Notes under the pieces: generated by a model | The model's input: only the letters and a program-made list of their open reading frames with translations | What the model was told of the DNA's origin: nothing | The model's database searches: none | DNA from: Acidimicrobiales bacterium | Lineage (GTDB): Bacteria > Actinomycetota > Acidimicrobiia > Acidimicrobiales > UBA8190 | DNA: 64,000 nt | Reading direction: 5' to 3' | Assembly (NCBI GenBank): GCA_035531755.1 | Contig: DATKSK010000023.1 | Coordinates: 1-64,000, forward strand | Made by a program: the position numbers and the translations under genes | Shown here: one piece after another, positions 1 to 64,000 of the stretch | Layout of the letters: the number at the start of each line of letters is the position of its first letter | Numbering within the stretch: position 1 is the stretch's first letter

Positions 1-12
1 GACGGTGCCGGG

Positions 13-18
13 TACGGT
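13..18 (+). promoter_or_regulatory. -10 element of purL (leaderless type)
   Basis: TACGGT lies 8 nt before the purL ATG, the spacing expected if transcription begins at or next to the start codon. The same hexamer precedes the glutamate decarboxylase gene in this window. No clear -35 can be judged because the window begins here. Confidence 0.4.
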
Positions 19-26
19 GGCGGGCG

Positions 27-2297
27 ATGGGCGAACCGGCCATGGACGAGGAGGCGCTGCACCGGGCGCTCGGCCTGACCGACGACGAGGCGGCCCGCAT
101 CACCGAGATCCTCGGCCGGCCCCCCAACCACCTCGAGCTCGCCATGTACGCGGTGATGTGGAGCGAGCACTGCTCCTACAAGTCGTCACGCCTGCACCTG
201 CGGCGCCTGCCCACCGAGGCCCCCCACGTCCTGGTCGGCCCAGGGGAGAACGCCGGGGTGATCGACGCCGGCGACGGCATCGCCGTGGCCCTGCGCATCG
301 AGAGCCACAACCACCCGTCCGCCGTCGAGCCCTACCAGGGGGCCGCCACGGGGGTGGGGGGCATCCTGCGCGACATCTTCACCATGGGCGCCCGGCCCAT
401 CGCGCTGATGGACCCGCTGTTCTTCGGGACCCTCGACGACGCCCGCACGCGCTGGCTCACCGAGGGCGTGGTGGCGGGCATCTCCGGCTACGGCAACTCG
501 GTGGGGGTGCCCACCGTGGGCGGCGAGCTCACCTTCGCGCCGGGGTACGCCCGCAACCCCCTGGTGAACGTGCTGTGCCTCGGGGTGATGCCCACGGAGC
601 GCCTGGTGCTCGGGGCGGCCACCGGCGAGGGCAACCTGGCCGTGCTCCTGGGCTCGACGACCGGGCGCGACGGGATCGGCGGCGTGAGCGTGCTGGCTTC
701 GGCCGCCTTCGGCCACGACGGGGACGAGGACGCCGACAAGCGCCCCAGTGTGCAGGTGGGCGACCCCTTCGAGGAGAAGCGCCTCATCGAGGCCTGCCTC
801 GAGCTGCTCGACCGGGGCCTGGTGGTCGGTATCCAGGACCTCGGGGGCGCCGGCCTGGCCTGCGCCACCTCGGAGACCGCGGCGCGCGGTGCCATGGGCA
901 TGGACGTCGACGTCGACGTCGTGCCGCGACGCGAGCCGCACATGGCGCCCTTCGAGGTGATGACGTCGGAGAGCCAGGAGCGCATGCTCGCCATCGTCGG
1001 CCCCGGGGACCGCGACGCCGTCCTCGAGGTGTGCGCGCGCTGGGAGGTGCGGGCGACGGTCATCGGCGTGGTCACCGCCCCGCCGGCCGCGCCCGCCCCC
1101 GGTGCGGGCGAGGCCGGCGGCCGGCTGCGCATCCTCGACGCCGCCGGCACCGTGCTCGCCGACATCCCCGCGGCGTCACTGTCGGACGACGCCCCGCTCT
1201 ACGACCGCCCCCGGGCGGCGCCCGCCGATCTCGACGAGCGCCGGGCGCAGCACCCCGAGGACCTCCCCCCCGGCGAGGTCACCCCGGAGCGGCTGGCCGC
1301 CGACACGTTGGCGCTGCTGGCCGACGCCTCCTGGGTGTACCGCCAGTACGACCACCAGCTCTTCCTCAACACCGTCGTGGGACCGGGGGAGGACGCCGCC
1401 GTGCTGCGCCTGGCCGCCCCGGGGCTGCCGCCGAGCGACCGCGGCCTGGCCATCTCCACCGATTCCAACCCGCGCTGGTGCGCCCTCGACCCGCGCCGGG
1501 GCACGGCCATGACGGTCGCCGAGTCGGCCCTCAACGTGGCCTGCGCCGGGGCCCGCCCGGCGGCGCTGGTCAACTGCCTCAACTTCGGCAACCCCGAGAA
1601 GCCCGAGGTGATGTGGCAGCTGTCGGAGTCCGTCGACGGCATGGCCGAGGCCTGCGGGGCGCTCGGGATCCCGGTCATCGGCGGCAACGTGAGCCTGTAC
1701 AACGCCAGCGGCGGCGCCGACATCGACCCCACGCCCGTGGTGGCGGTGCTCGGCGTCATCGACCGCCTCGAGCGACGGCCGGCGGGCATGGCGCTCGTGC
1801 CCGGGACATCGCTCGTGCTCCTGGGCGAGACGGACCCGGCGCTGGGCGGCTCGCGCTTCGCCGTGGAGCGCCACGGACAACGCGGCGGCGTGCTCCCCGC
1901 CCTCGACCTGGCGGCCCACGCCCGGGTCCTCGAGCTGACCGCCGCGCTGGTGTCGTCGGAGGGGCTCGTGGCCTCAGTGCACGACGTGTCGGGTGGCGGG
2001 CTGGCCGTGGCGCTCGCCGAGTCGGCGCTGCGCGGCGGCGTGGGCTGCACGGTGGCGGTGGCGGGAGGGTTCGCGGCGTTGTTCTCCGAGAGCCCCAGTC
2101 GTGTGGTGGTGGGATCGGCCGACCCTGACGAGGTGGTCGCCGGGGCGTCGGCGGCGGGGGTCCCCGCCCGCGTGATCGGCGCTGTCGGCGGCGACCGCAT
2201 CGTGGTGAGGGGCCTCCTCGACCTGTCCGTGGCCGAGGCCGCAGGCGCGTGGCGCGCCGCCCTCCCGGACGCGCTGGGCGAGCCGGTCACCGCCTGA
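27..2297 (+). CDS. purL: Phosphoribosylformylglycinamidine synthase subunit PurL
   Basis: This is the 756-residue small-type PurL, the ATP-dependent subunit that converts FGAR to FGAM in purine synthesis together with PurQ and PurS, which are not in the window. The N-terminal half carries the family signature around ESHNHPSAVEPYQGAATGVG, followed by GILRDIFTMGARPIAL. A second AIR-synthase-like half starts near residue 430 with the conserved NCLNFGNPEKPEVMW block. Length and motif order match the Bacillus-type enzyme. A second in-frame ATG lies five codons later, but a -10-like TACGGT 8 nt before the first ATG favours the first. The stop codon is inside a 20-bp tandem duplication. purF and purM follow about 6 kb downstream on the same strand. 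Confidence 0.95.
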   Translation: MGEPAMDEEALHRALGLTDDEAARITEILGRPPNHLELAMYAVMWSEHCSYKSSRLHLRRLPTEAPHVLVGPGENAGVIDAGDGIAVALRIESHNHPSAVEPYQGAATGVGGILRDIFTMGARPIALMDPLFFGTLDDARTRWLTEGVVAGISGYGNSVGVPTVGGELTFAPGYARNPLVNVLCLGVMPTERLVLGAATGEGNLAVLLGSTTGRDGIGGVSVLASAAFGHDGDEDADKRPSVQVGDPFEEKRLIEACLELLDRGLVVGIQDLGGAGLACATSETAARGAMGMDVDVDVVPRREPHMAPFEVMTSESQERMLAIVGPGDRDAVLEVCARWEVRATVIGVVTAPPAAPAPGAGEAGGRLRILDAAGTVLADIPAASLSDDAPLYDRPRAAPADLDERRAQHPEDLPPGEVTPERLAADTLALLADASWVYRQYDHQLFLNTVVGPGEDAAVLRLAAPGLPPSDRGLAISTDSNPRWCALDPRRGTAMTVAESALNVACAGARPAALVNCLNFGNPEKPEVMWQLSESVDGMAEACGALGIPVIGGNVSLYNASGGADIDPTPVVAVLGVIDRLERRPAGMALVPGTSLVLLGETDPALGGSRFAVERHGQRGGVLPALDLAAHARVLELTAALVSSEGLVASVHDVSGGGLAVALAESALRGGVGCTVAVAGGFAALFSESPSRVVVGSADPDEVVAGASAAGVPARVIGAVGGDRIVVRGLLDLSVAEAAGAWRAALPDALGEPVTA

Positions 2298-2323
2298 TCG
2301 GACCGGTCACCGCCTGATCGGAC
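2284..2323. repeat. 20-bp tandem duplication spanning the purL stop
   Basis: Two identical copies of a 20-bp unit (2284-2303 and 2304-2323) are followed by a partial third. The unit contains the last codons of purL and its TGA, so the stop region is present twice. It fills the gap to the convergent carbonic anhydrase gene. Confidence 0.85.
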
Positions 2324-2326
2324 CGG

Positions 2327-2821
2327 TCAGCAGTCCTCGATCGGGTGCAGCCCACCGCTGTGCACGTCGAAGACGAAGCCACCCACCTCGATGTCGGGAG
2401 GAAGCAGCGGGCACGACCTGATGGCCGCCAGGTCGGAGCGCAATGTCGCCAGCTGGTCGGTGGTGGCCAGGAAGTCCCACCCGGTGGCGTCGACGCCACG
2501 TGCGGCCTCGATGCGGGCCCGCACCTGGTCGTCGGTCGACCCCACCATGGCGCAGTCGGTGTGCTGGACCACGCAGACGCGCGTCACCCCGAGCAGGTTG
2601 GCCGCCAGGACGAGTGAGCGCAGCGAGTCGGTGGTCACCCGGGCCCCGGCGTTCCGCATGATCTTGGCGTCCCCGGCCCGCAGGCCCAGCATGGCCAGCG
2701 GGTCGATGCGCGAGTCGATGCAGGTCAGGACGGCCAGGCCCTTGGCGGCCTTCCCCTCGATACCCGAGTCGTGGAACTCCGTGCTGTAGCGACGATTGGC
2801 GTCGAGCAGGTCGTCGAACAC
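2327..2821 (-). CDS. Beta-class carbonic anhydrase-like protein
   Basis: The 164-residue protein carries the beta-carbonic anhydrase zinc motifs CIDSR (Cys and the Asp-Arg dyad) near residue 34 and HTDC near residue 88. It therefore probably hydrates CO2 to bicarbonate in the cytoplasm. It is shorter than plant-type enzymes and resembles the compact mycobacterial Rv1284-like subgroup. It is convergent with purL. The GTG start follows a TAGAAC hexamer by 7 nt, an imperfect leaderless-type -10 element. Bicarbonate supply next to purine genes is plausible because a later purine step consumes CO2, but this link is only inferred. Confidence 0.85.
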   Translation of the reverse strand: MFDDLLDANRRYSTEFHDSGIEGKAAKGLAVLTCIDSRIDPLAMLGLRAGDAKIMRNAGARVTTDSLRSLVLAANLLGVTRVCVVQHTDCAMVGSTDDQVRARIEAARGVDATGWDFLATTDQLATLRSDLAAIRSCPLLPPDIEVGGFVFDVHSGGLHPIEDC

Positions 2822-2828
2822 GCCCCCG

Positions 2829-2834
2829 GTTCTA
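2829..2834 (-). promoter_or_regulatory. Possible -10 element of the carbonic anhydrase gene
   Basis: TAGAAC on the minus strand ends 7 nt before the GTG start. It departs from TANNNT only in the last base. The same hexamer precedes the methyltransferase start near 34190. Confidence 0.3.
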
Positions 2835-2946
2835 CCAGCCGGGGGCGATCCAGCTGAGCGCCGGCCCGGTCAGGCGTGTCCCGGTTGCCGTGGAGACGGC
2901 ACGGTCGGACATGGCTCCGGCCCGGGCCGCGTCCGGCGCGACGTGA

Positions 2947-3393
2947 TCAGCCGCGTGCGAGCTCGGCCTGCTCGGCGGCGGTGAAGACCCTCGAGCGCAC
3001 GATGAAGTGCCGGTCCTCACCGGCGGCGAGCGAGAACCCCTCGGGCTCCCCGGCACCCACGTCCAGGACGAGTTGGGTGTGCTTCCACACCTCGAACTGC
3101 CGGGCGTCGATGTAGAAGGGGCAGCCCCCCACCTCGCCCAGCCGGACGTCGTGGCTCCCGATGACGAACTCCCCGTCGGCGAAGCACATCGGCAGGCTGC
3201 CGTCGCAGCACCCGCCCGACTGGAAGAACATGACCGGGCCGCGCTCGGCCACCAGCTCGGCGATGGCCTCGAGCGCCGCCGGTGTGGCGATGACCCGTGC
3301 AGCCGCTCCGCCCCCGTCCGTGCCCGGTTCGTCGGCGACGGGCACGGCGCAGCCGGGATCGTCCGTGCCCGAGACCCCCCCGCCGGTCCGCAT
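2947..3393 (-). CDS. DUF779 family protein, aldehyde dehydrogenase partner
   Basis: This 148-residue protein belongs to the DUF779 family, recognisable from the block PVMFFQSGGCCDGSLPMCF near residue 53 and the GCPFYIDARQFEVWKHTQ region. The family is typically encoded beside NAD-dependent aldehyde dehydrogenases, and its biochemical role is not established. Its ATG lies 3 nt beyond the aldehyde dehydrogenase stop on the same strand, so the two are almost certainly cotranscribed. Several conserved Cys residues (a CC pair and two single Cys) could bind metal, which is speculation. The first 30 residues are Gly/Asp-rich and poorly conserved in appearance. Confidence 0.85.
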   Translation of the reverse strand: MRTGGGVSGTDDPGCAVPVADEPGTDGGGAAARVIATPAALEAIAELVAERGPVMFFQSGGCCDGSLPMCFADGEFVIGSHDVRLGEVGGCPFYIDARQFEVWKHTQLVLDVGAGEPEGFSLAAGEDRHFIVRSRVFTAAEQAELARG

Positions 3394-3396
3394 GCC

Positions 3397-5022
3397 CTAG
3401 AAGAAGCCGAGGGGCTTGGCGCTGTAGCTCACCAGAAGGTTCTTGGTCTGGGAGTAGTGCTCCAGCATCATCTGGTGGTTCTCACGTCCGACGCCCGAGA
3501 TCTTGTAGCCGCCGAACGCCGCGCCCGCGGGGTACAGGTGGTAGCAGTTGGTCCACACCCGGCCCGCCTTGATGGCCCGGCCCACCCGGTACGCCACGTT
3601 CCCGTTGCGCGTCCACACGCCGGCGCCGAGGCCGTAGAGGGTGTCGTTGGCGATGCGCACGGCGTCCGCCTCGTCGGTGAACGTCGTCACGGCCAGCACG
3701 GGGCCGAAGATCTCCTCCTGGAAGACCCGCATGCCGTTGTGCCCCTTCAGCACCGTGGGCTCGTAGTAGTACCCGTCCCCGAGCTCACCGTCGAGCGTGG
3801 TCCGCTCGCCGCCGATCAGCACCTCGGCGCCCTCCTGGCGGCCGATGTCGACGTAGCCGGCGATCTTCTCGAGCTGCTGGGCGGAATTCTGGGCGCCGAG
3901 CATGGTGGTCGGGTCCAGGGGGTTGCCCTGGGTGATCTTGCGGATGCGGTCGAGGCAGCGCGCCATGAACCGGTCGTAGACGGACTCCTGGACCAGTGCC
4001 CGCGACGGGCACGTGCACACCTCGCCCTTGTTGAAGGCGTAGAGCACCAGGCCCTCGATAGCCTTGTCGAGGAACTCGTCGTCCTCGTCCATGACGTCGG
4101 CGAAGAAGACGTTGGGTGACTTGCCGCCGAGCTCGACGGTCGAGGGGATGAGATTCTCCGCCGCGTACTGCATGATCAGGCGCCCCGTGGTGGTCTCGCC
4201 GGTGAAGCCGATCTTGGCGATGCGCGGGCTCGACGCCAGGGCCTTGCCGATCTCTCCGCCCGGGCCGGTCACGATGTTGATCACGCCCGGGGGGACGACG
4301 CTCTCGATGACCTCCGCCAGCTTCAGGATCGACCACGGGGTGGGTGACGCCGGCTTGACCACCGTGCAGTTCCCGGCGGCCAGGGCGGGGGCGATCTTCC
4401 ACGCCGCCATCAGGATCGGGAAGTTGAACGGGATGATCTGCCCCACCACGCCGAGGGGCTCGTGGAAGTGGTAGGCGACGGTGTCCTTGTCGATCTCGGT
4501 GGTGCGGCCCTCGAGCGAGCGGGTGGCACCGGCGAAGTAGCGGAAGTGGTCGACGGCCAGGGGGATGTCCGCCGCCAGCGTCTCGCGCACGGGCTTGCCG
4601 TTCTCCCAGCTCTCGGCGACTGCCAGCATCGTCAGGTTGGCCTCGATGGCATCGGCGATGGCGTTGAGCACCGCGGCGCGCTCGGGCAGCGACGTCTCGC
4701 CCCAGGAATCCTTGGCGGCGTGGGCGGCGTCGAGGGCCAGCTCGACGTCCTCGGCGGTGGACCGGGCCACCTCGGTGAAGGGCTGGCCCGTGACCGGGCT
4801 GATGTTCTTCATGTACCGGCCCTGGGCCGGAGCCACCCAGTGGCCGCCGATGAAGTTCTCGTAGCGGGGCTTCACGTCCACGAGGCTGCCGGGCCGGCCC
4901 GGGGCGACGAAGGTCCCGTCGGCGGTGGTCCCTGCGGTACCGGGCTCCTGTGTGGCGGTCTCCTGTGTACCGGTCTCCTGTGTACCGGTCTCCTGTGTAG
5001 CGGTCTCTTGTGTAACGGTCAT
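3397..5022 (-). CDS. NAD-dependent aldehyde dehydrogenase
   Basis: This 541-residue class 3-type aldehyde dehydrogenase oxidises short aldehydes to acids with NAD. The catalytic Glu lies in [10 protein letters not shown] and the nucleophilic Cys in [14 protein letters not shown]. The [20 protein letters not shown] segment is the usual cofactor-fold block. The pairing with DUF779 points to the AldA/ExaC-like acetaldehyde group. The ATG is preceded by a GGAG Shine-Dalgarno at good spacing, so I reject the much longer upstream extension. The N-terminus is odd: after MTV come five TQET-type pentapeptides encoded by 15-bp tandem repeats (4939-5013), before the conserved domain begins near residue 45. 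Confidence 0.93.
4939..5013 (-). repeat. Five 15-bp in-frame tandem repeats at the aldehyde dehydrogenase N-terminus
   Basis: Five 15-bp units encode [20 protein letters not shown] and TQEPG immediately after codon 3. The near-identity of the units points to recent slippage expansion. The tail precedes the conserved fold and is probably disordered. Confidence 0.85.
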
Positions 5023-5111
5023 CGTCGTCTCCAGGCTCGGGATCGAGCCGCTTGCCAGTCGGGGGGTCGGTCGTCGGATCGCCCGACCCGGAGCGGCGAC
5101 GGCGTCGCGCT

Positions 5112-5135
5112 CGTGTCCGACAGTACGGAGACACG
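5112..5135. promoter_or_regulatory. Inverted repeat upstream of the aldehyde dehydrogenase gene
   Basis: CGTGTC (5112-5117) and GACACG (5130-5135) form perfect 6-bp arms with a 12-bp spacer about 90 bp before the dehydrogenase start, in the gap between it and the diguanylate cyclase stop. It could be a repressor operator for the aldehyde operon. This is inferred from symmetry alone. Confidence 0.25.
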
Positions 5136-5188
5136 CCCGTCGGCAGTAGGGCCGAAGGACTGTTCCTCGGGGGGAGGCGCGCCGGCGG

Positions 5189-7258
5189 TCAGGTGGTGCG
5201 TGTTCGCTGAGCGGCGAAGCGGTACCGTCCCCGCCCGCCGGCTTTCGCCGCGTACATGGCGGTGTCCGCCCGGGAGACGACCGAGTCGTAGGTGTCGAGA
5301 CCCTCGGGGAACATGGCGATGCCGACGCTCGCTCCGACCGACAGGGTGAGCCCCCGGACCGTGAACGGCGTTCCCACCGCCGACACGATCTTCTGAGCGA
5401 CCGATTCGACATCCTCGGGATGCCGCACGTCCTGGAGCACGACCCCGAACTCGTCCCCGCCGATCCGGGCCACGGTGTCCACCTCGCGCACCACCCGCAG
5501 GAGCCGCTCGGCCACACCCGCCAACACCTCGTCACCGATCTTGTGGCCGTGCGTGTCGTTGATCACCTTGAAGCAGTCGAGGTCGATGAACATGAGGGCG
5601 TGCCCGGCCCCGCTCCGGCGGGCCAGCGTGATGGCGTGGGTCACGCGGTCCTCGAACAGGCGCGAATTGCCGAGGTCGGTCACCGGATCGTGCAGCGCCT
5701 GGTGGCGCACTTCGTCGAGGAGCCTGGCGCCGTCGAGGGCGGTCCCCGCCAGGCTGGCCACGCCGCTCAGGCGCTCCGTCAGGATGTCGTCGGGTTGGGC
5801 GCCGTCGGCGACGGGCCCGACGGCCAGGACCCCGAAGAACTCGTCGCGAGCCGACAGGGGCACGACGACCGCCGACGACAGGCCTGTCAACGACAGCACG
5901 CCCTGCAGGACCGGATCCGAGATGCCCGTCGCCACGGTGGGGCTCGGTGTGGACAGCATCCGGTTCACGATCCGGTTGTCGCGCAGCGACGCCACGCCGG
6001 GTACCGGGACGGAGATGGGCGAGCGGCGGGCCGCCGCGGCTCGCGTGAGCACGGCGTCGCCGCTGTCCCAGAGGAGCACGTACGCCTCCTCGCCGGCCAC
6101 GATCTCGGGGAGGGCATGGACGAGCAGTTCGGCGACCTCCTGGCGCGACCGCACCTGGGCGAGCGCCTTGCCCAGCGCGAGCAGCGCCCCCAGCGTGGCG
6201 TTGCGGTCGCGTGACTCGTCGAGGGCGGCCGCGGTCTCCAGGGCGGCGGCGGCGTGCCCGGCGTAGGCCATGAGCAGCGAACGCTCCTGGGGCAGGAAGT
6301 GGTAACCGTCGGGATAGAAGGCAGCCAGGCGTCCGAAGTGGGCACGGGGTGACGCGATCTCGACCAGGAGGCGCGAACCGTGCTCGGCCGTGGGGTCGGC
6401 CACGAGGACCTCGCGCAGGGCGTCGTCGACCTCGGCCCGGGCGAAGCCGACGTGGTGGACCCTGGGGGCCAGGTCGCCGGGGAGCTGGGCCACCAGCAGG
6501 TAGCGCGGGGCGCGGACCGCGACGCCGGCGCGTCGGGTGATGGTCTCCAGCATGGCGTCGACGTCTCGTGCCGACGACAGGTCCTGGGCGACGGACTCCA
6601 GCGCCTCGAAGCGGGTGGTGAGGACCCCCACGCGCTCTCGCAGGAACTCGACCTCGCGCTCCGGGCTGGCCTGCAGCGACGACGTGGGATCCCAGGTGAT
6701 CGCGAACAGGCACCGCGCGTCGCCGCGGGTCTGGCACTCGCGTTCCTCGACTCGGGCGGGCTCCATCCCGAACAGGACGGGGAATTGCGAGATGGCACCG
6801 GCCGTGTACCCGCAGAAGAGCGGGTCCCGCGTGATCGGATGGGTCGTCACCTGGCTGACGAAGGCGTGGTCGTCGCCGACCTCGAAGACTTCGGAACGGG
6901 TGACCGTGGACTGCTTCGCCGATATGGCCGGGTACACGCGCAGCAGCTCAGCGGGTGAGCCGAGCGACCGCAGCGTCGTCAGGACCTCGGTCCCCGCGTA
7001 CTGGCGCAGCACTTCCACACCGGCCTTCCGACCGACGTCGGGGTCGTCGAGCACCCGGGCGGCCGCCGCGAAGATCGCCAGCCCCTGCGGGTAGGTGCTC
7101 CATTCGTTCGGGTCCTGCAGTTGGGCCACGGGGCGGCGTTCCCCCGCCTCGTGGCGAACGCGCTCGACGCCGGTGTCGCCGGCCGCCTGGCGCACGTGGG
7201 CGAGCAGCGCACCCAGCATCGAGTTGGCCAGGGTGTGGCCGTTCTCGTGGTCGTCCAC
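5189..7258 (-). CDS. Diguanylate cyclase with N-terminal sensor and GAF-like regions
   Basis: The 689-residue protein ends in a complete GGDEF domain. The signature is intact ([12 protein letters not shown] at about residues 600-604), and an inhibitory-site RxxD (REVD) sits five residues earlier. It should make cyclic di-GMP and be feedback inhibited. The preceding region (about 330-520) looks like a GAF domain and contains [11 protein letters not shown]. The N-terminal ~200 residues form an unassigned sensory domain ending in [10 protein letters not shown], a Cys-x7-Cys pattern reminiscent of V4R-type domains. No transmembrane segment is visible, so it is probably cytoplasmic. The start is the GTG at 7258 because an in-frame stop lies two codons upstream. 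Confidence 0.9.
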
Positions 7259-7473
7259 CCGTTACCCATCGGCACCAGGGCGAGGACCCTTGACGGCCGT
7301 GGGCCCCCGCCCGAACGCCCCACGCCCGGAGCTCCACGCACGCTCGAACGCCCCTCGGTCCCGAGCGCCGGACGGGCCGGGCCGTCGGTTGGCGGCGGTT
7401 CGTCAGTCGTCCGACGCGCCCGCCACCACCGCGGTGACGTCGGCGCCCGGAGCGAACGTGCTGATGCCGACGG

Positions 7474-8340
7474 TCAGCCCCGGCGTTCCTCGAGGGCGCG
7501 GAGCACGTCGTCGGGGACCCTCAGGTCTCCCCGGCCGGTGCCCACGTTGAGCCCGGGCTTGAACGTGCCGTGGAAGTCGGAGCCGCCGGTGGCCACGAGC
7601 CCGCAGCGCTTGGCGATCTCCCGCAAGGCGGTGCGCTGGTCGTGGGAGTACGAGGCGTAGACGGCCTCGATGCCGTCGAGCCCCCCGTCGGCGAGCTCCG
7701 CCACCAGCCGCTCCAGGGCCCGGGGCCCGAGCCCGGTCGAGAGCGGGTGCGCCAGGACCGCCACCCCGCCCGACTCGTGGGCCAGCCGGGCGACGTCAGG
7801 AGGGTCGATGCGGGCCTTGGGCACGTAGGCGGCGCGCCCGTCGGCGAGATAGCGGTCGAAGGCGTCGTCGACGTCGGCCGCCGCGCCGGCGGCGACGAGG
7901 GCCCGGGCGAAGTGGGGCCGGCCCACGCCGCCCTCGTCGCCGGCCTCCGCCACGACGTCGTCGTAGCGCACCCCCGTGCCGAGCTCCACGAGGCGGGCGG
8001 CGAGCTCCTGGTTGCGCACCGCCCGGTCCCCCCGGAGCTTCACCAGCTCGTCCTGGAACGGCCCCGCTCCGGGCGTGACGAAGTACACCAGGACGTGCAC
8101 GGACCCGGCGATCGGGGCGGCCCCCTCGGGTGGTGCGGGCTTGCGGCACGACACCTCGCACCCGGGCACGAGGCGCACGCCGAGCTCGGCCGCCACCCGC
8201 CCGGCCTCGTCCAGGCCGGCCAGGCTGTCGTGGTCGGTCAGGGCCAGGGCCGAGCACCCCGCGGCGGCGGCCAGCTCGGCCACGCGGGCGGGCGTCTCCG
8301 AGCCGTCGGAGACCCGGGAATGGGTATGGAGGTCGATCAC
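7474..8340 (-). CDS. PHP-domain phosphoesterase (TrpH/RNase AM-like)
   Basis: The protein begins directly with the PHP metal motif DLHTHSRVSDG and has ALTDHDSLAG and GSDFHG further on, giving the expected cluster of His and Asp ligands. The 288-residue length and motif order match the YciV/TrpH group, whose studied members are 5'-3' exonucleases or nucleotide phosphatases; the substrate here is unknown. I place the start at the GTG just before IDLHTH because TAGCCT lies exactly 7 nt upstream. A longer ATG start at 8412 would add a low-complexity extension. The gene is divergent from purF. Confidence 0.82.
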   Translation of the reverse strand: MIDLHTHSRVSDGSETPARVAELAAAAGCSALALTDHDSLAGLDEAGRVAAELGVRLVPGCEVSCRKPAPPEGAAPIAGSVHVLVYFVTPGAGPFQDELVKLRGDRAVRNQELAARLVELGTGVRYDDVVAEAGDEGGVGRPHFARALVAAGAAADVDDAFDRYLADGRAAYVPKARIDPPDVARLAHESGGVAVLAHPLSTGLGPRALERLVAELADGGLDGIEAVYASYSHDQRTALREIAKRCGLVATGGSDFHGTFKPGLNVGTGRGDLRVPDDVLRALEERRG

Positions 8341-8347
8341 CGCCGGG

Positions 8348-8353
8348 AGGCTA
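8348..8353 (-). promoter_or_regulatory. -10 element of the PHP gene (leaderless)
   Basis: TAGCCT on the minus strand is separated from the GTG by 7 nt, so the transcript probably starts at the start codon. Identical TAGCCT-7-nt arrangements precede the ABC ATPase and amidase genes. Confidence 0.45.
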
Positions 8354-8402
8354 CCCGGGCGCCCGCCACGCTCCACCCGACCGTCACGCCGGCGTGGGAG
8401 GG

Positions 8403-8408
8403 TAGGCT
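8403..8408 (+). promoter_or_regulatory. Possible -10 element of purF
   Basis: TAGGCT in the PHP-purF divergent gap would give a leader of roughly 78 nt before the purF GTG. No convincing -35 is seen and no purine riboswitch fold was recognised by eye. Confidence 0.25.
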
Positions 8409-8492
8409 CCACAACGCGGCGAGAGGGTGCGCCGGGGGAGCGGGGAGCCCCCTGAACGTCCGGCGCAGTGAGGGCAGCGCGATGAGGGCCCA

Positions 8493-10016
8493 GTGAAAGA
8501 AGCCTGTGGCGTCTTCGGCGTGTACGCGCCCGGCAGGGCGGTGGCGCAGCTCACCTTCGACGGTCTCTACGCCCTGCAGCACCGCGGCCAGGAGTCGGCG
8601 GGCATGGCCGTGAGCGACGGCGAGGCCGTCACCGTGGTGAAGGACATGGGCCTCGTCACGACCGTCTTCGACGAGCGCACGGTGTCGTGCCTCCCCGGCG
8701 ACCTCGCCATCGGCCACACCCGTTACTCCACGACGGGCGCCTCGGAGTGGCGCAACGCCCAGCCCGTGTTCCGACCCGTGGGCCGGGCCGGGTTCGCGCT
8801 GGGCCACAACGGCAACCTGACCAACACGGCGTGGCTCGCCGAGCAGGCCGGCATGCTCCCCGGGGTGGTGGCCTCCGACAGCGACCTCGTGGCCGAGCTG
8901 CTGGCGCTGCGGATCCCGGCGCCGCCCGCCTGGGACGCCGAGCTCGACGCCGCCGCCGACGGGCTCGACGGCCTCGACGGCCTCGCCGGAGGTGCGGGCG
9001 CCGGGCTCGACGTCGTCGACGATGCCCTCGAGGACGCCCTGCGCCAGGTCCTGCCCCTCGTGGACGGGGCCTTCTCCTTCGTGCTGCTCGACGCCACCCA
9101 TCTGGTCGGGGTGCGCGATCCCGCCGGGCTGCGGCCGCTGTGCCTGGGCCGGCTCGGGCCCGCCGAGGCGCCGGCGGGATGGGTGCTGGCCTCGGAGACC
9201 CCCGCGCTCGACATCGTGGGCGCCACCTTCGTGCGCGAGATCGAGCCCGGTGAGATGGTCGTCGTGGACGGCAAGGGGGTGCGCTCGGAGCAGCTGTTCG
9301 CCCCCGAGCGCATCGACCAGCACCTGTGCATCTTCGAGTTCGTGTACTTCGCCCGGCCCGACAGCCTGCTCTACGGGCGCGAGGTGCACAGTGCGCGGCG
9401 GCGCATGGGCGAGCTCCTGGCGGTCCAGGCGCCCGTCGACGCGGATCTGGTCATGGGCGTGCCGGATTCGGGCGTCCCCGCCGCCGAGGGGTTCGCCCGC
9501 AAGACCGGCATCCCCCACGGCCAGGGCCTGGTGAAGAACCGCTACATCGGGCGCACGTTCATCATCCCCGGCCAGGCGGCGCGCGACGCCGGGGTGCGGC
9601 GCAAGCTCAACCCCCTGCGCGAGAACATCGCCGGCAAGCGCATCGTGGTCGTCGACGACTCCATCGTGCGCGGCACCACGCAACGGGCCGTGGTGCGCAT
9701 GCTGCGCGAGGCCGGGGCCACCGAAGTGCACCTGCGCATCTCGTCGCCGCCGCTGTCGTGGCCGTGCTTCTACGGCATCGACATCCCCGACCGCAACCAG
9801 CTGGTGGCGGCCGAGCAGACGGTGGAGGAGGTCGCCGCCTTCCTCAACGTCGACTCGCTCGCCTACCTGTCGCTCGACAACCTCGTCGCCGCCATCGACG
9901 TGCCCGGGGCGGGCTTCTGCACGGCGTGCCTCACGGGGGACTACCCCGTGCCCGTCCCGGTCGCGCTGGCCGCCGCCGGGAGCGCTCGGGGGCCGTCGGG
10001 CCCGACCACCGCCTGA
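8493..10016 (+). CDS. purF: Amidophosphoribosyltransferase
   Basis: PurF catalyses the first committed purine step, forming phosphoribosylamine from PRPP and glutamine. The translation begins MKEACGVFGVY, so Cys5 would become the N-terminal nucleophile after removal of a four-residue propeptide. The glutaminase core shows YALQHRGQESAGM and the transferase domain has the PRPP loop VVVDDSIVRGTT near residue 390. Cysteines in the CFYGIDIP and FCTACLTGDYP segments fit the iron-sulfur form of the Bacillus enzyme. The 507-residue length is typical. The start is a GTG preceded by a GAGGG-like ribosome-binding site. purM begins 1 nt after the stop. Confidence 0.95.
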   Translation: MKEACGVFGVYAPGRAVAQLTFDGLYALQHRGQESAGMAVSDGEAVTVVKDMGLVTTVFDERTVSCLPGDLAIGHTRYSTTGASEWRNAQPVFRPVGRAGFALGHNGNLTNTAWLAEQAGMLPGVVASDSDLVAELLALRIPAPPAWDAELDAAADGLDGLDGLAGGAGAGLDVVDDALEDALRQVLPLVDGAFSFVLLDATHLVGVRDPAGLRPLCLGRLGPAEAPAGWVLASETPALDIVGATFVREIEPGEMVVVDGKGVRSEQLFAPERIDQHLCIFEFVYFARPDSLLYGREVHSARRRMGELLAVQAPVDADLVMGVPDSGVPAAEGFARKTGIPHGQGLVKNRYIGRTFIIPGQAARDAGVRRKLNPLRENIAGKRIVVVDDSIVRGTTQRAVVRMLREAGATEVHLRISSPPLSWPCFYGIDIPDRNQLVAAEQTVEEVAAFLNVDSLAYLSLDNLVAAIDVPGAGFCTACLTGDYPVPVPVALAAAGSARGPSGPTTA

Positions 10017-10017
10017 C

Positions 10018-11073
10018 GTGGGCGAGGACCGCCCCGGCGCCACCTACGCGGCCGCCGGCGTCGACATCGGCGCGGGCGACGCCGCCGTGGCCCGCATCCG
10101 CGACCTGGTGGCGTCGACCGCCCGCCCCGAGGTGGTGGGCGGCATCGGCGGCTTCGGCGGGAGCTTCGCCTTGGACCCGGCGCGCTACCGGGCGCCCGTG
10201 CTCGTGTCGTCGACCGACGGCGTGGGGACGAAGTCGCTCGTGGCCGCCGCCGCCGGGCGCTACGACACCATCGGTGTCGACCTCGTGGCCATGTGCGTCG
10301 ACGACATCGTGTGCGTCGGGGCCGAGCCCCTCTTCCTCCTCGACTACGTGACCACCGGGAAGCTCGACCCCGACCAGATGGAGCAGCTGGTCGCCGGGGT
10401 CGCCGACGGCTGCCGGCAGGCGGGCTGCGCCCTCCTCGGCGGCGAAATGGCGGAACATCCCGGCTCCCTCCCGCCCGGCGAGTTCGACCTGGCCGGGTTC
10501 ACGGTGGGCGTGGTCGAGCGCGACCGCATGCTGGGGGCGCACCGGGTGGTGGCCGGGGACGTCCTCGTGGGGCTGCGGTCGCCGGGGGTGCGCTGCAACG
10601 GCTACAGCCTGGCGCGCCACGTGCTGCTCGAGCGGGCCGGGCTGGACCTCCTCGGCCCCGCCTGGGAGGGCGCCGACCACACCCTGGCCGACGAGCTGCT
10701 GCGGCCCTCGGTCGTCTACGCCCCGGCGGTGATGGCGGCCGTGGGCGGCACCGAGGTGCACGCCGCCGCCCACATCACCGGCGGCGGCATCCCCGGCAAC
10801 TTGGCGCGCGTGCTCCCCGAGCACTGCGACGCCGTGGTCGACCGCAGGGCCTGGGAGGAGCCGCGCGTGTTCGCCGAGATTCGCCGTCTCGGCGACGTCG
10901 ACGAGGGCGAGATGGCCCGGGTCTTCAATCTCGGCATCGGCATGGTGCTGGCGCTGCCCGAGGCGTCGGTCGCCGCCGCCCTCGGCGCCCTGGCCGGCGC
11001 CGGCCGGCCGGCGGTGGTCATCGGGCGCGTCACCGACGGGGCGGGGCGCGTGCGGATGGGGGAGGGGGCGTGA
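10018..11073 (+). CDS. purM: Phosphoribosylformylglycinamidine cyclo-ligase
   Basis: The 351-residue AIR synthetase closes FGAM to aminoimidazole ribotide with ATP. Family blocks are clear: TYAAAGVDIGAGD at the N-terminus, STDGVGTKSLVA, GVDLVAMCVDDIVCVGAEPLFLLDY, GGEMAEHPG and ITGGGIPGNL. The GTG start is 1 nt beyond the purF stop, and the TGA overlaps the pyrE GTG by 4 nt, so purF, purM and pyrE form one coupled operon. Confidence 0.96.
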   Translation: MGEDRPGATYAAAGVDIGAGDAAVARIRDLVASTARPEVVGGIGGFGGSFALDPARYRAPVLVSSTDGVGTKSLVAAAAGRYDTIGVDLVAMCVDDIVCVGAEPLFLLDYVTTGKLDPDQMEQLVAGVADGCRQAGCALLGGEMAEHPGSLPPGEFDLAGFTVGVVERDRMLGAHRVVAGDVLVGLRSPGVRCNGYSLARHVLLERAGLDLLGPAWEGADHTLADELLRPSVVYAPAVMAAVGGTEVHAAAHITGGGIPGNLARVLPEHCDAVVDRRAWEEPRVFAEIRRLGDVDEGEMARVFNLGIGMVLALPEASVAAALGALAGAGRPAVVIGRVTDGAGRVRMGEGA

Positions 11074-11645
11074 CCCGGACGACCGGGCCCGACGCCGCCA
11101 CGCTGGACGCGCTGCGCCGGCACCTCATGGACCACTCGGTGCGCACCGGTGATTTCGTGCTGAAGTCCGGTCGCCGCTCGACGTGGTTCATCGACTCCAA
11201 GCAGACGGTGTGCCGGCCCGGCGGGATGCTCCTCGTCGCCGACGCGCTGCTGGCGGTGGTCCCCGCCGACGCCACCGCCATCGGCGGCCTCACCATGGGG
11301 GCGGACCCCGTCGCCTTCGTCGCCGCCGGGGTGGCCGCCACCCGGGGCCGGGACCTGAAGGCCTTCAGCGTCCGCAAGGAGGCCAAGGGCCACGGGGGTG
11401 GCGGGAGCATCGCCGGGGCGCTCGACCCCGGGGACAAGGTCGTGGTGACCGAGGACACCGTCACCCGGGGCACGTCGCTGCTCCAGGCGGTGCAGGCCGT
11501 GCGCGCCGCGGGCGCCGAGGTGGTGCTGGCCGTGGCCGTGGTCGACCGCGGCGGGGCCGCCGCCGACCTGCTCGGCGCGCAGGGCGTCGCCTTCCGTGCC
11601 CTGCTCGGCGCGCCCGACCTCGGCTTCGACTACGACGAGCGCTGA
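11070..11645 (+). CDS. pyrE: Orotate phosphoribosyltransferase
   Basis: The 191-residue type I phosphoribosyltransferase joins orotate to PRPP to make OMP. The diagnostic PRPP-binding motif is VVVTEDTVTRGTSLL near residue 122, and the N-terminal LKSGRRSTWFIDSK block and SVRKEAKGHGGGG flexible loop are also as expected. Its GTG overlaps the purM stop (GTGA), so I choose this start. A pyrimidine gene is thus translationally coupled to purine genes, which would let both pathways respond together. The stop is embedded in a triple 7-bp repeat. Confidence 0.94.
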   Translation: MTRTTGPDAATLDALRRHLMDHSVRTGDFVLKSGRRSTWFIDSKQTVCRPGGMLLVADALLAVVPADATAIGGLTMGADPVAFVAAGVAATRGRDLKAFSVRKEAKGHGGGGSIAGALDPGDKVVVTEDTVTRGTSLLQAVQAVRAAGAEVVLAVAVVDRGGAAADLLGAQGVAFRALLGAPDLGFDYDER

Positions 11646-11661
11646 GCGCTGAGCGCTGAGC
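11641..11661. repeat. Three 7-bp tandem copies spanning the pyrE stop
   Basis: GCTGAGC occurs three times in a row, starting in the last codon of pyrE, so the TGA is present three times in this one phase of the repeat. This resembles the stop-spanning duplications at purL and at the second SCO gene. Confidence 0.85.
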
Positions 11662-11724
11662 GCCGATTGACGCCACGCGTCGGGCCGTCGTGCCGGCGCC
11701 CGAGGGGTTCGACTCCCACCGGTG

Positions 11725-13092
11725 TCACGACGACAGGTCGGCGAGCGCCGGCTCCACCGCCCGGTGGAAGGTGGGATAGGCGTAGATCATGCGCCGGAGG
11801 TGGTCGACGGGGACCTCGGCATGCACGGCGAGGGTGAGCATCGACAGCACCTCGCCACCGGCGGGGCCCGCTGAGGTGGCGCCCACGAGCACGCCGCGCC
11901 CGGCGTCCTCGACGAGCTTGATGAAGCCTTCGTTGCCCGCCTTGTGGATCCACCCCCGGGTGGAGTCCCGCACCGGGTAGGTCCCGGTGCGCACCGTCAG
12001 GCCCTGCTGGCGCGCGGCGGCCTCGCTCAGGCCCACGGAGCCGATCTCCGGGTCGGTGAACGTCACCCGGGGCAGCGCCCGGTAGTCGGCCGCCGGCGGC
12101 TCCTCGCCCAGGACGTCCGCCACCACGATGCCGGCCTGGTACATCGCCACGTGGGTGAAGGCCCCGACGCCGGTCACGTCCCCGATGCCCCACACGCCGT
12201 CGGTGACGCGCAGCCGGTCGTCCACGGGCAGGGCACGCGCCGTCTCGTCGACGCCGATCGTCGCCGCGCCGATGGCGGCCAGGTCTGGCCGGCGGCCGGT
12301 GGCCACCAGGAGCTGGTCCCCGGTGACGGGGCGGTCCCCCTCGAGCTCCAGGACGAAGCGCCCCATGTCGTGGCGCACCGCGGTGATGCGGGCCCCGGTC
12401 CGGAGGTGCAGGCCCTCCCGGTCCAGCACGTCGGTGACGAGCGCGCTCGACTCGGGCTCTTCGAGGGCGAGCAGCCGGTCGGCCGCCTCCACGACCCAGA
12501 CGTCGGTGCCGAAGCGGGCGAACACCTGCCCGAGCTCGACGCCGATGGCACCACCGCCGAGCACCACGAGCGACGAGGGCAGGGTGTCGGCCTCGATGGC
12601 GTCGCGGTTCGTCCAGTATCGGCCGGCGAGCTCGGCGAGGCCGGGGATGGGCGGGGCCCAGGGCTCGGCCCCGGTGGCGACGACCACGGCGCGCCTCGCC
12701 TCGTAGGCGTCGTCGCCGACCACGACGCGCCCCGGGCCGTCGAGGCGTCCCCAGCCGCGCACGAAGCGCCCGCCCTTCCCCTCGAAGCGCTCCACGGCCA
12801 CCCGGTCGTCCCAGTCGTCGGTGGCCTCGGCGCGGATGCGGCGGGCCACGGGCGTCCAGTCGGGTGTGACCGTGGCGCTCCCCGCCATGCCGGGCACGCG
12901 CCGCGCCTCGGCCAGCAGGTTGGCGGCGCGGATCATCATCTTCGACGGGATGCAGCCCCAGTACGGGCACTCCCCGCCGAGCAGGTTGCCGTCGACGCCG
13001 ACGACGTCCAGGCCCGCCCGGGCCAGCCGGCCGGCGGCCTCCTCGCCGCCCGGGCCCATCCCCAGCACCACCACGTCCACCTGCTCGGTCAT
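11725..13092 (-). CDS. Pyridine nucleotide-disulfide oxidoreductase, Lpd/MerA-like
   Basis: The 455-residue flavoprotein has an N-terminal FAD fold (VVVLGMGPGGEEAA), the redox-active disulfide in GGECPYWGCIPSK, an NAD(P) fold (LVVLGGGAIGVELG) and a dimerisation domain. It differs from true dihydrolipoamide dehydrogenase: the C-terminal active-site His-Glu block (HPTxxE) is replaced by AYPTFHRAVE. It is therefore more like the Lpd-related quinone or metal reductases, and its substrate is unknown. The ATG is preceded by a GGGAGG ribosome-binding site at 6 nt, and a TAGGTT -10 candidate lies at 13135-13130. It is convergent with pyrE and divergent from the PPOX gene. Confidence 0.88.
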   Translation of the reverse strand: MTEQVDVVVLGMGPGGEEAAGRLARAGLDVVGVDGNLLGGECPYWGCIPSKMMIRAANLLAEARRVPGMAGSATVTPDWTPVARRIRAEATDDWDDRVAVERFEGKGGRFVRGWGRLDGPGRVVVGDDAYEARRAVVVATGAEPWAPPIPGLAELAGRYWTNRDAIEADTLPSSLVVLGGGAIGVELGQVFARFGTDVWVVEAADRLLALEEPESSALVTDVLDREGLHLRTGARITAVRHDMGRFVLELEGDRPVTGDQLLVATGRRPDLAAIGAATIGVDETARALPVDDRLRVTDGVWGIGDVTGVGAFTHVAMYQAGIVVADVLGEEPPAADYRALPRVTFTDPEIGSVGLSEAAARQQGLTVRTGTYPVRDSTRGWIHKAGNEGFIKLVEDAGRGVLVGATSAGPAGGEVLSMLTLAVHAEVPVDHLRRMIYAYPTFHRAVEPALADLSS

Positions 13093-13257
13093 GCCGCCTC
13101 CCGCGTCGGTCGCGCCGCTTCTGCGTCGGAACCTACCGCCGACGGCGATCCGACTCGGGGCGGCCTGCCCGGCCCGTGCCGGCAAGGCCGTCCAGGTGCG
13201 AACGGCAGGGTGCGGGGTGCCGTTCGCCTCTACTGCCCGTGCCTGGGGAAGGCCAGT

Positions 13258-13689
13258 GTGGGTCGTATGTTGACCGACAGCGAGGGCTTGGAGGTTCTCG
13301 TGGAGGAGGAGTGCCTGAAGCTCCTCGACTCCGCGTCCCTGGGGCGCATCGCCGTGACGATCGGCGCGGTGCCCGCCATCTTCCCGGTGAACTACCAGCT
13401 GCTCGACGGGCAGATCCTGTTCCGCACCGGCGAGGGGACGAAGCTCCACAACGCCTCGGACAGCGCCGTGGTCGCCTTCGAGGTCGACGAGGTCGACGAG
13501 GTCACGCACGAGGGGTGGAGCGTGCTGGCGGTGGGTGTCGCCCGGGAGGTCAGGGACCGGATGCTGGCCTCGTCGGTGCTCGAGCGCCTGCCCCATCCGT
13601 GGGCGCCCGGGCGACGTAACCACCTGATCGCCATCGTCCCCGAGTTCGTGTCCGGACGGCGGATCGTCCAGGTCCCACAGCCGTCGTAG
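13258..13689 (+). CDS. PPOX-class flavin or F420-binding protein
   Basis: The 143-residue protein resembles the pyridoxamine 5'-phosphate oxidase-like (Pyridox_ox_2) family, with the split-barrel hallmarks LGRIAVTIGAVPAIFPVNYQ, ILFRTGEGTKL and VAFEVDEVDEVTHEGWSVLAVG. Members bind FMN, F420 or heme; the ligand here cannot be told from sequence. I choose the GTG because GGGGAAGG lies 6 nt upstream of it. An in-frame ATG three codons later is possible. It is divergent from the disulfide oxidoreductase, with which it may share redox function. Confidence 0.8.
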   Translation: MGRMLTDSEGLEVLVEEECLKLLDSASLGRIAVTIGAVPAIFPVNYQLLDGQILFRTGEGTKLHNASDSAVVAFEVDEVDEVTHEGWSVLAVGVAREVRDRMLASSVLERLPHPWAPGRRNHLIAIVPEFVSGRRIVQVPQPS

Positions 13690-13728
13690 GCGCCGCGTCG
13701 TCGCCGCGGGCGGCCCGGGGCGGGCGGG

Positions 13729-14523
13729 TCAGGAGACCGTGGGCCCCTGGGCGCGCCCGATGTCGGCCATGAGGTCGATCCAACCCTGGATGTCGCTGTT
13801 CTTGTAGTCGACGTGCGCCTTCAGGTCCGCGGGCACGAAGAACTCGAACCCGTCGGTCTCCATGGCGTCGACGATGCCGGCCGCGCACTGCGCCGCGGTG
13901 GCGAACTCGCCCCCGGTCAGCCCGGGCAGCTCCCCGGGTCGTTGGTCCCAGATCTCGGTGGCGATGGCACCGGGCTGGACCAGCTTCAGCTCGACGGGGG
14001 TGTCGGCGAGGTCCATGGCGGCCGCCTCGCTCCAGCCCGACATGGCGAACTTCGACGCGCAGTAGGCGGACTCGTGGACGATGCCGAAGCGGCCGCCGCC
14101 GCTGGCGACGTTCACGATCGTGCCCGACCCGCGCCCCAGCATGAGGGGGAGGATCGCCAGGTTCATGCGGATGGGGGACAGGAAGTTCGTCCGCATGACC
14201 ACGTCGAGGTCCTCGGCGGTGTGGTCGGTGACCAGCTTGCGCTTCCCGACGGCGGCGTTGTTGACGAGGCAGTCGAGCGCGCCGAACGCCGTCCAGGCGT
14301 CGTGCACCAGCTGCACCGAGGCATCCACGTCCGACAGGTCGGCGACCCACATGCGCGAGCCGGGGGCGTGTCGGCGGCACCGGGCGAGTGTCTGGGTGAG
14401 GCGATCGGCCCGGCGGGCCACGATCCCCACCGTGGCGCCCCGCTCCGCCAGCATCGGTGCCAGCGCCTCGCCGATGCCCGACGACGCGCCCGTCACGAGG
14501 ATGGTGGCGCCTTCGACTCTCAC
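13729..14523 (-). CDS. Short-chain dehydrogenase/reductase
   Basis: The 264-residue classical SDR has the cofactor motif TGASSGIGEA at residue 11, DLSD and NNAAVG for adenine binding, the active-site Ser in VNVASGG, and the YCASK Tyr-Lys pair. The substrate is not predictable, though a C-terminal segment (DGFEFFVPADLKAHVDYKN) resembles SDRs linked to lipid or steroid metabolism. The GTG start has a strong GGGGGAGG ribosome-binding site. It is convergent with the PPOX gene. Confidence 0.88.
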   Translation of the reverse strand: MRVEGATILVTGASSGIGEALAPMLAERGATVGIVARRADRLTQTLARCRRHAPGSRMWVADLSDVDASVQLVHDAWTAFGALDCLVNNAAVGKRKLVTDHTAEDLDVVMRTNFLSPIRMNLAILPLMLGRGSGTIVNVASGGGRFGIVHESAYCASKFAMSGWSEAAAMDLADTPVELKLVQPGAIATEIWDQRPGELPGLTGGEFATAAQCAAGIVDAMETDGFEFFVPADLKAHVDYKNSDIQGWIDLMADIGRAQGPTVS

Positions 14524-14673
14524 GTCCCGGCCTCCCCCGTCGGGTCCTCGAGAATCCGCGGCCGACGGCCGGGCGGTGATCCGAGTGGTGAACGGCGCCC
14601 GTCGACCCGCCGGGCGGGGAGGTCGGTCAGCCGACCCCTCCCGCCGGGACGGTGTCCACGAGCTCGCTGCGTC

Positions 14674-15252
14674 CTACCGCCGACGCGCCGGTGCCTTGCG
14701 GGCGGTGGCCTTGCGCGCCGGTGCCTTGCGCGCCGGTGCCTTGCGGGCCGGTGCCTTGCGGGCGGTGGCCTTGCGCGCCGGGGCCTTCTTGGCGGTTGCC
14801 TTGCGGGTGGCAGTCTTCTTGGCCGGCGCCTTGCGGGCGGTCGCCTTCTTGGCGGTCGCCTTGCGTGCCGCCGGCGCAGCCTTGCGCGTCGCCACCGGAG
14901 CGGCCGTCTTCCCTGCGGCGCGCACGGCGTCGTCGCTCGTCGGGAAAGCGCCGCGCTTGAGCTTCGGGGCACCCGACGGCGACATCACGGCGTCCTTGAA
15001 CGCCTTCACCGGAGTGATGCGCGCCTTCTTGGAGGCCTTGATGCGGATCGTCTCTCCCGTGGCGGGATTGCGGCCCATGCGGGCGGGACGGTCGACCTTG
15101 ACGAACTTGGCGAACCCGGTGATCGCCACCGGCACACCCTGCGCCACTACCGCGGTCACGACGTCGGTGAAGCCCTCCAGGACAGTGGACACGGTCCTGA
15201 GGTCCACATCCGCCTGCACGGCCACCGCTTTGGCAAGCTCTCTTTTGTTCAT
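14674..15252 (-). CDS. hupB: HU-like nucleoid protein with lysine-rich tail (HupB type)
   Basis: Residues 1-90 form the HU/IHF DNA-binding fold, with the family block ARMGRNPATGETIRIKASKK. They are followed by a roughly 100-residue basic tail of repeated ARKAP/AKKAT pentads resembling eukaryotic histone H1. This architecture is characteristic of actinobacterial HupB, which compacts DNA and can be modified on the tail. The tail is encoded by 15-bp tandem-like repeats (about 14685-14890), so its length is probably variable between strains. The ATG start is unambiguous because the fold begins at MNKRELAKAVA. It is a single-gene unit with 150 bp to the next gene. Confidence 0.93.
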   Translation of the reverse strand: MNKRELAKAVAVQADVDLRTVSTVLEGFTDVVTAVVAQGVPVAITGFAKFVKVDRPARMGRNPATGETIRIKASKKARITPVKAFKDAVMSPSGAPKLKRGAFPTSDDAVRAAGKTAAPVATRKAAPAARKATAKKATARKAPAKKTATRKATAKKAPARKATARKAPARKAPARKAPARKATARKAPARRR

Positions 15253-15314
15253 GGGGGCCTATTGTGCTCCACCTTTGCGCGGGCGCGCCAAGTGAAGCGT
15301 CGAGCGGTGCGGGC

Positions 15315-18173
15315 TCAGCGCCCCAGCATCCAGCGGCCGGCCCGCATGGCACGCCGGCCGAGCGCGCCGCCGAGGTCCGGGAGCCGCACACCCGCCCCCG
15401 CGTCGGCCAAGCGCGAGTACCAGCGGCGGGGAGCGCTCGCCAGGACGAGGAGCGCTAGGCCCAACAGGACGAGGAGGGCGCCGAGGCGGGCGGTCCACCC
15501 CACCCCCTTGCCCGGCCCGGTGAAGGCCAGGGAGCTGCTGGAGACCACCGGCGTCTGGGACCCCGAGCCCCCACCCGACCCCGCGGTGGCCGGTGGCTTG
15601 GTCGTCGTGGTGGCGGCGGCCGCCGAGGTCGTGGTGGTCGTGGGCGCCACCGTCGTGGTGGTGGCGGCCACCGTGGTCGTCGTCGTCGGCGCCACGGTCG
15701 TGGTGGTCGTGGGGGCCGTCGTGGTGGTCGTGGGGGCCGTCGTGGTGGTCGAGCCCGTGGTGGTGGTGGTCGTGGTCGTCGTGGTGGGGTCCGGCTGCAG
15801 GAGGATCAGGCCGCCACCCGAGACGTTCGTCCCCGCCGCGAAGCAGGCCGTGGTGGCGGGACAGGCGACGTCAGAGATGTCGCTCGCCTCGGGTGGGATC
15901 GCCTCGGAGGCCCATGTCGCCCCGCTGTCACCGCTGGCGAGGAGCTCGGCCCCGCCGCCCGATGCGGTGGCGAGCGCGCTGTCGTGGAGGGCCGCGCCGA
16001 GGATGGCACGGCTGCGGGTCGCCCCGCCCAGGACGTGACCGCGCACGGTCCGGTGGCTGGCCGCCGCGGCCCGGACCCACCGGAAGGCCGTGGCCAGGCC
16101 GACGGAGCTCGTGGTGGTGGCGCCTGCGCCTGCGCCGGGGACGCTCCCACCGCCGGTGGCGCTCAGGAGCTGCCCACCGGCGAAGCACTGTGTCGTGGTG
16201 GGGAGGCAGCCGATGCCTTCGAGCGGGCCGGTGCCGGCGGGGACCGTGCCGGCCTGCCATGTGATCCCCCCGTCCGAGGTGTCCACCACGCTGGCGCCGG
16301 CCACCACGCCGGCGGACAGGCCGTCGCCGACGGCTGCACAGGACGTGGCCGACAGGCAGCTGATGCCGAAGAGCGGCCCCGTGCCCGCCGGGGTGGTCTG
16401 CGCCGTCCACGTGGCACCGCCGTCGGCGCTGGCGAAGATCGCCGCCGTGACGCCCGTGATCTGGTCGCCGCCGGCGCCGACGGCGAGGCACGACGTCGCC
16501 GACGGGCACGCCACGCCGAGGAGCTCCAGGGAGCCGGCCGGCAGCACGCCGGGCGTCCAGGTGGTGCCGCCGTCGGTGGTGGCGACGGTGACCGACGCCG
16601 TCTCGGTGGCGTTGGACCCGACGGCGACGCACGCGCTGGCCGACGTGCAGGTGACCGCCATGAGCGGGCCCGTCCCCGCCGGCAGGTTCTGGGGCGTTCC
16701 CCAGGTGGTGCCGCCGTCGGTCGTCTCGATCACGATGCCCGCGCTCGCGGTGCCGCTGTTGGACCCGACCCCGTAGCACGTGGAGACAGAGGGGCAGGCG
16801 ATGCCGAGCAGCTGCCCGCTGCTCGCCGGGATGGGCTGCGGGGTCCAGGTGGTGCCGCCGTCGGTCGTGGCGTAGACGGCGCTGCCGCTGGCGTCGAAGC
16901 CGATGGCGTAGCAGGTGGTGGCCGAGGGGCAGCTGATGGGACCGAGGGACCCGGTGCCCCCCGGCAGGCCCTCGGTGGTCCAGGTGGCACCGCCGTTGGC
17001 GGTGCCAAGGACCTTCGCCACCGAGCCGTCACCGTTGGACGTCATGGCGACGCACGAGGCGGCGGGCCGGCAGGCGACGGCGGCGATGGGCCCGGTGTCG
17101 CCGGGGAGCGTCTGGGTGGTCCACGTGGCGCCGCCGTTCGTGGTCCCGACCATCACTCCGAACGTGAAGTTCTGGTCCTCGCCGCCCACCACGCACGACG
17201 TCGCCGACGCGCAGCTGACACCCTGGAACGCCCCCGCGGTGGCGGGGACGGCCTGGCTCACCCAGGTGGTGCCGTTCGCGGTGGTGTCGATCTCCGCCGC
17301 GGAGCCGTCCGCGTTGTACCCGGCGGCGACGCACATCGACACCGTGGGGCATGACACCGCCGAGAGGTCGCCGGCGCTGTTGGGGGCGTTGCGGTTCACC
17401 CACTTGGCTCCCCCGTTGGTGGTGGCGATGATGGCCGCGGCCGATCCGTCGGCGGTGGTGCCGACGGCCACGCACGTGGTGAGCGAGGCGCACGACAGGG
17501 CTTCGATCGGCCCCATGGCGGCCGGGACGGTCTGCGGTACCCAGGTGGCGCCGCCGTTGGCGGTGGCCACCACCACGGCGGTCAAGAAGTTGGGGTCGGT
17601 CCCCGCCGCCGTGCACGACGTGGCGCTCGGGCACACGACGCCGAAGAGCGCCCCGGCGGCGGCCGGAGCCGTCTGGCTCGTCCAGGTGGTGCCGCCGTCG
17701 GTGGTGGCCACGATCACGCCGGCGGTCTCGGCGGCATTGGACCCGACGGCCACGCACGACGTGGCGCTGGCGCAGCTCACGCCGAAGAGGGGCCCGGCGC
17801 CGGCGGGCGGGCTCTGGCTCGTCCAGGTGGCCCCGCCGTCGGCGCTGGCCATGATCTCGGCCCCGGTGAAGTCGGCGTTGGCACCGACGCCGATGCACAC
17901 CGTCGCCGTGGGGCACGACACGCCCGACAGGGGTGAGACGGGCCCGGTGTAGGAGGCGCTGGTCTGCCACCCCGACGCCGTGGCCGAGGCGTGCGTGGAC
18001 AGGAGCAGGCCCCCGCCCACGGCGGCCACCAGGGCGGCCACCACCCGGACGCGGACGCGCCCACGGCCGGTGCCGGTCGGGGGAGCGGGCCTGATGGCCA
18101 CCCCGTGCGTAGGAGCGATCGCTCCGGGCGCGATCGAGCGCGTCCAGATCTGACGGCGTCGTCCAGACATCAT
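15315..18173 (-). CDS. Large Asp-box repeat surface protein with LAFTG sorting-like signal
   Basis: After a basic N-terminus and a signal-anchor helix (VVAALVAAVGGGLLL) the protein has about 14 units of 45-47 residues. Each holds a paired Cys (C-x6-C) and an Asp-box (TDGGTTWT type), predicting one or two beta-propellers. A Thr-rich stalk (about residues 800-860) and a Gly/Ser linker lead to LAFTG, a hydrophobic helix and RR, the layout of a class E sortase substrate (LAxTG). Unusually, about 37 residues follow the membrane helix. I prefer the ATG at 18173 because the G-run before it can act as ribosome-binding site; a GTG lies two codons upstream. The ligand is unknown; it is probably a cell-surface binding or adhesion protein. 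Confidence 0.8.
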   Translation of the reverse strand: MMSGRRRQIWTRSIAPGAIAPTHGVAIRPAPPTGTGRGRVRVRVVAALVAAVGGGLLLSTHASATASGWQTSASYTGPVSPLSGVSCPTATVCIGVGANADFTGAEIMASADGGATWTSQSPPAGAGPLFGVSCASATSCVAVGSNAAETAGVIVATTDGGTTWTSQTAPAAAGALFGVVCPSATSCTAAGTDPNFLTAVVVATANGGATWVPQTVPAAMGPIEALSCASLTTCVAVGTTADGSAAAIIATTNGGAKWVNRNAPNSAGDLSAVSCPTVSMCVAAGYNADGSAAEIDTTANGTTWVSQAVPATAGAFQGVSCASATSCVVGGEDQNFTFGVMVGTTNGGATWTTQTLPGDTGPIAAVACRPAASCVAMTSNGDGSVAKVLGTANGGATWTTEGLPGGTGSLGPISCPSATTCYAIGFDASGSAVYATTDGGTTWTPQPIPASSGQLLGIACPSVSTCYGVGSNSGTASAGIVIETTDGGTTWGTPQNLPAGTGPLMAVTCTSASACVAVGSNATETASVTVATTDGGTTWTPGVLPAGSLELLGVACPSATSCLAVGAGGDQITGVTAAIFASADGGATWTAQTTPAGTGPLFGISCLSATSCAAVGDGLSAGVVAGASVVDTSDGGITWQAGTVPAGTGPLEGIGCLPTTTQCFAGGQLLSATGGGSVPGAGAGATTTSSVGLATAFRWVRAAAASHRTVRGHVLGGATRSRAILGAALHDSALATASGGGAELLASGDSGATWASEAIPPEASDISDVACPATTACFAAGTNVSGGGLILLQPDPTTTTTTTTTTGSTTTTAPTTTTTAPTTTTTVAPTTTTTVAATTTTVAPTTTTTSAAAATTTTKPPATAGSGGGSGSQTPVVSSSSLAFTGPGKGVGWTARLGALLVLLGLALLVLASAPRRWYSRLADAGAGVRLPDLGGALGRRAMRAGRWMLGR

Positions 18174-18225
18174 CCCCACCCCCCCCAGAAAGCCCCCGCC
18201 GGTGGGAGTCGTCCCAGGTAGACGA

Positions 18226-18255
18226 ACGCTACTGCCTGGACGGCGGGGTTATCAA
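18226..18255 (-). promoter_or_regulatory. Sigma70-type promoter of the Asp-box protein gene
   Basis: On the minus strand TTGATA (18255-18250) and TAGCGT (18231-18226) are separated by 18 bp, leaving a leader of about 45 nt. It lies between the tRNA cluster hairpin and the gene, so the gene need not depend on read-through from the tRNAs. Confidence 0.5.
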
Positions 18256-18270
18256 TCGGTGGGGCGGCCG

Positions 18271-18291
18271 CCCCGGGCGCGCGGCCCGGGG
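18271..18291 (-). terminator. Strong hairpin after the tRNA cluster
   Basis: CCCCGGGC and GCCCGGGG form a perfect 8-bp stem around a 5-nt loop, 4 nt beyond the CCA end of tRNA-Phe. A second GC palindrome (18261-18274) overlaps it. There is no U-run, so termination efficiency is uncertain, but its position fits the end of the tRNA transcript. Confidence 0.5.
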
Positions 18292-18295
18292 CGCC

Positions 18296-18371
18296 TGGTG
18301 GTCGGGACCGGCGTCGATCCGGTGACCTCACGCTTTTCAGGCGCGCGCTCTACCAACTGAGCTACCCGACC
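18296..18371 (-). tRNA. tRNA-Phe (GAA)
   Basis: The 76-nt gene folds into a full cloverleaf. The acceptor GGTCGGG pairs with CCCGACC, the anticodon loop CTGAAAA gives GAA, and A73 is followed by an encoded CCA. The T-loop is ATCGACG, with A in place of the usual first T. It is the last gene of a Glu-Asp-Phe cluster. Confidence 0.93.
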
Positions 18372-18401
18372 GTTGTCTGCCGCGGACAACGTCCGTGGCG
18401 G

Positions 18402-18476
18402 CGGTCCTGACGGGATTTGAACCCGCGACCTCCGGCTTGACAGGCCGGCGTGCACTCCAGACTGCACCACAGGACC
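18402..18476 (-). tRNA. tRNA-Asp (GTC)
   Basis: The acceptor GGTCCTG pairs with CAGGACC, the anticodon stem CCGGC/GCCGG encloses CTGTCAA with anticodon GTC, and the T-loop is TTCAAAT. The discriminator is G and no CCA is encoded. It lies between tRNA-Glu and tRNA-Phe on the same strand. Confidence 0.94.
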
Positions 18477-18500
18477 CCGGTCAGCGTCGCCCCACCGCTG

Positions 18501-18573
18501 CACCCCCAACGGGATTCGAACCCGTGTTACCGCCTTGAAAGGGCGGCGTCCTCGGCCACTAGACGATGGGGGC
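18501..18573 (-). tRNA. tRNA-Glu (TTC)
   Basis: The acceptor GCCCCCA pairs with TGGGGGT, the anticodon loop CTTTCAA gives TTC, and the T-arm is CGGG-TTCGAAT-CCCG. The discriminator is G without encoded CCA. It is first in the cluster; a TAACCT hexamer at 18600-18595 is a plausible -10 element for the cluster. Confidence 0.94.
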
Positions 18574-18619
18574 TGGACCGATCAGGGCTTTTGCAGGTTA
18601 GCAGGGTCCCTCCCGGCGC

Positions 18620-19981
18620 TCACCCGGGCGCGGCGCCGTCGACGAGCCCCCACTCGGAGCCTCCGGGCGTGTCGCGGACCTCCACCCCGAGGGCCACCAG
18701 CCCGTCGCGCACGGCGTCGGCCTCGGCGAAACGGCGTTCGGACCGCGCCGCCTCGCGCAGCGACAGGGCGAGATCGACGAACGGGCCCACCACGGTCGCC
18801 GGGTCGCGGGTGCCGCGCTCGGCCACCGTGCCCAGCTCCGCCACCATGGTCCGCAGGCTGGCGCGACCGCGGTCGAGCGCGTCGGACTGCAGGGTGTCGG
18901 CGCTCCAGGCCCACAGCTCGTCGTCGAGCGCCAGCACGGCGCGCACCATGCCCTCGGCGTCCGAGCCGTCCCGGGCGGCGCGGAACGACTCTTCGTGGAG
19001 CCTGATCGCGCTCAGCAGGGGCGGGCCGTCGCGGTCGGCCGACCCCGCGCCCGCCCCGGCGGCACCTCCTGGCGTCCCGGCTGCCGGGCCGCCGGCTGTG
19101 TCCGTGCCGGGCACCGCCGTGCCGGGCACCGCCGTGCCGGGCACCGCCAGCGCGGCGTCGCCGGTCCCCCCGGCGGCGAGCTCGGCGGCGAGCCCGGGGA
19201 TGCGGTCGAAGGGCACCGTCTCCCCGGCCTCGATCCGCACGGACCGGCCCCGCACCCGCACGGTGACCCCCCCGTGGCCCTGCACGGCGGCGGTGCCGGC
19301 GTCGAGGTCCACGCACAGGGCGGTGTGCTCGTCGACCCCCAGGACGAAGGCGCCCTCGGGGAGCTCGCGCTCCAGGGCCGCCAGCCGGTCCTCCCCCAGG
19401 TAGCAGAAGCGCGTGTCGTGGGTGCCGCCCTCGGCGTTGTCGTAGTGGGGGATGAGGGCAACCCGCAGGCCGAGGGGCGCCAGCAGGTCGAGCCCCGGGG
19501 CCCAGCGCGGGTGCTCGCCCACCTTGTAGACCTCGTAGACGGGTACGGTGACCACGCCCAGGGTGAGCGCCGCCGCCGACGAGAAGGTGAGGGCCCCCCC
19601 GAGGGCCAGCTTCTCGGCCAGGACCGAGGGGACGAGGGTGCCCTGCCACTGGCGCAGGGCATAGGTGGGGCTGCCGGGGCCGGCGAACACCAGCGCCGCC
19701 GCCACCAGCCGGGCGATGACGGCGTCGCCCCCGGGCCCTTCCAGGTCCGCCGCGGACCGCATGCCGGCGACGTCCAGGGTGGCCCCGACGCTGTCGCGGA
19801 AATACGAGACGGTGCGCGCCGCGATCTCCGCCGCGTTGGTCTGGAACCCGAAGGGGGTGTCGAGGAGCAGGGCCCGGACCGGCCCCGGCCCCAGCCGCTC
19901 GACCACGGCACGGTGGACCTTCACCATGGTCGGCGCCGTCTCGCCCGACCCCATGATCGTCAGCAGGCGGGGCCCGGACAT
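18620..19981 (-). CDS. Peptidase S51/cyanophycinase-like protein fused to a CysS-like C-terminal region
   Basis: The 453-residue protein has two parts. Residues 1-230 resemble the class I amidotransferase-like peptidase E/cyanophycinase fold: an N-terminal TIMGSGETAPTM, LVFAGPGSPTYAL, a nucleophile-elbow-like FSSAAALTLG and the GVDEHTALCVD block that places an acidic residue as in cyanophycinases. After a linker with repeated VPGTA units comes a C-terminal ~140 residues that resemble the DALR and tail regions of cysteinyl-tRNA synthetase, ending in RFAEADAVRDGLVALGVEV and DTPGGSEW. No synthetase catalytic domain is present. It lies beside the tRNA cluster. A TAAGAT -10 candidate is 11 nt before the ATG. 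The function is not known; a tRNA- or aminoacyl-linked hydrolase is a guess. Confidence 0.72.
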   Translation of the reverse strand: MSGPRLLTIMGSGETAPTMVKVHRAVVERLGPGPVRALLLDTPFGFQTNAAEIAARTVSYFRDSVGATLDVAGMRSAADLEGPGGDAVIARLVAAALVFAGPGSPTYALRQWQGTLVPSVLAEKLALGGALTFSSAAALTLGVVTVPVYEVYKVGEHPRWAPGLDLLAPLGLRVALIPHYDNAEGGTHDTRFCYLGEDRLAALERELPEGAFVLGVDEHTALCVDLDAGTAAVQGHGGVTVRVRGRSVRIEAGETVPFDRIPGLAAELAAGGTGDAALAVPGTAVPGTAVPGTDTAGGPAAGTPGGAAGAGAGSADRDGPPLLSAIRLHEESFRAARDGSDAEGMVRAVLALDDELWAWSADTLQSDALDRGRASLRTMVAELGTVAERGTRDPATVVGPFVDLALSLREAARSERRFAEADAVRDGLVALGVEVRDTPGGSEWGLVDGAAPG

Positions 19982-19992
19982 CGCAGCGCGAG

Positions 19993-19998
19993 ATCTTA
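19993..19998 (-). promoter_or_regulatory. -10 element of the S51/CysS-like fusion gene
   Basis: TAAGAT on the minus strand ends 11 nt before the ATG, giving at most a few nucleotides of leader. No clear -35 is visible. Confidence 0.35.
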
Positions 19999-20012
19999 CG
20001 GGTCCCGGCCTC

Positions 20013-20558
20013 TCACCGGTCCCGTGGGTCGGGAGCGGTGGCGCCGCCCTTGGGCAGCCCGGCGGCCAGGGCGTCGACGATCTCCCCCTGCAGCATGCTC
20101 AGGTACTGGTAGACGGTGAATTGGTCCGACCGCGGGTCGTCGGGCTCGATCTCCACCACGTCCTCGCTGACGTCGAGCTGGGTCCCGAGGACCAGGCGCA
20201 GGACCTCGACGGCCCCCAGCCACCCGTGCAGCTCGTCCTCGTCGATGCTGGTCTCGTCCACGGTGTCGGTCAGGACCGCGAGGGCGTGGCGATGGTGATC
20301 GAGGAGCTGGGCCCCCATCATCTCCCGGTACTCGGCCTGGGCCGCCTCGTCGTCGGGGTAGGCGACGGGGAAGAGCCGCTGCGCCGACGGCTCGTCGTGC
20401 TCCACCAGCTCGCGGGCCTGCTCGGGCAGGGCCCGCAGCAGCTCGCGCTCGGGGAGCTCCAGGCCGGGGCGGATGCGCCCCTGGCGGTCGCGCCCGAAGC
20501 GCTTCCGCCCGATCACCGGCACCACCCGATCAGCGGGCACGGCCCCGTCAGCGGGCAC
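20013..20558 (-). CDS. DUF2017 family protein
   Basis: The 181-residue acidic protein resembles the DUF2017 family, found next to clpS in many actinobacteria; its function is unknown. The conserved part begins at about residue 14 (VIGRKRFGRDRQG) and includes LGTQLDVSEDV and QYLSMLQGEIVDAL. It follows clpS on the same strand with 41 bp between them. That gap and the first codons consist of duplicated 17-18-bp units, which makes the exact start uncertain; a GTG nearer the conserved part is equally possible. Context suggests a role near ClpS-dependent proteolysis. Confidence 0.75.
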   Translation of the reverse strand: MPADGAVPADRVVPVIGRKRFGRDRQGRIRPGLELPERELLRALPEQARELVEHDEPSAQRLFPVAYPDDEAAQAEYREMMGAQLLDHHRHALAVLTDTVDETSIDEDELHGWLGAVEVLRLVLGTQLDVSEDVVEIEPDDPRSDQFTVYQYLSMLQGEIVDALAAGLPKGGATAPDPRDR

Positions 20559-20602
20559 GGCCCCGTCACCGTCTCCGCCCCGTCACCGTCTCCGCCCCGT
20601 CA
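20533..20602. repeat. Paired tandem duplications across the clpS stop and DUF2017 start
   Basis: An 18-bp unit is present twice (20533-20550, 20551-20568), followed by a 17-bp unit present twice (20569-20585, 20586-20602). Each unit ends in CGTCA. The clpS TGA lies in the last copy and the DUF2017 GTG in the second. Confidence 0.8.
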
Positions 20603-20905
20603 CGACGACTGCTCCATGGTGGCCCACAACCCGTGCTCGTGGAGCCGGAAGACGTCGAGCTCCGCCCGCTCGCGGGGCCCCGAGGTCACGACGGCCCGGC
20701 CCTTGTGGTGGACGTCGAGCATCAGCTTGGTGGCCTTGTCGCGGCTGTAGCCGAAGAGCTTCTGGAAGACGTAGGTGACGTACGACATCAGGTTGATGGG
20801 GTCGTTCCACACGATGACCATCCACGGCCGGTCCGGGCGCACGTCCTCCCCGCCCTCGGGCCGGTCGACCTCGACGGGCCGGACCTCGGTCCCGGGCCCC
20901 GTCAT
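20600..20905 (-). CDS. clpS: ATP-dependent Clp protease adaptor ClpS
   Basis: This 101-residue adaptor delivers N-degron substrates to ClpA/ClpC. The binding-pocket block is clear: [20 protein letters not shown] followed by [17 protein letters not shown], and the family's substrate-gating Met is present. The N-terminal 27 residues are a flexible acidic arm as in other ClpS proteins. The ATG overlaps the ctaA stop by 4 nt (ATGA), so clpS is translationally coupled to a heme biosynthesis gene, probably by chance of operon packing. Confidence 0.92.
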
Positions 20906-21867
20906 CGGGGGGCCGGCGTCGGCGACGCGGCGTCGGCGGGGATCCCGAGGGCGGGAGCGGGAGCGCCGGGGGCGTCGGCCCGGGGTGCCGGCGCGCGGGC
21001 GAGCCCGTCGTGGAACCACAACATCGCCGACCACACCACGGTGGCCCCGAAGACGTGCACGCCCACCAGGAGGGGCGGAAGGTGGATGAAGTACTGGGTG
21101 TACCCGATGACGCCCTGGGCCACCATGGCGGCGAGGAGGAGCCGGGCCCGCTCCGCCACCGTGGCCGGCGCCCCGCTGCGCCCCAGGAGCACCAGCACCA
21201 CGAGCGTGAGGCCGACGAGCACGAGCACGATCCCCGAGTGGACCCGTGCCATGTCGGCCAGGGCCACGGGCACCCGCTTGGCGCCGGGGCCACCGGCGTG
21301 CGGCCCGGCCCCCGTGGTGGCCGTGCCGGCGGCCAGCGCCACGACCAGGACGCCGACCATCGCCCGGGTCACCCCGACGACGCTGCGGTCCACGACCGGC
21401 ACGCGCCGCCCGGTCCCGGGCTCGCGGCCCGCCCGCAGGGCCAGCACCACGGCGTCGCTCAGCACGGCGATGCCCAGCATGAAGTGGGCCATGACCACGT
21501 AGGGATTGAGCTTGGTGTAGACGACCACGGCCCCGAGGACGGCTTCGCCCACCACGCCGGCCACCAGGCCGCCCGACAGCCAGACGAGGTCGCGCCGGGC
21601 CGGCGCCCGCCGCAGGGCCGCCACCAGCGTGACGACCGTCAGGATGCACAGGACCACCACCACCATGCGGTTGCCGAACTCCACGGCCGGATGGAACGCC
21701 AGCGGCGGCGTGAGGTGGTGGCGGGCGCAGGTGGGCCAGTCGGGGCAGCCGAGCCCCGAGTCGCTCAGCCGGACGGCCGCGCCCGTCACGATGTTGAGGA
21801 GCACCACCGCCACCGCCAGCTGGGCGATGCGGAGGAAGGAGCGGGGGCCGACGGCGGCGAGTTTCAC
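20902..21867 (-). CDS. ctaA: Heme A synthase (COX15/CtaA family)
   Basis: The 321-residue membrane protein oxidises the methyl group of heme O to make heme A. It has about eight transmembrane helices, the conserved paired cysteines in [11 protein letters not shown] after helix 1, the His-containing helices around [15 protein letters not shown] and GVHVFG, and an EFGNRM motif in place of the usual EYxHR. The start is set at the GTG preceding [12 protein letters not shown] because TACGAT lies 9 nt upstream; a longer ATG start would overlap ctaB. It is divergent from ctaB, the preceding step of the pathway, and its stop overlaps clpS. Confidence 0.9.
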
Positions 21868-21876
21868 CGGACGGTC

Positions 21877-21882
21877 ATCGTA
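21877..21882 (-). promoter_or_regulatory. -10 element of ctaA
   Basis: TACGAT on the minus strand is 9 nt before the GTG, so the leader is at most about 2-3 nt. The divergent ctaB -10 is 70 bp away. Confidence 0.4.
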
Positions 21883-21951
21883 CCGGCGGGGCGCCGGGCC
21901 CCCCTCGGCGCGGCCGGGGTCGTGGGACGGGCGCGGCCGGGAGTGCCGTCG

Positions 21952-21957
21952 TAGACT
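21952..21957 (+). promoter_or_regulatory. -10 element of ctaB (leaderless)
   Basis: TAGACT lies 7 nt before the ctaB ATG. The DUF35 gene near 62661 has the same hexamer at nearly the same distance. Confidence 0.45.
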
Positions 21958-21964
21958 CCCCCCG

Positions 21965-22876
21965 ATGTCCCTGCTGAATCCCGCCATCCCCCGCAGCGTC
22001 CGGGCGGGAGGAGCGAGAGTGCGTACCTACGTGGCGCTGACCAAGCCGCGCATTATCGAGCTGCTGCTGGTCACGACCCTGCCCACCATGCTCGTGGCCG
22101 ACCGCGGCGTGCCCTCGGTGGCGCTCATGGCAGCCACGCTGCTGGGTGGGACACTGGCCGCCGGCGGGGCCAACGCCCTCAACATGGTGCTCGACCGCGA
22201 CATCGACCGGGTCATGCACCGGACCCGCCACCGCCCGCTGGTGACGGGCGACGTCACCCCGCTCGCCGCCACCGTGTTCGCCGTCACGCTCGAGGCGGTG
22301 GCCTTCGCCGAACTGTGGGCGTGGGTCAACCTGCTGTCGGCGGTGCTGGCCGTGGCGGCCACGGCGTTCTACGTCGTCGTCTACACGCTGTGGCTCAAGC
22401 GCACCTCCAGCCAGAACATCGTGATCGGCGGGGCGGCCGGTGCCGTGCCCGTGCTCGTGGGGTGGGCGGCGGTCACCGACCGGCTCGGCTGGGCGCCGCT
22501 CGTGCTCTTCGCGGTGATCGTGATCTGGACCCCGCCACACTTCTGGGCGCTCGCCATCCGCTACCGCGAGGACTATGCGGCCGCCAACGTCCCGATGCTT
22601 CCGGTGGTGGCCACGTTCCGTCGCACCGCCCGGCAGATCCTGCTGTACACGGTGGTGCTCGTGGCGGTGACCGTGCTGTTCGCGGCGGTGGGCCACATGG
22701 GGGCGCTGTACCTGGCGGGCGCGATCGTGCTCGGGGCCCTGTTCGTCGTGTTCGCGCTGCGACTGCGCCGCGACCAGACGCCGCGTGCCGCCATGGCGCT
22801 GTTCCGGTACTCGATCACGTACCTCACCCTGCTGTTCGTCGCCATGGCCGGCGACGTGCTCATCCGATTCCATTGA
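21965..22876 (+). CDS. ctaB: Protoheme IX farnesyltransferase (heme O synthase)
   Basis: The 303-residue UbiA-family enzyme adds a farnesyl group to heme B. Both Asp-rich substrate motifs are present: NMVLDRDIDRVMHRTRHRPL near residue 73 and YREDYAAANVPMLPV near residue 200. About nine transmembrane segments are visible. The start is the ATG 7 nt after TAGACT. The product feeds ctaA, encoded divergently, and serves the oxidase encoded 4 kb downstream. Confidence 0.95.
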   Translation: MSLLNPAIPRSVRAGGARVRTYVALTKPRIIELLLVTTLPTMLVADRGVPSVALMAATLLGGTLAAGGANALNMVLDRDIDRVMHRTRHRPLVTGDVTPLAATVFAVTLEAVAFAELWAWVNLLSAVLAVAATAFYVVVYTLWLKRTSSQNIVIGGAAGAVPVLVGWAAVTDRLGWAPLVLFAVIVIWTPPHFWALAIRYREDYAAANVPMLPVVATFRRTARQILLYTVVLVAVTVLFAAVGHMGALYLAGAIVLGALFVVFALRLRRDQTPRAAMALFRYSITYLTLLFVAMAGDVLIRFH

Positions 22877-22896
22877 CGGCCCCGGCCGGCGGGCGG

Positions 22897-23427
22897 GTGT
22901 CCCGCCCGGCGCGCCGCCGGGCCCTGTCCATCGCCGCAGGCGTGGTCCTCGGGGCCGTCCTGTGGCTGGCGCTGACCCTGACGGGCGGTCCCGGTCCGCA
23001 CCAGGCACCCGCCTTCTCGCTGCCGCGTCTCGGCGGCGGCCCCGCGGTGGCGTACCCGGTGCGCGGTGCCGAGGCCCGGCGTCCCGTGGTGCTCGTCTTC
23101 TTCGCGTCGTGGTGCACGCCGTGCCGCGCCGAGCTGCCCGCCGTGGCCCGCGTCGCCGACCAGGTCCGGGGGGCGGGCGGTCACGTGCTCTTCCTGGGTG
23201 TCGACGGCAACGATGATCCCGCCAGCGGCCTCTCCTTCGCTCGGCACAGCGGCGTGTCCTTCGCCGTGGGCGCGGACCGTGACAGCTCGCTGGCGCCGAA
23301 GTTCTCGTTGGTCGGCTACCCGGGCACGGTGTTCATCGACGCGTCGGGGAATGTCGCCGGGAGCGTCCGCGGTCCGGTGACCCGGGCCACCCTCGAGCGC
23401 TGGGTCTCGCGCCTTGGCGCCACCTGA
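22897..23427 (+). CDS. Membrane-anchored thioredoxin-like protein (TlpA/ResA type)
   Basis: An N-terminal signal anchor (ALSIAAGVVLGAVLWLALTL) precedes an extracytoplasmic thioredoxin fold. The active site is FFASWCTPCRAELP, and VGYPGTVFID supplies the cis-Pro. Such proteins reduce cytochrome or CuA-site cysteines. Placement between ctaB and a SCO gene suggests thiol reduction during copper-site assembly. The start is uncertain: the GTG at 22897 gives 176 residues, while a TTG at 22873 would overlap the ctaB stop (TTGA). Confidence 0.85.
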   Translation: MSRPARRRALSIAAGVVLGAVLWLALTLTGGPGPHQAPAFSLPRLGGGPAVAYPVRGAEARRPVVLVFFASWCTPCRAELPAVARVADQVRGAGGHVLFLGVDGNDDPASGLSFARHSGVSFAVGADRDSSLAPKFSLVGYPGTVFIDASGNVAGSVRGPVTRATLERWVSRLGAT

Positions 23428-23486
23428 CGACACGACCGGAGGGCCTGATCGGCCGGCCGCCCCGGACGCGGCCCGATGTTCCCCGG

Positions 23487-23492
23487 TAGTGT
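23487..23492 (+). promoter_or_regulatory. -10 element of the first SCO gene (leaderless)
   Basis: TAGTGT lies 7 nt before the GTG at 23500. The second SCO gene has the identical hexamer and spacing, which supports both starts. Confidence 0.5.
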
Positions 23493-23499
23493 CGGCGCC

Positions 23500-24516
23500 G
23501 TGCCGAACCGCGCCGGCGTGGGGGATGCCCGGGTCGCCGGGCGGGTCGCATCCCCGCCGCGCGACGCCGGCATGGCGCCGAGCGACGCCGGCTCCATGAA
23601 CGGCGACGCCGGCTCCATGAACGGCGACGCCGGCGCTCACGACCCGTCGGCGCCCGTCGTCGACCGGGCGGCGGCGTTCGCCCGCGGCGCGCCGAGGATC
23701 CCCCGCAAGGCCGTCCTCGTCGTCCTGGCTGCCGCCGTGGTGCTCGGCGGCGGCGGGGTGGCGCTCGAGCACCTCCTGGCGGGCGCCGGGCTGAACCCGG
23801 GAGCCACCGGCTCAACGGGCGCCACCGGCTCAACGGGCGCCACCGGCGCTCGAGGCGGGCCGTCGCGCCGGGCGACGACGGGGCCGGTCCTGGCACCCCC
23901 GGTCTCGGAGCCGGCGCGTCAGATGAGCGCCCGCCTGTCGTCGTTCATGGGCATCGCCACCCCCAGGCCCGCGCCCGCCCCGTCGCTCGCCCTCGTCGAC
24001 CAGGCGGGCACCCCGGTGTCGCTGTCCGCCCTGCGGGGCAGCGTGGTGGTGATCACGTTCTTCGGGGCGCCGTGCACCGACATCTGCCCCGTCCTGGGCC
24101 CCGAGATCGCCGCCGCCGACGCCGCGCTGGGCCCGGCGGCCTCCCGCGTGGTGTTCCTCACGGTGAACACCGATCCGCTGCACCTGGCGCGCCTGCCCGC
24201 TCCCGCGGCGGTGACCGGCGTCGGACTCGGCGCCGGCGCCCTGGCGAATTGGCACTTCCTGACGGGGTCGGTGCGACAGCTCGATCCGGTCTGGCGCCGG
24301 TACGGCGTCGCCATCACCGCCTCCGCGGCCACGGGAACGGTGGCGCACAACGACGTCATGTACTTCGTCGACCCGACCGGTGTGATCCGGTACCGGGCCA
24401 CGCCGTTCGCCGACGAGAGCGCCGCCGGCGTGTTCACCCTCCCTCCGGCCAGCCGGACGCGCTGGGCGGAAGGCATCGCCTCGTACGCCCGACGGCTCCT
24501 GCAGGGTGCGTCGTGA
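23500..24516 (+). CDS. SCO1/SenC-family copper chaperone, long form
   Basis: SCO proteins insert copper into the CuA site. This copy has the copper-binding CTDICP motif near residue 196, and the distal His is in VAHNDVMYFVD. A transmembrane anchor (VLVVLAAAVVLGGGGVAL) precedes a short collagen-like linker of GATGST repeats. The cytoplasmic N-terminus contains duplicated GSMNGDA units. The GTG at 23500 is chosen over the ATG at 23476 because a TAGTGT -10 element lies between them, 7 nt before the GTG. The gene overlaps the next by GTGA. Confidence 0.88.
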   Translation: MPNRAGVGDARVAGRVASPPRDAGMAPSDAGSMNGDAGSMNGDAGAHDPSAPVVDRAAAFARGAPRIPRKAVLVVLAAAVVLGGGGVALEHLLAGAGLNPGATGSTGATGSTGATGARGGPSRRATTGPVLAPPVSEPARQMSARLSSFMGIATPRPAPAPSLALVDQAGTPVSLSALRGSVVVITFFGAPCTDICPVLGPEIAAADAALGPAASRVVFLTVNTDPLHLARLPAPAAVTGVGLGAGALANWHFLTGSVRQLDPVWRRYGVAITASAATGTVAHNDVMYFVDPTGVIRYRATPFADESAAGVFTLPPASRTRWAEGIASYARRLLQGAS

Positions 24517-25178
24517 CGGGCCCCACGGGTGCCACCTCGACGCTGGCCCAGCCCGCCGGCCCGGACGCCGGCGCCGCCCGGGTGCCGTGGTACCGGCGCC
24601 GGGCGGTCCTCGTGGTGGCGGGGATCGTGGTGGTGGTCGCGGCCGCGGTCGTCGTCGACCTCCCCCGCCACGCCTCACGGTCGTCGCAGGTCGCCACCGA
24701 CGCCCAGGTCGTGGACGAGATCAACACCGACATCGGCCCGTGCCGGTACGCGGTCACCGAGGCGTTCACCCTGTACCGCGCCCTGACCGACCCCGCCACG
24801 TCGGCCGCCGACCGGGGCCGTGTCCCCGCCCTGCTCACGGACGACCAGCGGGTGTGCTCGTTCACCGACTCCGACATCGTCGACCTCGCCAGCATCGAGA
24901 TCCCGGGCACGGCGGCCGGGTCGCACCTGCGCCGCGTCGTCGACTCGGTGACGCTGTGGGTCACGGGCGACGCCCTGGCGGCCGTCGAGGCGATCCAGAC
25001 CCTGGCGGCCAAACCGGCCGACGCCACCGCCCTGGCCTCGCTGGACAGGGCCCGGCACGAGATGGTGGCCGACCAGAGGATCGTCGCCGCGCAGCTGGCG
25101 GCCGCCGAGCGGGCACTGGGCGCCAGACCGGGGCATCCCGACCTGCCGCGGCTGCCGCTCCCGGCGCCGCCGCGCTGA
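24513..25178 (+). CDS. Unknown membrane-anchored protein coupled to SCO1
   Basis: I do not recognise a family. The 221-residue product has one N-terminal transmembrane helix (AVLVVAGIVVVVAAAVVVDL) after a basic RRR and an extracytoplasmic, mostly helical domain of about 165 residues. That domain has two Cys residues (GPCRYAV and RVCSFTD) that could pair, and it ends in a Pro-rich tail. The GTG overlaps the SCO1 stop, so it is translated with the chaperone. An oxidase assembly or structural role is inferred from context only. Confidence 0.7.
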   Translation: MTGPTGATSTLAQPAGPDAGAARVPWYRRRAVLVVAGIVVVVAAAVVVDLPRHASRSSQVATDAQVVDEINTDIGPCRYAVTEAFTLYRALTDPATSAADRGRVPALLTDDQRVCSFTDSDIVDLASIEIPGTAAGSHLRRVVDSVTLWVTGDALAAVEAIQTLAAKPADATALASLDRARHEMVADQRIVAAQLAAAERALGARPGHPDLPRLPLPAPPR

Positions 25179-25184
25179 GGGGAT

Positions 25185-25234
25185 CGCCGGGCCGACCGGT
25201 CCGGCGGCGTGGCACCGGTCCGGCTCGGCCGGGT
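25185..25234. terminator. Imperfect inverted repeat between convergent genes
   Basis: GC-rich arms CCGGGCCGACCGG and CCGGCTCGGCCGGG can pair imperfectly between the SCO1 operon and the CtaG-like gene, and ACCGGTCCGG is directly repeated inside. A bidirectional terminator is plausible. There is no U-run. Confidence 0.3.
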
Positions 25235-25237
25235 CGT

Positions 25238-26071
25238 TCAGCGGTCGGGCTCGGGGCGGTGCCCGGCGCCGGCGGCCGCCCACGACCGGCGACGCCCCTC
25301 GCGCACCAGGCGGTGCATCTCGTTGTCGGGGTCGTCGTCGGTCCGCAGCCAGGACATCAGGTTCCAGAAGATCACCGGGATGAATGCGCAGATCGCCGCG
25401 AGCCACAGCACGCCGGTGGTGAGCTGCTGGTCCGCCCACACGCTCACCCCGCGCCCGGGCACGTGGAGGTAGGCGCGGTACCACGAGGCGTGGGCCAGGC
25501 CGAGGACGTACGCCGCCGCCCACACGGCCCACATGGCGAAGGCCGCCAGCGCGGCGCGCCTGGGGTGCGCGAGGCGGGGCGTGAGCGGAGGGGACGCCAC
25601 GCACTCCAGCCACAGCGCCACGCCGCACGCCACGAGGCTGGCGGCCTCGGCCACCACCAGCCACGGATGGCGGGCCAGGGCGTCGACCGCGGCGGGCACG
25701 CGCCAGGCCACGATGACGCCCACGTCGAGCGCCAGGACGGCGAGGCTCCGTACGAACTCCGGGTGCCGCCGCCGGGCCGCCTGCAGGCGGTCGACGGGCC
25801 CGGCCGCACGCGACGCCGCCGACCCGGGCCGGGCCCCGGCTGACGGGGCCGCCAGCCGGAGGAACCGCCACGGCGCGCCCAGCACGAGCAGGGCGGGTAC
25901 GGCGATGGCGAAGAGGGCGAACTGGACGGCCTGGGCGTACTCGAGCCGACGGGCCTCGGTGGACAGCGGCGGCACGAACGCCACCACGAGGAGGATCACG
26001 GCCAGGACGGCGAGCAGGCGGCGCGTCCCGTCGGTGTCCGGCGGCCGCCCGTCGGCGACCGCGCCGGTCAC
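25238..26071 (-). CDS. CtaG-like protein lacking the conserved histidines
   Basis: The 277-residue multi-spanning protein aligns by eye with the caa3 oxidase assembly factor CtaG (PF09678), including a shared C-terminal ADQQLTTGVLWL block. Yet the histidines seen in the other copy (30903-31802) are gone: the HMVEH segment becomes YAQAVQ, WHVP becomes WRVP and HVWLMH becomes PWLVVAE. It may be a structural paralogue that no longer binds copper. The GTG start overlaps the TGA of the 38-residue ORF upstream (GTGA), at the end of the ctaC-ctaD-ctaE operon. A longer ATG start would overlap that ORF entirely. Confidence 0.75.
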   Translation of the reverse strand: MTGAVADGRPPDTDGTRRLLAVLAVILLVVAFVPPLSTEARRLEYAQAVQFALFAIAVPALLVLGAPWRFLRLAAPSAGARPGSAASRAAGPVDRLQAARRRHPEFVRSLAVLALDVGVIVAWRVPAAVDALARHPWLVVAEAASLVACGVALWLECVASPPLTPRLAHPRRAALAAFAMWAVWAAAYVLGLAHASWYRAYLHVPGRGVSVWADQQLTTGVLWLAAICAFIPVIFWNLMSWLRTDDDPDNEMHRLVREGRRRSWAAAGAGHRPEPDR

Positions 26072-26184
26072 CGGGTGGAGCGGCGCTGGAAGAACCCCCA
26101 CAGGCACACGAGGGCGAGCGTTCCCACGGGGATGGCGAAGGTGAGGACCTGGGGCCCGATGAAGCTGTCCGTCCCTGCCGGCAT
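26068..26184 (-). CDS. 38-residue single-span membrane protein of the oxidase operon
   Basis: This small ORF encodes a 38-residue protein with one hydrophobic helix (VLTFAIPVGTLALVCLWGFF) and a basic C-terminus. An AAAGG ribosome-binding site precedes the ATG, the ORF sits 79 bp after ctaE, and its TGA overlaps the GTG of the CtaG-like gene. This arrangement strongly suggests a translated, coupled gene. It could be a small oxidase subunit (a subunit IV-like helix), but no family is recognised. Confidence 0.65.
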   Translation of the reverse strand: MPAGTDSFIGPQVLTFAIPVGTLALVCLWGFFQRRSTR

Positions 26185-26263
26185 GTGGCCGCCTTTCGCC
26201 GCCGCCCTCGGCAACCCCCCGCCGGCGCCGGTCACGCTCCGGGCGGGCTGCCGATCGTGCGGA

Positions 26264-26950
26264 TCAGATCACGTAGAAGAGTACCCAGAACAGCACGCTC
26301 ACGAGGCCCATGAACCCCCAGAAGTACGAGCAGCCCTCCAGGTTGGCCCGGAAGAGCCGGGCCACGGGGAGCGCCGAGCGCGCCGCCCCGCCCTCCTCGG
26401 CCACGGCCCGGCGCAGGCGCAGCGACCGGGCCAACAGCGTCTCGAGCCAGTACACCCCGCCGAGCAGCAGGGCGATGTTCATCGCCGCCCACCCCACGAA
26501 GCACGAGGCGTAGCCGCTCGAGCCGGGGAAGAACGGGAGCTGGGTGAGCTCCCACACCTGCAGCCCGACGGCGAGCAGCCCGCCGCCCACGGCGGTCCAG
26601 CCCGCCACCTCCCAGTCGAGGGTCAGGCCCCGGCGCAGGCGCAGCGTCCCGTAGGCGTTGAGGACGGCGCTCGCCACCACCACGGCGAAGATCGCCGCGC
26701 CGATGCCGGTCGGCGCCGTGATGCCACCAGGGCGCCACAGCTGTTCGCTGTTGGCCGACCGCAGGTAGAAGTAGGCGAAGGCGAGCGAGGCGAAGGCGAA
26801 GGCGACGATGCCGATGAGGAGGCGTCCGCCGGTCCACATGGCGCCCTCGGCGGAGCGCAGCTCGTACTCGATCTCCTCGGGCGTCTCGCGCAGGGTCGGC
26901 GTGTCGGCCACGGCGTTGGCTCCCCCTCGGCTCATCGGGTCGGGTGTCAT
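26264..26950 (-). CDS. ctaE: Cytochrome c oxidase subunit III
   Basis: The 228-residue protein has the subunit III layout of about five transmembrane helices plus a soluble N-terminus. The C-terminal FRANLEGCSYFWGFMGLVSV segment carries the Glu typical of the last helices. It lacks the first two helices found in mitochondrial subunit III, as in other bacterial five-helix forms. The ATG overlaps the ctaD stop (ATGA). It stabilises subunit I and contributes to proton uptake in canonical enzymes. Confidence 0.88.
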   Translation of the reverse strand: MTPDPMSRGGANAVADTPTLRETPEEIEYELRSAEGAMWTGGRLLIGIVAFAFASLAFAYFYLRSANSEQLWRPGGITAPTGIGAAIFAVVVASAVLNAYGTLRLRRGLTLDWEVAGWTAVGGGLLAVGLQVWELTQLPFFPGSSGYASCFVGWAAMNIALLLGGVYWLETLLARSLRLRRAVAEEGGAARSALPVARLFRANLEGCSYFWGFMGLVSVLFWVLFYVI

Positions 26951-28968
26951 GCGATCGGCGGCCTGGGGTCGAACTCGCCCTCGCCCCCGGTGCCCGGCGG
27001 CGACAACGCCTCGGGCGACACCGCCGAGTCCTCGGGGACCGCACCCACGGACACGAGCGATCCCACCCCGAGGTCGGCGACCGCCGGGGCGTCAGGCTCG
27101 CTGTAGTGGTACGGGTCGGCGAGGACGACGGGGATGCGCGTGAAGTTGTGCTCCGGCACGGGCGTGGCGGTCTGCCACTCCAGTCCCCGCGAGTCCCACG
27201 GGTTGGCCGGGGCGGGCTTGGGGTCGATGAACATCGACCACACGAAGTTGGCCACGAAGATGAGGAACGACGCGCCGAGCAGGAAGGCGCCCGCCGAGGA
27301 GATGTCGTTCAACGTCTGGAGCCGCTGAGCGTACTCGAACACCCGCCGGGGCTGCCCGAGGATCCCGACCATGAACAGCGGGAAGAACGTCAGGTTGAAG
27401 AAGACGAACATCGTCCAGAAGTGCCACTGGCCGAGCTTCTTGTTCATGGTCTTGCCCGTCATCTTGGGGAGCCAGAAGTAGAGGCCGCCGAAGAAGGCGA
27501 AGACCAGGCCGCCCATGATCGTGTAGTGGAAGTGGGCCATGACGAAGAAGCTGCCGTGCACGGTGACGTTCACCGGGACGTCGGAGAGGAACACACCGGT
27601 CACGCCGCCGATCAGGAAGTTGAAGTACATGCCGAGCGCGAACAGCATCGGCACCTCGAACCTGATCTTGGCTTTCCACAGCGTGCCCAGGCCGACGAGA
27701 TAGATGAACCCCGTCGGGATGGAGATGAGCTCGGTGGTGAGCATGAACAGCGGCCGCATGTCGGGGTTGATGCCGCTCTGGAAGAGGTGGTGCTGCCATA
27801 CGAAGAACGACAGCAGCGTGACCCCGATCATGCCCGCCGCGCCCACGCGGTAGGCGAACAGGGGCTTGCGCGTGAACACCGGCAGCATCTCGGCCACGAT
27901 GCCGAAGCCGGGCAGGGCCATGATGTAGACCTCGGGGTGCCCGAAGAACCAGAAGAGGTTCTGCCACAGGAACTGGCTGCCCCCGTGCTCGGCCACGAAG
28001 AACCCGGTCTGCGCCGTGCGGTCGAGGATCCCGAACAGGCCGGCCGTCACCAGGGTCGGGGTGGCCAGCGTCAGCAGGGACGCCGTGGCCAGGATGGACC
28101 ACACGAAGATCGGCACCCTGCCCCACGTCATGCCGGGCGCCCGGTAATTGATGATGGTGGCGGCCAGGTTGAAGCCCGCCGCGATCATGCCGATGCCGAT
28201 GACCGCGAAGCCCACCAGGTAGGCGTCCATTCCCACCGAGGCCTGGGTCTGCAGCGGGGCGTAGCCCGTCCAGCCCGTGGGGAAGCCGCCCAGGGGGAGG
28301 GCGCTCAGGATGACGAGGTACCCCGCCGCGAAGATCCACAGCGAGAACGCCTCCACCCGGGGGAAGGCCATGCGCCGGCTGCCGATCATGAGGGGCACCA
28401 GCCAGTTGCCGAGCGGGCCGATCACGATGGACGACGCCATCATCATCATGATCGTCCCGTGCTCGCCCACGATCGAGATGTAGGTGCCCGGCCCGAAGAC
28501 GTGGCTGGTGGGGTTCAGCAGCTCCGTGCGGATGGCCATGGCCAGCAGCCCGCCGGTGAAGAAGAACAGCAGCACGACCACCGTGTACTGCAGGCCGATG
28601 ACCTTGTGGTCGAGCGACGGGCGCATGAAGCGCGTCCAGTTCGACGGCGAGGTGGGCGGCAGGGGCTCGCGCCCCACCATCTTGGCCAGGGGGTAGTTGA
28701 GCATCCCTGCGCCCGCCAGCCATCCGAGCACCCCGAAGGCGAGGCCCAGGACCACGGCCACGTTGTTCTCGCCGCTGTTGGCCACGTTGATGTAGCCGGC
28801 GGCGAGGAGGTTGCCGATCCAGTGCCCGAGGGCGTAGCCGCCGACGGCCAGGACCAGGGCCGTCCCGAGGTGCTGGCCCAGCCACGCCGGGCGGCGTCCG
28901 AGCGGCCGGGGGCCGGGCGGCGCCCCTCCGGTGCCCGCGTCCACGGACTCACGCATGCCGAGTGCCAT
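26947..28968 (-). CDS. ctaD: Cytochrome c oxidase subunit I with atypical proton-channel residues
   Basis: The 673-residue heme-copper oxidase subunit has two extra N-terminal helices. All metal ligands are present: His170 (HGTIMM) and His481 for low-spin heme, His479 for heme a3, and His344, His393 and His394 for CuB. Tyr348 of HPEVY is the cross-linked tyrosine and Glu346 is the helix VI glutamate. The canonical D-channel Asp (usually GAxDMAFPR) is Arg199 in IGSRRMAFPR, the following Asn pair is Glu206-Ala207, and the K-channel Lys (usually PTGIK) is Ile422 in PTGFI. The ATG at 28968 is chosen over one 12 nt later. ctaC ends 88 bp upstream. Confidence 0.93.
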   Translation of the reverse strand: MALGMRESVDAGTGGAPPGPRPLGRRPAWLGQHLGTALVLAVGGYALGHWIGNLLAAGYINVANSGENNVAVVLGLAFGVLGWLAGAGMLNYPLAKMVGREPLPPTSPSNWTRFMRPSLDHKVIGLQYTVVVLLFFFTGGLLAMAIRTELLNPTSHVFGPGTYISIVGEHGTIMMMMASSIVIGPLGNWLVPLMIGSRRMAFPRVEAFSLWIFAAGYLVILSALPLGGFPTGWTGYAPLQTQASVGMDAYLVGFAVIGIGMIAAGFNLAATIINYRAPGMTWGRVPIFVWSILATASLLTLATPTLVTAGLFGILDRTAQTGFFVAEHGGSQFLWQNLFWFFGHPEVYIMALPGFGIVAEMLPVFTRKPLFAYRVGAAGMIGVTLLSFFVWQHHLFQSGINPDMRPLFMLTTELISIPTGFIYLVGLGTLWKAKIRFEVPMLFALGMYFNFLIGGVTGVFLSDVPVNVTVHGSFFVMAHFHYTIMGGLVFAFFGGLYFWLPKMTGKTMNKKLGQWHFWTMFVFFNLTFFPLFMVGILGQPRRVFEYAQRLQTLNDISSAGAFLLGASFLIFVANFVWSMFIDPKPAPANPWDSRGLEWQTATPVPEHNFTRIPVVLADPYHYSEPDAPAVADLGVGSLVSVGAVPEDSAVSPEALSPPGTGGEGEFDPRPPIA

Positions 28969-29056
28969 CGCTCTCAGCCGTCCTTCCCGTCCCGCAGGCG
29001 ACAAGCGGGAACGATTCGTGCTCTCGACGTCACGGCGTCAGCCCCCACGGCGGTGG

Positions 29057-29983
29057 TCACGACGCCGGCTTGGTCGCGCCGTACTGCTCGACCTTGCTGT
29101 AGGGGTCGACGTTGTCGGGGTAGAAGCCGCCGGCCGCCCCGTTGGCGTCGGGGACGTAGGTGTAGGCGAACGCCGGCAGGAGCTTGGTGGCGGGGGCGAG
29201 GTCGGCCTCGGTGGTGTTGGCCCAGTTCTCGAAGGCGTCCTTCGACACCACGCTGCCGTTGTTGAACATCGCCCCGTGCCACAGGCCGCACAGCTCGGCG
29301 CACCGCACCGTGAACGTCCCCAGCTGCTTCGTGGTCGTGTAGGCGACGTTGTCCTGCGACGGGTTGGCGTCGGCCTTGACCCCGAGCTGGTAGGCCCAGA
29401 AGGAGTGGATCACGTCGAGCGACGTGACGTGGAAGGCGATGGTGGTGTCGACCGGCAGCATCAGCTGGGCCGACTCGAACCCGCCGAAGGTCGGGTACCG
29501 GTAGGTGAACTTCCACTGCTGGCCGATGACCTGGACCGGCAGCACGTTGTGGGAGGCCGGCGTCCAGATGGGGTTGGGGCCCTCGCCGCCGCCGGCACCG
29601 GCGGGCACGACCAGCTCGACGGTGCCGAAGACGAACATGGCCAGGACCACCACGGTGGTGATGCCGATCCACCCGACCTGGATGCCCAGGTGGCCGCGCG
29701 CCTGCGGGCCGCCGACGGGCTCCTGCGCCCCCACCTTGGAGGCCCGCCAGGTGATGAGGGCGTAGGCCCCGTACACCCACACCGCCAGCACGACCGGCAG
29801 CGCCACCATGAACAGGACGTTGAAGTCGAACTGCTGGCCGCTGGCGGTGTCGGACATGGCGCCGGGGGGGATGTGGGGGCCGGCCAGGAAGTAGAAGAGC
29901 GGCTCGGTCACCGCCGACAGGACCACCCAGATCAGCAGCAGCCGCCGGAAGTGGTGGGGGCCGGTGCCCCCCGCCGGGCTCAC
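29057..29983 (-). CDS. ctaC: Cytochrome c oxidase subunit II
   Basis: The 308-residue protein has three hydrophobic segments, two of them the subunit II hairpin, and an extracytoplasmic cupredoxin domain. The binuclear CuA site is complete: His193 in DVIHSFW and Cys228, Cys232, His236 and Met239 in CAELCGLWHGAM. It accepts electrons from cytochrome c; no heme c motif is fused. The C-terminus has an extra ~65 residues after the CuA site. The GTG overlaps the stop of the upstream cupredoxin gene (GTGA), so both are translated together. Confidence 0.93.
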   Translation of the reverse strand: MSPAGGTGPHHFRRLLLIWVVLSAVTEPLFYFLAGPHIPPGAMSDTASGQQFDFNVLFMVALPVVLAVWVYGAYALITWRASKVGAQEPVGGPQARGHLGIQVGWIGITTVVVLAMFVFGTVELVVPAGAGGGEGPNPIWTPASHNVLPVQVIGQQWKFTYRYPTFGGFESAQLMLPVDTTIAFHVTSLDVIHSFWAYQLGVKADANPSQDNVAYTTTKQLGTFTVRCAELCGLWHGAMFNNGSVVSKDAFENWANTTEADLAPATKLLPAFAYTYVPDANGAAGGFYPDNVDPYSKVEQYGATKPAS

Positions 29984-30654
29984 GCCGTCACCTTCAGGAA
30001 CCCGCCCATGTACCCGAGGGTCTGCATGGGCCCGCCGTTGCCGTAGAGATAGCCGAGCCCGCACGGGACGAAGCACTGCCACGGGTACTGGCCGGGCCCC
30101 GGCGTCGTGAACGAGAACTGGATGACGTTGTGGTCGTAACTGGTGGCGCAGGGCGCCACCGAGCACGGGTTCTTGGCGTCGCCCGAGATCCCGTACAGGG
30201 GCACGCTGACACCGAGGGCCGGGATGGTGAAGGTGTGGCCCACCCCGTTGGCGCTGCCGTTGGAGTCGATCAACGACAACGGCTTGGCGTTCAGCGAGGC
30301 GTCCGTCGTCCCCTGGACCAGCCCGAACTGCTGGTTGCGCAGGGGGCTGCCGCTGTCGTACTGGTCGATCGTCACGTTCACCCGGGTGTGGGCCGGAAGG
30401 TCCCAGAGCGTGGTGTGGACCCACTGGCCGTCGGGGGCCTTCGTGAGGTACGACACCCACGTCGGGTGGATCCCGAAGCCGATCGACGGCACCGTCTGCA
30501 CCGTCATGTCGACGGGCTGGCCGGCTTGGTGACCGCTGGTGAAGTCGACCGTCGGGGGCGACGAGCGCAGGAACGCCATGACGGCGAAGACGACGAGGCC
30601 CACGGCCACGGCGAACAAGGCGAAGACGATGCCCAGCCTTCCCGTTCGGGACAC
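29980..30654 (-). CDS. Membrane-anchored CuA-like cupredoxin
   Basis: The 224-residue first gene of the oxidase operon has one N-terminal transmembrane helix and a cupredoxin-like domain. Its C-terminal loop, CFVPCGLGYLYGNGGPM, echoes the subunit II loop CAELCGLWHGAM with both Cys (194 and 198) and a Met, but the ligand His is replaced by Tyr and the loop is longer. His140 (GHTFTIP) could be the other ligand. A further Cys pair (164, 169) may form a disulfide. It may be a dedicated copper electron carrier or an accessory subunit. The GTG start follows a GGAGGAGG ribosome-binding site. Confidence 0.75.
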   Translation of the reverse strand: MSRTGRLGIVFALFAVAVGLVVFAVMAFLRSSPPTVDFTSGHQAGQPVDMTVQTVPSIGFGIHPTWVSYLTKAPDGQWVHTTLWDLPAHTRVNVTIDQYDSGSPLRNQQFGLVQGTTDASLNAKPLSLIDSNGSANGVGHTFTIPALGVSVPLYGISGDAKNPCSVAPCATSYDHNVIQFSFTTPGPGQYPWQCFVPCGLGYLYGNGGPMQTLGYMGGFLKVTA

Positions 30655-30788
30655 CCCCAGAAGGCCTCCTCCGGTCGCCCGGCGCCGCCTGCCGGCTGAG
30701 TCACCGCCTGATGGGACGATGAAGAGTCGAGCACCTACTGCGGCCGGGTCACACCATCTCGGTCCACGAAAAAATTGCTGTTCGGGGC

Positions 30789-30817
30789 AACATATGTCCG
30801 CGTCGGGCGGCCGTCAA
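30789..30817 (-). promoter_or_regulatory. Sigma70-type promoter of the oxidase operon
   Basis: On the minus strand TTGACG (30817-30812) and TATGTT (30794-30789) are separated by 17 bp, close to consensus. Transcription would start near 30782, leaving a leader of about 128 nt with an A/T-rich patch. This is one of the few strong -35/-10 pairs in the window and would drive the cupredoxin, ctaC, ctaD, ctaE, 38-residue ORF and CtaG-like genes. Confidence 0.65.
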
Positions 30818-30902
30818 CCACCTTTGCCTGCCGTGGCGGCCCCGCCGTAGGAAACCACGGCGGCGATGGGCGCGCCTGGTTCCGCGTCGCGTGGCGGTGC
30901 AG

Positions 30903-31802
30903 TCACGCGCCGGGGCGGAACTCCTCGAGGGTGGGGCTTGGGAACCGGTGCACGAGCCGGTCGAAGGCGTCGGACAGGCTGCCCTCCTGCTCGATGGCGC
31001 GCCGGATGATCACGATGAGCGCGGGCACCGCCCAGAAGTCACCGCATACCCACAAGACGGCGGCGCCGATCTGCTGGTCGGCGAACGGCGGCGTGGTCAC
31101 GCCGGGAAGGTGCGCGTACACCGGGTACCAGGAGCTGTTCGACAGGATGCTCATGGCCATGGCGAGCACGAACATGACCACGTTGGTGCCGATGATCGCC
31201 GACCCCTGCCACAGCGCCGAGGCCCGGGGCCGGAGCGGATGCGACGGGATGATCTGCAACCAGAACAGGACGCCGGTGACGAGGAAGCTCCCGTGCATGA
31301 GCCATACGTGCACGCTCTGGTTGTTCTGGGCCAGATCGAACAGGGCGGGCACGTGCCACGCCACCATGGCGACGTTGAACCCGACCAGCCCCGTCCACGG
31401 GTTGGCCACCACCTTCCCGATGGCCCGCAGGGGGCGGGCCCGGCGGCTCAGGAGCAGGGCCCGGCCCACCCGGCGCCGGGCGCCCACCGGCAGCGCGAAC
31501 AGCAGCGGCAGCCAGGGCGCGCCGGCCACCACCAGGATGGGCGCGTAGAACGCCAGCAGGATGTGCTCGACCATGTGGACCGTGAAGTACCGATCCGCCC
31601 AGTAGTCGATGGGGGACTGCACGGTCACGACGAGCAGCGCCAGGCCGGCGTAGAAGAGGAGCGAGCGCAGGCGCCGACGCCGGGTGCGGGTGGGGTCGGA
31701 GCGCCGCCGCAGGCGGGCCAGCCCGACCTCGTGGGCGACGACGACCAGGACCACCGCCACCCCGAAGGGGTCGAAGGACCAGTGGCCGGTCAGGTATCCC
31801 AT
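30903..31802 (-). CDS. ctaG: Cytochrome c oxidase assembly factor CtaG
   Basis: The 299-residue protein has about seven transmembrane helices and the histidines expected of caa3 assembly factor Cta[35 protein letters not shown] and the C-terminal [18 protein letters not shown]. It probably delivers or stabilises copper at CuB. It is encoded upstream of the oxidase operon on the same strand, but a strong promoter lies between them. The second, His-poor homologue is at the other end of the operon. Confidence 0.87.
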
Positions 31803-31976
31803 CGGTGCAGGGCCGCCGGCGTGCTCAGCGCGGGCCGGCCGGCGGGGGTGACTTCACCCTGAGGATTGTGCTCCATCGACCGCACCGCGCGCCGCCGCCC
31901 GGGGGTCGGCGGCGAGAACCCGGTGGACGATCGAGATGCCCGGCCGCCCACCGCGGTGCCCGGTGGACGGTCCGGC

Positions 31977-32387
31977 TCAGGCGGCGCCGCCGGTGCTGAT
32001 GGTCTCGACGCGCTCGAAGACCTGCAGGCTCGCCAGGTAGTCGTGGATGTCGCGGCCGAGGCCGGCACGGGCGTCGGCGGCCTTCGGGACGGTCACGAGG
32101 ACGGCGCGCTCGCCCGCGGGCCGGTGCACGTGGGCGCCGGCCAGGAGTCCGGCGCGCTCGCCGGCGTTCACCGATGAGAAGGCGCGGTCGAGCTCGCCCT
32201 GCGTGACACCGGGCCGCACGGTGGCGGCCACGCGCACGGCGTCGTCGGCCGGGACCGGGAGCCGGCCGGTGGCGTAGGCGCCGCACTTGATCCGCCGTTC
32301 CTCGGAGATCGACCACACGACGATGGGGACGGTGGCCATGGCGACGGCCACGACCATGAGCGGGACGGTGATCCAGAAGACGAGCAT
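31977..32387 (-). CDS. Unknown small membrane-anchored protein
   Basis: I do not recognise a family. The 136-residue product has one N-terminal transmembrane helix (VFWITVPLMVVAVAMATVPIVVW) and a soluble part of about 110 residues with one Cys (RIKCGAY). The soluble part is probably cytoplasmic or extracytoplasmic, undecidable by eye. It lies between ctaG and the divergent second SCO gene, so a link to oxidase assembly is possible. Coding potential is supported by an uninterrupted frame and typical codon use, but the start is not secured by a ribosome-binding site. Confidence 0.55.
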   Translation of the reverse strand: MLVFWITVPLMVVAVAMATVPIVVWSISEERRIKCGAYATGRLPVPADDAVRVAATVRPGVTQGELDRAFSSVNAGERAGLLAGAHVHRPAGERAVLVTVPKAADARAGLGRDIHDYLASLQVFERVETISTGGAA

Positions 32388-32596
32388 CGCGCTGCGGGCA
32401 GGTGGTTGCGTGTCTCTGCCCGACCTCCTTCGGGGTGATCATCCGCGGCGCGTCTGAAGGCGCGATGAATCCCACCTCTGACCCCGCTGTGTCTTGTGCC
32501 AACGGTCGCCAAACACGGGTCGTGACCATCCGGTGGCCTCACGCGGGCCGGATGTCGCCTGCCGGTGGGCCGCCGGCAGGCGACGGCGAGGAGGCG

Positions 32597-32602
32597 TAGT
32601 GT
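32597..32602 (+). promoter_or_regulatory. -10 element of the second SCO gene (leaderless)
   Basis: TAGTGT lies 7 nt before the GTG at 32610, exactly as at the first SCO gene. This favours the GTG over the ATG two codons later. Confidence 0.5.
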
Positions 32603-32609
32603 CGTCCCC

Positions 32610-33359
32610 GTGTCCATGGGCGTGGACGAGCGCACATCGGTGGCTCCGGGGGCCACCGACCCCGCCGCATCCGTACGGGCGCGGCAGACCTGGCGCAACG
32701 CCCTGATCCTCGGGGTCGCCGCCATCGTGACGATGGGCGCCCTGGACCTGGCGGTCGTGCTGAGCCGGTCGTCGGGCCCGCACGTCGACTCGCTGTCGAT
32801 GCTCATGGGGCTCGGTGACCTGCCGGCCACCAAGGCCGCGCCGGACTTCACCCTCGTCGACCAGCACGGCAGGACGCAGTCGCTGTCGGCCATGCGCGGC
32901 AAGGCGGTGGTGCTGCAGTTCATGGACCCGCACTGCACCGACATCTGCCCCATCGTGTCCCAGGAGCTCGTCGACGCCGCCCACGACCTGGGTCGGGACG
33001 TGAGCAAGGTCGACTTCGTGGCGGTGAACGTCAACCCCTACGCCACGGCCGTGCGCGACGTGTCCGCCTTCTCCCGCGAGCACGGGCTGTCGTCGCTGCC
33101 CAACTGGTACTTCGTGACCGGCCCCGCCACCGCCCTGGCCAAGGTGTGGTCCGCCTACGGCATCTCCGTCGAAGCGCCCAGCCCGACCGCCGACGTCATT
33201 CACAGCTCGTACCTGTTCTTCATCGGCAAGCAGGGAACGGAGCGGTACATGGCCATTGCCTCCGACGACCACACCACCAGGGGCCGGGCCTATCTGCCGG
33301 CCGCGGACGTCACGGCGTGGGGCGCGGGCATCGCCACCGTGGTGCGACGACTCCTGTAG
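32610..33359 (+). CDS. SCO1/SenC-family copper chaperone, short form
   Basis: This second SCO protein has one transmembrane anchor (ALILGVAAIVTMGALDLAVVL) and a thioredoxin-like domain. Copper ligands are the Cys pair in HCTDICP and the His in DVIHSSYLFFIG. It lacks the collagen-like linker and long N-terminus of the first copy. The start is taken as GTG at 32610 on the basis of the -10 spacing, giving 249 residues. The stop codon lies in a duplicated 17-bp unit. Confidence 0.9.
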   Translation: MSMGVDERTSVAPGATDPAASVRARQTWRNALILGVAAIVTMGALDLAVVLSRSSGPHVDSLSMLMGLGDLPATKAAPDFTLVDQHGRTQSLSAMRGKAVVLQFMDPHCTDICPIVSQELVDAAHDLGRDVSKVDFVAVNVNPYATAVRDVSAFSREHGLSSLPNWYFVTGPATALAKVWSAYGISVEAPSPTADVIHSSYLFFIGKQGTERYMAIASDDHTTRGRAYLPAADVTAWGAGIATVVRRLL

Positions 33360-33385
33360 GGCACCGGGTCCTGTAGGGCACCGGG
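33352..33385. repeat. 17-bp tandem duplication spanning the SCO2 stop
   Basis: Two identical 17-bp copies (33352-33368 and 33369-33385) each contain CTGTAG, the end of the gene and its TAG. The second copy is untranslated. Confidence 0.85.
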
Positions 33386-33428
33386 GCGGGCCCGGGTCGG
33401 CCGCAGGCCCCGTGTCGGAAGCGCCCCG

Positions 33429-34184
33429 CTACCGGGGGGAGCCGGCGCGGCTCGTGTCGGCGACCACGGCGAAGCGCGGCGCCACCCCGAGCAGACGCTC
33501 CGGGAAGGGCAGCTCCGTCGACGCCGCCCACTCCACGTCGCGCAGCCGCACCAGGCGGGGAACCGCCCACCCCGCCCGCGCCACCAGCTCGGTCACGGCA
33601 CGAGGATGGGTGCCGGTGCCGAGCGGCAGGGCGGCGCGCACGTCCCCGGGGTAGGGCCCGTGATGGTCGTCAGCCTCGCCGCGCAGGCGGCGCAGCCACT
33701 GCCGCCCCCGGCCGCGCAGAGCCTCGACCGGATCCGCATCACCCCACATCGACTCCACGGCGACGAGCCGGCCCGTCGGCGCGGCCTGGCGCCAGGCGCG
33801 CAGGGTGGCGAGCTGGTCGGGAAGGGTCCACAGCACGTGGCGCTCCATGACGGCGTCGAACCCGTCGGGCGGCTCGTGGGCCGGGGCTACGACGACGGCC
33901 ACGTCGAGGCCCTCGGCGTCGGCCGCGGCGCCCAGCTTGGCGAGCATTCCCGGTGAGAGGTCGAGAGCGGTGACGCGGTGGCCGAGCCGGGCGGCGATGA
34001 GGCTGAGGAACCCCGTCCCCGCCCCGCAGTCGAGGACGCGCGCCGGTGGGGGCGGCAGCAGGCCCGCCAGCGCGGCCGTCCACGCCGCCTGCACGGCCGC
34101 GCTGGTGGGTCGGTGCCCGGGCGAGTCGTCGTAGCGGGCGGCGTCGTCGTCCCAGAAGCGGCGGATCTCGTCGAGGATGGCCAT
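33429..34184 (-). CDS. Class I SAM-dependent methyltransferase
   Basis: The 251-residue protein has the SAM-binding motif VLDCGAGTGFLS at about residue 50, an acidic end of strand 2 (ALDLSPGM) and a motif-IV-like GFDAVMERHVLWTLPD. The N-terminal FWDDDAARYDDSPGH is common in methyltransferase-11-type enzymes. The substrate is unknown. It is convergent with SCO2. TAGAAC lies 6 nt before the ATG, as before the carbonic anhydrase gene. Confidence 0.85.
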   Translation of the reverse strand: MAILDEIRRFWDDDAARYDDSPGHRPTSAAVQAAWTAALAGLLPPPPARVLDCGAGTGFLSLIAARLGHRVTALDLSPGMLAKLGAAADAEGLDVAVVVAPAHEPPDGFDAVMERHVLWTLPDQLATLRAWRQAAPTGRLVAVESMWGDADPVEALRGRGRQWLRRLRGEADDHHGPYPGDVRAALPLGTGTHPRAVTELVARAGWAVPRLVRLRDVEWAASTELPFPERLLGVAPRFAVVADTSRAGSPR

Positions 34185-34190
34185 GCCCGT

Positions 34191-34196
34191 GTTCTA
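34191..34196 (-). promoter_or_regulatory. Possible -10 element of the methyltransferase gene
   Basis: TAGAAC on the minus strand is 6 nt before the ATG. Its last base departs from TANNNT. Confidence 0.3.
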
Positions 34197-34268
34197 CATG
34201 GCGCGACCCCACGGGGTTCACACGGAGGTTCGCATGTGGAAGTGGCGGGCTCGTCCGTCCTCGTCGCC

Positions 34269-34330
34269 GGCCCTGACGTCGACCGGCCCTGACGTCGACC
34301 GGCCCGGGCGTCGACCGGCCCGGGCGTTGC
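34269..34330. repeat. Intergenic 16-bp minisatellite, four units
   Basis: Units at 34269, 34285, 34301 and 34317 share the frame GGCCC-N4-GTCGACC. The first two are identical, the third differs at two or three positions and the fourth is truncated. The array sits between the methyltransferase start and the amidase stop. Confidence 0.8.
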
Positions 34331-34340
34331 GGACGGCGGC

Positions 34341-35699
34341 TCAGGTGCGCTCGGCGTCCTCGAGGTAGCGCGTCACACCGCCGGCGATCCCCTGGCCCGC
34401 CAGCTGGCGCCACTGCGGGCTCTGCACGAGGGCGGCGTCGTGGGCGTTGCGCATGTTGGCGCACTCCACGAGGACCTTGGGCACCGTGGACAGGTCGAGA
34501 CCACCGAGATCGGAGCGCAGCACGATCCCGTCCTGGCCCGTGTAGTCCGCGGGCGGCTCGCCCGTCGTGGCCACGAAGGCGTCGCGCATGTCGGTCGCCA
34601 GCACGGTGGAGGGCCCCACGATGGCGCGGTTGTCGGAGATCGAGCTGATCACGGCCACCGGGGTGTCGACGGCGAAGCCGCTGCCGCCGGGCGGCCCACC
34701 GTCGGCGTGGATCGACACCGCCACATCGGCGTGCAGCGCGTTGGCGAAGGCGGCGCGCTGGTTCACGCACGGGCCCACGCCGTCGTCGGTGGTGCGGGTG
34801 AGGGCGACGCGCGCCCCGGCGGCCTCGAGCGCGTCGCGCGCCGCCAGGGCCACGTCGAGGTTGAAGGCGTGCTCCGCATATCCGTTGTCGGTGGCGGTGC
34901 CCGTGGTGTCGCAGGGCTCGGTGAAGCCCCCGCCGTCGATGGGCCGGTTCACGACCTGCGGGGCACCGGCGTTGCCGCCGTTGTGCCCGGGGTCGAGGAC
35001 CACGGTCAGGCCGGCCAGCGGGAGCACCGCCACCGATCCCTGGTAACGGGCGTCGCCGAATGCGTACACGCCGCCGTCGGCGCCGGCCATCCAGTACCCG
35101 CCGTCCCCGACGGTGGCCGCCATGGCCACCACGGCGCGGTTCAGCACCATCGCCCCGGTCGAGCCCTCGAACGGGGCGCCGAAGGCGAACACCCCGCCGT
35201 CGGCGGCCACCAGCCAGTAGCCCCCGGTGCCGCGGTCGAGCGCCATGCCCACCACGGGGCGGGTGAGAGGCGTGCCCCCCATCGACCCGGCGAAGCGGGC
35301 GTCACCGAAGGCGAACACCCCGCCGTCGGCGGCGACGAGCCAGTAGCCGCCGTCGTCGGGGGTGGCCGCCATGCCCACCACAGGCGCGTTGAGCGCGAGC
35401 CCACCGGCCGACCCGTCGAACGGCGCGCCGAAGGCGAACACCCCGCCGTCGGCGGCGGCGAGCCAGTACCCCCCGGTGCTGCGGTCGGCGACCAGGTCGA
35501 CGACCGGTGCATTGCTCGAGGGCGGGCTCGTGGCCCCGCCGCCGGCCACGCGGGCGGCGGGGCCGGCGGCCACAGTGACGGTGGCCGTGGCCGCGGCAGC
35601 CTCGTGGGTCACCGACACCGTGAGGGCCGATCCGACGACGACGGCCAGCACCACCAGCGCCGGGCCGCCGCCACGCAGGGCGCGCACCGGTGATCGCAC
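34341..35699 (-). CDS. Secreted N-acetylmuramoyl-L-alanine amidase with N-terminal repeats
   Basis: An N-terminal signal sequence (ALVVLAVVVGSALTVSVT) precedes four repeats of about 41 residues of the GGYWLVAADGGVFAFGDA type, common in actinobacterial surface proteins. The C-terminal Amidase_3 domain has zinc ligands in VVLDPGHNG, EHAFNLDVAL and SIHADGG and the catalytic Glu in VLVECANMRN. It should cleave peptidoglycan between MurNAc and the stem peptide. The GTG at 35699 is chosen because the upstream extension is an Arg-rich translation of a GCC/GCG run. The LOG-like gene ends 4 bp upstream. Confidence 0.87.
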   Translation of the reverse strand: MRSPVRALRGGGPALVVLAVVVGSALTVSVTHEAAAATATVTVAAGPAARVAGGGATSPPSSNAPVVDLVADRSTGGYWLAAADGGVFAFGAPFDGSAGGLALNAPVVGMAATPDDGGYWLVAADGGVFAFGDARFAGSMGGTPLTRPVVGMALDRGTGGYWLVAADGGVFAFGAPFEGSTGAMVLNRAVVAMAATVGDGGYWMAGADGGVYAFGDARYQGSVAVLPLAGLTVVLDPGHNGGNAGAPQVVNRPIDGGGFTEPCDTTGTATDNGYAEHAFNLDVALAARDALEAAGARVALTRTTDDGVGPCVNQRAAFANALHADVAVSIHADGGPPGGSGFAVDTPVAVISSISDNRAIVGPSTVLATDMRDAFVATTGEPPADYTGQDGIVLRSDLGGLDLSTVPKVLVECANMRNAHDAALVQSPQWRQLAGQGIAGGVTRYLEDAERT

Positions 35700-35703
35700 G
35701 ACG

Positions 35704-36225
35704 TCAGGCCTCCTTCGCCGCCGCCGCCGCCGCCGCCGCCGCCGTTGCCGCTGCTGCTGCCAGGTGCAGCGCCAGGGCGACGGCACCGGCGGGGTCGTCG
35801 GCGCGGGCGATGACGTCCACCGGCTGCCCGGCGCGAGCGAGCTCCCACGTGCCGAGGCCGACCACCGGCGTCCCGGCCACGAGGGCCAGGGCGATCTCCG
35901 ACAGCGTCCCGAACTCGCCGGCCACGGCCACCACGGTATCGGCGGCCGCCACCACCAGGGCGTTGCGCGCCTCGCCCAGGCCGGTGGGGACGGCGACGTC
36001 GACGTAGGGGTTGGCGGACGCGCGATCGCGTCCGGGGAGGATCCCGACGGTCAGCCCGCCGCCGGCGCGCGCCCCGCGGCAGGCGGCCTCCATCACGCCG
36101 CCGAGCCCGCCGCACACGAGAACGGCGCCGGCGTCGGCGACGGCGCGGCCGACGGCTTCGGCCTGGCGCAACTGCTCCTCGGGCGCGGAGCCGCCGCCCA
36201 CCACGGCCACGTAGGCGCGGCTCAC
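35704..36225 (-). CDS. LOG-like protein (TIGR00725 family)
   Basis: The 173-residue Rossmann-like protein has the family blocks VCGGLGGVMEAACRGA, GILPGRDRASANPYVD and VVAVAGEFGTLSEIALAL. Related LOG proteins are cytokinin-riboside phosphoribohydrolases or nucleotide-binding proteins, but the role of this subgroup is unknown. The C-terminus ends in about 20 alanines from a GCC repeat that continues toward the amidase gene. The gene follows the ABC permease by 8 bp, so it is likely in that operon. Confidence 0.82.
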   Translation of the reverse strand: MSRAYVAVVGGGSAPEEQLRQAEAVGRAVADAGAVLVCGGLGGVMEAACRGARAGGGLTVGILPGRDRASANPYVDVAVPTGLGEARNALVVAAADTVVAVAGEFGTLSEIALALVAGTPVVGLGTWELARAGQPVDVIARADDPAGAVALALHLAAAAATAAAAAAAAAKEA

Positions 36226-36233
36226 GGCGCGCC

Positions 36234-37025
36234 TCACTCCCACCGGAACGTGGCCGCGGCGGCCAGGGGCGCGCCCACCGCCCACAGGGCGAGCACCAGC
36301 CACGCCCATCCGGGCACGGCCGTGCCCAGGCCGAGCGCCCGGTGCAGCGCTTCCGCCAGCGCGGCGGCGGGCAGGGCCTTGGCCGCGCCCTGCAGGCCGC
36401 CGGGCAACTTGGACAACGGTGCGAGCATCCCGCTCACGAGCAGCAGCACCAGCCACAGCCCGTTGGACGCCGCCAGGTTGACCTCGGGCCGCAGCACCCC
36501 GGCCAGGAGGAGGCCGGTCCCCCCGAACCCGGCCGTCGCCAGGATCACCACGACGATCGCCCGACCCACGCCGCCGGCCGTCGGGTGCCACCCGAGGCCG
36601 AGGGCGACGGGGACGAGCACGACGAACTGCAGGGCCTCGACCACGAGGACGGCGACGATCTTGGCGCCGAGCAACGCCGGGCGTCCGAGCGGCGTGGCGC
36701 CGAGGCGCTTCAGCACGCCCTGGCCGCGCTCGAACCCCGTGGCGATGCTCAGGTTCACCAAGGCCGTGCCCATGACGGCCAGCGCCAGGATCCCCGGCGC
36801 CAGGAAGGTGACGGGGTGGGCGGTGCCGGTGGGGAGCAGGTGCACCTCGGAGAAGAAGACGAGCAGCAGCACGGGGATGCCGATGGTGAGCAGCAACGAC
36901 TCCCCCCGGCGCAGGGTCATGCCGACCTCCGCCGCGCACTGGGCCGCCAGGCGGCGCGCCGCGGGTGGCAGCGACCGGACGACGCGACGGCCGGCCCTGC
37001 TCGGGGCCGCGGTGCTCGCGCTCAT
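36234..37025 (-). CDS. ABC-2 type transporter permease
   Basis: The 263-residue membrane protein has six predicted transmembrane helices typical of ABC-2 exporters and the GVLKRLGATPL cytoplasmic loop that contacts the ATPase. The ATG overlaps the ATPase stop by 4 nt. Together they form a drug- or lipid-type exporter with unknown substrate. The N-terminal 35 residues are basic and cytoplasmic. Confidence 0.88.
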   Translation of the reverse strand: MSASTAAPSRAGRRVVRSLPPAARRLAAQCAAEVGMTLRRGESLLLTIGIPVLLLVFFSEVHLLPTGTAHPVTFLAPGILALAVMGTALVNLSIATGFERGQGVLKRLGATPLGRPALLGAKIVAVLVVEALQFVVLVPVALGLGWHPTAGGVGRAIVVVILATAGFGGTGLLLAGVLRPEVNLAASNGLWLVLLLVSGMLAPLSKLPGGLQGAAKALPAAALAEALHRALGLGTAVPGWAWLVLALWAVGAPLAAAATFRWE

Positions 37026-38023
37026 CGCCGGCTCCCGGCCCCCCGGGCGCCTTCACGGCGGTCCGGCGCGTCGGGGCCCTCGTCCCCCCGGGTCACCTGC
37101 AGGTAGACCTCCTCGAGCGAACGGCGCCCGGCGCGCAGGTCGCCCACGGGCACGTCGTGGTCGGCCATCCACCCCGCCAGCGCCGCCAGCCGGGCCGGGG
37201 TGGCCTCGCCCGTGACCCGGTACTCGCCGGGGTGCTCCTCGGTCACGCCCCCGGGCCCGGTCCCGAGCGCGGCGGCCAGCGCGGCGGTGTCGAGGGCGGG
37301 GGGAGCCTCGAAACGGATGCCGCCCCCGCCGGCGGCCGACAGCTCGGCCACGGTCCCCCGGGCCACGGCGCGGCCATGGGCGACGATCACGACCTCGTCG
37401 GCCAGCCGCTCGGCCTCGGGCAGTTCGTGGGTGGTGAGCACCACGCACGCCCCCCGGTCGCGCAGCGCCGTGACCACCCGGCGCACGGCGATGCGCCCTT
37501 CGGGGTCGACCCCGGCGGTGGGCTCGTCGAGGAACACCACCTCGGGACGGCCCACGAGGGCGAGCGCCAGGGACAGCCGCTGCTGCTCGCCGCCCGACAG
37601 CCGGCGCCAGGGCGTGCGGGCCACCGCGTCCAGGCCCACCAGGCGGAGCAGGGCGTCGGGGTCCTCGGCGTGGTCGTAGTAGTCGGCGAAGAGCCGCAGC
37701 ACGCGCCGGGGCCCCATGACGGGGTACACGCCGCCGCGCTGGAGCATGACCCCGATGCGCGTCACCAGCCGCCGGTGGTCGCCGACGGGGTCGAGGCCGA
37801 GCACGCGCACGGACCCCGAGGCGGCGCGCCGGTAGCCCTCGAGGGTCTCCACCGTGGAGGTCTTGCCGGCGCCGTTGGGCCCCAGCAGCGCCAGGACCTG
37901 CCCCCGCCGGGCCGACAGGGACAGGCCGTCCACCGCCGTGACGTCGCCGTAACGCACCACCAGATCCCGGCACTCGACGGCCGCGTCGTCGCGCGACGAG
38001 CCGGCCACCGACGAGATCGACAT
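37022..38023 (-). CDS. ABC transporter ATP-binding protein, exporter type
   Basis: The 333-residue ATPase has Walker A GPNGAGKTS near residue 49, the signature LSGGEQQR and Walker B VVFLDEPTAGVDPEG, with the switch His in LTTHEL. The C-terminal 100 residues resemble the regulatory extension of DrrA-like exporters. It couples to the permease by ATGA overlap. The ATG start is 7 nt after a TAGCCT element, which suggests a leaderless mRNA. It is divergent from serS. Confidence 0.92.
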   Translation of the reverse strand: MSISSVAGSSRDDAAVECRDLVVRYGDVTAVDGLSLSARRGQVLALLGPNGAGKTSTVETLEGYRRAASGSVRVLGLDPVGDHRRLVTRIGVMLQRGGVYPVMGPRRVLRLFADYYDHAEDPDALLRLVGLDAVARTPWRRLSGGEQQRLSLALALVGRPEVVFLDEPTAGVDPEGRIAVRRVVTALRDRGACVVLTTHELPEAERLADEVVIVAHGRAVARGTVAELSAAGGGGIRFEAPPALDTAALAAALGTGPGGVTEEHPGEYRVTGEATPARLAALAGWMADHDVPVGDLRAGRRSLEEVYLQVTRGDEGPDAPDRREGARGAGSRR

Positions 38024-38030
38024 CGCGGCG

Positions 38031-38040
38031 AGGCTACCGT
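38031..38040. promoter_or_regulatory. Overlapping divergent -10 elements of the ABC operon and serS
   Basis: TAGCCT on the minus strand (38036-38031) is 7 nt before the ABC ATPase ATG. TACCGT on the plus strand (38035-38040) is 10 nt before the serS ATG. They share the central TA, so RNA polymerase can probably occupy only one direction at a time. Confidence 0.5.
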
Positions 38041-38050
38041 TGGGCGCACC

Positions 38051-39343
38051 ATGATCGACATCCGACTGGCCCGGGAGGACCCGGATGCCGTGAAGGCGGC
38101 CCTCGCCCGCAAGGGTGTCGACCCGGCCGAGGTCGTCCGCCTGGTCGACGCCGACGGCCGGTCGCGCCAGGCGGTGGGCCGTCGCGACGAGCTGCGGGCC
38201 CGCATCAAGGAGCTGTCGCGCCAGGTGGCCGACGCCCGGCGCTCCGGCGACAGCGCGGCGGCGACCGGGCTCACCGAGGCCAGCCGCGCCCTCGGCGAGG
38301 GGGAGAAGGCGGCCGACGCCGAGGCCACCGCGGCCCAGGCCGAGGTGCGCGAGCTGCTCCTGTGGCTGCCGAACATGCCGGCGGCGGGGGCGCCCGACGG
38401 GGAGGGCCCCGAGGACAATCCCGTGGTGCGCCGGTGGCCGGAGACGGCCCGGGAGTACGCCGAGCACCAGCGCGTCCCGCACTGGGACGTGGGCGCGGCG
38501 CTCGGCATCCTCGACCTCGAACGCGGTGCCAAGCTGTCGGGCTCCATGTTCCCCCTGTTCCGGGGGGCGGGGTCGCGTCTGTTGCGCGCCCTGACCGCCT
38601 TCGCCCTCGACCACCACGCCGACGCCTACGAGGAGATCCGCCCGCCCACGCTGGTGCGCACCGAGACCATGGTGTCGACCGGGCACCTGCCCAAGTTCGC
38701 CGACGAGGCCTACCACCTCGAGCGCGACGACCTGTGGGCAATCCCGACCGCCGAGGTGCCGCTCACCTCCATGTACCGCGGCGACATCCTCGAGGAGGCC
38801 GACCTCCCCCTGCGGCTGACGGCCGCCACCGCCTGCTTCCGGCGCGAAGCGGGGTCGGCGGGGCGCGACACGCGCGGCGTGTTGCGCGTGCACGAGTTCG
38901 ACAAGGTCGAGCTCTTCGCCTACGCCACCGCCGAGCAGTCGCCGGCCGAGCACGAGCAGATGGTGCGGCGCGCCGAGGCCCTGCTGCAGGAGCTCGACCT
39001 CGAGTACCGGGTCGTCGACCTCTGCACCGGCGACCTCGGCAACGCCTCGGCACGCACCTTCGACATCGAGGTGTACGCCCCGGGGTGCGACATGTGGCTC
39101 GAGGCGTCGTCGGTGAGCTGGTGCACCGACTACCAGGCGCGCCGGGCCAACATCCGCTACCGGCCGGCCGACGGGGGCCAGCCCGTGTTCGTCCACACCC
39201 TGAACGGCTCGGCCGTCGCCTGGGCCCGCATCTGGGCGGCGCTGGTCGAGACCGGGCGCCAGGCCGACGGATCGGTCCTGCTACCGGCCGCGCTCGACCG
39301 CTACCTGGGGGGTCACCGGATCATCGAGCCGCCGGCGCGCTGA
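38051..39343 (+). CDS. serS: Seryl-tRNA synthetase
   Basis: The 430-residue class II synthetase begins with the usual coiled-coil arm (residues 30-100). Motif 2 is ACFRREAGSAGRDTRGVLRV followed by HEFDKVELF, the SWCTDYQARRANIRYR block binds serine and tRNA, and motif 3 is NGSAVAWARIWAALVE with its Arg. It charges tRNA-Ser in the cytoplasm. The ATG is the first in frame after the divergent promoter. Confidence 0.95.
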   Translation: MIDIRLAREDPDAVKAALARKGVDPAEVVRLVDADGRSRQAVGRRDELRARIKELSRQVADARRSGDSAAATGLTEASRALGEGEKAADAEATAAQAEVRELLLWLPNMPAAGAPDGEGPEDNPVVRRWPETAREYAEHQRVPHWDVGAALGILDLERGAKLSGSMFPLFRGAGSRLLRALTAFALDHHADAYEEIRPPTLVRTETMVSTGHLPKFADEAYHLERDDLWAIPTAEVPLTSMYRGDILEEADLPLRLTAATACFRREAGSAGRDTRGVLRVHEFDKVELFAYATAEQSPAEHEQMVRRAEALLQELDLEYRVVDLCTGDLGNASARTFDIEVYAPGCDMWLEASSVSWCTDYQARRANIRYRPADGGQPVFVHTLNGSAVAWARIWAALVETGRQADGSVLLPAALDRYLGGHRIIEPPAR

Positions 39344-39411
39344 CGGGAGCCCCGGGGCGGGGCAGGGCCGTGTCCCTGCTCCCGTGCGTTCCGGACGGCA
39401 CCTCGGTCTGA

Positions 39412-39476
39412 GCGGCGCGGGACTGCGGTGCGGCGCGGGACTGCGGTGCGGGACTGCTCGCGGCGCGGGACTGCTC
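39412..39476. repeat. 18-bp tandem repeats reaching the glutamate decarboxylase stop
   Basis: Two identical 18-bp units (39412-39429 and 39430-39447) are followed by truncated variants to 39476, all built on GCGGGACTGC. The last copy contains most of the TGA of the minus-strand decarboxylase gene. The array lies between two convergent genes. Confidence 0.75.
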
Positions 39477-40863
39477 AGTGGTGGAACCCGGCCCCGGCGG
39501 CCCCGGGTGTGCCCGTGCCCCTACCCGTGCCCAGGTGGCCGACCACCCGCTGCACATCGTCGACCAGGAGCGAGGCCAGGTCGCGGCTGAAGCCGTTGCG
39601 CACCACGATCCGGAGCACGGCGACATCGTCGAGTGCCGGCGGCATGGTGTAGGCGGGGATGAGCCAGCCCCGGGCGCGTAGCGACTCCGACACGTCGTAG
39701 ACGGTGAACGGCGCCTCACCGATCCTGAAGGCGAAGGCGGGGATGCCGCTGCCGTTCGACACGAGCTCGAACGGGGAGATCGCCGCGATCTGCTCCGCCA
39801 GCCACTGCGCGGTGTCCCGACTGGCCTGCTGCACCTGGCGGTAGCCCTCGGCCCCGAGCCGGAGGAAGTTGTAGTACTGCGCCACGACCTGCGCTCCGGG
39901 CCGCGAGAAGTTGAGGGCGAACGTGGGCATCTGGCCGCCGAGGTAGTCGACCTTGAAGACCAGGTCGTCGGGCAGCGCCGCCGGCTCGCGCCAGATCACC
40001 CACCCCACGCCCGGGTAGACGAGCCCGTACTTGTGGCCCGAGGCGTTGATGGACTGCACGCGCCGCAGGCGGAAGTCCCAGACCACGTCGGGGTCGAGGA
40101 AAGGGGCCACGAACCCCCCCGACGCGGCGTCGACGTGGACGGGTACGTCGGGGCCACCGGAGGCGGCGAGGTCGTCGAGGGCGCCGGCGATGTCGGCGAC
40201 GGGCTCGTAGGCGCCGTCGTAGGTGGAGCCCAGCACGGCGACGACCCCGATGGTGTCGTCGTCGCAGTGCGAGGCGGCCGCCGCCGGGGTCAGGCAGGTG
40301 GCCTCGGGGCCGACGGGGACGAGGCGCGGCTCCACGTCCCAGTAGCGGCAGAACTTCTCCCAGCAGACCTGCACGTTGGCGCCCATGACGAGGTTGGGCC
40401 GATCGGCGGGCAGGCCGGCGGCCCGGCGACGCTGGCGCCAGCGCCATTTGAGAGCCAGGCCCCCCAGCATGCACGCCTCGCTCGACCCCGTCGTCGAGCA
40501 GCCCGTGGCACCGTCGCCTTCCTCGGCGTGCCACAGGTCGGCGAGGATGTTGACGCAGCGCCGTTCGAGCTCGGCGGTCTGCGGGTACTCGTCCTTGTCG
40601 ATCATGTTCTTGGACGAGCACTCCGCCATCAGGCTCTCGGCGTCACGATCCATCCAGGTGGTGACGAACGTGGCCAGGTTGAGCCGGGCGTTGCCGTCGA
40701 GGAGCAACTCGTCGTGGACGATCTCGTAGGCGGTGCCCGGCGCCATTCCCTGGTGTGCCAGCCGCAGCTTCGGGACCTCGTCGAGCTCCCCGGACAAGGA
40801 GAACTGCGGCCGGACCGCCAACCGGTCCGCGTCACGGTGCGTCTCATGGACGTGGAGGGCCAC
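39475..40863 (-). CDS. gadB: Glutamate decarboxylase
   Basis: The 462-residue PLP enzyme converts glutamate to GABA, consuming a proton. The family blocks are strong: EYPQTAELERRCVNILADLW, GCSTTGSSEACMLGGLALKW, VHVDAASGGFVAPFLDPD and the cofactor lysine in SINASGHKYGLVYPGVGW. The sequence ends in a Gly-rich tail with HH. I choose the GTG at 40863 because TACGGT is exactly 7 nt upstream, although a GTG three codons earlier exists. No GABA antiporter is nearby, so a role in acid resistance is not supported by context. Confidence 0.92.
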   Translation of the reverse strand: MALHVHETHRDADRLAVRPQFSLSGELDEVPKLRLAHQGMAPGTAYEIVHDELLLDGNARLNLATFVTTWMDRDAESLMAECSSKNMIDKDEYPQTAELERRCVNILADLWHAEEGDGATGCSTTGSSEACMLGGLALKWRWRQRRRAAGLPADRPNLVMGANVQVCWEKFCRYWDVEPRLVPVGPEATCLTPAAAASHCDDDTIGVVAVLGSTYDGAYEPVADIAGALDDLAASGGPDVPVHVDAASGGFVAPFLDPDVVWDFRLRRVQSINASGHKYGLVYPGVGWVIWREPAALPDDLVFKVDYLGGQMPTFALNFSRPGAQVVAQYYNFLRLGAEGYRQVQQASRDTAQWLAEQIAAISPFELVSNGSGIPAFAFRIGEAPFTVYDVSESLRARGWLIPAYTMPPALDDVAVLRIVVRNGFSRDLASLLVDDVQRVVGHLGTGRGTGTPGAAGAGFHH

Positions 40864-40870
40864 GGCTCGC

Positions 40871-40876
40871 ACCGTA
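40871..40876 (-). promoter_or_regulatory. -10 element of gadB (leaderless)
   Basis: TACGGT on the minus strand is separated by 7 nt from the GTG at 40863. A start at 40872 would overlap the element. Confidence 0.4.
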
Positions 40877-40890
40877 GCCCTGCCGGAAGC

Positions 40891-40944
40891 GTCACGCCCC
40901 GGCGCCTGCGTGCAGCCCGACCGCGGCCGTCACGCCCCGGCGCC
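40891..40944. repeat. 16-bp direct repeat upstream of gadB
   Basis: GTCACGCCCCGGCGCC occurs at 40891-40906 and again at 40929-40944, in the gap between gadB and the old yellow enzyme stop. It may be a duplication remnant or a binding site pair. No function is claimed. Confidence 0.55.
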
Positions 40945-40955
40945 CGGACGGAGGG

Positions 40956-42146
40956 TCAGTGGTCTCGCTTGGCGCTCTGGTCGACGAGCACGCAGCGGGT
41001 GCCGCTGTAGATCGTCGGCATGCACTTGTTGCAGTGGATGCACAGCGAGCCGTGCGACGAGCCGGCCTGCATCTTGGACACGAGGTCGGGCTCGCGCAGC
41101 AGCGCCCGGGCCATGGCCACGAAGGAGAACCCCTCGACCAGCGCCTGCTCGACAGTGGCGAGCTCGGTGACCCCGCCCAGCAGGACGAGCGGCACGTCGA
41201 GCGCGGCGCGGAACTGCCGGGCATAGGGGAGGAAGAAGGCCTCCTCGTACGGATAGTCGGGCATGAACCGACGGCCGACGAGCCGGAACCCGAGGCGGGC
41301 GGGCTGCGGGAGCGTGGCGGCGAACTCCCGACGGGGCGCCTCTCCCCGGAAGAGGTACATGGGGTTGGCGAGTGAGCTGCCCCCGGTCAGGGTCAGCGCG
41401 TCCAGCGCGCCGTCGGCCTCGAGCAGACGGGCCACCTCGACGCTGTCCTCCAACCACAGGCCCCCGGGCACGCCGTCGGCCATGTTGAGCTTGGCCGTGA
41501 CCGCGGCGCGCGCTCCTGCGGCGTCGCGCACGGCGCGGACCACCTGGCGGGCGAAGCGGGCGCGGTTCTCGACGCTCCCGCCCCACTGGTCGTGGCGATG
41601 GTTCAGCTTCGGGCTCAGGAAGGCGCTCAGCAGGTAGTTGTGGCCCAGGTGCACCTCGATGGCGTCGAAGCCGGCGTCGACCACGGTGCGCGCCGCGCGC
41701 CCGTAATCGGCGGTGATGCGCTCGATGTCGGCCTCGGTGACCGCCCGGCTCACGGTACCGAGCGGGCTCAGGTGACGACTGGGGGCGAGGGCGGGAGCCC
41801 GGTTCGACCGCGGATTGGCGACGGGCCCGGCGTGACCGAGCTGGGCGGCGACGGCGGCACCGGAGTCGTGGACGGCGTCGGTGAGGCGCCGCAGTCCCGG
41901 CGCGGTGTCGTCGTCGACGAGCAGGCAGTGGCGGTCGGTGCGACCCTCGGGTGACACGGCCAGGTAGGCGACCGTCGTCATGGCGGCACCACCGGCGCCC
42001 ACGCGCCGGTGGAAGTCGACGAGCGCATCGGTGACCTGCCCCTTGGGAGACGCCCCCTCGAAGGTCGCCGCCTTGATGATCCGGTTGCGCAGGGTGAGCG
42101 GGCCCAAGGGGGCCGGGGCGAAGGGCGAAGGGGGTGTGGTGGTCAC
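40956..42146 (-). CDS. Old yellow enzyme-family NADH:flavin oxidoreductase, short form
   Basis: The 396-residue protein contains the FMN-binding barrel (PLTLRNRIIKAATFEG, AAQLGHAG, DAIEVHLGHNYLLSAFLSP) and then CIHCNKCMPTIYSGTRC, a four-cysteine cluster that likely binds 4Fe-4S. It lacks the C-terminal FAD/NAD domains of 2,4-dienoyl-CoA reductase, so it resembles the single-domain group. It probably reduces activated alkenes; the substrate is unknown. A GGAG ribosome-binding site precedes the GTG. It follows the response regulator by 49 bp on the same strand and may be cotranscribed. Confidence 0.87.
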   Translation of the reverse strand: MTTTPPSPFAPAPLGPLTLRNRIIKAATFEGASPKGQVTDALVDFHRRVGAGGAAMTTVAYLAVSPEGRTDRHCLLVDDDTAPGLRRLTDAVHDSGAAVAAQLGHAGPVANPRSNRAPALAPSRHLSPLGTVSRAVTEADIERITADYGRAARTVVDAGFDAIEVHLGHNYLLSAFLSPKLNHRHDQWGGSVENRARFARQVVRAVRDAAGARAAVTAKLNMADGVPGGLWLEDSVEVARLLEADGALDALTLTGGSSLANPMYLFRGEAPRREFAATLPQPARLGFRLVGRRFMPDYPYEEAFFLPYARQFRAALDVPLVLLGGVTELATVEQALVEGFSFVAMARALLREPDLVSKMQAGSSHGSLCIHCNKCMPTIYSGTRCVLVDQSAKRDH

Positions 42147-42195
42147 GGTGTCGTCACTCCGCTCCGGCGATGTCGGTGGGTCAGGGGTCGGTGGG

Positions 42196-42918
42196 TCACG
42201 AGTCGGTGGGGATCTCGAAGCGGTAGCCGACACCCCGGACCGTCGTGATGATGGCCGGCGACGACGAGTCGGCCTCGACGTGGCTCCGCAATCTCTTGAT
42301 GTGCACGTCCAGGGTCTTCGTGTCCCCCACGTAGTCCGCACCCCAGACCCGGTCGATGAGCGTGTCCCGGGTGAGGACGCGGCCGGCGTTCTCGATCAGC
42401 AGGGCGAGCAGCTCGAACTCCTTGCGCCGCAGGTGGACCTCCTCGCCCCGCACGAACACGCGGTGGCGGTCGGGGTCGACCCGGACGTCGCCCACCTCGA
42501 GCACCCCGTCGTTCCCCGGGGCGACGGAGCCCGATGGGCCGGCCGCGCCGGGCTCCATCTGGGGCACGCGCCGCAGCACGGCCCGCATCCGGGCCACGAG
42601 CTCCCGCAGCCGGTAGGGCTTGGTGACGTAGTCGTCCGCCCCGACCTCGAGGCCCACGACGGTGTCGATCTCGGTCCCCTTGGCCGTGACCATGATGATC
42701 GGGACCCGCGAGCGCGCCCGGATGGCGCGGCACACGTCCACGCCCGAGAGCTTGGGCAGCATGATGTCGAGCAGGACGAGGTCGGGGTCGACGGCGTCGA
42801 ACAGCTGGAGGGCCTCGGGGCCGTCCCGGGCGATGGTGACCTCGAACCCCTCGCGCCCGAGCCCGATCACCAGGGCGTCGACGAACGACTCCTCGTCCTC
42901 GGCGATCAGGACCGTCAC
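42196..42918 (-). CDS. regX3: OmpR/PhoB-family response regulator, RegX3-like
   Basis: The protein has a receiver domain (phospho-Asp in LVLLDIMLPKLSG, conserved Thr in MVTAKG, Lys in TKPYRLREL) and a winged-helix DNA-binding domain ending in VRGVGYRFE. Order and similarity to the sensor upstream indicate the phosphate-responsive SenX3-RegX3 pair. I place the start at the GTG of VTVLIAEDEE. An alternative GTG at 43032, near the sensor stop, would add 38 residues including repeated RDAG units. The gap therefore either encodes a tail or is an untranslated spacer. Confidence 0.88.
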   Translation of the reverse strand: MTVLIAEDEESFVDALVIGLGREGFEVTIARDGPEALQLFDAVDPDLVLLDIMLPKLSGVDVCRAIRARSRVPIIMVTAKGTEIDTVVGLEVGADDYVTKPYRLRELVARMRAVLRRVPQMEPGAAGPSGSVAPGNDGVLEVGDVRVDPDRHRVFVRGEEVHLRRKEFELLALLIENAGRVLTRDTLIDRVWGADYVGDTKTLDVHIKRLRSHVEADSSSPAIITTVRGVGYRFEIPTDS

Positions 42919-43035
42919 GGCGCGGGCGGTGTCGCGGCCCGCGTCTCGGCCCGCGTCACGAGTCTCGCCGCGGTGCCCGCTGTGGGACGGGCGCGGCTGA
43001 GGCGCCCGGTGTGCCCCCGGCGCGCTGCTCACGAC

Positions 43036-44301
43036 TCAGCCGACCTCCGAGTGCGCGGGGAGGATGAGCCGGAACGTGGACCCCTCGCCTTCGCGCGAAT
43101 CGACCTCGACATGCCCCTGGTGGTTGGCGGCCACGTGACGGACGATAGACAACCCGAGCCCGGTCCCCCCGCTGTTGCGGCTCCGACCCTGGTCGACCCG
43201 GTAGAAGCGCTCGAAGATGCGGTCGAGGTCGCGTGCCGGGATGCCGACGCCGTGATCCTCGACGTCGAGCCGCACCTGCCCGTCGGTCACGGCGCCCGCG
43301 AAGCGCACCGAGTTCCCGTCGTAGGAGAATTTCACCGCGTTCTCGAGAAGGTTGTACAGCGCGGAGACGAGCTGGCGCCTGTCCCCGAGCACGGTGACCG
43401 GCGGCGGCTCCTCGAGCTCGATCTTGACGTCTCGCTGCTCGGCGGCGGCACGGACGCGCTCGACGGCCTCGGCCATGATGAGGTTGACCAGCACCGGCTC
43501 GCGCGGCGGGGCCTCCTCGGCCTCGATGCGCGACAGGTCGAGCAGGTCGTCGATGATCCGGCTCACCCGGAACGCCTCGGAGTGGATGCGGCTGGCGAGC
43601 CGCTGGGCCACCGTGGGGTCGGCCTCGGACACGAGGGTCTCGGCCAGCAGCCCGAGCGCGCCCATGGGCGTCTTCAGCTCATGGCTGACGTTGGCGACGA
43701 AGTCGCGCCGGATCTCCTCGAGGCGCCGGCGCTCCGACACGTCGTCGATCGCCGCGATGACACCCAGCGTGCGCCGGCCGTCATCGATGAGCTGGGTGGA
43801 CACCGCCAGCGTCCGGCGCGGGGGCCCGTAGAGGTCGAGCGTGCGGTGGGCCGAGCCCTGCTTCCAGGCGTCGGCGAGAAGGTCGACCACGGCCTGTGCG
43901 GCCAGCGCGTCGCCATGGCGACCGCCCATGAGCCCGACGGCGCGGGCGTTGCGGAACACCACCGTGCCGTTCTCGTCGCACACGATGACGCCCTGGGGCA
44001 GCGTGTCGAGGGCACGCCGTAGGCGGATGGCGTCGGCCGACGACTCGGCCACCGCCTCGGCGGCCCGGTCGGTGACGAGCTCCAGATGGTGCAGTGCCGG
44101 CTCGACGCCGGTTCCGCGCTCCTCGGCCGGCGCGTCGACTCCGAGGCGCGATGCCAGGGCCGACAGGCGCTGCTCGAGCGCTTGGCGCCCCGAGCGGCGA
44201 CCGAGGATCGTGGCCACCACGATGCCGACCACGGCGAGCACGCCGAGCCCGGCGAACCCGGCGATCACCACGTTCGACGACACCCCGGTCGTACCGATCA
44301 C
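43036..44301 (-). CDS. senX3: Sensor histidine kinase, SenX3-like
   Basis: The 421-residue kinase has one N-terminal transmembrane helix (VVIAGFAGLGVLAVVGIVVATIL), a PAS domain (LPQGVIVCDENGTVVFRNA), the phospho-acceptor His in FVANVSHELKTPMG, and N, G1 and G2 boxes (LLENAVKFS, DHGVGIP, GGTGLGLSIV). This matches SenX3, which senses phosphate through the Pst system; no pst genes are in the window. The GTG at 44301 starts right before the membrane helix; an in-frame ATG at 44409 would add 36 Arg/Pro-rich residues. It is divergent from the type IV secretion-like operon. Confidence 0.9.
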   Translation of the reverse strand: MIGTTGVSSNVVIAGFAGLGVLAVVGIVVATILGRRSGRQALEQRLSALASRLGVDAPAEERGTGVEPALHHLELVTDRAAEAVAESSADAIRLRRALDTLPQGVIVCDENGTVVFRNARAVGLMGGRHGDALAAQAVVDLLADAWKQGSAHRTLDLYGPPRRTLAVSTQLIDDGRRTLGVIAAIDDVSERRRLEEIRRDFVANVSHELKTPMGALGLLAETLVSEADPTVAQRLASRIHSEAFRVSRIIDDLLDLSRIEAEEAPPREPVLVNLIMAEAVERVRAAAEQRDVKIELEEPPPVTVLGDRRQLVSALYNLLENAVKFSYDGNSVRFAGAVTDGQVRLDVEDHGVGIPARDLDRIFERFYRVDQGRSRNSGGTGLGLSIVRHVAANHQGHVEVDSREGEGSTFRLILPAHSEVG

Positions 44302-44420
44302 GGCACAAGCATGACAGGACTGGCCGCGGGCCGGGTCGGGCCGCCGGCGCAGGCCCGCGACGACAGGTGGCCGGTCGGGAGCTCGTTCCGGCGCGTCTTC
44401 GACCGACATGAAAAATAATG

Positions 44421-44466
44421 GAAAAGCTTGAAAAAGCTTGAAACAGACCAGAAGGCCTTCTATCGT
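44421..44466 (+). promoter_or_regulatory. Promoter of the type IV secretion-like operon with tandem operator-like repeat
   Basis: TTGAAA (44438-44443) and TATCGT (44461-44466) are separated by 17 bp, a good sigma70-type pair. Overlapping the -35 are two 10-bp units of AAAAGCTTGA (44422-44431 and 44432-44441), spaced one helical turn apart, in a patch far more AT-rich than its surroundings. A regulator binding direct repeats, such as a PhoB/RegX3-type protein, could act here. The leader is about 50 nt. Confidence 0.6.
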
Positions 44467-44522
44467 GCTCGGACACACGCCGAACCGGTCACGGCCGGTC
44501 GGCACCGACCAGAGAGGGGATC

Positions 44523-44831
44523 GTGATGGTGTCGTGGGCGGTCCGCGCCGCGGTGTCCGGGGTCACGCTGAACCCGGACACGAGCAACCTTCCCGGAGGC
44601 GCCGTGCTCCAGCACCTCACCGACGGGCTGGGTGGCTGGGCGCTCGTCTTCGCCCTCGTGGGGCTGTTGATCGGCGCGGCCGCGTGGGCGCTCGGGGCCC
44701 ACGCCCAGAACTACCACCAGGCCATCAACGGCAGGCGAACGGTCATGGTGTCGGGACTGGCGGCGCTCCTCATCGGCGCGGCCCCGGCGATCGTCAACTT
44801 CTTCTTCCACGCCGGGCAGGGCGTGCAGTGA
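44523..44831 (+). CDS. Small two-helix membrane protein, pilin-like (DUF6112-like)
   Basis: The 102-residue first gene of the operon has an N-terminal segment with a TLNPDTSNLPGG block and two hydrophobic helices (WALVFALVGLLIGAAAWALG and MVSGLAALLIGAAPAIVNFF) joined by a polar QNYHQAINGRR loop. This layout fits the small VirB2-type subunits of actinobacterial conjugation systems, probably DUF6112; the family call is from memory of such operons. Start codons GTG (44523) and ATG (44526) are adjacent. The TGA overlaps the next GTG. Confidence 0.7.
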   Translation: MMVSWAVRAAVSGVTLNPDTSNLPGGAVLQHLTDGLGGWALVFALVGLLIGAAAWALGAHAQNYHQAINGRRTVMVSGLAALLIGAAPAIVNFFFHAGQGVQ

Positions 44832-46279
44832 CCCTGCACGTCGCGCTCCCCCTGTGTCCGGGGTCGATCCCCGTCGTGGGCACCGTGTGCAACGCGGTGT
44901 CGGGCGTGGCGGGAAAAGCGGCGGGCATCGGCGCCACTGCGGTCTTCGACGCCGCCGGCGCATGGGTGTCGTCGGGGGCGGTGTGGCTCATCGGCCAGGT
45001 GGGTCACGTCATGTCGGCCACCACGAGCGACGACCTGGGGACCGGATGGTTCGGCGCGCACGAGGCGGTCATGGCGGGGCTGGCCGCCGCCGTGGTCGTC
45101 CCCATGGCGTGCTGCGCGGCGATCCAGGCGATCTACCGCCAGAGCCCGTCGATGCTGATGCGCACCTTCCTGGTCCACCTCCCGCTGTCGCTGCTGCTGA
45201 CCGGAGTGGCGGTGACGCTGGTGCGCATCTCCCTGGCCGTGACCGACGCGCTGTCGGCGCGTGTCATGTCGAGTGCCGGGGTCGACACCTCCAATCTCTT
45301 CTCCGGGATGTCGGCGTTCTTCACCACCGTGGGATCCACGCCCGCCGTCCCCGCCTTCGTGGTGTTCGTGAGCGCCCTGCTCGTGTCGCTCGCCGCCCTC
45401 GTGCTCTGGCTCGAGCTCGTTGTGCGCGCCGCCGCGGTGTCGGCGGCGGTGCTGTTCCTACCGCTGGCACTGGCCGCCCTCGTCTGGCCGGCCGTGGCCC
45501 ACTGGTGTCGACGGCTCGCCGACACCATCGCCGCCCTCGTGCTCTCGAAGCTGGTCATCGCGGCGGTGATCTCCCTCGCAGTAGGGGCGCTGGCCGGCGG
45601 CCTCGGGTTGTCGGGCTCGTCCTCGGGCGGGGGGTTCGGGGCCGTGATGGTCGGGATCGCGCTGCTGCTCGTGGCCACGCTGTCGCCGTTCACGCTCCTG
45701 CGACTGGTGCCGGCGGTCGAGGCCGGGGCCGTCGCCCACCTCGAGTCGACGCGGCACCGGCTGCAGTCCGCCGCCCGCGCCGTCGGTGGTCGCGGCAACC
45801 TCGCCCTGGACGAGGTGCGCAAGCTGGGGGGGCCGGGGACTGCGGCGCTGGAGGCCGCGGTCGGGACCGCGGGCGCGGTCGGGACCGCGGGCGCGGTCGG
45901 GACCGTGTCCGCGGGCGCCACGGGCTCGGTGGCAGCGACCGGCTCCGGCGGGTCCGGCGGGTCTGCCGGCTCCGGCGGGTCTGGCGGGTCTGCCGGGGCG
46001 GGCGGACCTGGCGGGTCGGATGGACCGGCCGGGTCGGGGCCGTCGGGATCGATCGCCATGAGGACCGGTCGAGCTTCCCCCGGGTTCGAGCCCGGGGACG
46101 GGGCGAGGTCTGCCGGCCAGTCCGGAGGGAGCGGGTCACGGGCCGTGGCCGGGGCGGATGCCGGCGTGCACGCCGGCCGGCGTGGCGTCAGTGACGGCAC
46201 GACCGCCCCCCTCGCCACGGATCGGTCTGTCACGGACCGAGTGCCGGCCAACGGGGACGTGGACCGTGCCGGCGGGTGA
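44828..46279 (+). CDS. VirB6/TrbL-like polytopic membrane protein
   Basis: The 483-residue protein has about seven transmembrane helices in residues 40-300, including long hydrophobic pairs around AALVLWLELVVRAAAVSAAV, a pattern typical of TrbL/VirB6 inner-membrane channel components. The conserved LWLELxxR stretch also occurs in actinobacterial TrbL homologues. The last 180 residues are low-complexity Gly/Ser/Ala with tandem GTAGAV and GGS units, presumably disordered and cytoplasmic. The GTG overlaps the upstream stop. It probably forms the membrane channel of the secretion machine. Confidence 0.75.
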   Translation: MTLHVALPLCPGSIPVVGTVCNAVSGVAGKAAGIGATAVFDAAGAWVSSGAVWLIGQVGHVMSATTSDDLGTGWFGAHEAVMAGLAAAVVVPMACCAAIQAIYRQSPSMLMRTFLVHLPLSLLLTGVAVTLVRISLAVTDALSARVMSSAGVDTSNLFSGMSAFFTTVGSTPAVPAFVVFVSALLVSLAALVLWLELVVRAAAVSAAVLFLPLALAALVWPAVAHWCRRLADTIAALVLSKLVIAAVISLAVGALAGGLGLSGSSSGGGFGAVMVGIALLLVATLSPFTLLRLVPAVEAGAVAHLESTRHRLQSAARAVGGRGNLALDEVRKLGGPGTAALEAAVGTAGAVGTAGAVGTVSAGATGSVAATGSGGSGGSAGSGGSGGSAGAGGPGGSDGPAGSGPSGSIAMRTGRASPGFEPGDGARSAGQSGGSGSRAVAGADAGVHAGRRGVSDGTTAPLATDRSVTDRVPANGDVDRAGG

Positions 46280-46280
46280 G

Positions 46281-47840
46281 ATGTCGCCGACCCGCTACCG
46301 GTTCGGGCCGCTCGAACGGCGCGGTCTCGTCGCCGGCTGGCGGGGCGGTCAGATCGCCGCCGTGGCGGTCGGGTTGGTGGTGGCCGTCGGTGTCCTCAGG
46401 GCCTCGGCGTCGCCCGCGGGCGTCGTCATGGCGCTGGCCGCCGTGGCCGTCGGTGTGGGCGTCGCCACCTGGCCGATCGTCGGGAGGACGGCCGAGGAGT
46501 GGGCGCCGGACGCGTTGCGGCATGCGCTCAGGCGCCGGCCCCGGCCCTGGCGATCGGGCCCGTTCGCCGGCGTCGACCTGATCGCCGTCGACGTCGGCGT
46601 GAGCACCGCCGGCGTCCTGTGGGACCGGGCCCGCCGCACATACACGGCGGTGCTGGCGGCGTCGGCGCCGGGCTTCGTCCTCCTCGGCGATGACGACAAG
46701 GCCCGACGCGTGGGCGCCTGGGCGGGCGTCCTGGCGTCATTGGCACGCGACGGGTCGGCGGTGCACCGCGTGCAGTGGATCGAGCGGACGCGCCCGCTCG
46801 TCCCGGCCCCCGTGCCTGGTGGCGCTGGTGCCGGGCCCCACGGCGCCGCTCTGTCCGCGCCGGGGGCTGCACCCGTGGGTGGGTCGGCACCGACGGCATC
46901 GATGACGGCTGGAGTGGCGTCGTCGAACGGGGCCGGCGTACGGGCCGCCTCCGGCCTCGACGCCGACGCCGCGGCGCGCGCCTCGTACGAGGCCCTCCTG
47001 GCCGCCGCCGACTACGGGGCGCGCCGACACGAGGTGCTGCTCGCCGTCACGGTGCACGGGGGTCGAGGAGCGCGCGCCGTGCGGGCTGCGGGTGGAGGAA
47101 CGGCTGGGGCTTGCACCGTGCTCCTCCGGGAAGTTGCTGCCCTGCGGCGGCGCCTCGCCGACGCGTCGGTCGATGCCGGTACGGTCCTGGCTCCGGCGGA
47201 GCTGTCCGCCACCGTGCGCGCCGCTTTCGCGCCCGGCGGGGCCGCCGCGCCCGCCGAGGACGGGGACCGCGTCGCGACCGTGCCGTCAGCGTCGCCCGAG
47301 GAAGGCGCCAGCGCCTCGCCGGCCACCTGGCCGTGGCCCATGGGGATCGCCGCCGAGTGGGGCCGCCTGCGCGCCGACGCCACGTGGCACGCCACGTTCT
47401 GGGTGTCGGAATGGCCCCGCATCGACGTCGGGCCGGACTTCCTGGGGCCACTCGTCCTGTCCTCGGACGTCCGGCGCGCCGTGTCCGTCGTCATGGAGCC
47501 ACTGGGCCCGATCGCCGCGGCGCGCAAGGTCGAGCAGGCGCGCACCGCGGACATTGCCGACGCCGAGCTGCGCCGCCGCGGCGGCTTCCTGGCCACGGCC
47601 CGGCGCCGCCGCGAGGAGGAGCTCCTGGCCCGGCGGGAGCTGGAGCTGGCCGACGGCCACGCCCAGTACCGGTTCGCCGGCTACGTCACGGTGAGCGCGC
47701 CCGACCCCGACGCCCTGGAGGAGGCCTGCGGCCGGATCGAACAGTCTGCCGGGCGCGCCGGGCTCGAGCTCCGGCGGTGCTACGGCGACCAGGCCAACGC
47801 CTTCACGTGCGCGTTGCCCCTGGGCCGGGGCCTGCCCTGA
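46281..47840 (+). CDS. SCO6880-like protein: PrgI-type anchor plus VirB4 N-terminal-like domain
   Basis: The 519-residue protein begins with a YRFGPLERRGLVAGWRGGQ block and two transmembrane helices, as in the SCO6880/PrgI-type proteins of actinobacterial conjugation operons. The C-terminal half resembles the non-ATPase N-terminal domain of VirB4 proteins, ending in LRRCYGDQANAFTCALPLGRG, the position where a single-chain VirB4 would continue into its ATPase. No Walker motif is present. The next gene supplies the ATPase, 27 bp downstream. A Pro/Ala-rich insertion occupies residues 180-220. The ATG is 1 nt after the upstream stop. Confidence 0.72.
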   Translation: MSPTRYRFGPLERRGLVAGWRGGQIAAVAVGLVVAVGVLRASASPAGVVMALAAVAVGVGVATWPIVGRTAEEWAPDALRHALRRRPRPWRSGPFAGVDLIAVDVGVSTAGVLWDRARRTYTAVLAASAPGFVLLGDDDKARRVGAWAGVLASLARDGSAVHRVQWIERTRPLVPAPVPGGAGAGPHGAALSAPGAAPVGGSAPTASMTAGVASSNGAGVRAASGLDADAAARASYEALLAAADYGARRHEVLLAVTVHGGRGARAVRAAGGGTAGACTVLLREVAALRRRLADASVDAGTVLAPAELSATVRAAFAPGGAAAPAEDGDRVATVPSASPEEGASASPATWPWPMGIAAEWGRLRADATWHATFWVSEWPRIDVGPDFLGPLVLSSDVRRAVSVVMEPLGPIAAARKVEQARTADIADAELRRRGGFLATARRRREEELLARRELELADGHAQYRFAGYVTVSAPDPDALEEACGRIEQSAGRAGLELRRCYGDQANAFTCALPLGRGLP

Positions 47841-47867
47841 TCCCGGCGCGCCCGGACGGATCACGCC

Positions 47868-49247
47868 ATGGGGACTCCCGCGCACGAAGCCACCACGCGC
47901 CATCTCGGCGCCGCTTACCCGTTCGTCAGCGAGCCCGGCTTGGGCGCCGACGGGGTGCTCGTGGGACGCGACCTGCTCGGAGGAGCGTTCGCGTACGACC
48001 CGTTCGCCCTCTACCGACGGGGCGTGCTCACGAATCCGAACATGGTCGTCGTCGGGCAGATCGGCCGGGGCAAGAGCGCTTTCGTGAAGACCTACCTGTG
48101 GCGTCAGGCCGCCTTCGGTCGCCGGGCCTGGGTCGTGGATCCCAAGGGTGAGTACGGCGCGCTGGCCCGTGCCTGGGGCGTCGAGCCGGTGGCGGTGCGC
48201 CCGGGGGGCGACGTGCGGTTGAACCCGTTGGACGCCGTCCCGTCGAGTGCGGCCCGCGCCGGCGGCGAGCCCGGTGGGGACCAGGTGGACCGCCATCGGT
48301 CCGAGCTGCTCTCCTCGCTGGCGGCGGCGAGCCTCGGACGCCCACTCCTGCCGACCGAGCGCAGCGCACTGGAGCTGGCCGTGGCCGACGCCTCGGCGTT
48401 GCCGCATGGCCCGGCGCACCGCGGCGCCCCGCCACCGGGGCCCACGCTCCCGACGGTGGTGGACGCGCTGCTGCGCCCGACGGCCGCCGCGGCGCGCACC
48501 GTCGGCACCGACGCCGCCGGGTTGGCCGCCGACGGCCGGCACGTGGCGCTCGAATTGCGTCGCCTGGTCGCCGGCGATCTCCGGGGCATGTTCGACGGGC
48601 CGACGTCTCGGGGGATCCGGCTCGACGCCCCGCTCGTCGTCCTCGACCTCTCCGCCGTCTACCACTCCGCCGCGCTCGGCGTGCTGATGACGTGCGCCAC
48701 CGCGTGGTTGCAGGCGGCCCTGGCCGCCGGTGCCGCCGACACTGCCGTCGGCACGACCGGCACCGACGGCGGCGTTGTGCTGGTCGTCGACGAGGCGTGG
48801 GCCATCCTCGCCAACCTCGGCGTGGCGCGCTGGCTCCAGTCGTCGTGGAAGCTGTCGCGCGCCCGGGGTGTGGCCAATGTCGCCGTGCTCCACCGCCTGT
48901 CGGACCTCGAGACGACAGGGGCGGCCGGCTCGGAGCAGGTCGGCCTGGCCCAGGGGCTGCTCGCCGATTCGGAGACACGGGTCGTGTACGCCCAACCCCC
49001 GGGCGAGGTCGAGCGCGCCGCGTCACTGCTGGGCTTGTCGTCCACCGAAGTCGAGCTCGTGCCCCATCTGCGTCGCGGCGTGGCGCTGTGGAAGGTGGGC
49101 ACGCGGTCCTTTCTGGTGGAGCACCGCCTGTCACCCCACGAAGCGACCATCGTCGATACCGACGCCCGCATGGGTGGCGGCGGTGGCAGCGCGCCCAGCG
49201 CACCCGGCGCGCACGGTGCCATCGCCCCTGATCGGTCCGACCGGTGA
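47868..49247 (+). CDS. VirB4-like ATPase (C-terminal ATPase half)
   Basis: The 459-residue protein has Walker A in VVGQIGRGKSAFVKT near residue 65, the following VVDPKGEYGALA, and Walker B in VVLVVDEAWAIL, then the LHRLSDLE and LADSETRVVYAQP blocks characteristic of VirB4/TraC ATPases. It is much shorter than full VirB4 because the N-terminal domain appears to be encoded by the preceding gene. It would energise assembly and transport of the secretion complex. The TGA overlaps the next GTG. Confidence 0.85.
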   Translation: MGTPAHEATTRHLGAAYPFVSEPGLGADGVLVGRDLLGGAFAYDPFALYRRGVLTNPNMVVVGQIGRGKSAFVKTYLWRQAAFGRRAWVVDPKGEYGALARAWGVEPVAVRPGGDVRLNPLDAVPSSAARAGGEPGGDQVDRHRSELLSSLAAASLGRPLLPTERSALELAVADASALPHGPAHRGAPPPGPTLPTVVDALLRPTAAAARTVGTDAAGLAADGRHVALELRRLVAGDLRGMFDGPTSRGIRLDAPLVVLDLSAVYHSAALGVLMTCATAWLQAALAAGAADTAVGTTGTDGGVVLVVDEAWAILANLGVARWLQSSWKLSRARGVANVAVLHRLSDLETTGAAGSEQVGLAQGLLADSETRVVYAQPPGEVERAASLLGLSSTEVELVPHLRRGVALWKVGTRSFLVEHRLSPHEATIVDTDARMGGGGGSAPSAPGAHGAIAPDRSDR

Positions 49248-50845
49248 GCGGGCTCGTGCCGGTCGTCCTGGCGGTGGCGGCGGGATGGGGCGTGGTGGTG
49301 TCCCGGAGCGGGGGGCGCGCCGGGTCGTTCGGACACCGGCGTCCGGGCCCGGCGCAGGGCGCGCCGGGACGGTCCGTCCTGCCGGGCCGGACGCGGTGGG
49401 GTGCGGCTCGCTCCCGGCCCGACGACGACCCGGCTCGCTGGGCCACGCCCCGCGATGCCCGTCCCTTGGCCGTACGCGGGCCCACGCCTGGCCGGCTGTC
49501 GCTCGGTGTGGCGCGCCGTCGGTTGCTGGCGGCCGAGCGCGGTCACTCCGTGCTCGTCGTCGGACCGACCCAGAGCCGCAAGACGAGCGGCTTCGCCGTG
49601 CCCGCCATCCTCGAGTGGGCGGGGCCCGTGGTGGCGGCGTCGGTGAAGTCCGACCTCGTCCGCAACACCATGGCCTGGCGCCGCCGGTGCGGACGGGTGT
49701 CGGTGTACGACCCGATGGCCGTGACCGGGCTGGCGCGGGCGTCGTGGTCCCCGCTCCAGGCGGCGGTGACATGGGAGGGCGCACGCCGCATCGCGCAGTC
49801 GCTGACCGAGGTGGCCCGGTCCTCGGCGGGATCGATGACCGACGGCGACTTCTGGTACTCGACGGCGGCCAAGCTCCTCGCGCCGCTGCTGCTGGCCGCC
49901 GCCGCCTCGGGCCGGACGATGGCGGACGTCGTCCGCTGGATCGACACCCAGGAGGTGGACGAGGTCTACGACGCCCTCATGATGTCCGGCGACGGCCCGG
50001 CCCTCCAGGCGGCCCGGGCCTCGTGGGCACGCGACGACCGCCAGCGCAGCGCGGTCTACACGACGGCGGAGACGGTGGTGGAGGTCTTCGCCGACCCCGT
50101 GGTGGCGACCTCCGAGTGCCAACCACGTGCCGACGCCGGCGCTGACTGCGCCGCGGGCGCCGCGGGCGCCGCGGGCGCCGCGGGCGCCGGTGCGAGCCCG
50201 GCCGCCGTGGCGGGGGAGGCGTTCGACCCGGTGCGCATGCTCGACGAGTCCGGCACGCTCTACCTCTGCGCGCCGGCACACGATCAGCGCCGGCTCCGTC
50301 CGGTGTTCGCCACCCTGGTCGCCCAGGTGGTCGAGGCCGCCTACGAGCGCGCCTCGAGGCTCGGGTCGCCCCTCGACCCGCCCCTCCTCGTGGTGCTCGA
50401 CGAGGCCGCCAACGTCGCCCCCCTGGCCGAGCTCGACGTGCTGGCGTCGACGGCGGCCGGCCATGGCGTGCAGCTCGTGACGGTCTGGCAGGACCTCGCC
50501 CAGGTGCACGCCCGCTACGGCGCGCGGGCGGGGAGCGTCGTGAACAACCACCGGGTGAAGGTGTTCCTGTCGGGCATCGCCGATCCCGGCACGCTCGAGC
50601 ACGCCAGCGCGCTGATCGGCGACACCGAGCGTCGCTCGGTGACGACCACGGTCGACGGGTACGGCGCCGCCTCGGTGACCGAGTCCCCGGCCTTCCGGCG
50701 GCTGGCGCCCGCAGACGCCCTGCGGCGCATCCGCCCCGGTGAAGGAGTGGTGGTGTCCGGCCACCTCCCGCCGATCCGGCTCGCCCTGCGCCCCTGGCAG
50801 GACGATCGTGCACTGCGGGCACGCGCCGAGGCCGACGCCACGTAG
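49244..50845 (+). CDS. VirD4/TraG-like coupling ATPase
   Basis: The 533-residue protein has a single short N-terminal hydrophobic segment, Walker A GPTQSRKTSGF near residue 107, Walker B LLVVLDEAANVAPL and the downstream VTVWQDLAQVHARYG block of TraG/VirD4 coupling proteins. These recruit substrates, usually relaxase-DNA complexes, to type IV machines. An Ala/Gly repeat (GAAGAAGAAG) interrupts the middle at about residue 305. It ends the operon; the P450 gene 17 bp later has its own -10 element. Confidence 0.86.
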   Translation: MSGLVPVVLAVAAGWGVVVSRSGGRAGSFGHRRPGPAQGAPGRSVLPGRTRWGAARSRPDDDPARWATPRDARPLAVRGPTPGRLSLGVARRRLLAAERGHSVLVVGPTQSRKTSGFAVPAILEWAGPVVAASVKSDLVRNTMAWRRRCGRVSVYDPMAVTGLARASWSPLQAAVTWEGARRIAQSLTEVARSSAGSMTDGDFWYSTAAKLLAPLLLAAAASGRTMADVVRWIDTQEVDEVYDALMMSGDGPALQAARASWARDDRQRSAVYTTAETVVEVFADPVVATSECQPRADAGADCAAGAAGAAGAAGAGASPAAVAGEAFDPVRMLDESGTLYLCAPAHDQRRLRPVFATLVAQVVEAAYERASRLGSPLDPPLLVVLDEAANVAPLAELDVLASTAAGHGVQLVTVWQDLAQVHARYGARAGSVVNNHRVKVFLSGIADPGTLEHASALIGDTERRSVTTTVDGYGAASVTESPAFRRLAPADALRRIRPGEGVVVSGHLPPIRLALRPWQDDRALRARAEADAT

Positions 50846-50850
50846 GCGGC

Positions 50851-50856
50851 TACCGT
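50851..50856 (+). promoter_or_regulatory. -10 element of the P450 gene (leaderless)
   Basis: TACCGT lies 6 nt before the GTG at 50863. It suggests that the P450 is not simply the last gene of the secretion-like operon. Confidence 0.4.
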
Positions 50857-50862
50857 GGCCCC

Positions 50863-52206
50863 GTGGTCGACGAGGCAGCGCCCGGCACCGCCCAGCCCGG
50901 CTTGGCGGAGCTGGTGGCCCAGCGCACCGCGCAGTTCCACGAGGCGGCGCGCACCGTGCGCGACGCGGCCGAAGCCGCCGGCACCCTCGTCTGGGACCCC
51001 TACGACCCGGCCTGGGTCGCGGACCCCTACGGCGTCTATGCCGCCCTGCGCCGGGACAACCCCGTGCACCGCAACGCCCTCGGGTTCTGGGTATTCACCC
51101 GGCACGCCGACTGCCTGGCCGTGCTGCGCGACCGGCGGTCGAGCAGCGACGGCCGCAACGTCGACGGCGGCTCGGTCGTCCCGCTGCGCGCCGACGAGTT
51201 CGGGCCACGGTCGGGGCCCGAGACCATGCTCGCCGAGATGGCGCCGTTCCTGTTCCGCGACCCGCCGGACCACACGCGCCTGCGCGGCCTGGTGCAGAAG
51301 GCCTTTACGCCCCGCGTCGTCGAGGGTCTGCGGCCCCGGGTGGAGGAGATCTGCGACGAGCTGCTCGACGCCGCCTTGGCGCGCGGGGAGGCGGACCTGG
51401 TCGCCGACTACGCCTACCCGCTGCCCGTGCAGATCATCGTGGAGATGCTCGGCGTCCCCGCCGAGGACCACGAGCAGTTCCGCGTGTGGTCCGACGCGCT
51501 GGCGAGGGGCCTCGACCCCGACTTCCTGCTCCCGCCGGAGGCCGTGCAGCAGCGCCTGGGGGCCATCCTGTCGTTCGTGCAGTACTTCGCCTCGCTCATC
51601 GAGCAGCGCCGCACGCGCCCGGGCGAGGACCTGCTCAGCCGGTTGATCGCCGCCGAGGAGCAGGGCGACGTGCTCACCCAGGGAGAGCTGCTCTCCACGT
51701 GCATCCTGCTGCTCGTGGCCGGCCACGAAACGACGGTGAACCTGGTGTCGGGTGGGGCGCTGGCGCTCATGGAGCATCCCGACCAGCTGGCCCGGTTCCG
51801 CGACGACTTGTCCGTGATGCGCAGCGGCGTGGAGGAGATGCTGCGCTTCGTGCCCCCGGTGCAGCTGACGGGGCGGGTGGCGCTCGAGGACATGGAGGTC
51901 GGGGGGGCCCGCATCGCCGCCGGCGAGTTCTCCATGCTGCTCATCGGGTCGGCCAACCGCGACCCCGACGCCTTCGACGATCCCGACACCTTCGACGTGG
52001 GCCGCGCCGACAACAACCACCTGGGCTTCGGCTTCGGCATCCACCACTGCCTCGGCGCGCCGCTCGCCCGGCTCGAGGCGCAGATCGCGCTGCCCGCCCT
52101 GCTGCGCCGGGCCCGGCGCCTGGAGCGCACCACCGACCAGCTGCTCTACAAGGAGAACATCGTGTTGCGGGGGCTGCAGGCCCTTCCCGTCAGCCTGTCG
52201 GCCTGA
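50863..52206 (+). CDS. Cytochrome P450
   Basis: The 447-residue bacterial P450 has the I-helix motif AGHETT, the ExxR motif in EEMLRF and the heme-binding loop FGFGIHHCLGAPLARLE with the Cys ligand. The DPPDHTRLRGLVQKAFTP block places it among soluble CYP107/CYP142-like enzymes. The substrate is unknown and no ferredoxin partner is adjacent. The start GTG is supported by TACCGT 6 nt upstream. Confidence 0.93.
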   Translation: MVDEAAPGTAQPGLAELVAQRTAQFHEAARTVRDAAEAAGTLVWDPYDPAWVADPYGVYAALRRDNPVHRNALGFWVFTRHADCLAVLRDRRSSSDGRNVDGGSVVPLRADEFGPRSGPETMLAEMAPFLFRDPPDHTRLRGLVQKAFTPRVVEGLRPRVEEICDELLDAALARGEADLVADYAYPLPVQIIVEMLGVPAEDHEQFRVWSDALARGLDPDFLLPPEAVQQRLGAILSFVQYFASLIEQRRTRPGEDLLSRLIAAEEQGDVLTQGELLSTCILLLVAGHETTVNLVSGGALALMEHPDQLARFRDDLSVMRSGVEEMLRFVPPVQLTGRVALEDMEVGGARIAAGEFSMLLIGSANRDPDAFDDPDTFDVGRADNNHLGFGFGIHHCLGAPLARLEAQIALPALLRRARRLERTTDQLLYKENIVLRGLQALPVSLSA

Positions 52207-52253
52207 CCGGACCGTCCGCACCGGCCGGCGGCACGAGCGGGACCGGCGCAGGA

Positions 52254-53675
52254 TCAGAGCGGGGCGCCCGGCGCCACCAGGGGCCAGGGGCGCTCGCGCT
52301 CGGCGATCAGGGCCAGGTCGAGCAGCAGCTCCTCCTGGTGGTGCCGGCCGATGACCTGCATCCCCACGGGCAGCCCGTCGAAGGTGCCGACCGGGATCGA
52401 CACCGCCGGGTTCCCGTTGAAGTTGGCGGGGAAGGTGAGGTTCCCCTGGTTGGCGCCCACCCGCATGATGTCGCCGAACTTCTCCATGAGGTCGACGTCG
52501 CCGACCGTCACGGGCACGGGCCCTTCGGCGGTGAAGGCCACGTCGGGGTTGGTCGAGGCGAAGATGAAGTCGACGTCGTCGAGCAGGTCGGCCATCACCT
52601 CGTGTGCCTCCACCCGGAACCGCTCAGCGGCGGCGGCCATGGCGAGGTCGTAGTGGTGGGAGGCGATGTTCATCCCCAGCATGATCTCGCCCGTGAGGTC
52701 CTGCTCGCACGCCGGGTACCGCTCCCCGAGGTCAGCGGCCAGCGTCACGAGATTGGACATGGCCCATTCCATGAGCGCCGACGGGAACGACACCACCACG
52801 TCCACGCGGGCCAGCCCGGCGTCGGCGACGAGCGCCTCGGCGGCCGAGGCGACACGCGCCGCGACCTCGGGGTGCACCACCGCCACGCCCAGGTCGACGG
52901 CGATCACGGCCCGCTTGCCGCGCAGGTCCTGGCGGTGGCTCCCGAGGCCGGCCTCCCACCCCTCGACGCGCGGCAGGCTGAGAGTGTCGTGCGGGTCGTA
53001 GCCGTTGCACACGTCGAACCACCGCGCCGTGTCGCGCACCGACCGGCTGATGCACCCGAGCGTGACGGTGTGGGGGATCTGGTGCGTGAACGGGCCCTTG
53101 GGGATGCGCCCGAAGTTCGACTTCAGGCCGAACATGCCCGTGAAGCCGGCGGGGATGCGGATCGACCCGCCCCCGTCACCGCCCGACGCGATGGGCACGA
53201 GGCCGCCGGCGACCGCCGCCGCCGACCCGCCCGAGGAGCCCCCCGGCGTGCGCTCGAGGTTCCACGGGTTGCGCGTGGTGCCGTGCAGCTTGGTGTGGGT
53301 GACGTTGATGCCGCCGAACTCGCTGGAGGTGGTCTGGCCCGCCAGGACGGCCCCGGCGTCGACGAGCCGGTGGACGTGGGTGCTCGTGTGGTCGGCCACC
53401 CGGTCGGCGTAGACGAGGGACGCTTCGGTGTAGGGCCAGCCTGCGACGGGCTCGAGCTCCTTGATCCCCACCGGCAGCCCCCCGAAGGGAAGCGACACGT
53501 CCGCCTGCGCCGCGACCCGGCGGGCCGCCTCGGCGTCGACGTGGCTGAAGGCGTTCAGGCCCGAGCGCTCGACGGCGGCCAGGGTGGCGTCGAGCGCCTC
53601 CAGGGGGCTGATCTCGCCCTTGCGGAAGGAGTCGACGAGCGAGCAGGCGTCCCCGGTCCACGGTGCGTCGGTCAT
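52254..53675 (-). CDS. Amidase signature-family hydrolase
   Basis: The 473-residue enzyme shows the Ser-cisSer-Lys catalytic set: Lys in VGIKELEPV, the nucleophile loop TPGGSSGGSAAAVA and ASGGDGGGSIRIPA, and a C-terminal GLPVGMQVIGRHHQE. It hydrolyses amides; the physiological substrate cannot be assigned, and it is not accompanied by GatB or GatC. The ATG start is 7 nt after TAGCCT. It is convergent with the P450 and divergent from bluB. Confidence 0.9.
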   Translation of the reverse strand: MTDAPWTGDACSLVDSFRKGEISPLEALDATLAAVERSGLNAFSHVDAEAARRVAAQADVSLPFGGLPVGIKELEPVAGWPYTEASLVYADRVADHTSTHVHRLVDAGAVLAGQTTSSEFGGINVTHTKLHGTTRNPWNLERTPGGSSGGSAAAVAGGLVPIASGGDGGGSIRIPAGFTGMFGLKSNFGRIPKGPFTHQIPHTVTLGCISRSVRDTARWFDVCNGYDPHDTLSLPRVEGWEAGLGSHRQDLRGKRAVIAVDLGVAVVHPEVAARVASAAEALVADAGLARVDVVVSFPSALMEWAMSNLVTLAADLGERYPACEQDLTGEIMLGMNIASHHYDLAMAAAAERFRVEAHEVMADLLDDVDFIFASTNPDVAFTAEGPVPVTVGDVDLMEKFGDIMRVGANQGNLTFPANFNGNPAVSIPVGTFDGLPVGMQVIGRHHQEELLLDLALIAERERPWPLVAPGAPL

Positions 53676-53682
53676 GGCGCGG

Positions 53683-53688
53683 AGGCTA
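53683..53688 (-). promoter_or_regulatory. -10 element of the amidase gene (leaderless)
   Basis: TAGCCT on the minus strand is 7 nt before the ATG, the same arrangement as in the PHP and ABC ATPase genes. Confidence 0.45.
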
Positions 53689-53804
53689 CCGCGCACGGTC
53701 GGGAACGGCTCGGGCCCGCCGGCGGTCACGGACCGGCCGGCGTCAGGGAAGCACGCGGTCGGGGGCCTGGGCACCACGCGGCCGGCCGGCGGGGCCTGCG
53801 CTTG

Positions 53805-53810
53805 TAAGGT
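53805..53810 (+). promoter_or_regulatory. -10 element of bluB (leaderless)
   Basis: TAAGGT is followed by GCGCGC and then the bluB ATG, a 6-nt spacing. Confidence 0.45.
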
Positions 53811-53816
53811 GCGCGC

Positions 53817-54707
53817 ATGGAGCCGCACCGGTCCGGGCCTGCCGATCCCACGGACACGGCGGGCGCCGTGGGCACCGCCCCGGCCCCCGGCGCTCCCCCC
53901 GCCTTCTACGACGTGGTCCATCGCCGGCGCGACGTGCGGGCCGAGTTCAGCGGCGAGCCCGTCGACGAGGAGGTCCTCGCCCGGGTGCTGGGGGCCGCCC
54001 ACAGCGCTCCCAGCGTGGGCCTGTCGCAGCCGTGGGACTTCGTCCTCGTCACCGACGACGCCGTCCGGCGCGCGTTCTGGGCGCATGTCCAGGAGGAGCG
54101 CAGCACCTTCGCGGCGTCCCTCGAAGGCGAGCGCGCCGAGCGGTTCGCCGGCATCAAGATCGACGGGATCCTCGAGGCGAGCCTGTCGGTGGTGGTGACC
54201 TACGACCCCGCTCGCGGGGCGCCGGGCGTGCTCGGCCGCCACGCCATCGCCGACGCCGGCCTGTACTCGGTGTGCCTCGCCATCGAGAACATGTGGCTGG
54301 CGTGCACGGCCGAGGGCTGGGGCATGGGGTGGGTGTCGTTCTACCGGGAATCCTTCCTGCGCGAGCTGCTGCACATCCCCGACGGTGTCCGGCCGGTGGC
54401 GTGGTTGTGCGTGGGCCCGGTGGGAACGCTGCAGGACACCCCCGACCTCGAGCGCCACGGCTGGCGGTCGCGCCTGCCCCTCGACGCGGTGTTGCATCTC
54501 GACCACTGGGAGATCGGCGGCGCCGAGGCGCTGCACACCGCGGCCGGGGGACGCGCCGTCGACACCGCCGCCGGGGGGCGCGCCGTCGACACCGCGGCCG
54601 GGGGGCGCGCCGTCGACACCGCGGCCGGGGGGCGCGCCCTCGACACCGCGGCCGGGGGGCGCGCCCTCGACACCGCGGCCGGGGCTGGACGAGGAGGCGC
54701 ACGATGA
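53817..54707 (+). CDS. bluB: 5,6-dimethylbenzimidazole synthase BluB with repetitive tail
   Basis: Residues 28-240 match BluB, the nitroreductase-fold enzyme that breaks down FMNH2 to make the lower ligand of vitamin B12: YDVVHRRRDVRAEF, AAHSAPSVGLSQPWDFVLV and GWGMGWVSFY are diagnostic. Residues after about 240 are five copies of TAAGGRAVD, encoded by 27-bp tandem repeats, which are absent from the family and probably disordered. The stop overlaps the ppgK ATG (ATGA). No other B12 genes are in the window. Confidence 0.87.
   Translation: MEPHRSGPADPTDTAGAVGTAPAPGAPPAFYDVVHRRRDVRAEFSGEPVDEEVLARVLGAAHSAPSVGLSQPWDFVLVTDDAVRRAFWAHVQEERSTFAASLEGERAERFAGIKIDGILEASLSVVVTYDPARGAPGVLGRHAIADAGLYSVCLAIENMWLACTAEGWGMGWVSFYRESFLRELLHIPDGVRPVAWLCVGPVGTLQDTPDLERHGWRSRLPLDAVLHLDHWEIGGAEALHTAAGGRAVDTAAGGRAVDTAAGGRAVDTAAGGRALDTAAGGRALDTAAGAGRGGAR
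54537..54684 (+). repeat. Five 27-bp tandem repeats encoding the BluB tail
   Basis: Units begin at 54537, 54564, 54591, 54618 and 54645, with a partial sixth. They encode TAAGGRAVD or TAAGGRALD and keep the frame. Near-identity implies recent expansion. Confidence 0.88.
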
Positions 54708-55486
54708 CCGAGCAGCCCACCCCGAGCCGGTCCCCCGAGGCCCCGCTGACCCTCGCCATCGACATCGGGGGGACGGGGCTCAAGGCGTCGGTGCTCGACG
54801 CCACCGGGGCGATGGTGGCCGACCGCGTCGTGGTGCGGACCACGTACCCGTGCCCCCCGGCGACGATGATCGACGACCTCGTGGCGCTGGTCGCCCCGCT
54901 CCCGTCCGCCGACCGGGTGTCGGCGGGATTCCCGGGGATGGTGCGCAACGGGCGTGTGCTGTCGGCACCGCACTTCATCACCGAGCACGGCCCGGGGACC
55001 ACGATCGACCCGGTGCTCGTCAAGCTGTGGTCGGGGTTCGACCTCGCCGGGGGGCTCTCGAAGCGCCTGGGCCGGCCCACCCGGGTCGCCAACGACGCTG
55101 ACGTCCAGGGCGCCGCCGTCGTGACCAGAAGAGGGCTCGAGCTCGTCGTGACCCTCGGCACGGGCGTCGGGACCGCTTTCTTCTACGACGGCCGCCTGCT
55201 GCCGCACCTGGAGTTCGCCCATCACCCCTTCCTGAAGGGCGACACCTACAACGAGCAGATCGGCGACGCGGCGCGCAAGGCCATCGGCAACGCCCGCTGG
55301 AACAAGCGCGTGCGCAAGGCCATCGTCACGCTGCGGGCGCTGTCGTTCTTCGACCACTGCTTCATCGGGGGCGGCAATGCCAAAAAGCTGCATGCCGGCC
55401 TCGGCGACGATGTTTCCATCGTGGACAACACCGCCGGCATCCTCGGGGGGATCCGGCTGTGGGACGAGTCCCACATCGCGCTATGA
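54704..55486 (+). CDS. ppgK: Polyphosphate glucokinase-like ROK kinase
   Basis: The 260-residue ASKHA kinase has the phosphate-1 loop LAIDIGGTGLKASVLD, GFPGMVRNGRV, the NDADVQGAAVV block with the catalytic Asp and TLGTGVGTAFFYDG, all as in actinobacterial PpgK, which phosphorylates glucose with polyphosphate or ATP. It lacks the zinc-finger of ROK repressors. It overlaps bluB at its start and the LapA gene at its stop, so the three are translated as a unit. Confidence 0.85.
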   Translation: MTEQPTPSRSPEAPLTLAIDIGGTGLKASVLDATGAMVADRVVVRTTYPCPPATMIDDLVALVAPLPSADRVSAGFPGMVRNGRVLSAPHFITEHGPGTTIDPVLVKLWSGFDLAGGLSKRLGRPTRVANDADVQGAAVVTRRGLELVVTLGTGVGTAFFYDGRLLPHLEFAHHPFLKGDTYNEQIGDAARKAIGNARWNKRVRKAIVTLRALSFFDHCFIGGGNAKKLHAGLGDDVSIVDNTAGILGGIRLWDESHIAL

Positions 55487-55830
55487 CCGACGTCACGGGC
55501 GAGCGGCCCGGGCGCGAGGAGATGGAGCAGCTGGGGCGCCGGCGGCGGCGGCGGGCCATCCGGGGGCTGTCGTTGCTCGTCCTACTGGTGGTCGTCCTCG
55601 TCTTCGTGGTGCAGAACTCCCAACCCGTGCGCGTGCACTTCTGGTTCGTGAACCGCCATCCGCGCCTCATCTGGGTGGTACTCGCCTGCCTCGTTCTCGG
55701 CACGGTGTTCGGCTACGTCCTGGGTGGTCCCGAGCGCAAGGCCACGCGCCGGGCGCGCCGCCAGGAGAAGCAGGCCGAGCGCCAGCGACGCAAGGGCCGG
55801 ATCCAGGGCTCCGACGCACCACCGGCCTAG
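55483..55830 (+). CDS. LapA-domain (DUF1049) membrane protein
   Basis: The 115-residue protein has an Arg-rich N-terminus, two transmembrane helices (GLSLLVLLVVVLVFVV and IWVVLACLVLGTVFGYVLG) and the QNSQPVRVHFWF segment between them that marks the LapA family, followed by a basic helical C-terminus. LapA-type proteins act in envelope assembly in proteobacteria; the role here is unknown. Its ATG overlaps the ppgK stop. Confidence 0.82.
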   Translation: MTDVTGERPGREEMEQLGRRRRRRAIRGLSLLVLLVVVLVFVVQNSQPVRVHFWFVNRHPRLIWVVLACLVLGTVFGYVLGGPERKATRRARRQEKQAERQRRKGRIQGSDAPPA

Positions 55831-55862
55831 CGGCAGTGCCCTGACACGTCGTCGGCACCCGG

Positions 55863-55868
55863 TAGGTT
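55863..55868 (+). promoter_or_regulatory. -10 element of the quinone oxidoreductase gene (leaderless)
   Basis: TAGGTT lies 7 nt before the GTG at 55876. Confidence 0.42.
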
Positions 55869-55875
55869 TCGGCCC

Positions 55876-56826
55876 GTGCGGGCGGTGACCATCGGGGACG
55901 GTGAGCTGCGCTGGGCGGAGCACCCCGACCCCGAGCCCGGTGACACCGACCTCCTGGTCGCGGTGCGGGCCGCCGGGGTCAACGCCGCCGACCTCATGCA
56001 GCGCGTCGGCCTCTACCCCGCACCCCCGGGGTCCCCGCCCGACATCCCCGGCATGGAGCTCGCCGGCGAGGTGGTCGCCACCGGCCGCCGGACGTCGCGC
56101 TTCTCGGTCGGCGACCGCGTCATGGCGGTGGTGGGCGGGGGCGCGCAGGCCGAGCTGGCCCTGGTGGACGAGCGCGGGGCCATGGCCGTGCCGGGCGGCC
56201 TGCCGTGGCCCGAGGCCGGTGGGTTCCCCGAGGTGTTCTCCACCGCCCACGACGCCCTGTTCGCCCAGTGCGGCATGTCCGTCGGCGACCGCGTGCTCGT
56301 CACCGGCGCCGCCGGGGGCGTGGGGACGGCCGGGGTGCAGCTGGCGGCCGCCGCCGGGGCCCGCTGCGTGGCGTCGGTGCGCCGTGAGGAGCTGCGCGCC
56401 GGCGTGCTCGCGCTGGGGGCGGCGGAGGCGGCCGCTCCCGACGACGCCCTCGGCTTCGGGCCGTTCGACGTCGCCCTCGAGCTCGTGGGCGCCGCCAGCA
56501 TCACCGGCGTGCTCGGCGCCATGGCCACGTCGGGCCGCATCTCGGTGATCGGCGTGGGCGGCGGTGCGCGCGCCGAGATCGATCTCCTCACCGTCATGCG
56601 CGGGCGGCTTCAGGTGAGCGGCTCCACGCTGCGGGCCCGCTCCCCGGTCGAGAAGGCCGCCGTGGCCGCCGCCGTCGAGGCGCACGTGGTGCCGCTCCTG
56701 CAGGCCGGCACGGTGCGCGTGCCGGTGGCGGCCACCGTGCCCATGGAGCGCGCCACCGAGGCCTACGAGCGCTTCGCCCGGGGGGGCAAGCTCGGCAAGA
56801 TCGTCCTGGTGGCGCCCGGCCCCTGA
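55876..56826 (+). CDS. Zinc-independent quinone oxidoreductase (MDR superfamily)
   Basis: The 316-residue enzyme has the catalytic-domain blocks AAGVNAADLMQRVGLYP and GMELAGEV, and the NADPH fold motif VTGAAGGVGTAGVQLA. Zinc ligands are absent, which fits the quinone oxidoreductase/PIG3-like branch. It probably reduces quinones or other electrophiles with NADPH. It stands alone with its own -10 element and is convergent with bioD. Confidence 0.88.
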   Translation: MRAVTIGDGELRWAEHPDPEPGDTDLLVAVRAAGVNAADLMQRVGLYPAPPGSPPDIPGMELAGEVVATGRRTSRFSVGDRVMAVVGGGAQAELALVDERGAMAVPGGLPWPEAGGFPEVFSTAHDALFAQCGMSVGDRVLVTGAAGGVGTAGVQLAAAAGARCVASVRREELRAGVLALGAAEAAAPDDALGFGPFDVALELVGAASITGVLGAMATSGRISVIGVGGGARAEIDLLTVMRGRLQVSGSTLRARSPVEKAAVAAAVEAHVVPLLQAGTVRVPVAATVPMERATEAYERFARGGKLGKIVLVAPGP

Positions 56827-56840
56827 CGCGCCGGCGCGTC
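56825..56840. terminator. Perfect 16-bp palindrome between convergent genes
   Basis: GACGCGCC-GGCGCGTC overlaps the last base pairs of the quinone oxidoreductase stop and lies 6 bp from the bioD stop. It can form a 6-bp stem with a 4-nt loop in either strand. It is a likely bidirectional terminator without a U-run. Confidence 0.4.
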
Positions 56841-56846
56841 GGGCCC

Positions 56847-57596
56847 CTACGGCGGCGTGCCGTCGGGCCGCTCCCGCGCCGTGCCATCGGGCCGGTCCCG
56901 CGCCGTGCCATCGGGCCGCTCCCGCGCCGTGCGCCGCGCCAGCTCGCCGAGGCCGTCGGGGGTCGCCGGCAGCACGCACGCGCCGTCCCGGTCGCGCAAC
57001 CACGCCAGGTTGCGCCGGTGGAGGTCCGACGACGCGTCGAAGCGGTTCAGCACGACGACGGGGACGAGGGGAGGCCGGCCGTCGCGGCGAACGTCGGTGA
57101 GTGCGCGCACGCTGAGGCGCACGGCGTTGACGGTGCCGAGCCCGGCGTCGGCCACGAGCACCACGCCGTCGGGCCCGATGGCCCGCACCATGTCCGTGGT
57201 GTCGCCGTCGTCGGCCTGCGGCGAGCGCACACCACCGGCCATCTCCACCAGCCCCACGTCGGTGCCGGCCGGCGGCCAGGCGAGCTCACCCACCAGGTCC
57301 GCCAGCGTGGGCGGGGGGAGGCCCAGCGCGTCGGCGGCCATGGGCGGCGCCAGCGGCACCCGGTACGAGCGTCCCGGCCGGCACACCGTGGCGGGCTCCT
57401 CGCCGCTCGCCGCCCCGAGCACCTCGGCGTCGGTGGGTCCCGCACCCTCGGCGAACGACTGGGCCGGCTTGCGGGCGGCCACCGACAGGCCCGCGACGCG
57501 CCAGGTCTCGAGCAGCCGGGCGGCCACCCACGTCTTGCCCACGTCGGTGCCGGTGCCCGCCACCAGGACCACGACCGCCGGACGCGGCCCGGTCAC
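56847..57596 (-). CDS. bioD: Dethiobiotin synthetase
   Basis: The 249-residue enzyme closes the ureido ring of dethiobiotin with ATP and CO2. The P-loop is VAGTGTDVGKTWVAARLL and the substrate Lys is in ARKPAQSF. LVEMAGGVRSPQADDGDTTD replaces the usual VEGAGG block, and NRFDASSDLH binds adenine. The C-terminus has three RPDGTAR-type repeats (about 56850-56924) beyond the normal fold. The GTG overlaps the bioF stop. Confidence 0.87.
   Translation of the reverse strand: MTGPRPAVVVLVAGTGTDVGKTWVAARLLETWRVAGLSVAARKPAQSFAEGAGPTDAEVLGAASGEEPATVCRPGRSYRVPLAPPMAADALGLPPPTLADLVGELAWPPAGTDVGLVEMAGGVRSPQADDGDTTDMVRAIGPDGVVLVADAGLGTVNAVRLSVRALTDVRRDGRPPLVPVVVLNRFDASSDLHRRNLAWLRDRDGACVLPATPDGLGELARRTARERPDGTARDRPDGTARERPDGTPP
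56850..56924 (-). repeat. 24-bp in-frame repeats at the BioD C-terminus
   Basis: Three 24-bp units encode ERPDGTAR, DRPDGTAR and ERPDGTPP immediately before the stop. They are outside the conserved domain. Confidence 0.8.
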
Positions 57597-58770
57597 GGGT
57601 GGTGCGGCGACTCGGTGCCCGGCGGCCCGAAGGCGGCCCGCACCTCGCCGAGGGCCTCCAGGAGCAGGGTCACGTGCGCGCTGGTGTGCGCGGCCGACAG
57701 GGTGATGCGCAGGCGCGCCGTCCCCACCGGGACCGTGGGCGGCCGGATGGCCGGCACCCACACCCCCTGGGCGCGCAGGGCGGCCGAGGCCGCCACGGCC
57801 CGGTCGTCGTCGCCGAGCACGACGGGGACGATGGGGCTCGGGTGGCCCGGGGCCACGCGGGCGACGTGGTTGGCGAGCCGCGTGCGCAGCCGGTCGCCCT
57901 CGGCCGTCTGCACCAGGCGCACCGCCGCCAGCGCGGCGGCGGCGTCGGGCGGAGTGAGCGCGGTCGTGAAGATGTAGGAGCGGGCGCGGTTGACGACGAG
58001 GTCCACGAAGGCGCGCGGTCCCGCCACGAAGCCGCCCAGCGACCCGAGCGTCTTCGACAGCGTGCCCACCCGCAGGACGTCGACCCCGCCGAGGTCGGCC
58101 GCCGGGTCGGGGCCCAGCACGCTGTGGGCCTCGTCGAGCACGAGCAGCGCGCCGTGGCGCCGGCAGGCGGCCGCCAGCTCCGCCACCGGGGCCACGTCGC
58201 CGTCCATGGAGAAGACCACGTCGCTCACGACGAGCGCTGGCCCCGTCGCCGCGCGCAGCAGCGCCTCGAGGTGGTCGGTGTCGCGGTGGCGGTAGACGGC
58301 GACCTCGGCGCGCGACATGCGGGCCCCGTCGATGATCGACGCGTGGTTGAGCTCGTCGGAGCAGATGCGCACGCCGCTGTCGCCGAAGGCACCGAGCACC
58401 CCCAGGTTGGCGCCGAACCCGGTGGGGAAGGCCGCGGCCCGCTCGGTCCCCTTCCAGGCGGCCAGCGCCGACTCGAGCTCGTCGTGCACGGGGCGCGACC
58501 CGGTGACGAGGCGGCTCGCCCCCGAGCCGGTCCCCCAGTGGTCGAGGGCCTCGTGGGCGGCGGCCACCACCGTCGGGTGCACCGACAGCCCGAGGTAGTC
58601 GTTGGACGCGAAGGCGACGACCTTGTCGCCCGTCTCGGTGAGGACGCCTTCGGGTCCCCGGGCGTCGAAGGTCACGGGGCTGCGCCACCGTCCCTCGGCC
58701 TGCAGGCGCGCGGCGCGGGCCGCCACCAGCGTGGACCACAGGCTCACCGCGCCCGACCCGGGGTCGGGCG

Positions 58771-58774
<4 letters not shown>
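57593..58774 (-). CDS. bioF: 8-amino-7-oxononanoate synthase
   Basis: The 393-residue PLP enzyme condenses pimeloyl thioester with alanine. Blocks include FASNDYLGLSVHPTV, GTGSGASRLVTGSRPVHDELE, DELNHASIIDGARMS, LLVLDEAHSVLGP and the cofactor Lys in VGTLSKTLGSLGGF. Its GTG overlaps the bioA stop and its own stop overlaps the bioD GTG, giving a tightly coupled bioA-bioF-bioD series. Confidence 0.93.
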
Positions 58775-60141
<1,367 letters not shown>

Positions 60142-60159
60142 CGGTCCAGCTCCGGCCGC

Positions 60160-60981
60160 TCAGACCTGCGAGCGCCCCCGGTCCACGATCCCCTGGCGGC
60201 GGCGCTCGATCTCGGCCGGGTCGACCCCGCCGCGCTGGAACACGGCCGCCGCGCGCCGCTCGGCCTCCCAGGCCTCACCACCGGTGACCCGGCTGGCCTC
60301 CTCGTAGGTGGCGAGGATGGCGGCCACCGCCCGGCGGTCGCTCGACACGATGTCGGCGGCCAGCCGACGGGCGAAGGGCAGGAGGTCCTCGTGGGGCACC
60401 ACGTGGTTGACCAACCCCCAGGCGAGCGCGGTGGCCGCGTCCACGAAGTTGCCGGTGGCCGTCATCTCCCGGGCGCGGCGGATCCCGACCGCCTGGGGGA
60501 GCAGGACGGTCAGCCCCCACAGCGGGTGGACACCGACGCGCCCGTGGGTGTCGGCGAAGCGCGCCCGCTCCGAGGCCACCAGGAAGTCGCAGTTGAGCGC
60601 CAGCTCCAGCCCACCGGTCACCGCCACGCCGTTGACGGCCCCGATGATCGGCTTCGTCGTCGGCAGTGTGGCCCCCCGGCCCCCGCGCCCGCGGCGACGT
60701 TGGCCGCCGTCGTCGCGCCCGGCGCCGGTCACACCGTCACCCGCCACACGCTTGAGTGGGCCGCCGTCGACGCCGAGCTCCTTCAGGTCGAGGCCGGCAC
60801 AGAAGGCGGGGTCGGCACCGGTGAGGATGAGCACGTCCACGTCGTCACGGTCGTCGGCCTCCCCGACCAGGTGGGCGAGTGCCCGCACCAACTCCGTCGA
60901 CAGGGCGTTGCGCGCCTCGGGCCGGTTGAGCGTCACCGTGGCGACGCGCTCGACGACCTCGAGGAGCGCGACGTCGGGCAC
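60160..60981 (-). CDS. Enoyl-CoA hydratase/isomerase-family protein
   Basis: The 273-residue crotonase-fold protein has the oxyanion-hole blocks DPAFCAGLDLKEL and GAVNGVAVTGGLELALNCD and the actinobacterial GRVGVHPLWGLTVLLPQAVG segment. A roughly 25-residue Arg/Gly-rich insertion (GRDDGGQRRRGRGGRG) lies between the first motif and the core. It probably acts on acyl-CoA in beta-oxidation of lipids or steroids. It lies 20 bp after the thiolase gene and before bioA. Confidence 0.86.
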   Translation of the reverse strand: MPDVALLEVVERVATVTLNRPEARNALSTELVRALAHLVGEADDRDDVDVLILTGADPAFCAGLDLKELGVDGGPLKRVAGDGVTGAGRDDGGQRRRGRGGRGATLPTTKPIIGAVNGVAVTGGLELALNCDFLVASERARFADTHGRVGVHPLWGLTVLLPQAVGIRRAREMTATGNFVDAATALAWGLVNHVVPHEDLLPFARRLAADIVSSDRRAVAAILATYEEASRVTGGEAWEAERRAAAVFQRGGVDPAEIERRRQGIVDRGRSQV

Positions 60982-61001
60982 GGCTCCTGGGTCCCGGTCG
61001 G

Positions 61002-62207
61002 CTAGGTGGTGACGATGACGCTCGACCCGTGGCCGAACAGTCCCTGGTTGGCGGTGACGCCCACCCGGGCGCCCTCGACCTGGCGCCCCGGCGCCCGGCC
61101 CCGCAGTTGCCACACCAGCTCGCACACCTGGGCGATGGCCTGGGCCGGGATGGCCTCGCCGAAGCTCGACAGGCCGCCGCTCGGGTTGACCGGGATGCGG
61201 CCGCCGATGGCGGTGTCACCGTCGCGCAGCAGGCGCTCGGCCTCACCCTCCTTGCACAGGCCCACGTCCTCGTACCAGTCGAGCTCGAGGGCGGAGGACA
61301 GGTCGTACACCTCGGCCACGTCGACGTCCTCCGGGGCGATGCCGGCCTCCTCGTAGGCGGCCGCCGCGATCGACCGGCGGAACCCGGGGCCGTCCACCGC
61401 GCCCACGGCCACGGCCGAGTCGGTGGCGAAGTTGGGCATCTCGATCACGGTCTGCGGGAACCGGGGTGTGACCGTCGACACCGCCGGGATCGTCACCAAC
61501 GTGCCCCCGCCGGCGTGGCGGCGGGCGAAGTCCATGCTCGACAGCACGAGCGCGGCCCCGCCGTCGGACGTGGCGCAGATCTCGAGCAGGCGCAGGGGGT
61601 CGGCCACCATGGGGGAGGCCAGCACCTCCTCGGCGGTCACCTCCTGGCGGTAGCGGGCGTTGGGGTTGGCCGCGCCGGCCCGGGCGTTCTTCACCTTGAC
61701 GGCCGCGAAGTCGGCCTCGGTGGCGCCGAACAGCTCCATGCGACGGCGGGCGTAGAGGGCGAAGTACGTCGGGTTGGTGGCCCCGAGGAGGTGGAACCGC
61801 AACCAGTCCGGGTCGTCCTTGCGCTCGCCGCCACCCACCGGGGCGAAGAACCCCTTGGGCGTCGTGTCGGCGCCCACGACGAGGGCCACGTCGCACAGCC
61901 CCGCCAGGATCTGCGCCCTCGCCGCGGCGATGGCCGTCGCCCCCGACGCGCAGGCGGCGTAGGCGCTCGACACCCGGGCGCCCGACCACCCCAGGGCCTG
62001 GGCGAAGGTGGCCCCGGCGATGAACCCCGGATAGCCGTTGCGGATGGTGTCCGCGCCCGACACGAACTGCACGTCGGTCCACGCCAGGCCGGCGTCGTCG
62101 AGGGCGCCACGCGCCGCGGCCAGCCCGTACTCCACGAAGTTGCGCCCCCATTTGCCCCAGGGGTGCATGCCCGCCCCGAGCACGGCCACACGACGGTCGT
62201 CAGGCAC
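61002..62207 (-). CDS. Thiolase-fold lipid-transfer protein (SCP-x/Ltp-like)
   Basis: The 401-residue protein has the active-site Cys in SSAYAACASGATAIA and the C-terminal NPSGGLSSFGEAIPAQAIAQ and NQGLFGHGSSVIV blocks of the non-canonical thiolases that pair with DUF35 proteins, including the aldolase Ltp2 of steroid side-chain degradation. The second catalytic Cys of classical thiolases is absent. The GTG overlaps the end of the DUF35 gene by 8 nt, and complex formation with that protein is expected. Confidence 0.88.
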   Translation of the reverse strand: MPDDRRVAVLGAGMHPWGKWGRNFVEYGLAAARGALDDAGLAWTDVQFVSGADTIRNGYPGFIAGATFAQALGWSGARVSSAYAACASGATAIAAARAQILAGLCDVALVVGADTTPKGFFAPVGGGERKDDPDWLRFHLLGATNPTYFALYARRRMELFGATEADFAAVKVKNARAGAANPNARYRQEVTAEEVLASPMVADPLRLLEICATSDGGAALVLSSMDFARRHAGGGTLVTIPAVSTVTPRFPQTVIEMPNFATDSAVAVGAVDGPGFRRSIAAAAYEEAGIAPEDVDVAEVYDLSSALELDWYEDVGLCKEGEAERLLRDGDTAIGGRIPVNPSGGLSSFGEAIPAQAIAQVCELVWQLRGRAPGRQVEGARVGVTANQGLFGHGSSVIVTT

Positions 62208-62661
62208 GGAGCCCCCCCGATCCGGCGGCCACGGGCCGCCACTTCCACACGAGGTACTCGTGGTCGTCGTCCTCGTAGAGCACGTCCACGACGAGCTCGA
62301 CTTCGGTGCCCACCGACAGGTCGTCGACGCCGACCCCGGGGACCACCTGGCCCATCACCACCATCTTTTCCTCGGCCAGCTCGACCGCGGCGATGCAGAA
62401 GGGCACGTAGGGGTCGGCCGCCACGTACGGCGCCGGCGGCGTGTAGCGGGCGTCGGTGTAGGACCACACCCGGCCCCGCCGGCTCAGGTGCACCTCGTCG
62501 AAGCCGTCGCCGTCGCAGCCCGGGTTGCGGCAGAAGAGGGTCTCGCGGGGGAAGGCGTAGGTGCTGCAGGTCCGGCAGCGGCTGCCGAGCAGCGCCGGCG
62601 TGTCGCCGTCGGCGGTGAACCAGCCCTCGACGGCGGGGACGCGGGTCTTGGTGGCGGCCAT
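62200..62661 (-). CDS. DUF35 OB-fold zinc-ribbon acyl-CoA-associated protein
   Basis: The 153-residue protein has a zinc ribbon with four Cys (CRTC and CRNPGC) followed by an OB-fold that includes RRGRVWSYTDARYTPPAP. Such proteins form complexes with the thiolase-like partner encoded next, binding acyl-CoA. The gene starts an operon, with TAGACT 6 nt before the ATG. Confidence 0.9.
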   Translation of the reverse strand: MAATKTRVPAVEGWFTADGDTPALLGSRCRTCSTYAFPRETLFCRNPGCDGDGFDEVHLSRRGRVWSYTDARYTPPAPYVAADPYVPFCIAAVELAEEKMVVMGQVVPGVGVDDLSVGTEVELVVDVLYEDDDHEYLVWKWRPVAAGSGGLRA

Positions 62662-62667
62662 CGGGGA

Positions 62668-62673
62668 AGTCTA
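62668..62673 (-). promoter_or_regulatory. -10 element of the DUF35 operon (leaderless)
   Basis: TAGACT on the minus strand is 6 nt before the DUF35 ATG. The ctaB gene has the same hexamer at 7 nt. Confidence 0.45.
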
Positions 62674-62811
62674 ACGCCCCGTCAGAATGCGCTTCAGGGG
62701 CCCTTCGGGCCGGCCTGCTCCGGGGCACCCGTTCGCCTCGGGAACAGCGCCGGGCGTACCCCCCGGCCCCGGCGCGCCGCCTGCCCCGCGAGCCGGCCCG
62801 TGACCCCGACG

Positions 62812-62817
62812 TAGATT
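62812..62817 (+). promoter_or_regulatory. Possible -10 element of the phzF-like gene
   Basis: TAGATT lies 37 nt before the ATG, so this transcript would have a short leader of about 30 nt. No -35 match is evident. Confidence 0.3.
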
Positions 62818-62854
62818 CGCCTTCTGCCGCCCCGGCCCGATCGCGAGCGCACCC

Positions 62855-63634
62855 ATGGACCTGACTGTCGTCGACTCGTTCACCGACCGCCCGTTCGCGG
62901 GCAACCCTGCCGCCGTCGCCGTCCTCGACGCCTTCCCCGACGACGCCCGCATGCAGGCGGTCGCCGGCGAGATGAACCTCTCGGAGACGGCGTACGCCGT
63001 GGCGCGCCCCGACGGCTCGTACGACCTGCGTTGGTTCTCCCCCACGGTGGAGGTCGACCTGTGCGGTCACGCCACCTTGGCCACCGCCCATGTGCTCGGC
63101 GGGTCGGGGAGGTTCCACACCAGGAGCGGCGAGCTCGTCTGCGCCCCCGCCCCGGACGGCTGGATCGACATGGACTTCCCGGCCGACCCCTACACGCTCG
63201 ACGACGCGCCGCCGGCGATCGATGCCGCCCTCGGCTCCGATGGCGCGGCGGCGGTGCGCGCCGTGGCCCGTGCCCGGGCGGCCATCCTGGTGGAGTTGGC
63301 CGACGCCGCCGTCGTCCGGGGGCTCCGCCCCGACCAGGCTGCCGTGGCCGCCCTCGGATCGTTCATGGTCATCGTCACCGCCGCTGCCGACCGGCCCGGC
63401 ATCGACTGCGTGAGCCGGGTGTTCGCCCCCAACGCCGGCATCCCCGAGGACCCCGCGACCGGCGCGGCCCACTGCACGCTGGCCGGCTACTGGGGCGACG
63501 CATTGGAGCGTGACGAGCTGACGGGGGAGCAGGCATCGGCCCGCGGGGGGATCGTGCGGATGCGCAGGCGCGGCGACCGCGTGATCCTCGGGGGCCGGGC
63601 GGTGACGGTCTCACAGGTGCACCTGGTCGTCTGA
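62855..63634 (+). CDS. PhzF-family isomerase/epimerase-like protein
   Basis: The 259-residue protein has the PhzF fold marks: VVDSFTDRPFAGNPAAV, MNLSETAYAV with the catalytic Glu, VDLCGHATLATAHVL, and the second-half EDPATGAAHCTLAGYW. Family members isomerise small cyclic metabolites, and the substrate is unknown. No phenazine genes are near, so phenazine synthesis is not implied. It is a single gene between divergent DUF35 and convergent SDR genes. Confidence 0.88.
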   Translation: MDLTVVDSFTDRPFAGNPAAVAVLDAFPDDARMQAVAGEMNLSETAYAVARPDGSYDLRWFSPTVEVDLCGHATLATAHVLGGSGRFHTRSGELVCAPAPDGWIDMDFPADPYTLDDAPPAIDAALGSDGAAAVRAVARARAAILVELADAAVVRGLRPDQAAVAALGSFMVIVTAAADRPGIDCVSRVFAPNAGIPEDPATGAAHCTLAGYWGDALERDELTGEQASARGGIVRMRRRGDRVILGGRAVTVSQVHLVV

Positions 63635-63691
63635 GTCGCCGCCGCGTCCGGCTCGGCGCGCCCGGGCCGGTGCGCACGGGACGGTGACCGT

Positions 63692-64000
63692 TCAGCTGCT
63701 GGCTTTGCGCACGCCCTTGCGGTAGGCACGCGGGAAGACGGCGCGGCCCACGGGAGCGAGCCGGGCGATCGGCGCGGCGTCGATGTCCATCTTCGGTCCA
63801 CCGATACGGGCGAGCAGCAGTCGGGACACCTGCTCTTCGGAGCGGCGCACCATCCTCGGGGGCATGGGCATGCCCTCGTCGAGGGCGGCCGATCCCATCG
63901 CCGTGGGGACCCACCCCGGGTACAGGACGTGAAGGTGCACACCGCGTTCCTCGGCGTCGAACGACATGCTCTCGGTGAAGGCGCTCAGCGCAGCCTTCGA
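63692..64000 (-). CDS. Short-chain dehydrogenase, C-terminal part (cut by window edge)
   Basis: The readable frame runs off the window edge and carries SKAALSAFTESMSFDAEERG, that is the Lys of the YxxxK motif onward, followed by VLYPGWVPTAM, the typical post-active-site SDR segment. Roughly the last 100 residues are visible, including a basic C-terminus (RAYRKGVRKASS). The cofactor domain lies outside the window. An internal ATG at 63967 is not the start. Confidence 0.8.
   Translation of the reverse strand, partial: SKAALSAFTESMSFDAEERGVHLHVLYPGWVPTAMGSAALDEGMPMPPRMVRRSEEQVSRLLLARIGGPKMDIDAAPIARLAPVGRAVFPRAYRKGVRKASS

Follow-up and report, generated by a model that had tools for sequence, protein, structure and literature searches.

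Peptidases of family S51 carry a catalytic triad in the order Ser-His-Glu/Asp, which in PepE consists of Ser120, His157 and Glu192 and in MccG of Ser133, His168 and Asp196 (PMC9239234). According to the excerpts of that paper available to us, PepE cleaves following an N-terminal Asp, the S51 member MccG hydrolyses aminoacyl-nucleotides, and some S51 proteins (clade II) are without peptidase activity (PMC9239234). For Orf2 of Streptomyces, Asp147, located 13 residues past its Ser, is described as essential in an excerpt of the respective report (PMC11078827). In the cysteinyl-tRNA synthetase (CysRS) of E. coli, G34 of the anticodon is hydrogen-bonded by Arg427 and Asp436 and stacked by Trp432, and a water links G34 to Asp436 and Arg423, as stated in the accessible part of the source (PMC12684709). 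A comparable design is the archaeal ThrRS-ED, in which, according to an excerpt, an editing hydrolase domain is attached to an anticodon-binding domain and the synthetase core is missing (PMC8762117).

The gene analysed here lies in a window of 64,000 nucleotides (the whole stretch of DNA under study) from an Acidimicrobiales bacterium and joins an S51-type hydrolase domain to a CysRS anticodon-binding domain. Titles and abstracts of the open-licence literature, searched mostly by word co-occurrence, contained no description of such a fusion, in agreement with an earlier sequence-only reading that knew of no system with this layout. To our knowledge, the two domains are not known to occur together. 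The placement of a hydrolase on an anticodon-binding domain is known already as a design, and what is new is the domain combination, found in a conserved and apparently unnamed family.

Architecture and spread of the fusion family

The open reading frame starts with ATG, encodes 453 residues within boundaries of exactly 18620-19981 on the minus strand, and is single-copy in the 3.28 Mb genome. The S51 domain (residues 1-264) is followed by a disordered linker and the CysRS anticodon-binding domain (about residues 320-447); the AlphaFold model of the protein has a mean pLDDT of 83.6 and a pTM of 0.64.

18620..19981, minus strand: whole fusion gene, 453 aa, S51-type hydrolase plus CysRS anticodon-binding domain
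19190..19981, minus strand: predicted S51 (peptidase E/cyanophycinase) fold, residues 1-264, from AlphaFold model, Foldseek, VIA-align and profile match
19025..19180, minus strand: linker, residues 268-319, mostly of low confidence in the model
18644..19024, minus strand: CysRS anticodon-binding domain, residues 320-446, with helical bundle, last helix and beta hairpin

Our alignment of 36 fusion members comprises 27 from the order, five from other lineages of the phylum and four plasmid-collection copies (Streptomyces, Nonomuraea and a Streptomycetaceae bacterium). Linker length varies from 20 to 66 residues among them, and the linker DNA of the window contains a perfect 15-base tandem repeat of 3.1 copies (19102-19148) that encodes VPGTA repeats.

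Taken alone, the fusion protein shows a faint S51 match (6nqc, E=0.032, phmmer against PDB chains) and an E of 0.09 against a cyanophycinase model, and a profile built from 27 homologues finds 6nqc among the PDB chains at E 1.2e-5. Six of the 27 members match Pfam PF03575 with E values no higher than 0.1 (best 5.4e-4), and the window protein (P0001) is not among them. For the predicted fold of residues 1-264, Foldseek retrieves 6nqc at E 2.2e-14, and VIA-align yields Z 25.2 for 6nqc (2.9 A over 235 aligned residues), Z 23.9 for CphB (3en0) and Z 20.7 for PepE (1fy2). The fold predicted for the domain is that of S51 enzymes, and the profile and the model together bear out the S51-like N-terminal half noted from the sequence.

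The window protein reaches the Pfam CysS_C cut-off on its own (23.1 bits vs 23), and 27/27 aligned homologues match this model (best E 1.6e-10). In addition, the fusion profile matches residues 335-459 of E. coli CysRS (E 2.3e-9), and hhalign of the fusion tails with 26 CysS tails and the E. coli piece gives a probability of 98.3 and an E of 1.4e-14. Judged by these Pfam, profile and hhalign scores, the sequence resemblance of the tail to CysRS cannot be put down to chance; it extends over the anticodon-binding domain in full, and not over a short tail only. The sequence-only reading had described a CysS-like C-terminal part without a catalytic core and had named an HMM search as the check; this search was positive, and Pfam found no synthetase catalytic domain (class I core) in the fusion protein. 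Foldseek ranks 1u0b first for the tail model (prob 1.00, E 1.2e-3), the rigid-body superposition on 1u0b is poor (rmsd 16.1 over 115, Z 8.4), and for tail helices 1-75 VIA-align places unrelated helical bundles above 1u0b (Z up to 10.1), so that the homology of the tail rests on sequence.

Among the 99 genomes searched, the one of the window included, 61 gave a match and 48 of these contain the S51 part; the other 13 match in the tail region alone, where the reading frame is as long as a CysS or shorter. Five of the 48 copies are cut by a contig end (G005, G011, G015, G016, G017), and the tail is present in all 43 uncut ones. Since about half of the relatives lack the gene (48/99 have it), it is not essential within the group. 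In a sample of 396 genomes evenly chosen from the phylum, 28 carry the S51 part at E <= 1.5e-89, of which 15 belong to the same order and 13 lie outside the class. A scan of named genomes returned at least 591 relatives; the 80 kept are mostly labelled Acidimicrobiia or Actinomycetes, with a few Chloroflexi or Dormiibacterota. The scan also showed that Aciditerrimonas ferrireducens, which is in culture, has the gene. Two copies with gene tables are annotated as 'hypothetical protein' (WTX01040.1, WP_207565538.1). A short copy from the sample of 396 genomes (G293:C27:3269-3847, L139), with an open frame of 152 residues and a TGA stop in frame, is perhaps a pseudogene, and a further genome contains, besides a full fusion, a separate tail-only match (G098:C97:3673-3966) of 55% identity in a 106-residue frame.

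In the tail tree, the fusion tails group together in a single clade that is separate from the CysS tails (support 100/100), and the distances of the S51 half and the tail half correlate (r 0.74 over 630 pairs); both results fit one old fusion in Actinomycetota. Given the sequence profiles, the predicted structures and this single-origin tail tree, the fusion is a genuine protein family and a chance reading frame is excluded. In our judgement, which is not a computed value, the fusion and the tail homology of the 453-residue protein are near certain. The fusion is no replacement for CysS, because the same genome holds a separate full-length CysS. This resident CysS is located at G000:C11:30827-32209, and the CysS_C match of the genome falls only in the fusion. 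The fusion shares with CysRS (1u0b) the whole anticodon-binding domain by sequence together with the G34-contact residues, and differs from it by the missing catalytic core and by a tail that clusters apart from those of resident CysS. The Trp of a GTxW motif is retained in 36/36 fusion tails, whereas it is missing from 23 of 26 resident CysS of the order (relatives' loci L142-L171).

The gene may be mobile, as copies are found on large linear plasmid records. In one of these (L181, Streptomycetaceae) the copy lies near an ECF sigma factor and an anti-sigma factor, and in another (L182, Streptomyces) near DUF4331, TPR and nickel transporter genes. A phage origin was rejected, with no match among 50,697 phage records, and so was an assignment to a defence system, as PADLOC gave no match.

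Putative active site and G34-contact residues

The following residues of the window protein are candidates for catalysis and tRNA contact:

19577..19579, minus strand: Ser135, putative nucleophile, motif F-[SAG]-S-A-A-A, 36/36, aligned with the Ser of 6nqc GCSAGA
19532..19534, minus strand: Glu150 (PVYE), 15 residues past Ser135, 36/36
19445..19447, minus strand: His179, putative catalytic His, in PHYDNAEGGTHDTR, 36/36, aligned with the His of 6nqc
19328..19330, minus strand: Glu218, putative third triad residue, LGVDEHT, 36/36, aligned with 6nqc GIDEVTAL
18716..18757, minus strand: Arg409, Arg413, Phe418 and Asp422, corresponding to E. coli CysRS Arg423, Arg427, Trp432 and Asp436

The triad was assigned to Ser135, His179 and Glu218 on the basis of the published S51 triads and the alignment to 6nqc. 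These three residues and Glu150 are invariant in 36/36 aligned members, so the Ser-His-Glu order of S51 is present in the sequence, as the earlier reading had proposed. Glu150 is comparable to the essential Asp147 of Orf2 in its distance from the Ser (15 vs 13 residues). While the fusion resembles PepE, CphB and 6nqc in predicted fold (Z 20.7 to 25.2) and in residue order, it differs from them by its weak or absent Pfam S51 match, the fused tail, several near-invariant extra motifs (DTPFGFQxN, GPGSPxYA, PVYExYK, NxEGGxHDTRxxYLG) and the nucleophile elbow. The latter reads S-A-A-A in 36/36 members and departs from the GxSxG type, in contrast to two stand-alone S51 proteins of relatives that carry GCSAGA. 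The GxSxG elbow is not strict in S51, and PepE sequences vary there too. A long loop following His179, on the predicted substrate side, is invariant among the members and of low confidence in the AlphaFold model (block mean 60). We judge from the conserved residues, without a computed figure, that the site is probably catalytically active.

The arginines 409 and 413 and Asp422 are kept in 36/36 members, and position 418 is aromatic in 36/36, including the Streptomyces and Nonomuraea copies. Of the 127 columns of the tail that were examined, nine are invariant over the 36 members, and the contacts Arg409, Arg413 and Asp422 account for three of these, although divergence is faster in the tail as a whole than in the S51 part (mean distance 0.56 vs 0.42). 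The same G34-contact residues are conserved in CysS tails, too, and a folding constraint is therefore a possible cause of their conservation. Weighing these sequence features, again by judgement and not by computation, we lean towards a tail that still binds tRNA.

Genomic context

The neighbours of the fusion gene in the window are:

18500..18573, minus strand: tRNA-Glu (ttc), downstream neighbour, synteny only
18400..18476, minus strand: tRNA-Asp (gtc), downstream neighbour
18296..18371, minus strand: tRNA-Phe (gaa), downstream neighbour
20013..20558, minus strand: DUF2017 gene, directly upstream, Pfam E 4.1e-27
20600..20890, minus strand: ClpS gene, further upstream, Pfam E 1.7e-24

The position beside tRNA genes had been part of the sequence-only reading and applies to the window; it does not hold as a general feature, and none of the three is a tRNA-Cys. 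A downstream tRNA-Glu (in one case tRNA-Asp) was found in 24/27 uncut loci of the first 30, which are near relatives of the window, but in only 28 of 71 testable loci among the next 80. The two annotated plasmid loci have gene tables without RNA genes and are hence uninformative on this point. The tRNA neighbours are local synteny and no functional clue, and their candidacy as such was rejected on the 28/71 count.

Directly upstream, 73 testable loci showed an alpha/beta hydrolase gene (49), DUF2017 (17) or other genes (7). The alpha/beta hydrolase (Abhydrolase_6, E 2.5e-19 in L075; loci L031-L110) usually has its stop nearly touching the start of the fusion gene. It is absent from the window, and the genome of the window holds distant members of its family without an ortholog; outside the order it stands upstream in 0/9 loci, and the neighbours examined there share nothing with each other. 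A fixed operon partner was therefore rejected, as the alpha/beta hydrolase is not universal and the outside neighbours are unrelated. None of the neighbouring genes gives a hint of translation quality control. A link to mycothiol was set aside as well: tail-less CysS-like proteins, which we take to be MshC-like, occur in relatives both with and without the fusion.

Two further genes of the window attracted our attention. The small protein at 14674-15252 (minus strand) has a long tail of Lys/Ala repeats, where the DNA consists of 15/30-base tandem repeats (14684-14865), and an N-terminal part presumably resembling a HU-type DNA-binding protein. The long protein at 15315-18179 (minus strand), with repeated units containing cysteine pairs, a Thr-rich tail, a C-terminal hydrophobic stretch and a 141-base repeat at 17613-17924, is by reading alone probably exported.

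Candidate functions of the fusion protein

For the fusion protein, we infer tRNA binding, a choice of tRNA-Cys, catalytic activity and a reaction of the following kind. The CysRS-derived tail would grip the anticodon arm of tRNA-Cys or of another G34 tRNA, and the flexible linker would give the S51 domain access to an acyl or aminoacyl group of the tRNA, most probably at its 3' terminus. The attack on the carbonyl would come from Ser135, with His179 and Glu218 as activators, and Glu150 and the invariant loop following His179 would bind the substrate. The outcome would be a deacylation in trans, by which a wrong or blocked amino acid is cleared from tRNA-Cys. We favour such a trans-acting deacylase because of the chemistry of PepE and MccG and the design precedent of ThrRS-ED, and put it forward as a tentative proposal, in which the steering to tRNA-Cys or another G34 tRNA is suggested by the sequence and the reaction is conjectural. 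The earlier reading had proposed hydrolysis of a substrate that is aminoacyl- or tRNA-linked; this candidate role is strengthened, since all reported G34-contact residues are kept (an aromatic residue for Trp432). The tail that is never lost in the 43 uncut copies speaks in favour of the deacylase, and the lack of an operon partner and the separate CysS are as expected for a protein acting in trans. Against it stand the S-A-A-A elbow in place of G-x-S-x-G, the possible folding role of the contact residues, the low confidence of the loop following His179, the poor rigid-body fit of the tail model, neighbours that do not point to translation quality control and the absence of the gene from about half of the relatives; against the choice of tRNA-Cys stands the fact that G34 is common to several tRNAs. 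Like ThrRS-ED, as far as the excerpt describes it, the fusion combines a hydrolytic with a synthetase anticodon-binding domain and has no aminoacylation core; it differs by its S51 fold, its CysRS domain, its bacterial host and a hydrolase activity that is putative. With MccG of microcin C resistance it shares the S51 fold and thereby a precedent for aminoacyl-nucleotide substrates; the third triad residue is Asp in MccG and Glu218 (36/36) in the fusion, and the excerpt on MccG mentions no tail.

An ordinary small-peptide hydrolase, similar to aspartyl dipeptidase, whose CysRS-derived tail serves folding, dimerisation or location instead of tRNA, is conceivable but on the unlikely side. The fold does match PepE and cyanophycinase, known S51 enzymes act on Asp-X peptides, and the G34-contact residues, being conserved across the domain family, may be structural. 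However, such an enzyme would not readily account for a tail that is never lost and whose charged contact residues are invariant in 36/36 members while its remainder diverges, nor for an S51 part so far from PF03575. Cyanophycin degradation, also named in the sequence-only reading, fared worst: although the closest folds include CphB (3en0) and 7uqw, the NCBIfam cyanophycinase equivalog TIGR02069 scores 12.2 bits vs a cut-off of 126.6, and cyanophycin is practically out as a substrate because its synthetase is above cut-off in just one relative out of 98, namely G034, where the fusion is absent.

We regard it as improbable that the protein detoxifies aminoacyl- or peptidyl-nucleotide inhibitors of CysRS as MccG does, with the tail binding the synthetase or its tRNA. 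MccG-type S51 enzymes cleave aminoacyl-nucleotide antibiotics according to the excerpt, and the patchy spread with plasmid-collection copies fits a resistance trait, but the third triad residue of this type is Asp and not Glu, a reading of the two annotated plasmid loci revealed no cluster of antibiotic genes, and a small molecule needs no anticodon reader. Similarly improbable is a sensory or regulatory role of the protein, with a catalytically dead S51 domain and binding of tRNA-Cys, for which the departing elbow and the clade II proteins reported, in part of the source, to be without peptidase activity could be cited; the Ser, His and Glu kept in 36/36 members and the long invariant loop on the substrate side argue against it. 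Finally, a tRNA-guided enzyme could attack peptidyl-tRNA or work close to the anticodon, where a base modified with an amino acid would be one conceivable target. The reader domain is placed at the anticodon, and S51 enzymes cleave amino-acid amides, as the excerpts indicate, and by extension perhaps esters; still, this is a very unlikely reading, as G34 itself would be occupied by the contact residues and the genome of the window has no match above the cut-off for the known maker of glutamyl-queuosine. The glutamyl-queuosine link was rejected, with GluQRS over the cut-off in 3/21 genomes and the window's own not among them.

If the trans-acting deacylase is the right reading, many Actinomycetota would possess an enzyme that proofreads or rescues tRNA-Cys, and the S51 peptidases would gain an RNA-directed branch. 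In that case it might constitute a new enzyme family, in which an S51 serine hydrolase acts on tRNA for the first time and serves tRNA-Cys as a dedicated trans deacylase, a claim we advance with considerable reserve. This would raise the question of what these bacteria have to remove from tRNA-Cys, be it a wrong or a blocked load. Irrespective of its function, the fusion family offers clear residues for mutation.

Follow-up and report, generated by a model that had tools for sequence, protein, structure and literature searches.

The window, a stretch of 64,000 nucleotides from an Acidimicrobiales genome, contains a compact cassette of five open genes (44523-50845), all on the plus strand, that overlap by 4 bp or are separated by gaps of 1 to 27 bp. 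The cassette genes and the adjacent features are:

38051..39343, plus strand: serS, a conserved boundary gene of the locus
42196..42918, minus strand: regX3-like response regulator, a neighbor in conserved synteny with the cassette
43036..44301, minus strand: senX3-like histidine kinase, the divergent neighbor, in conserved synteny with the cassette
44302..44522: intergenic region separating the divergently oriented senX3 and pilin genes, the site of an NlpC/P60-SLT (VirB1-like) gene in some relatives
44523..44831, plus strand: VirB2/TrbC-like two-helix pilin (DUF6112), 102 aa; PF19607, E 2.5e-8, above the cut-off
44828..46279, plus strand: putative VirB6/TrbL-like (SCO6881-like) membrane protein, 483 aa; SCO6881_fam, E 1.6e-7, below the cut-off
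46281..47840, plus strand: SCO6880-family protein; NF042935, E 6e-74, 249.6 bits against a cut-off of 60
47868..49247, plus strand: VirB4 ATPase, C-terminal motor domain only; Walker A motif GQIGRGKSA
49244..50845, plus strand: VirD4/TraG-type coupling ATPase, 533 aa; PF02534 (T4SS-DNA_transf), E 8.5e-33, and PF12696, E 5.5e-19, both above the cut-off

The open reading frames and profile matches confirm the five tightly spaced genes of the T4SS type reported in the first-pass annotation, and the cassette is a genuine type IV secretion cluster. The span initially assigned to it, 44421-50845, is correct at its end but starts about 100 bp too early, in non-coding DNA, the first gene beginning at 44523; this gene could alternatively start from the ATG at 44526. 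The pilin-like assignment holds with respect to DUF6112, whereas the match to the TrbC/VirB2 profile (E 0.01) is below the cut-off. The product of the second gene might be of the VirB6 type, as originally proposed: apart from the sub-threshold SCO6881_fam match, its structural model is all-helical, with a moderate pLDDT of 69.5, and TrwI/VirB6 chains recur among the best rows of the Foldseek comparison with the PDB, although all have E > 0.05. The C-terminal ~140 residues of this protein are of low complexity and predicted to be disordered.

The calls for the remaining three genes (SCO6880/VirB4-N-like, VirB4-type and VirD4-type) are backed by profile and structure matches. The SCO6880-family protein comprises two transmembrane helices, forming a hairpin in a VirB3-like position, followed by a VirB4 N-terminal domain; residues 90-519 of its model resemble the N-domain of TrwK/VirB4 of R388 (Z 24.8, 332 residues, 3.9 A). 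For the VirB4 ATPase, the matches to AAA_10 (E 5e-6, just below the cut-off) and to VirB4-type NCBIfam models (down to 4e-17) are sub-threshold; its profile matches the solved C-domain of a Thermoanaerobacter-type VirB4, 4ag5, with E 3e-26, and the Walker A residues G66-S70 along with D308/E309 are invariant in an alignment of 23 orthologs. Together, these two genes encode the N-domain and the motor of a split VirB4. VirD4 and VirB4, two of the components expected of a conjugation-type MPF, are both found in the window cassette. No VirB8 homolog was identified among the window cassette genes, no VirB7-10 outer-membrane set was seen, and a defense-system search yielded only a weak mad8 match, for VirB4. 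In some relatives (L045, L135, L149), a possible VirB8-like gene without a Pfam match was assigned by eye.

Genomic position of the cassette

The window neighborhood includes serS, a PLP decarboxylase, an FMN oxidoreductase, the response regulator and histidine kinase, a P450, an amidase and a nitroreductase. The previously named neighbors senX3-regX3 and serS are thus retained, whereas the gene first called bluB is listed as a nitroreductase. Across Acidimicrobiales, the cassette is divergent to regX3-senX3, with senX3 directly upstream, in 48 of the 58 loci with a visible pilin gene, and serS is present as well at most of the regX3-senX3-linked cassette loci; senX3 is upstream of the cassette also in the small-genome family f23 (L171, L175, L176). 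Neither an integrase nor a relaxase was found beside the cassette among the window families listed (25 of 62), in agreement with the initial observation that the locus has no integrase. A VirB1-type hydrolase is absent from the window locus, as noted before, and this holds for the window genome's family but not for those relatives in which an NlpC/P60-SLT hydrolase gene lies between senX3 and the pilin gene; NlpC-like genes are also present elsewhere in the window genome. In genomes that lack the cassette, senX3-regX3 is located elsewhere, away from serS, so that no empty site is definable.

The VirB4 distances follow those of pafC, an unlinked housekeeping gene (Mantel test, r 0.82, p 0.0005). 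They do not clearly track the serS distances (r 0.35, p 0.11), which is due at least in part to a divergent serS at a single locus, and pafC is the better distance marker. The dN/dS values for the five cassette genes are 0.11-0.39. Because the position is kept across many families, the distances follow pafC, and the genes are under purifying selection, chromosomal fixation of the cassette, proposed from the window alone together with a synteny check beside senX3-regX3, is well supported for a large branch of Acidimicrobiales. The conservation of position across families also counts against sporadic presence of the cassette.

An integrative and conjugative element (ICE) at the window locus was considered and rejected, as the position is conserved and the locus showed neither an integrase nor a linked relaxase. 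Scattered remains of an old ICE that has gone out of use are the explanation we disfavor most and find barely credible. Homologous cassettes do occur in mobile-looking settings, such as a Salsipaludibacter contig with a hydrolase, a VirB8-like gene, the cassette and a relaxase within ~25 kb (ICE-like), and related VirB4 genes reside on actinobacterial plasmids; the low dN/dS, the catalytic residues intact across families and the positions held in many families argue against disuse.

The relaxase and the second TraG-like ATPase

The description of the system as relaxase-less holds for the locus but not for the genome, which encodes exactly one TrwC/MOBF relaxase (PF08751, E 4e-70; MobF model, 204.9 bits against a cut-off of 100) on a contig other than that of the cassette. 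MOBP relaxases (PF03432) were not found in the window genome and are present in 2 of 99 relatives. The MOBF relaxase gene is located directly downstream of pafBC, an adjacency that is kept in relatives; no mention of pafBC together with a relaxase was found in a literature search. Over its relaxase domain, the protein is matched to TrwC (1omh) with E 4e-55, and the catalytic Tyr14 and metal-binding His149/160/162 are invariant among 18 aligned orthologs; in the window genome's family, it is 449 aa long and lacks the helicase part of TrwC. The relaxase evolves with dN/dS of 0.21-0.36, and its distances correlate with those of VirB4 (Mantel test, r 0.79, p 0.0005). A relaxase just outside the cassette, which the first-pass annotation had set against a fixed system, is absent from the window but adjoins the pilin gene in some relatives (L054, L058, L154, L155, L158, L164, L169). 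An alignment of the upstream regions of the relaxase gene (330 bp) from ten genomes revealed no conserved oriT-like block.

A second, soluble TraG-like ATPase is encoded apart from the cassette, just upstream of imuA'-imuB-dnaE2, throughout the window genome's family, and adjoins the relaxase in other families (L081, L082, L087, L088, L172, L185). An assumed consensus for a PafBC-type promoter motif gave no better matches upstream of the pilin, relaxase, second ATPase and imuA' genes than in shuffled sequences, except in one relative.

Among the 99 genomes surveyed, most of which are fragmented MAGs, the cassette and the second ATPase are both present in 38, only the cassette in 4, only the ATPase in 1 and neither in 56; the pafC-linked relaxase was detected in 27 of the 42 cassette-bearing genomes compared to 1 of the 57 cassette-free ones. 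In the regX3-senX3 tree, the cassette-bearing genomes appear as one lineage, so the co-occurrence mostly reflects one ancient gain rather than many independent events, and family-level Fisher tests overstate the association. In the sole ATPase-only genome (G008), no fixed-type cassette was found, the relaxase is truncated (residues 1-171 missing), and the second ATPase gene is interrupted by a stop at the position of the Walker A lysine, a single case of joint decay.

Possible functions of the three loci

T4SS can be repurposed for exporting proteins, and a chromosomal system that secretes effectors or surface proteins rather than DNA, with the relaxase and the second ATPase as separate domesticated genes, would fit the absence of a relaxase from the window locus and a VirD4 compatible with protein substrates. 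We consider this unlikely, as the cassette is closely co-inherited with the second TraG-like ATPase and with a relaxase whose catalytic residues are conserved, the parts are physically joined in relatives, G008 shows joint decay, and no effector gene was seen in the conserved cassette. With the relaxase and the second ATPase conserved and co-inherited, and the relaxase adjoining the pilin gene in some relatives, export that involves no DNA processing has ceased to be the simplest interpretation.

The presence of these two genes at fixed sites beside DNA-damage genes suggests a conjugation machine turned chromosome resident. The reading we favor, with some reservation, is a conjugation-type DNA translocation machine captured by an ancestral chromosome and vertically inherited as three loci. 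The apparatus would have been taken up by the chromosome of the ancestor of a deep Acidimicrobiales branch. Locus A (the window) would provide the membrane part, that is, the pilin, VirB6-like protein, split VirB3/VirB4 and VirD4; locus B (pafBC), the MOBF relaxase; and locus C (imuA'B-dnaE2 here, beside the relaxase in other families), the soluble TraG-like ATPase. The relaxase would nick a putative chromosomal oriT and remain tyrosine-linked to the 5' end; delivery of the relaxase-DNA complex to the membrane would fall to the soluble ATPase and/or VirD4, and its passage through a channel of VirB6 and pilin into a neighboring cell would be powered by VirB4 together with VirD4. The substrate is probably chromosomal single-stranded DNA. 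Counting against this reading are the missing oriT-like block, a relaxase devoid of a helicase part, the lack of VirB8 and VirB1 homologs at the window locus, the single lineage behind most of the co-occurrence, the fragmented state of most genomes, the joint decay being one case, and the homologous cmd cluster of Streptomyces, which affects development but not the transfer of an SLP2-derived plasmid (PMC2782261). PafBC or SenX3-RegX3 might regulate the machine, which could accordingly respond to DNA damage. More tentatively, we envisage an inherited chromosomal mating system, dispersed and non-mobile, with the relaxase tied to PafBC and the second coupling ATPase to the ImuA'B-DnaE2 mutasome, in which exchange of chromosomal DNA might be a function of the host, linked to DNA damage, rather than something done by a mobile element.

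VirB4-based DNA uptake exists in Helicobacter, and the link of the cassette system to DNA repair genes could hint at a ComB-like role in natural transformation; we deem this highly improbable, as a conserved relaxase and coupling proteins of the VirD4 type are features of export.

Plasmids and ICEs are the usual context in which conjugation machines are considered; in these bacteria, fixed chromosomal loci together hold an almost full complement (channel, motor, coupling proteins and relaxase), which purifying selection maintains in many families, with the cultured species Aciditerrimonas ferrireducens among the carriers. Should the conjugation-type machine transport DNA, the host itself would own a pathway for exchanging genes, with a connection to DNA-damage regulation that can be tested, and the Streptomyces cmd cluster, whose segregation phenotype is unexplained, would gain a mechanistic relative.

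Comparison with known systems

The cmdABCDEF cluster of Streptomyces coelicolor (SCO4126-4131) is chromosomal, co-transcribed and conserved among Streptomyces species (PMC2782261); together with SCO6871-6884, it is grouped as the closest known Streptomyces system. CmdB is VirB4-like, CmdC SCO6880-like and CmdD SCO6881-like, a likeness matched by family names (PMC2782261), and the window operon likewise combines VirB4, SCO6880 and SCO6881 (the last below the cut-off) on the chromosome. Loss of cmd disturbs differentiation, including sporulation, and chromosome segregation, whereas transfer of an SLP2-derived plasmid is unaltered (PMC2782261). A similar machine acting inside the cell or envelope in segregation or differentiation, with the relaxase and ATPase working on the cell's own DNA, would also suit the repair context of pafBC and imuA'B-dnaE2. 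We nonetheless regard it as improbable: cmd is described as one ATP-binding and five membrane proteins, with no VirD4, relaxase, pafBC-relaxase pair or imuA'B-linked TraG, whereas Acidimicrobiales conserve VirD4, the relaxase and the second TraG-like ATPase.

In the linear plasmid SLP2, genes SLP2.19-23 are needed for plasmid transfer (PMC2782261). SLP2 and the actinobacterial T4SS plasmids and ICEs share homologous VirB4 and SCO6880 modules with the cassette, and VirB4 homologs were found on 153 plasmid records, all with <60% identity; these systems are mobile, in contrast to the dispersed, fixed and vertically inherited loci of Acidimicrobiales. The resemblance to the MOBF system of R388 extends from the relaxase domain, which aligns with 1omh including the tyrosine and three histidines, to the predicted VirB4 N-domain fold, which matches TrwK; here, however, the relaxase lacks the helicase part and is unlinked to the T4SS, and no VirB7-10 set was seen. 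Other chromosomal T4SS, namely, those of the Neisseria gonorrhoeae genetic island, Helicobacter ComB and the scattered Rickettsia rvh genes, belong to different taxa and differ in their component sets.

The secretion cassette and its inheritance

The window genome (3.28 Mb in 77 contigs, with the window on contig C23) carries five tightly packed genes in the same orientation at 44523-50845 of the window, and HMM searches matched their products to the DUF6112 pilin-like, SCO6881/TrbL-like, SCO6880, VirB4 motor and VirD4/TraG families, bearing out the five type IV secretion system (T4SS)-like genes of the first-pass annotation. Among solved structures, the profile of the cassette VirB4 matches 4ag5, a VirB4 C-domain. 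For the SCO6880 protein, AlphaFold2 (pLDDT 81) predicts an N-terminal two-helix hairpin and, over residues 90-519, a fold that resembles the N-domain of R388 TrwK/VirB4 (Z 24.8, 332 residues, 3.9 A), so that SCO6880 and the VirB4 motor are best read, from this predicted fold, as one VirB4 divided over two genes, the first of which adds a VirB3-like hairpin. The second cassette protein can be identified only weakly as VirB6-like; its C-terminal ~140 residues (window 45860-46279) are a Gly/Ser/Ala-rich low-complexity tail predicted to be disordered. The SCO6880 (46281-47840) model also resembles EccE of the ESX-3 type VII secretion system, TM hairpin included (Z 18.3, 278 residues), the Pfam EccE match being weak (E 0.03), and SCO6880 may link VirB3/VirB4-N with EccE.

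The genes flanking the cassette in the window are ordinary chromosomal genes. A shared order emerged when the window proteins were mapped onto 40 relatives' loci and onto 80 named loci that scanning GTDB genomes had yielded: serS>, <regX3, <senX3, (optional hydrolase), pilin>, VirB6>, SCO6880>, VirB4>, VirD4>. By our count, senX3 divergently adjoins the pilin gene in 48 of the 58 loci where the latter is visible. The named records with the conserved locus are Acidimicrobiales and Acidimicrobiaceae, among them the isolate Aciditerrimonas ferrireducens MV1 (L170). VirB4 distances correlate with the distances for pafC, an unlinked housekeeping gene (Mantel r 0.82, p 0.0005), with a weaker correlation for serS (r 0.35), and dN/dS of the five genes against two relatives is 0.11-0.39 (Nei-Gojobori). 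Together, synteny, the pafC correlation and dN/dS support vertical inheritance under purifying selection, in agreement with the chromosomal fixation proposed originally. One relative (G002, locus L033) has additional VirB4 fragments between SCO6880 and VirB4 (7309-12492) and ~5.7 kb of small genes 3' of VirD4 (12492-18172), a possible rearrangement hotspot.

A relaxase and a second ATPase at other loci

Two further components lie outside the cassette:
L071:9648-10997, minus strand: relaxase, 449 aa (MobF model 204.9 bits, cut-off 100)
C55:32887-34383 (= L241:9887-11383): second TraG-like protein, from the coupling-protein search

Whole-genome search detected exactly one TrwC-type relaxase in the window genome, on another contig (C31:76146-76964), and no MOBP relaxase. 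The first-pass view that the system has no relaxase of its own thus did not hold: one lies at another chromosomal position and co-travels evolutionarily with the cassette. It aligns with TrwC 1omh across the relaxase domain (E 4e-55), and Tyr14 and His149/160/162 are invariant in 18 orthologues; unlike TrwC, the window-family relaxase lacks the helicase part. Directly upstream are pafB-pafC (PF19187, WYL), and the neighbourhood r14-r13-(ctaG)-pafB-pafC-relaxase is kept in relatives. PafBC is a DNA-damage transcription activator in mycobacteria (PMC6789036); none of the papers searched mentions pafBC together with a relaxase.

The second TraG-like protein begins almost directly at the Walker A region and, judged from its sequence, therefore seems to lack membrane helices. 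Just downstream in the window genome are imuA', imuB and dnaE2 (models over cut-off identify imuA' and dnaE2, and imuB is assigned from its position with a weak match to polymerase IV), an order that holds family-wide wherever context is available. In other families (L081, L082, L087, L172), this ATPase adjoins the relaxase, with pafB-pafC-relaxase facing ATPase-HU-PIG-L-cofC-gpsA, and the window family thus appears to have split a formerly contiguous relaxase-ATPase block. The window genome also has a separate short contig (L242, G000:C34:1-8002) with genes for a TraG/HerA-like ATPase and a recombinase-like protein, possibly an unrelated mobile element.

Three loci as a proposed single system

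We treat the three loci as one system because they are joined in relatives, inherited together and decayed together in one genome. The relaxase adjoins the pilin gene in L054, L058, L154, L155, L158, L164 and L169, and the second ATPase in several families. Among 99 relatives, with cassette presence assigned by us from score thresholds combined with synteny, 38 have cassette and second ATPase, 4 the cassette only, 1 the ATPase only and 56 neither. A pafC-linked relaxase occurs in 27 of 42 genomes with the cassette vs 1 of 57 without; of the 15 exceptions, several are fragmented and lack a good pafC match, and two have a relaxase at the cassette. Since the cassette-bearing genomes form one lineage on the regX3-senX3 tree, what these counts record is a single ancient gain that was then retained, not a series of independent events. 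In G008, a family member that has the soluble ATPase but in which a fixed-type cassette was not found, the relaxase lacks residues 1-171, hence the Tyr and His motif, and the Walker A lysine codon of the ATPase is replaced by a stop (L262:5739-6662 and L261:1341-2780). Where this pafBC-linked relaxase should have its N-terminal half, G008 has apparent methionine-biosynthesis genes.

We infer a conjugation-type route, with nicking, transfer and regulation all putative: the relaxase would nick DNA, the ATPases would then deliver to the T4SS, and the T4SS would export. Speculatively, motor activity might come from the soluble ATPase. No oriT-like block was found upstream of the relaxase, and no match to a PafBC-type promoter motif stood out upstream of the cassette, relaxase, second ATPase or imuA'.

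Described relatives and a possible mobile ancestor

Among described chromosomal clusters, Streptomyces cmdABCDEF comes closest, having VirB4-, SCO6880- and SCO6881-like proteins in common with the cassette. Mutants in cmdABCDEF have segregation and sporulation defects with SLP2-derived plasmid transfer unaffected, and SLP2 itself has a homologous set required for its own transfer (PMC2782261). A 2011 survey of actinobacterial ICEs reported no AICEs in Acidimicrobidae (PMC3218068). Actinobacterial plasmids encode VirB4 homologues with <60% identity. In Salsipaludibacter albus (L149, L203), which we take to be outside Acidimicrobiales, an NlpC/P60-SLT hydrolase, a VirB8-like gene, the cassette and, shortly beyond it, a 1071 aa relaxase lie on one contig within ~25 kb. 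This arrangement looks like an intact integrative element and offers a plausible model of what the mobile ancestor was like.
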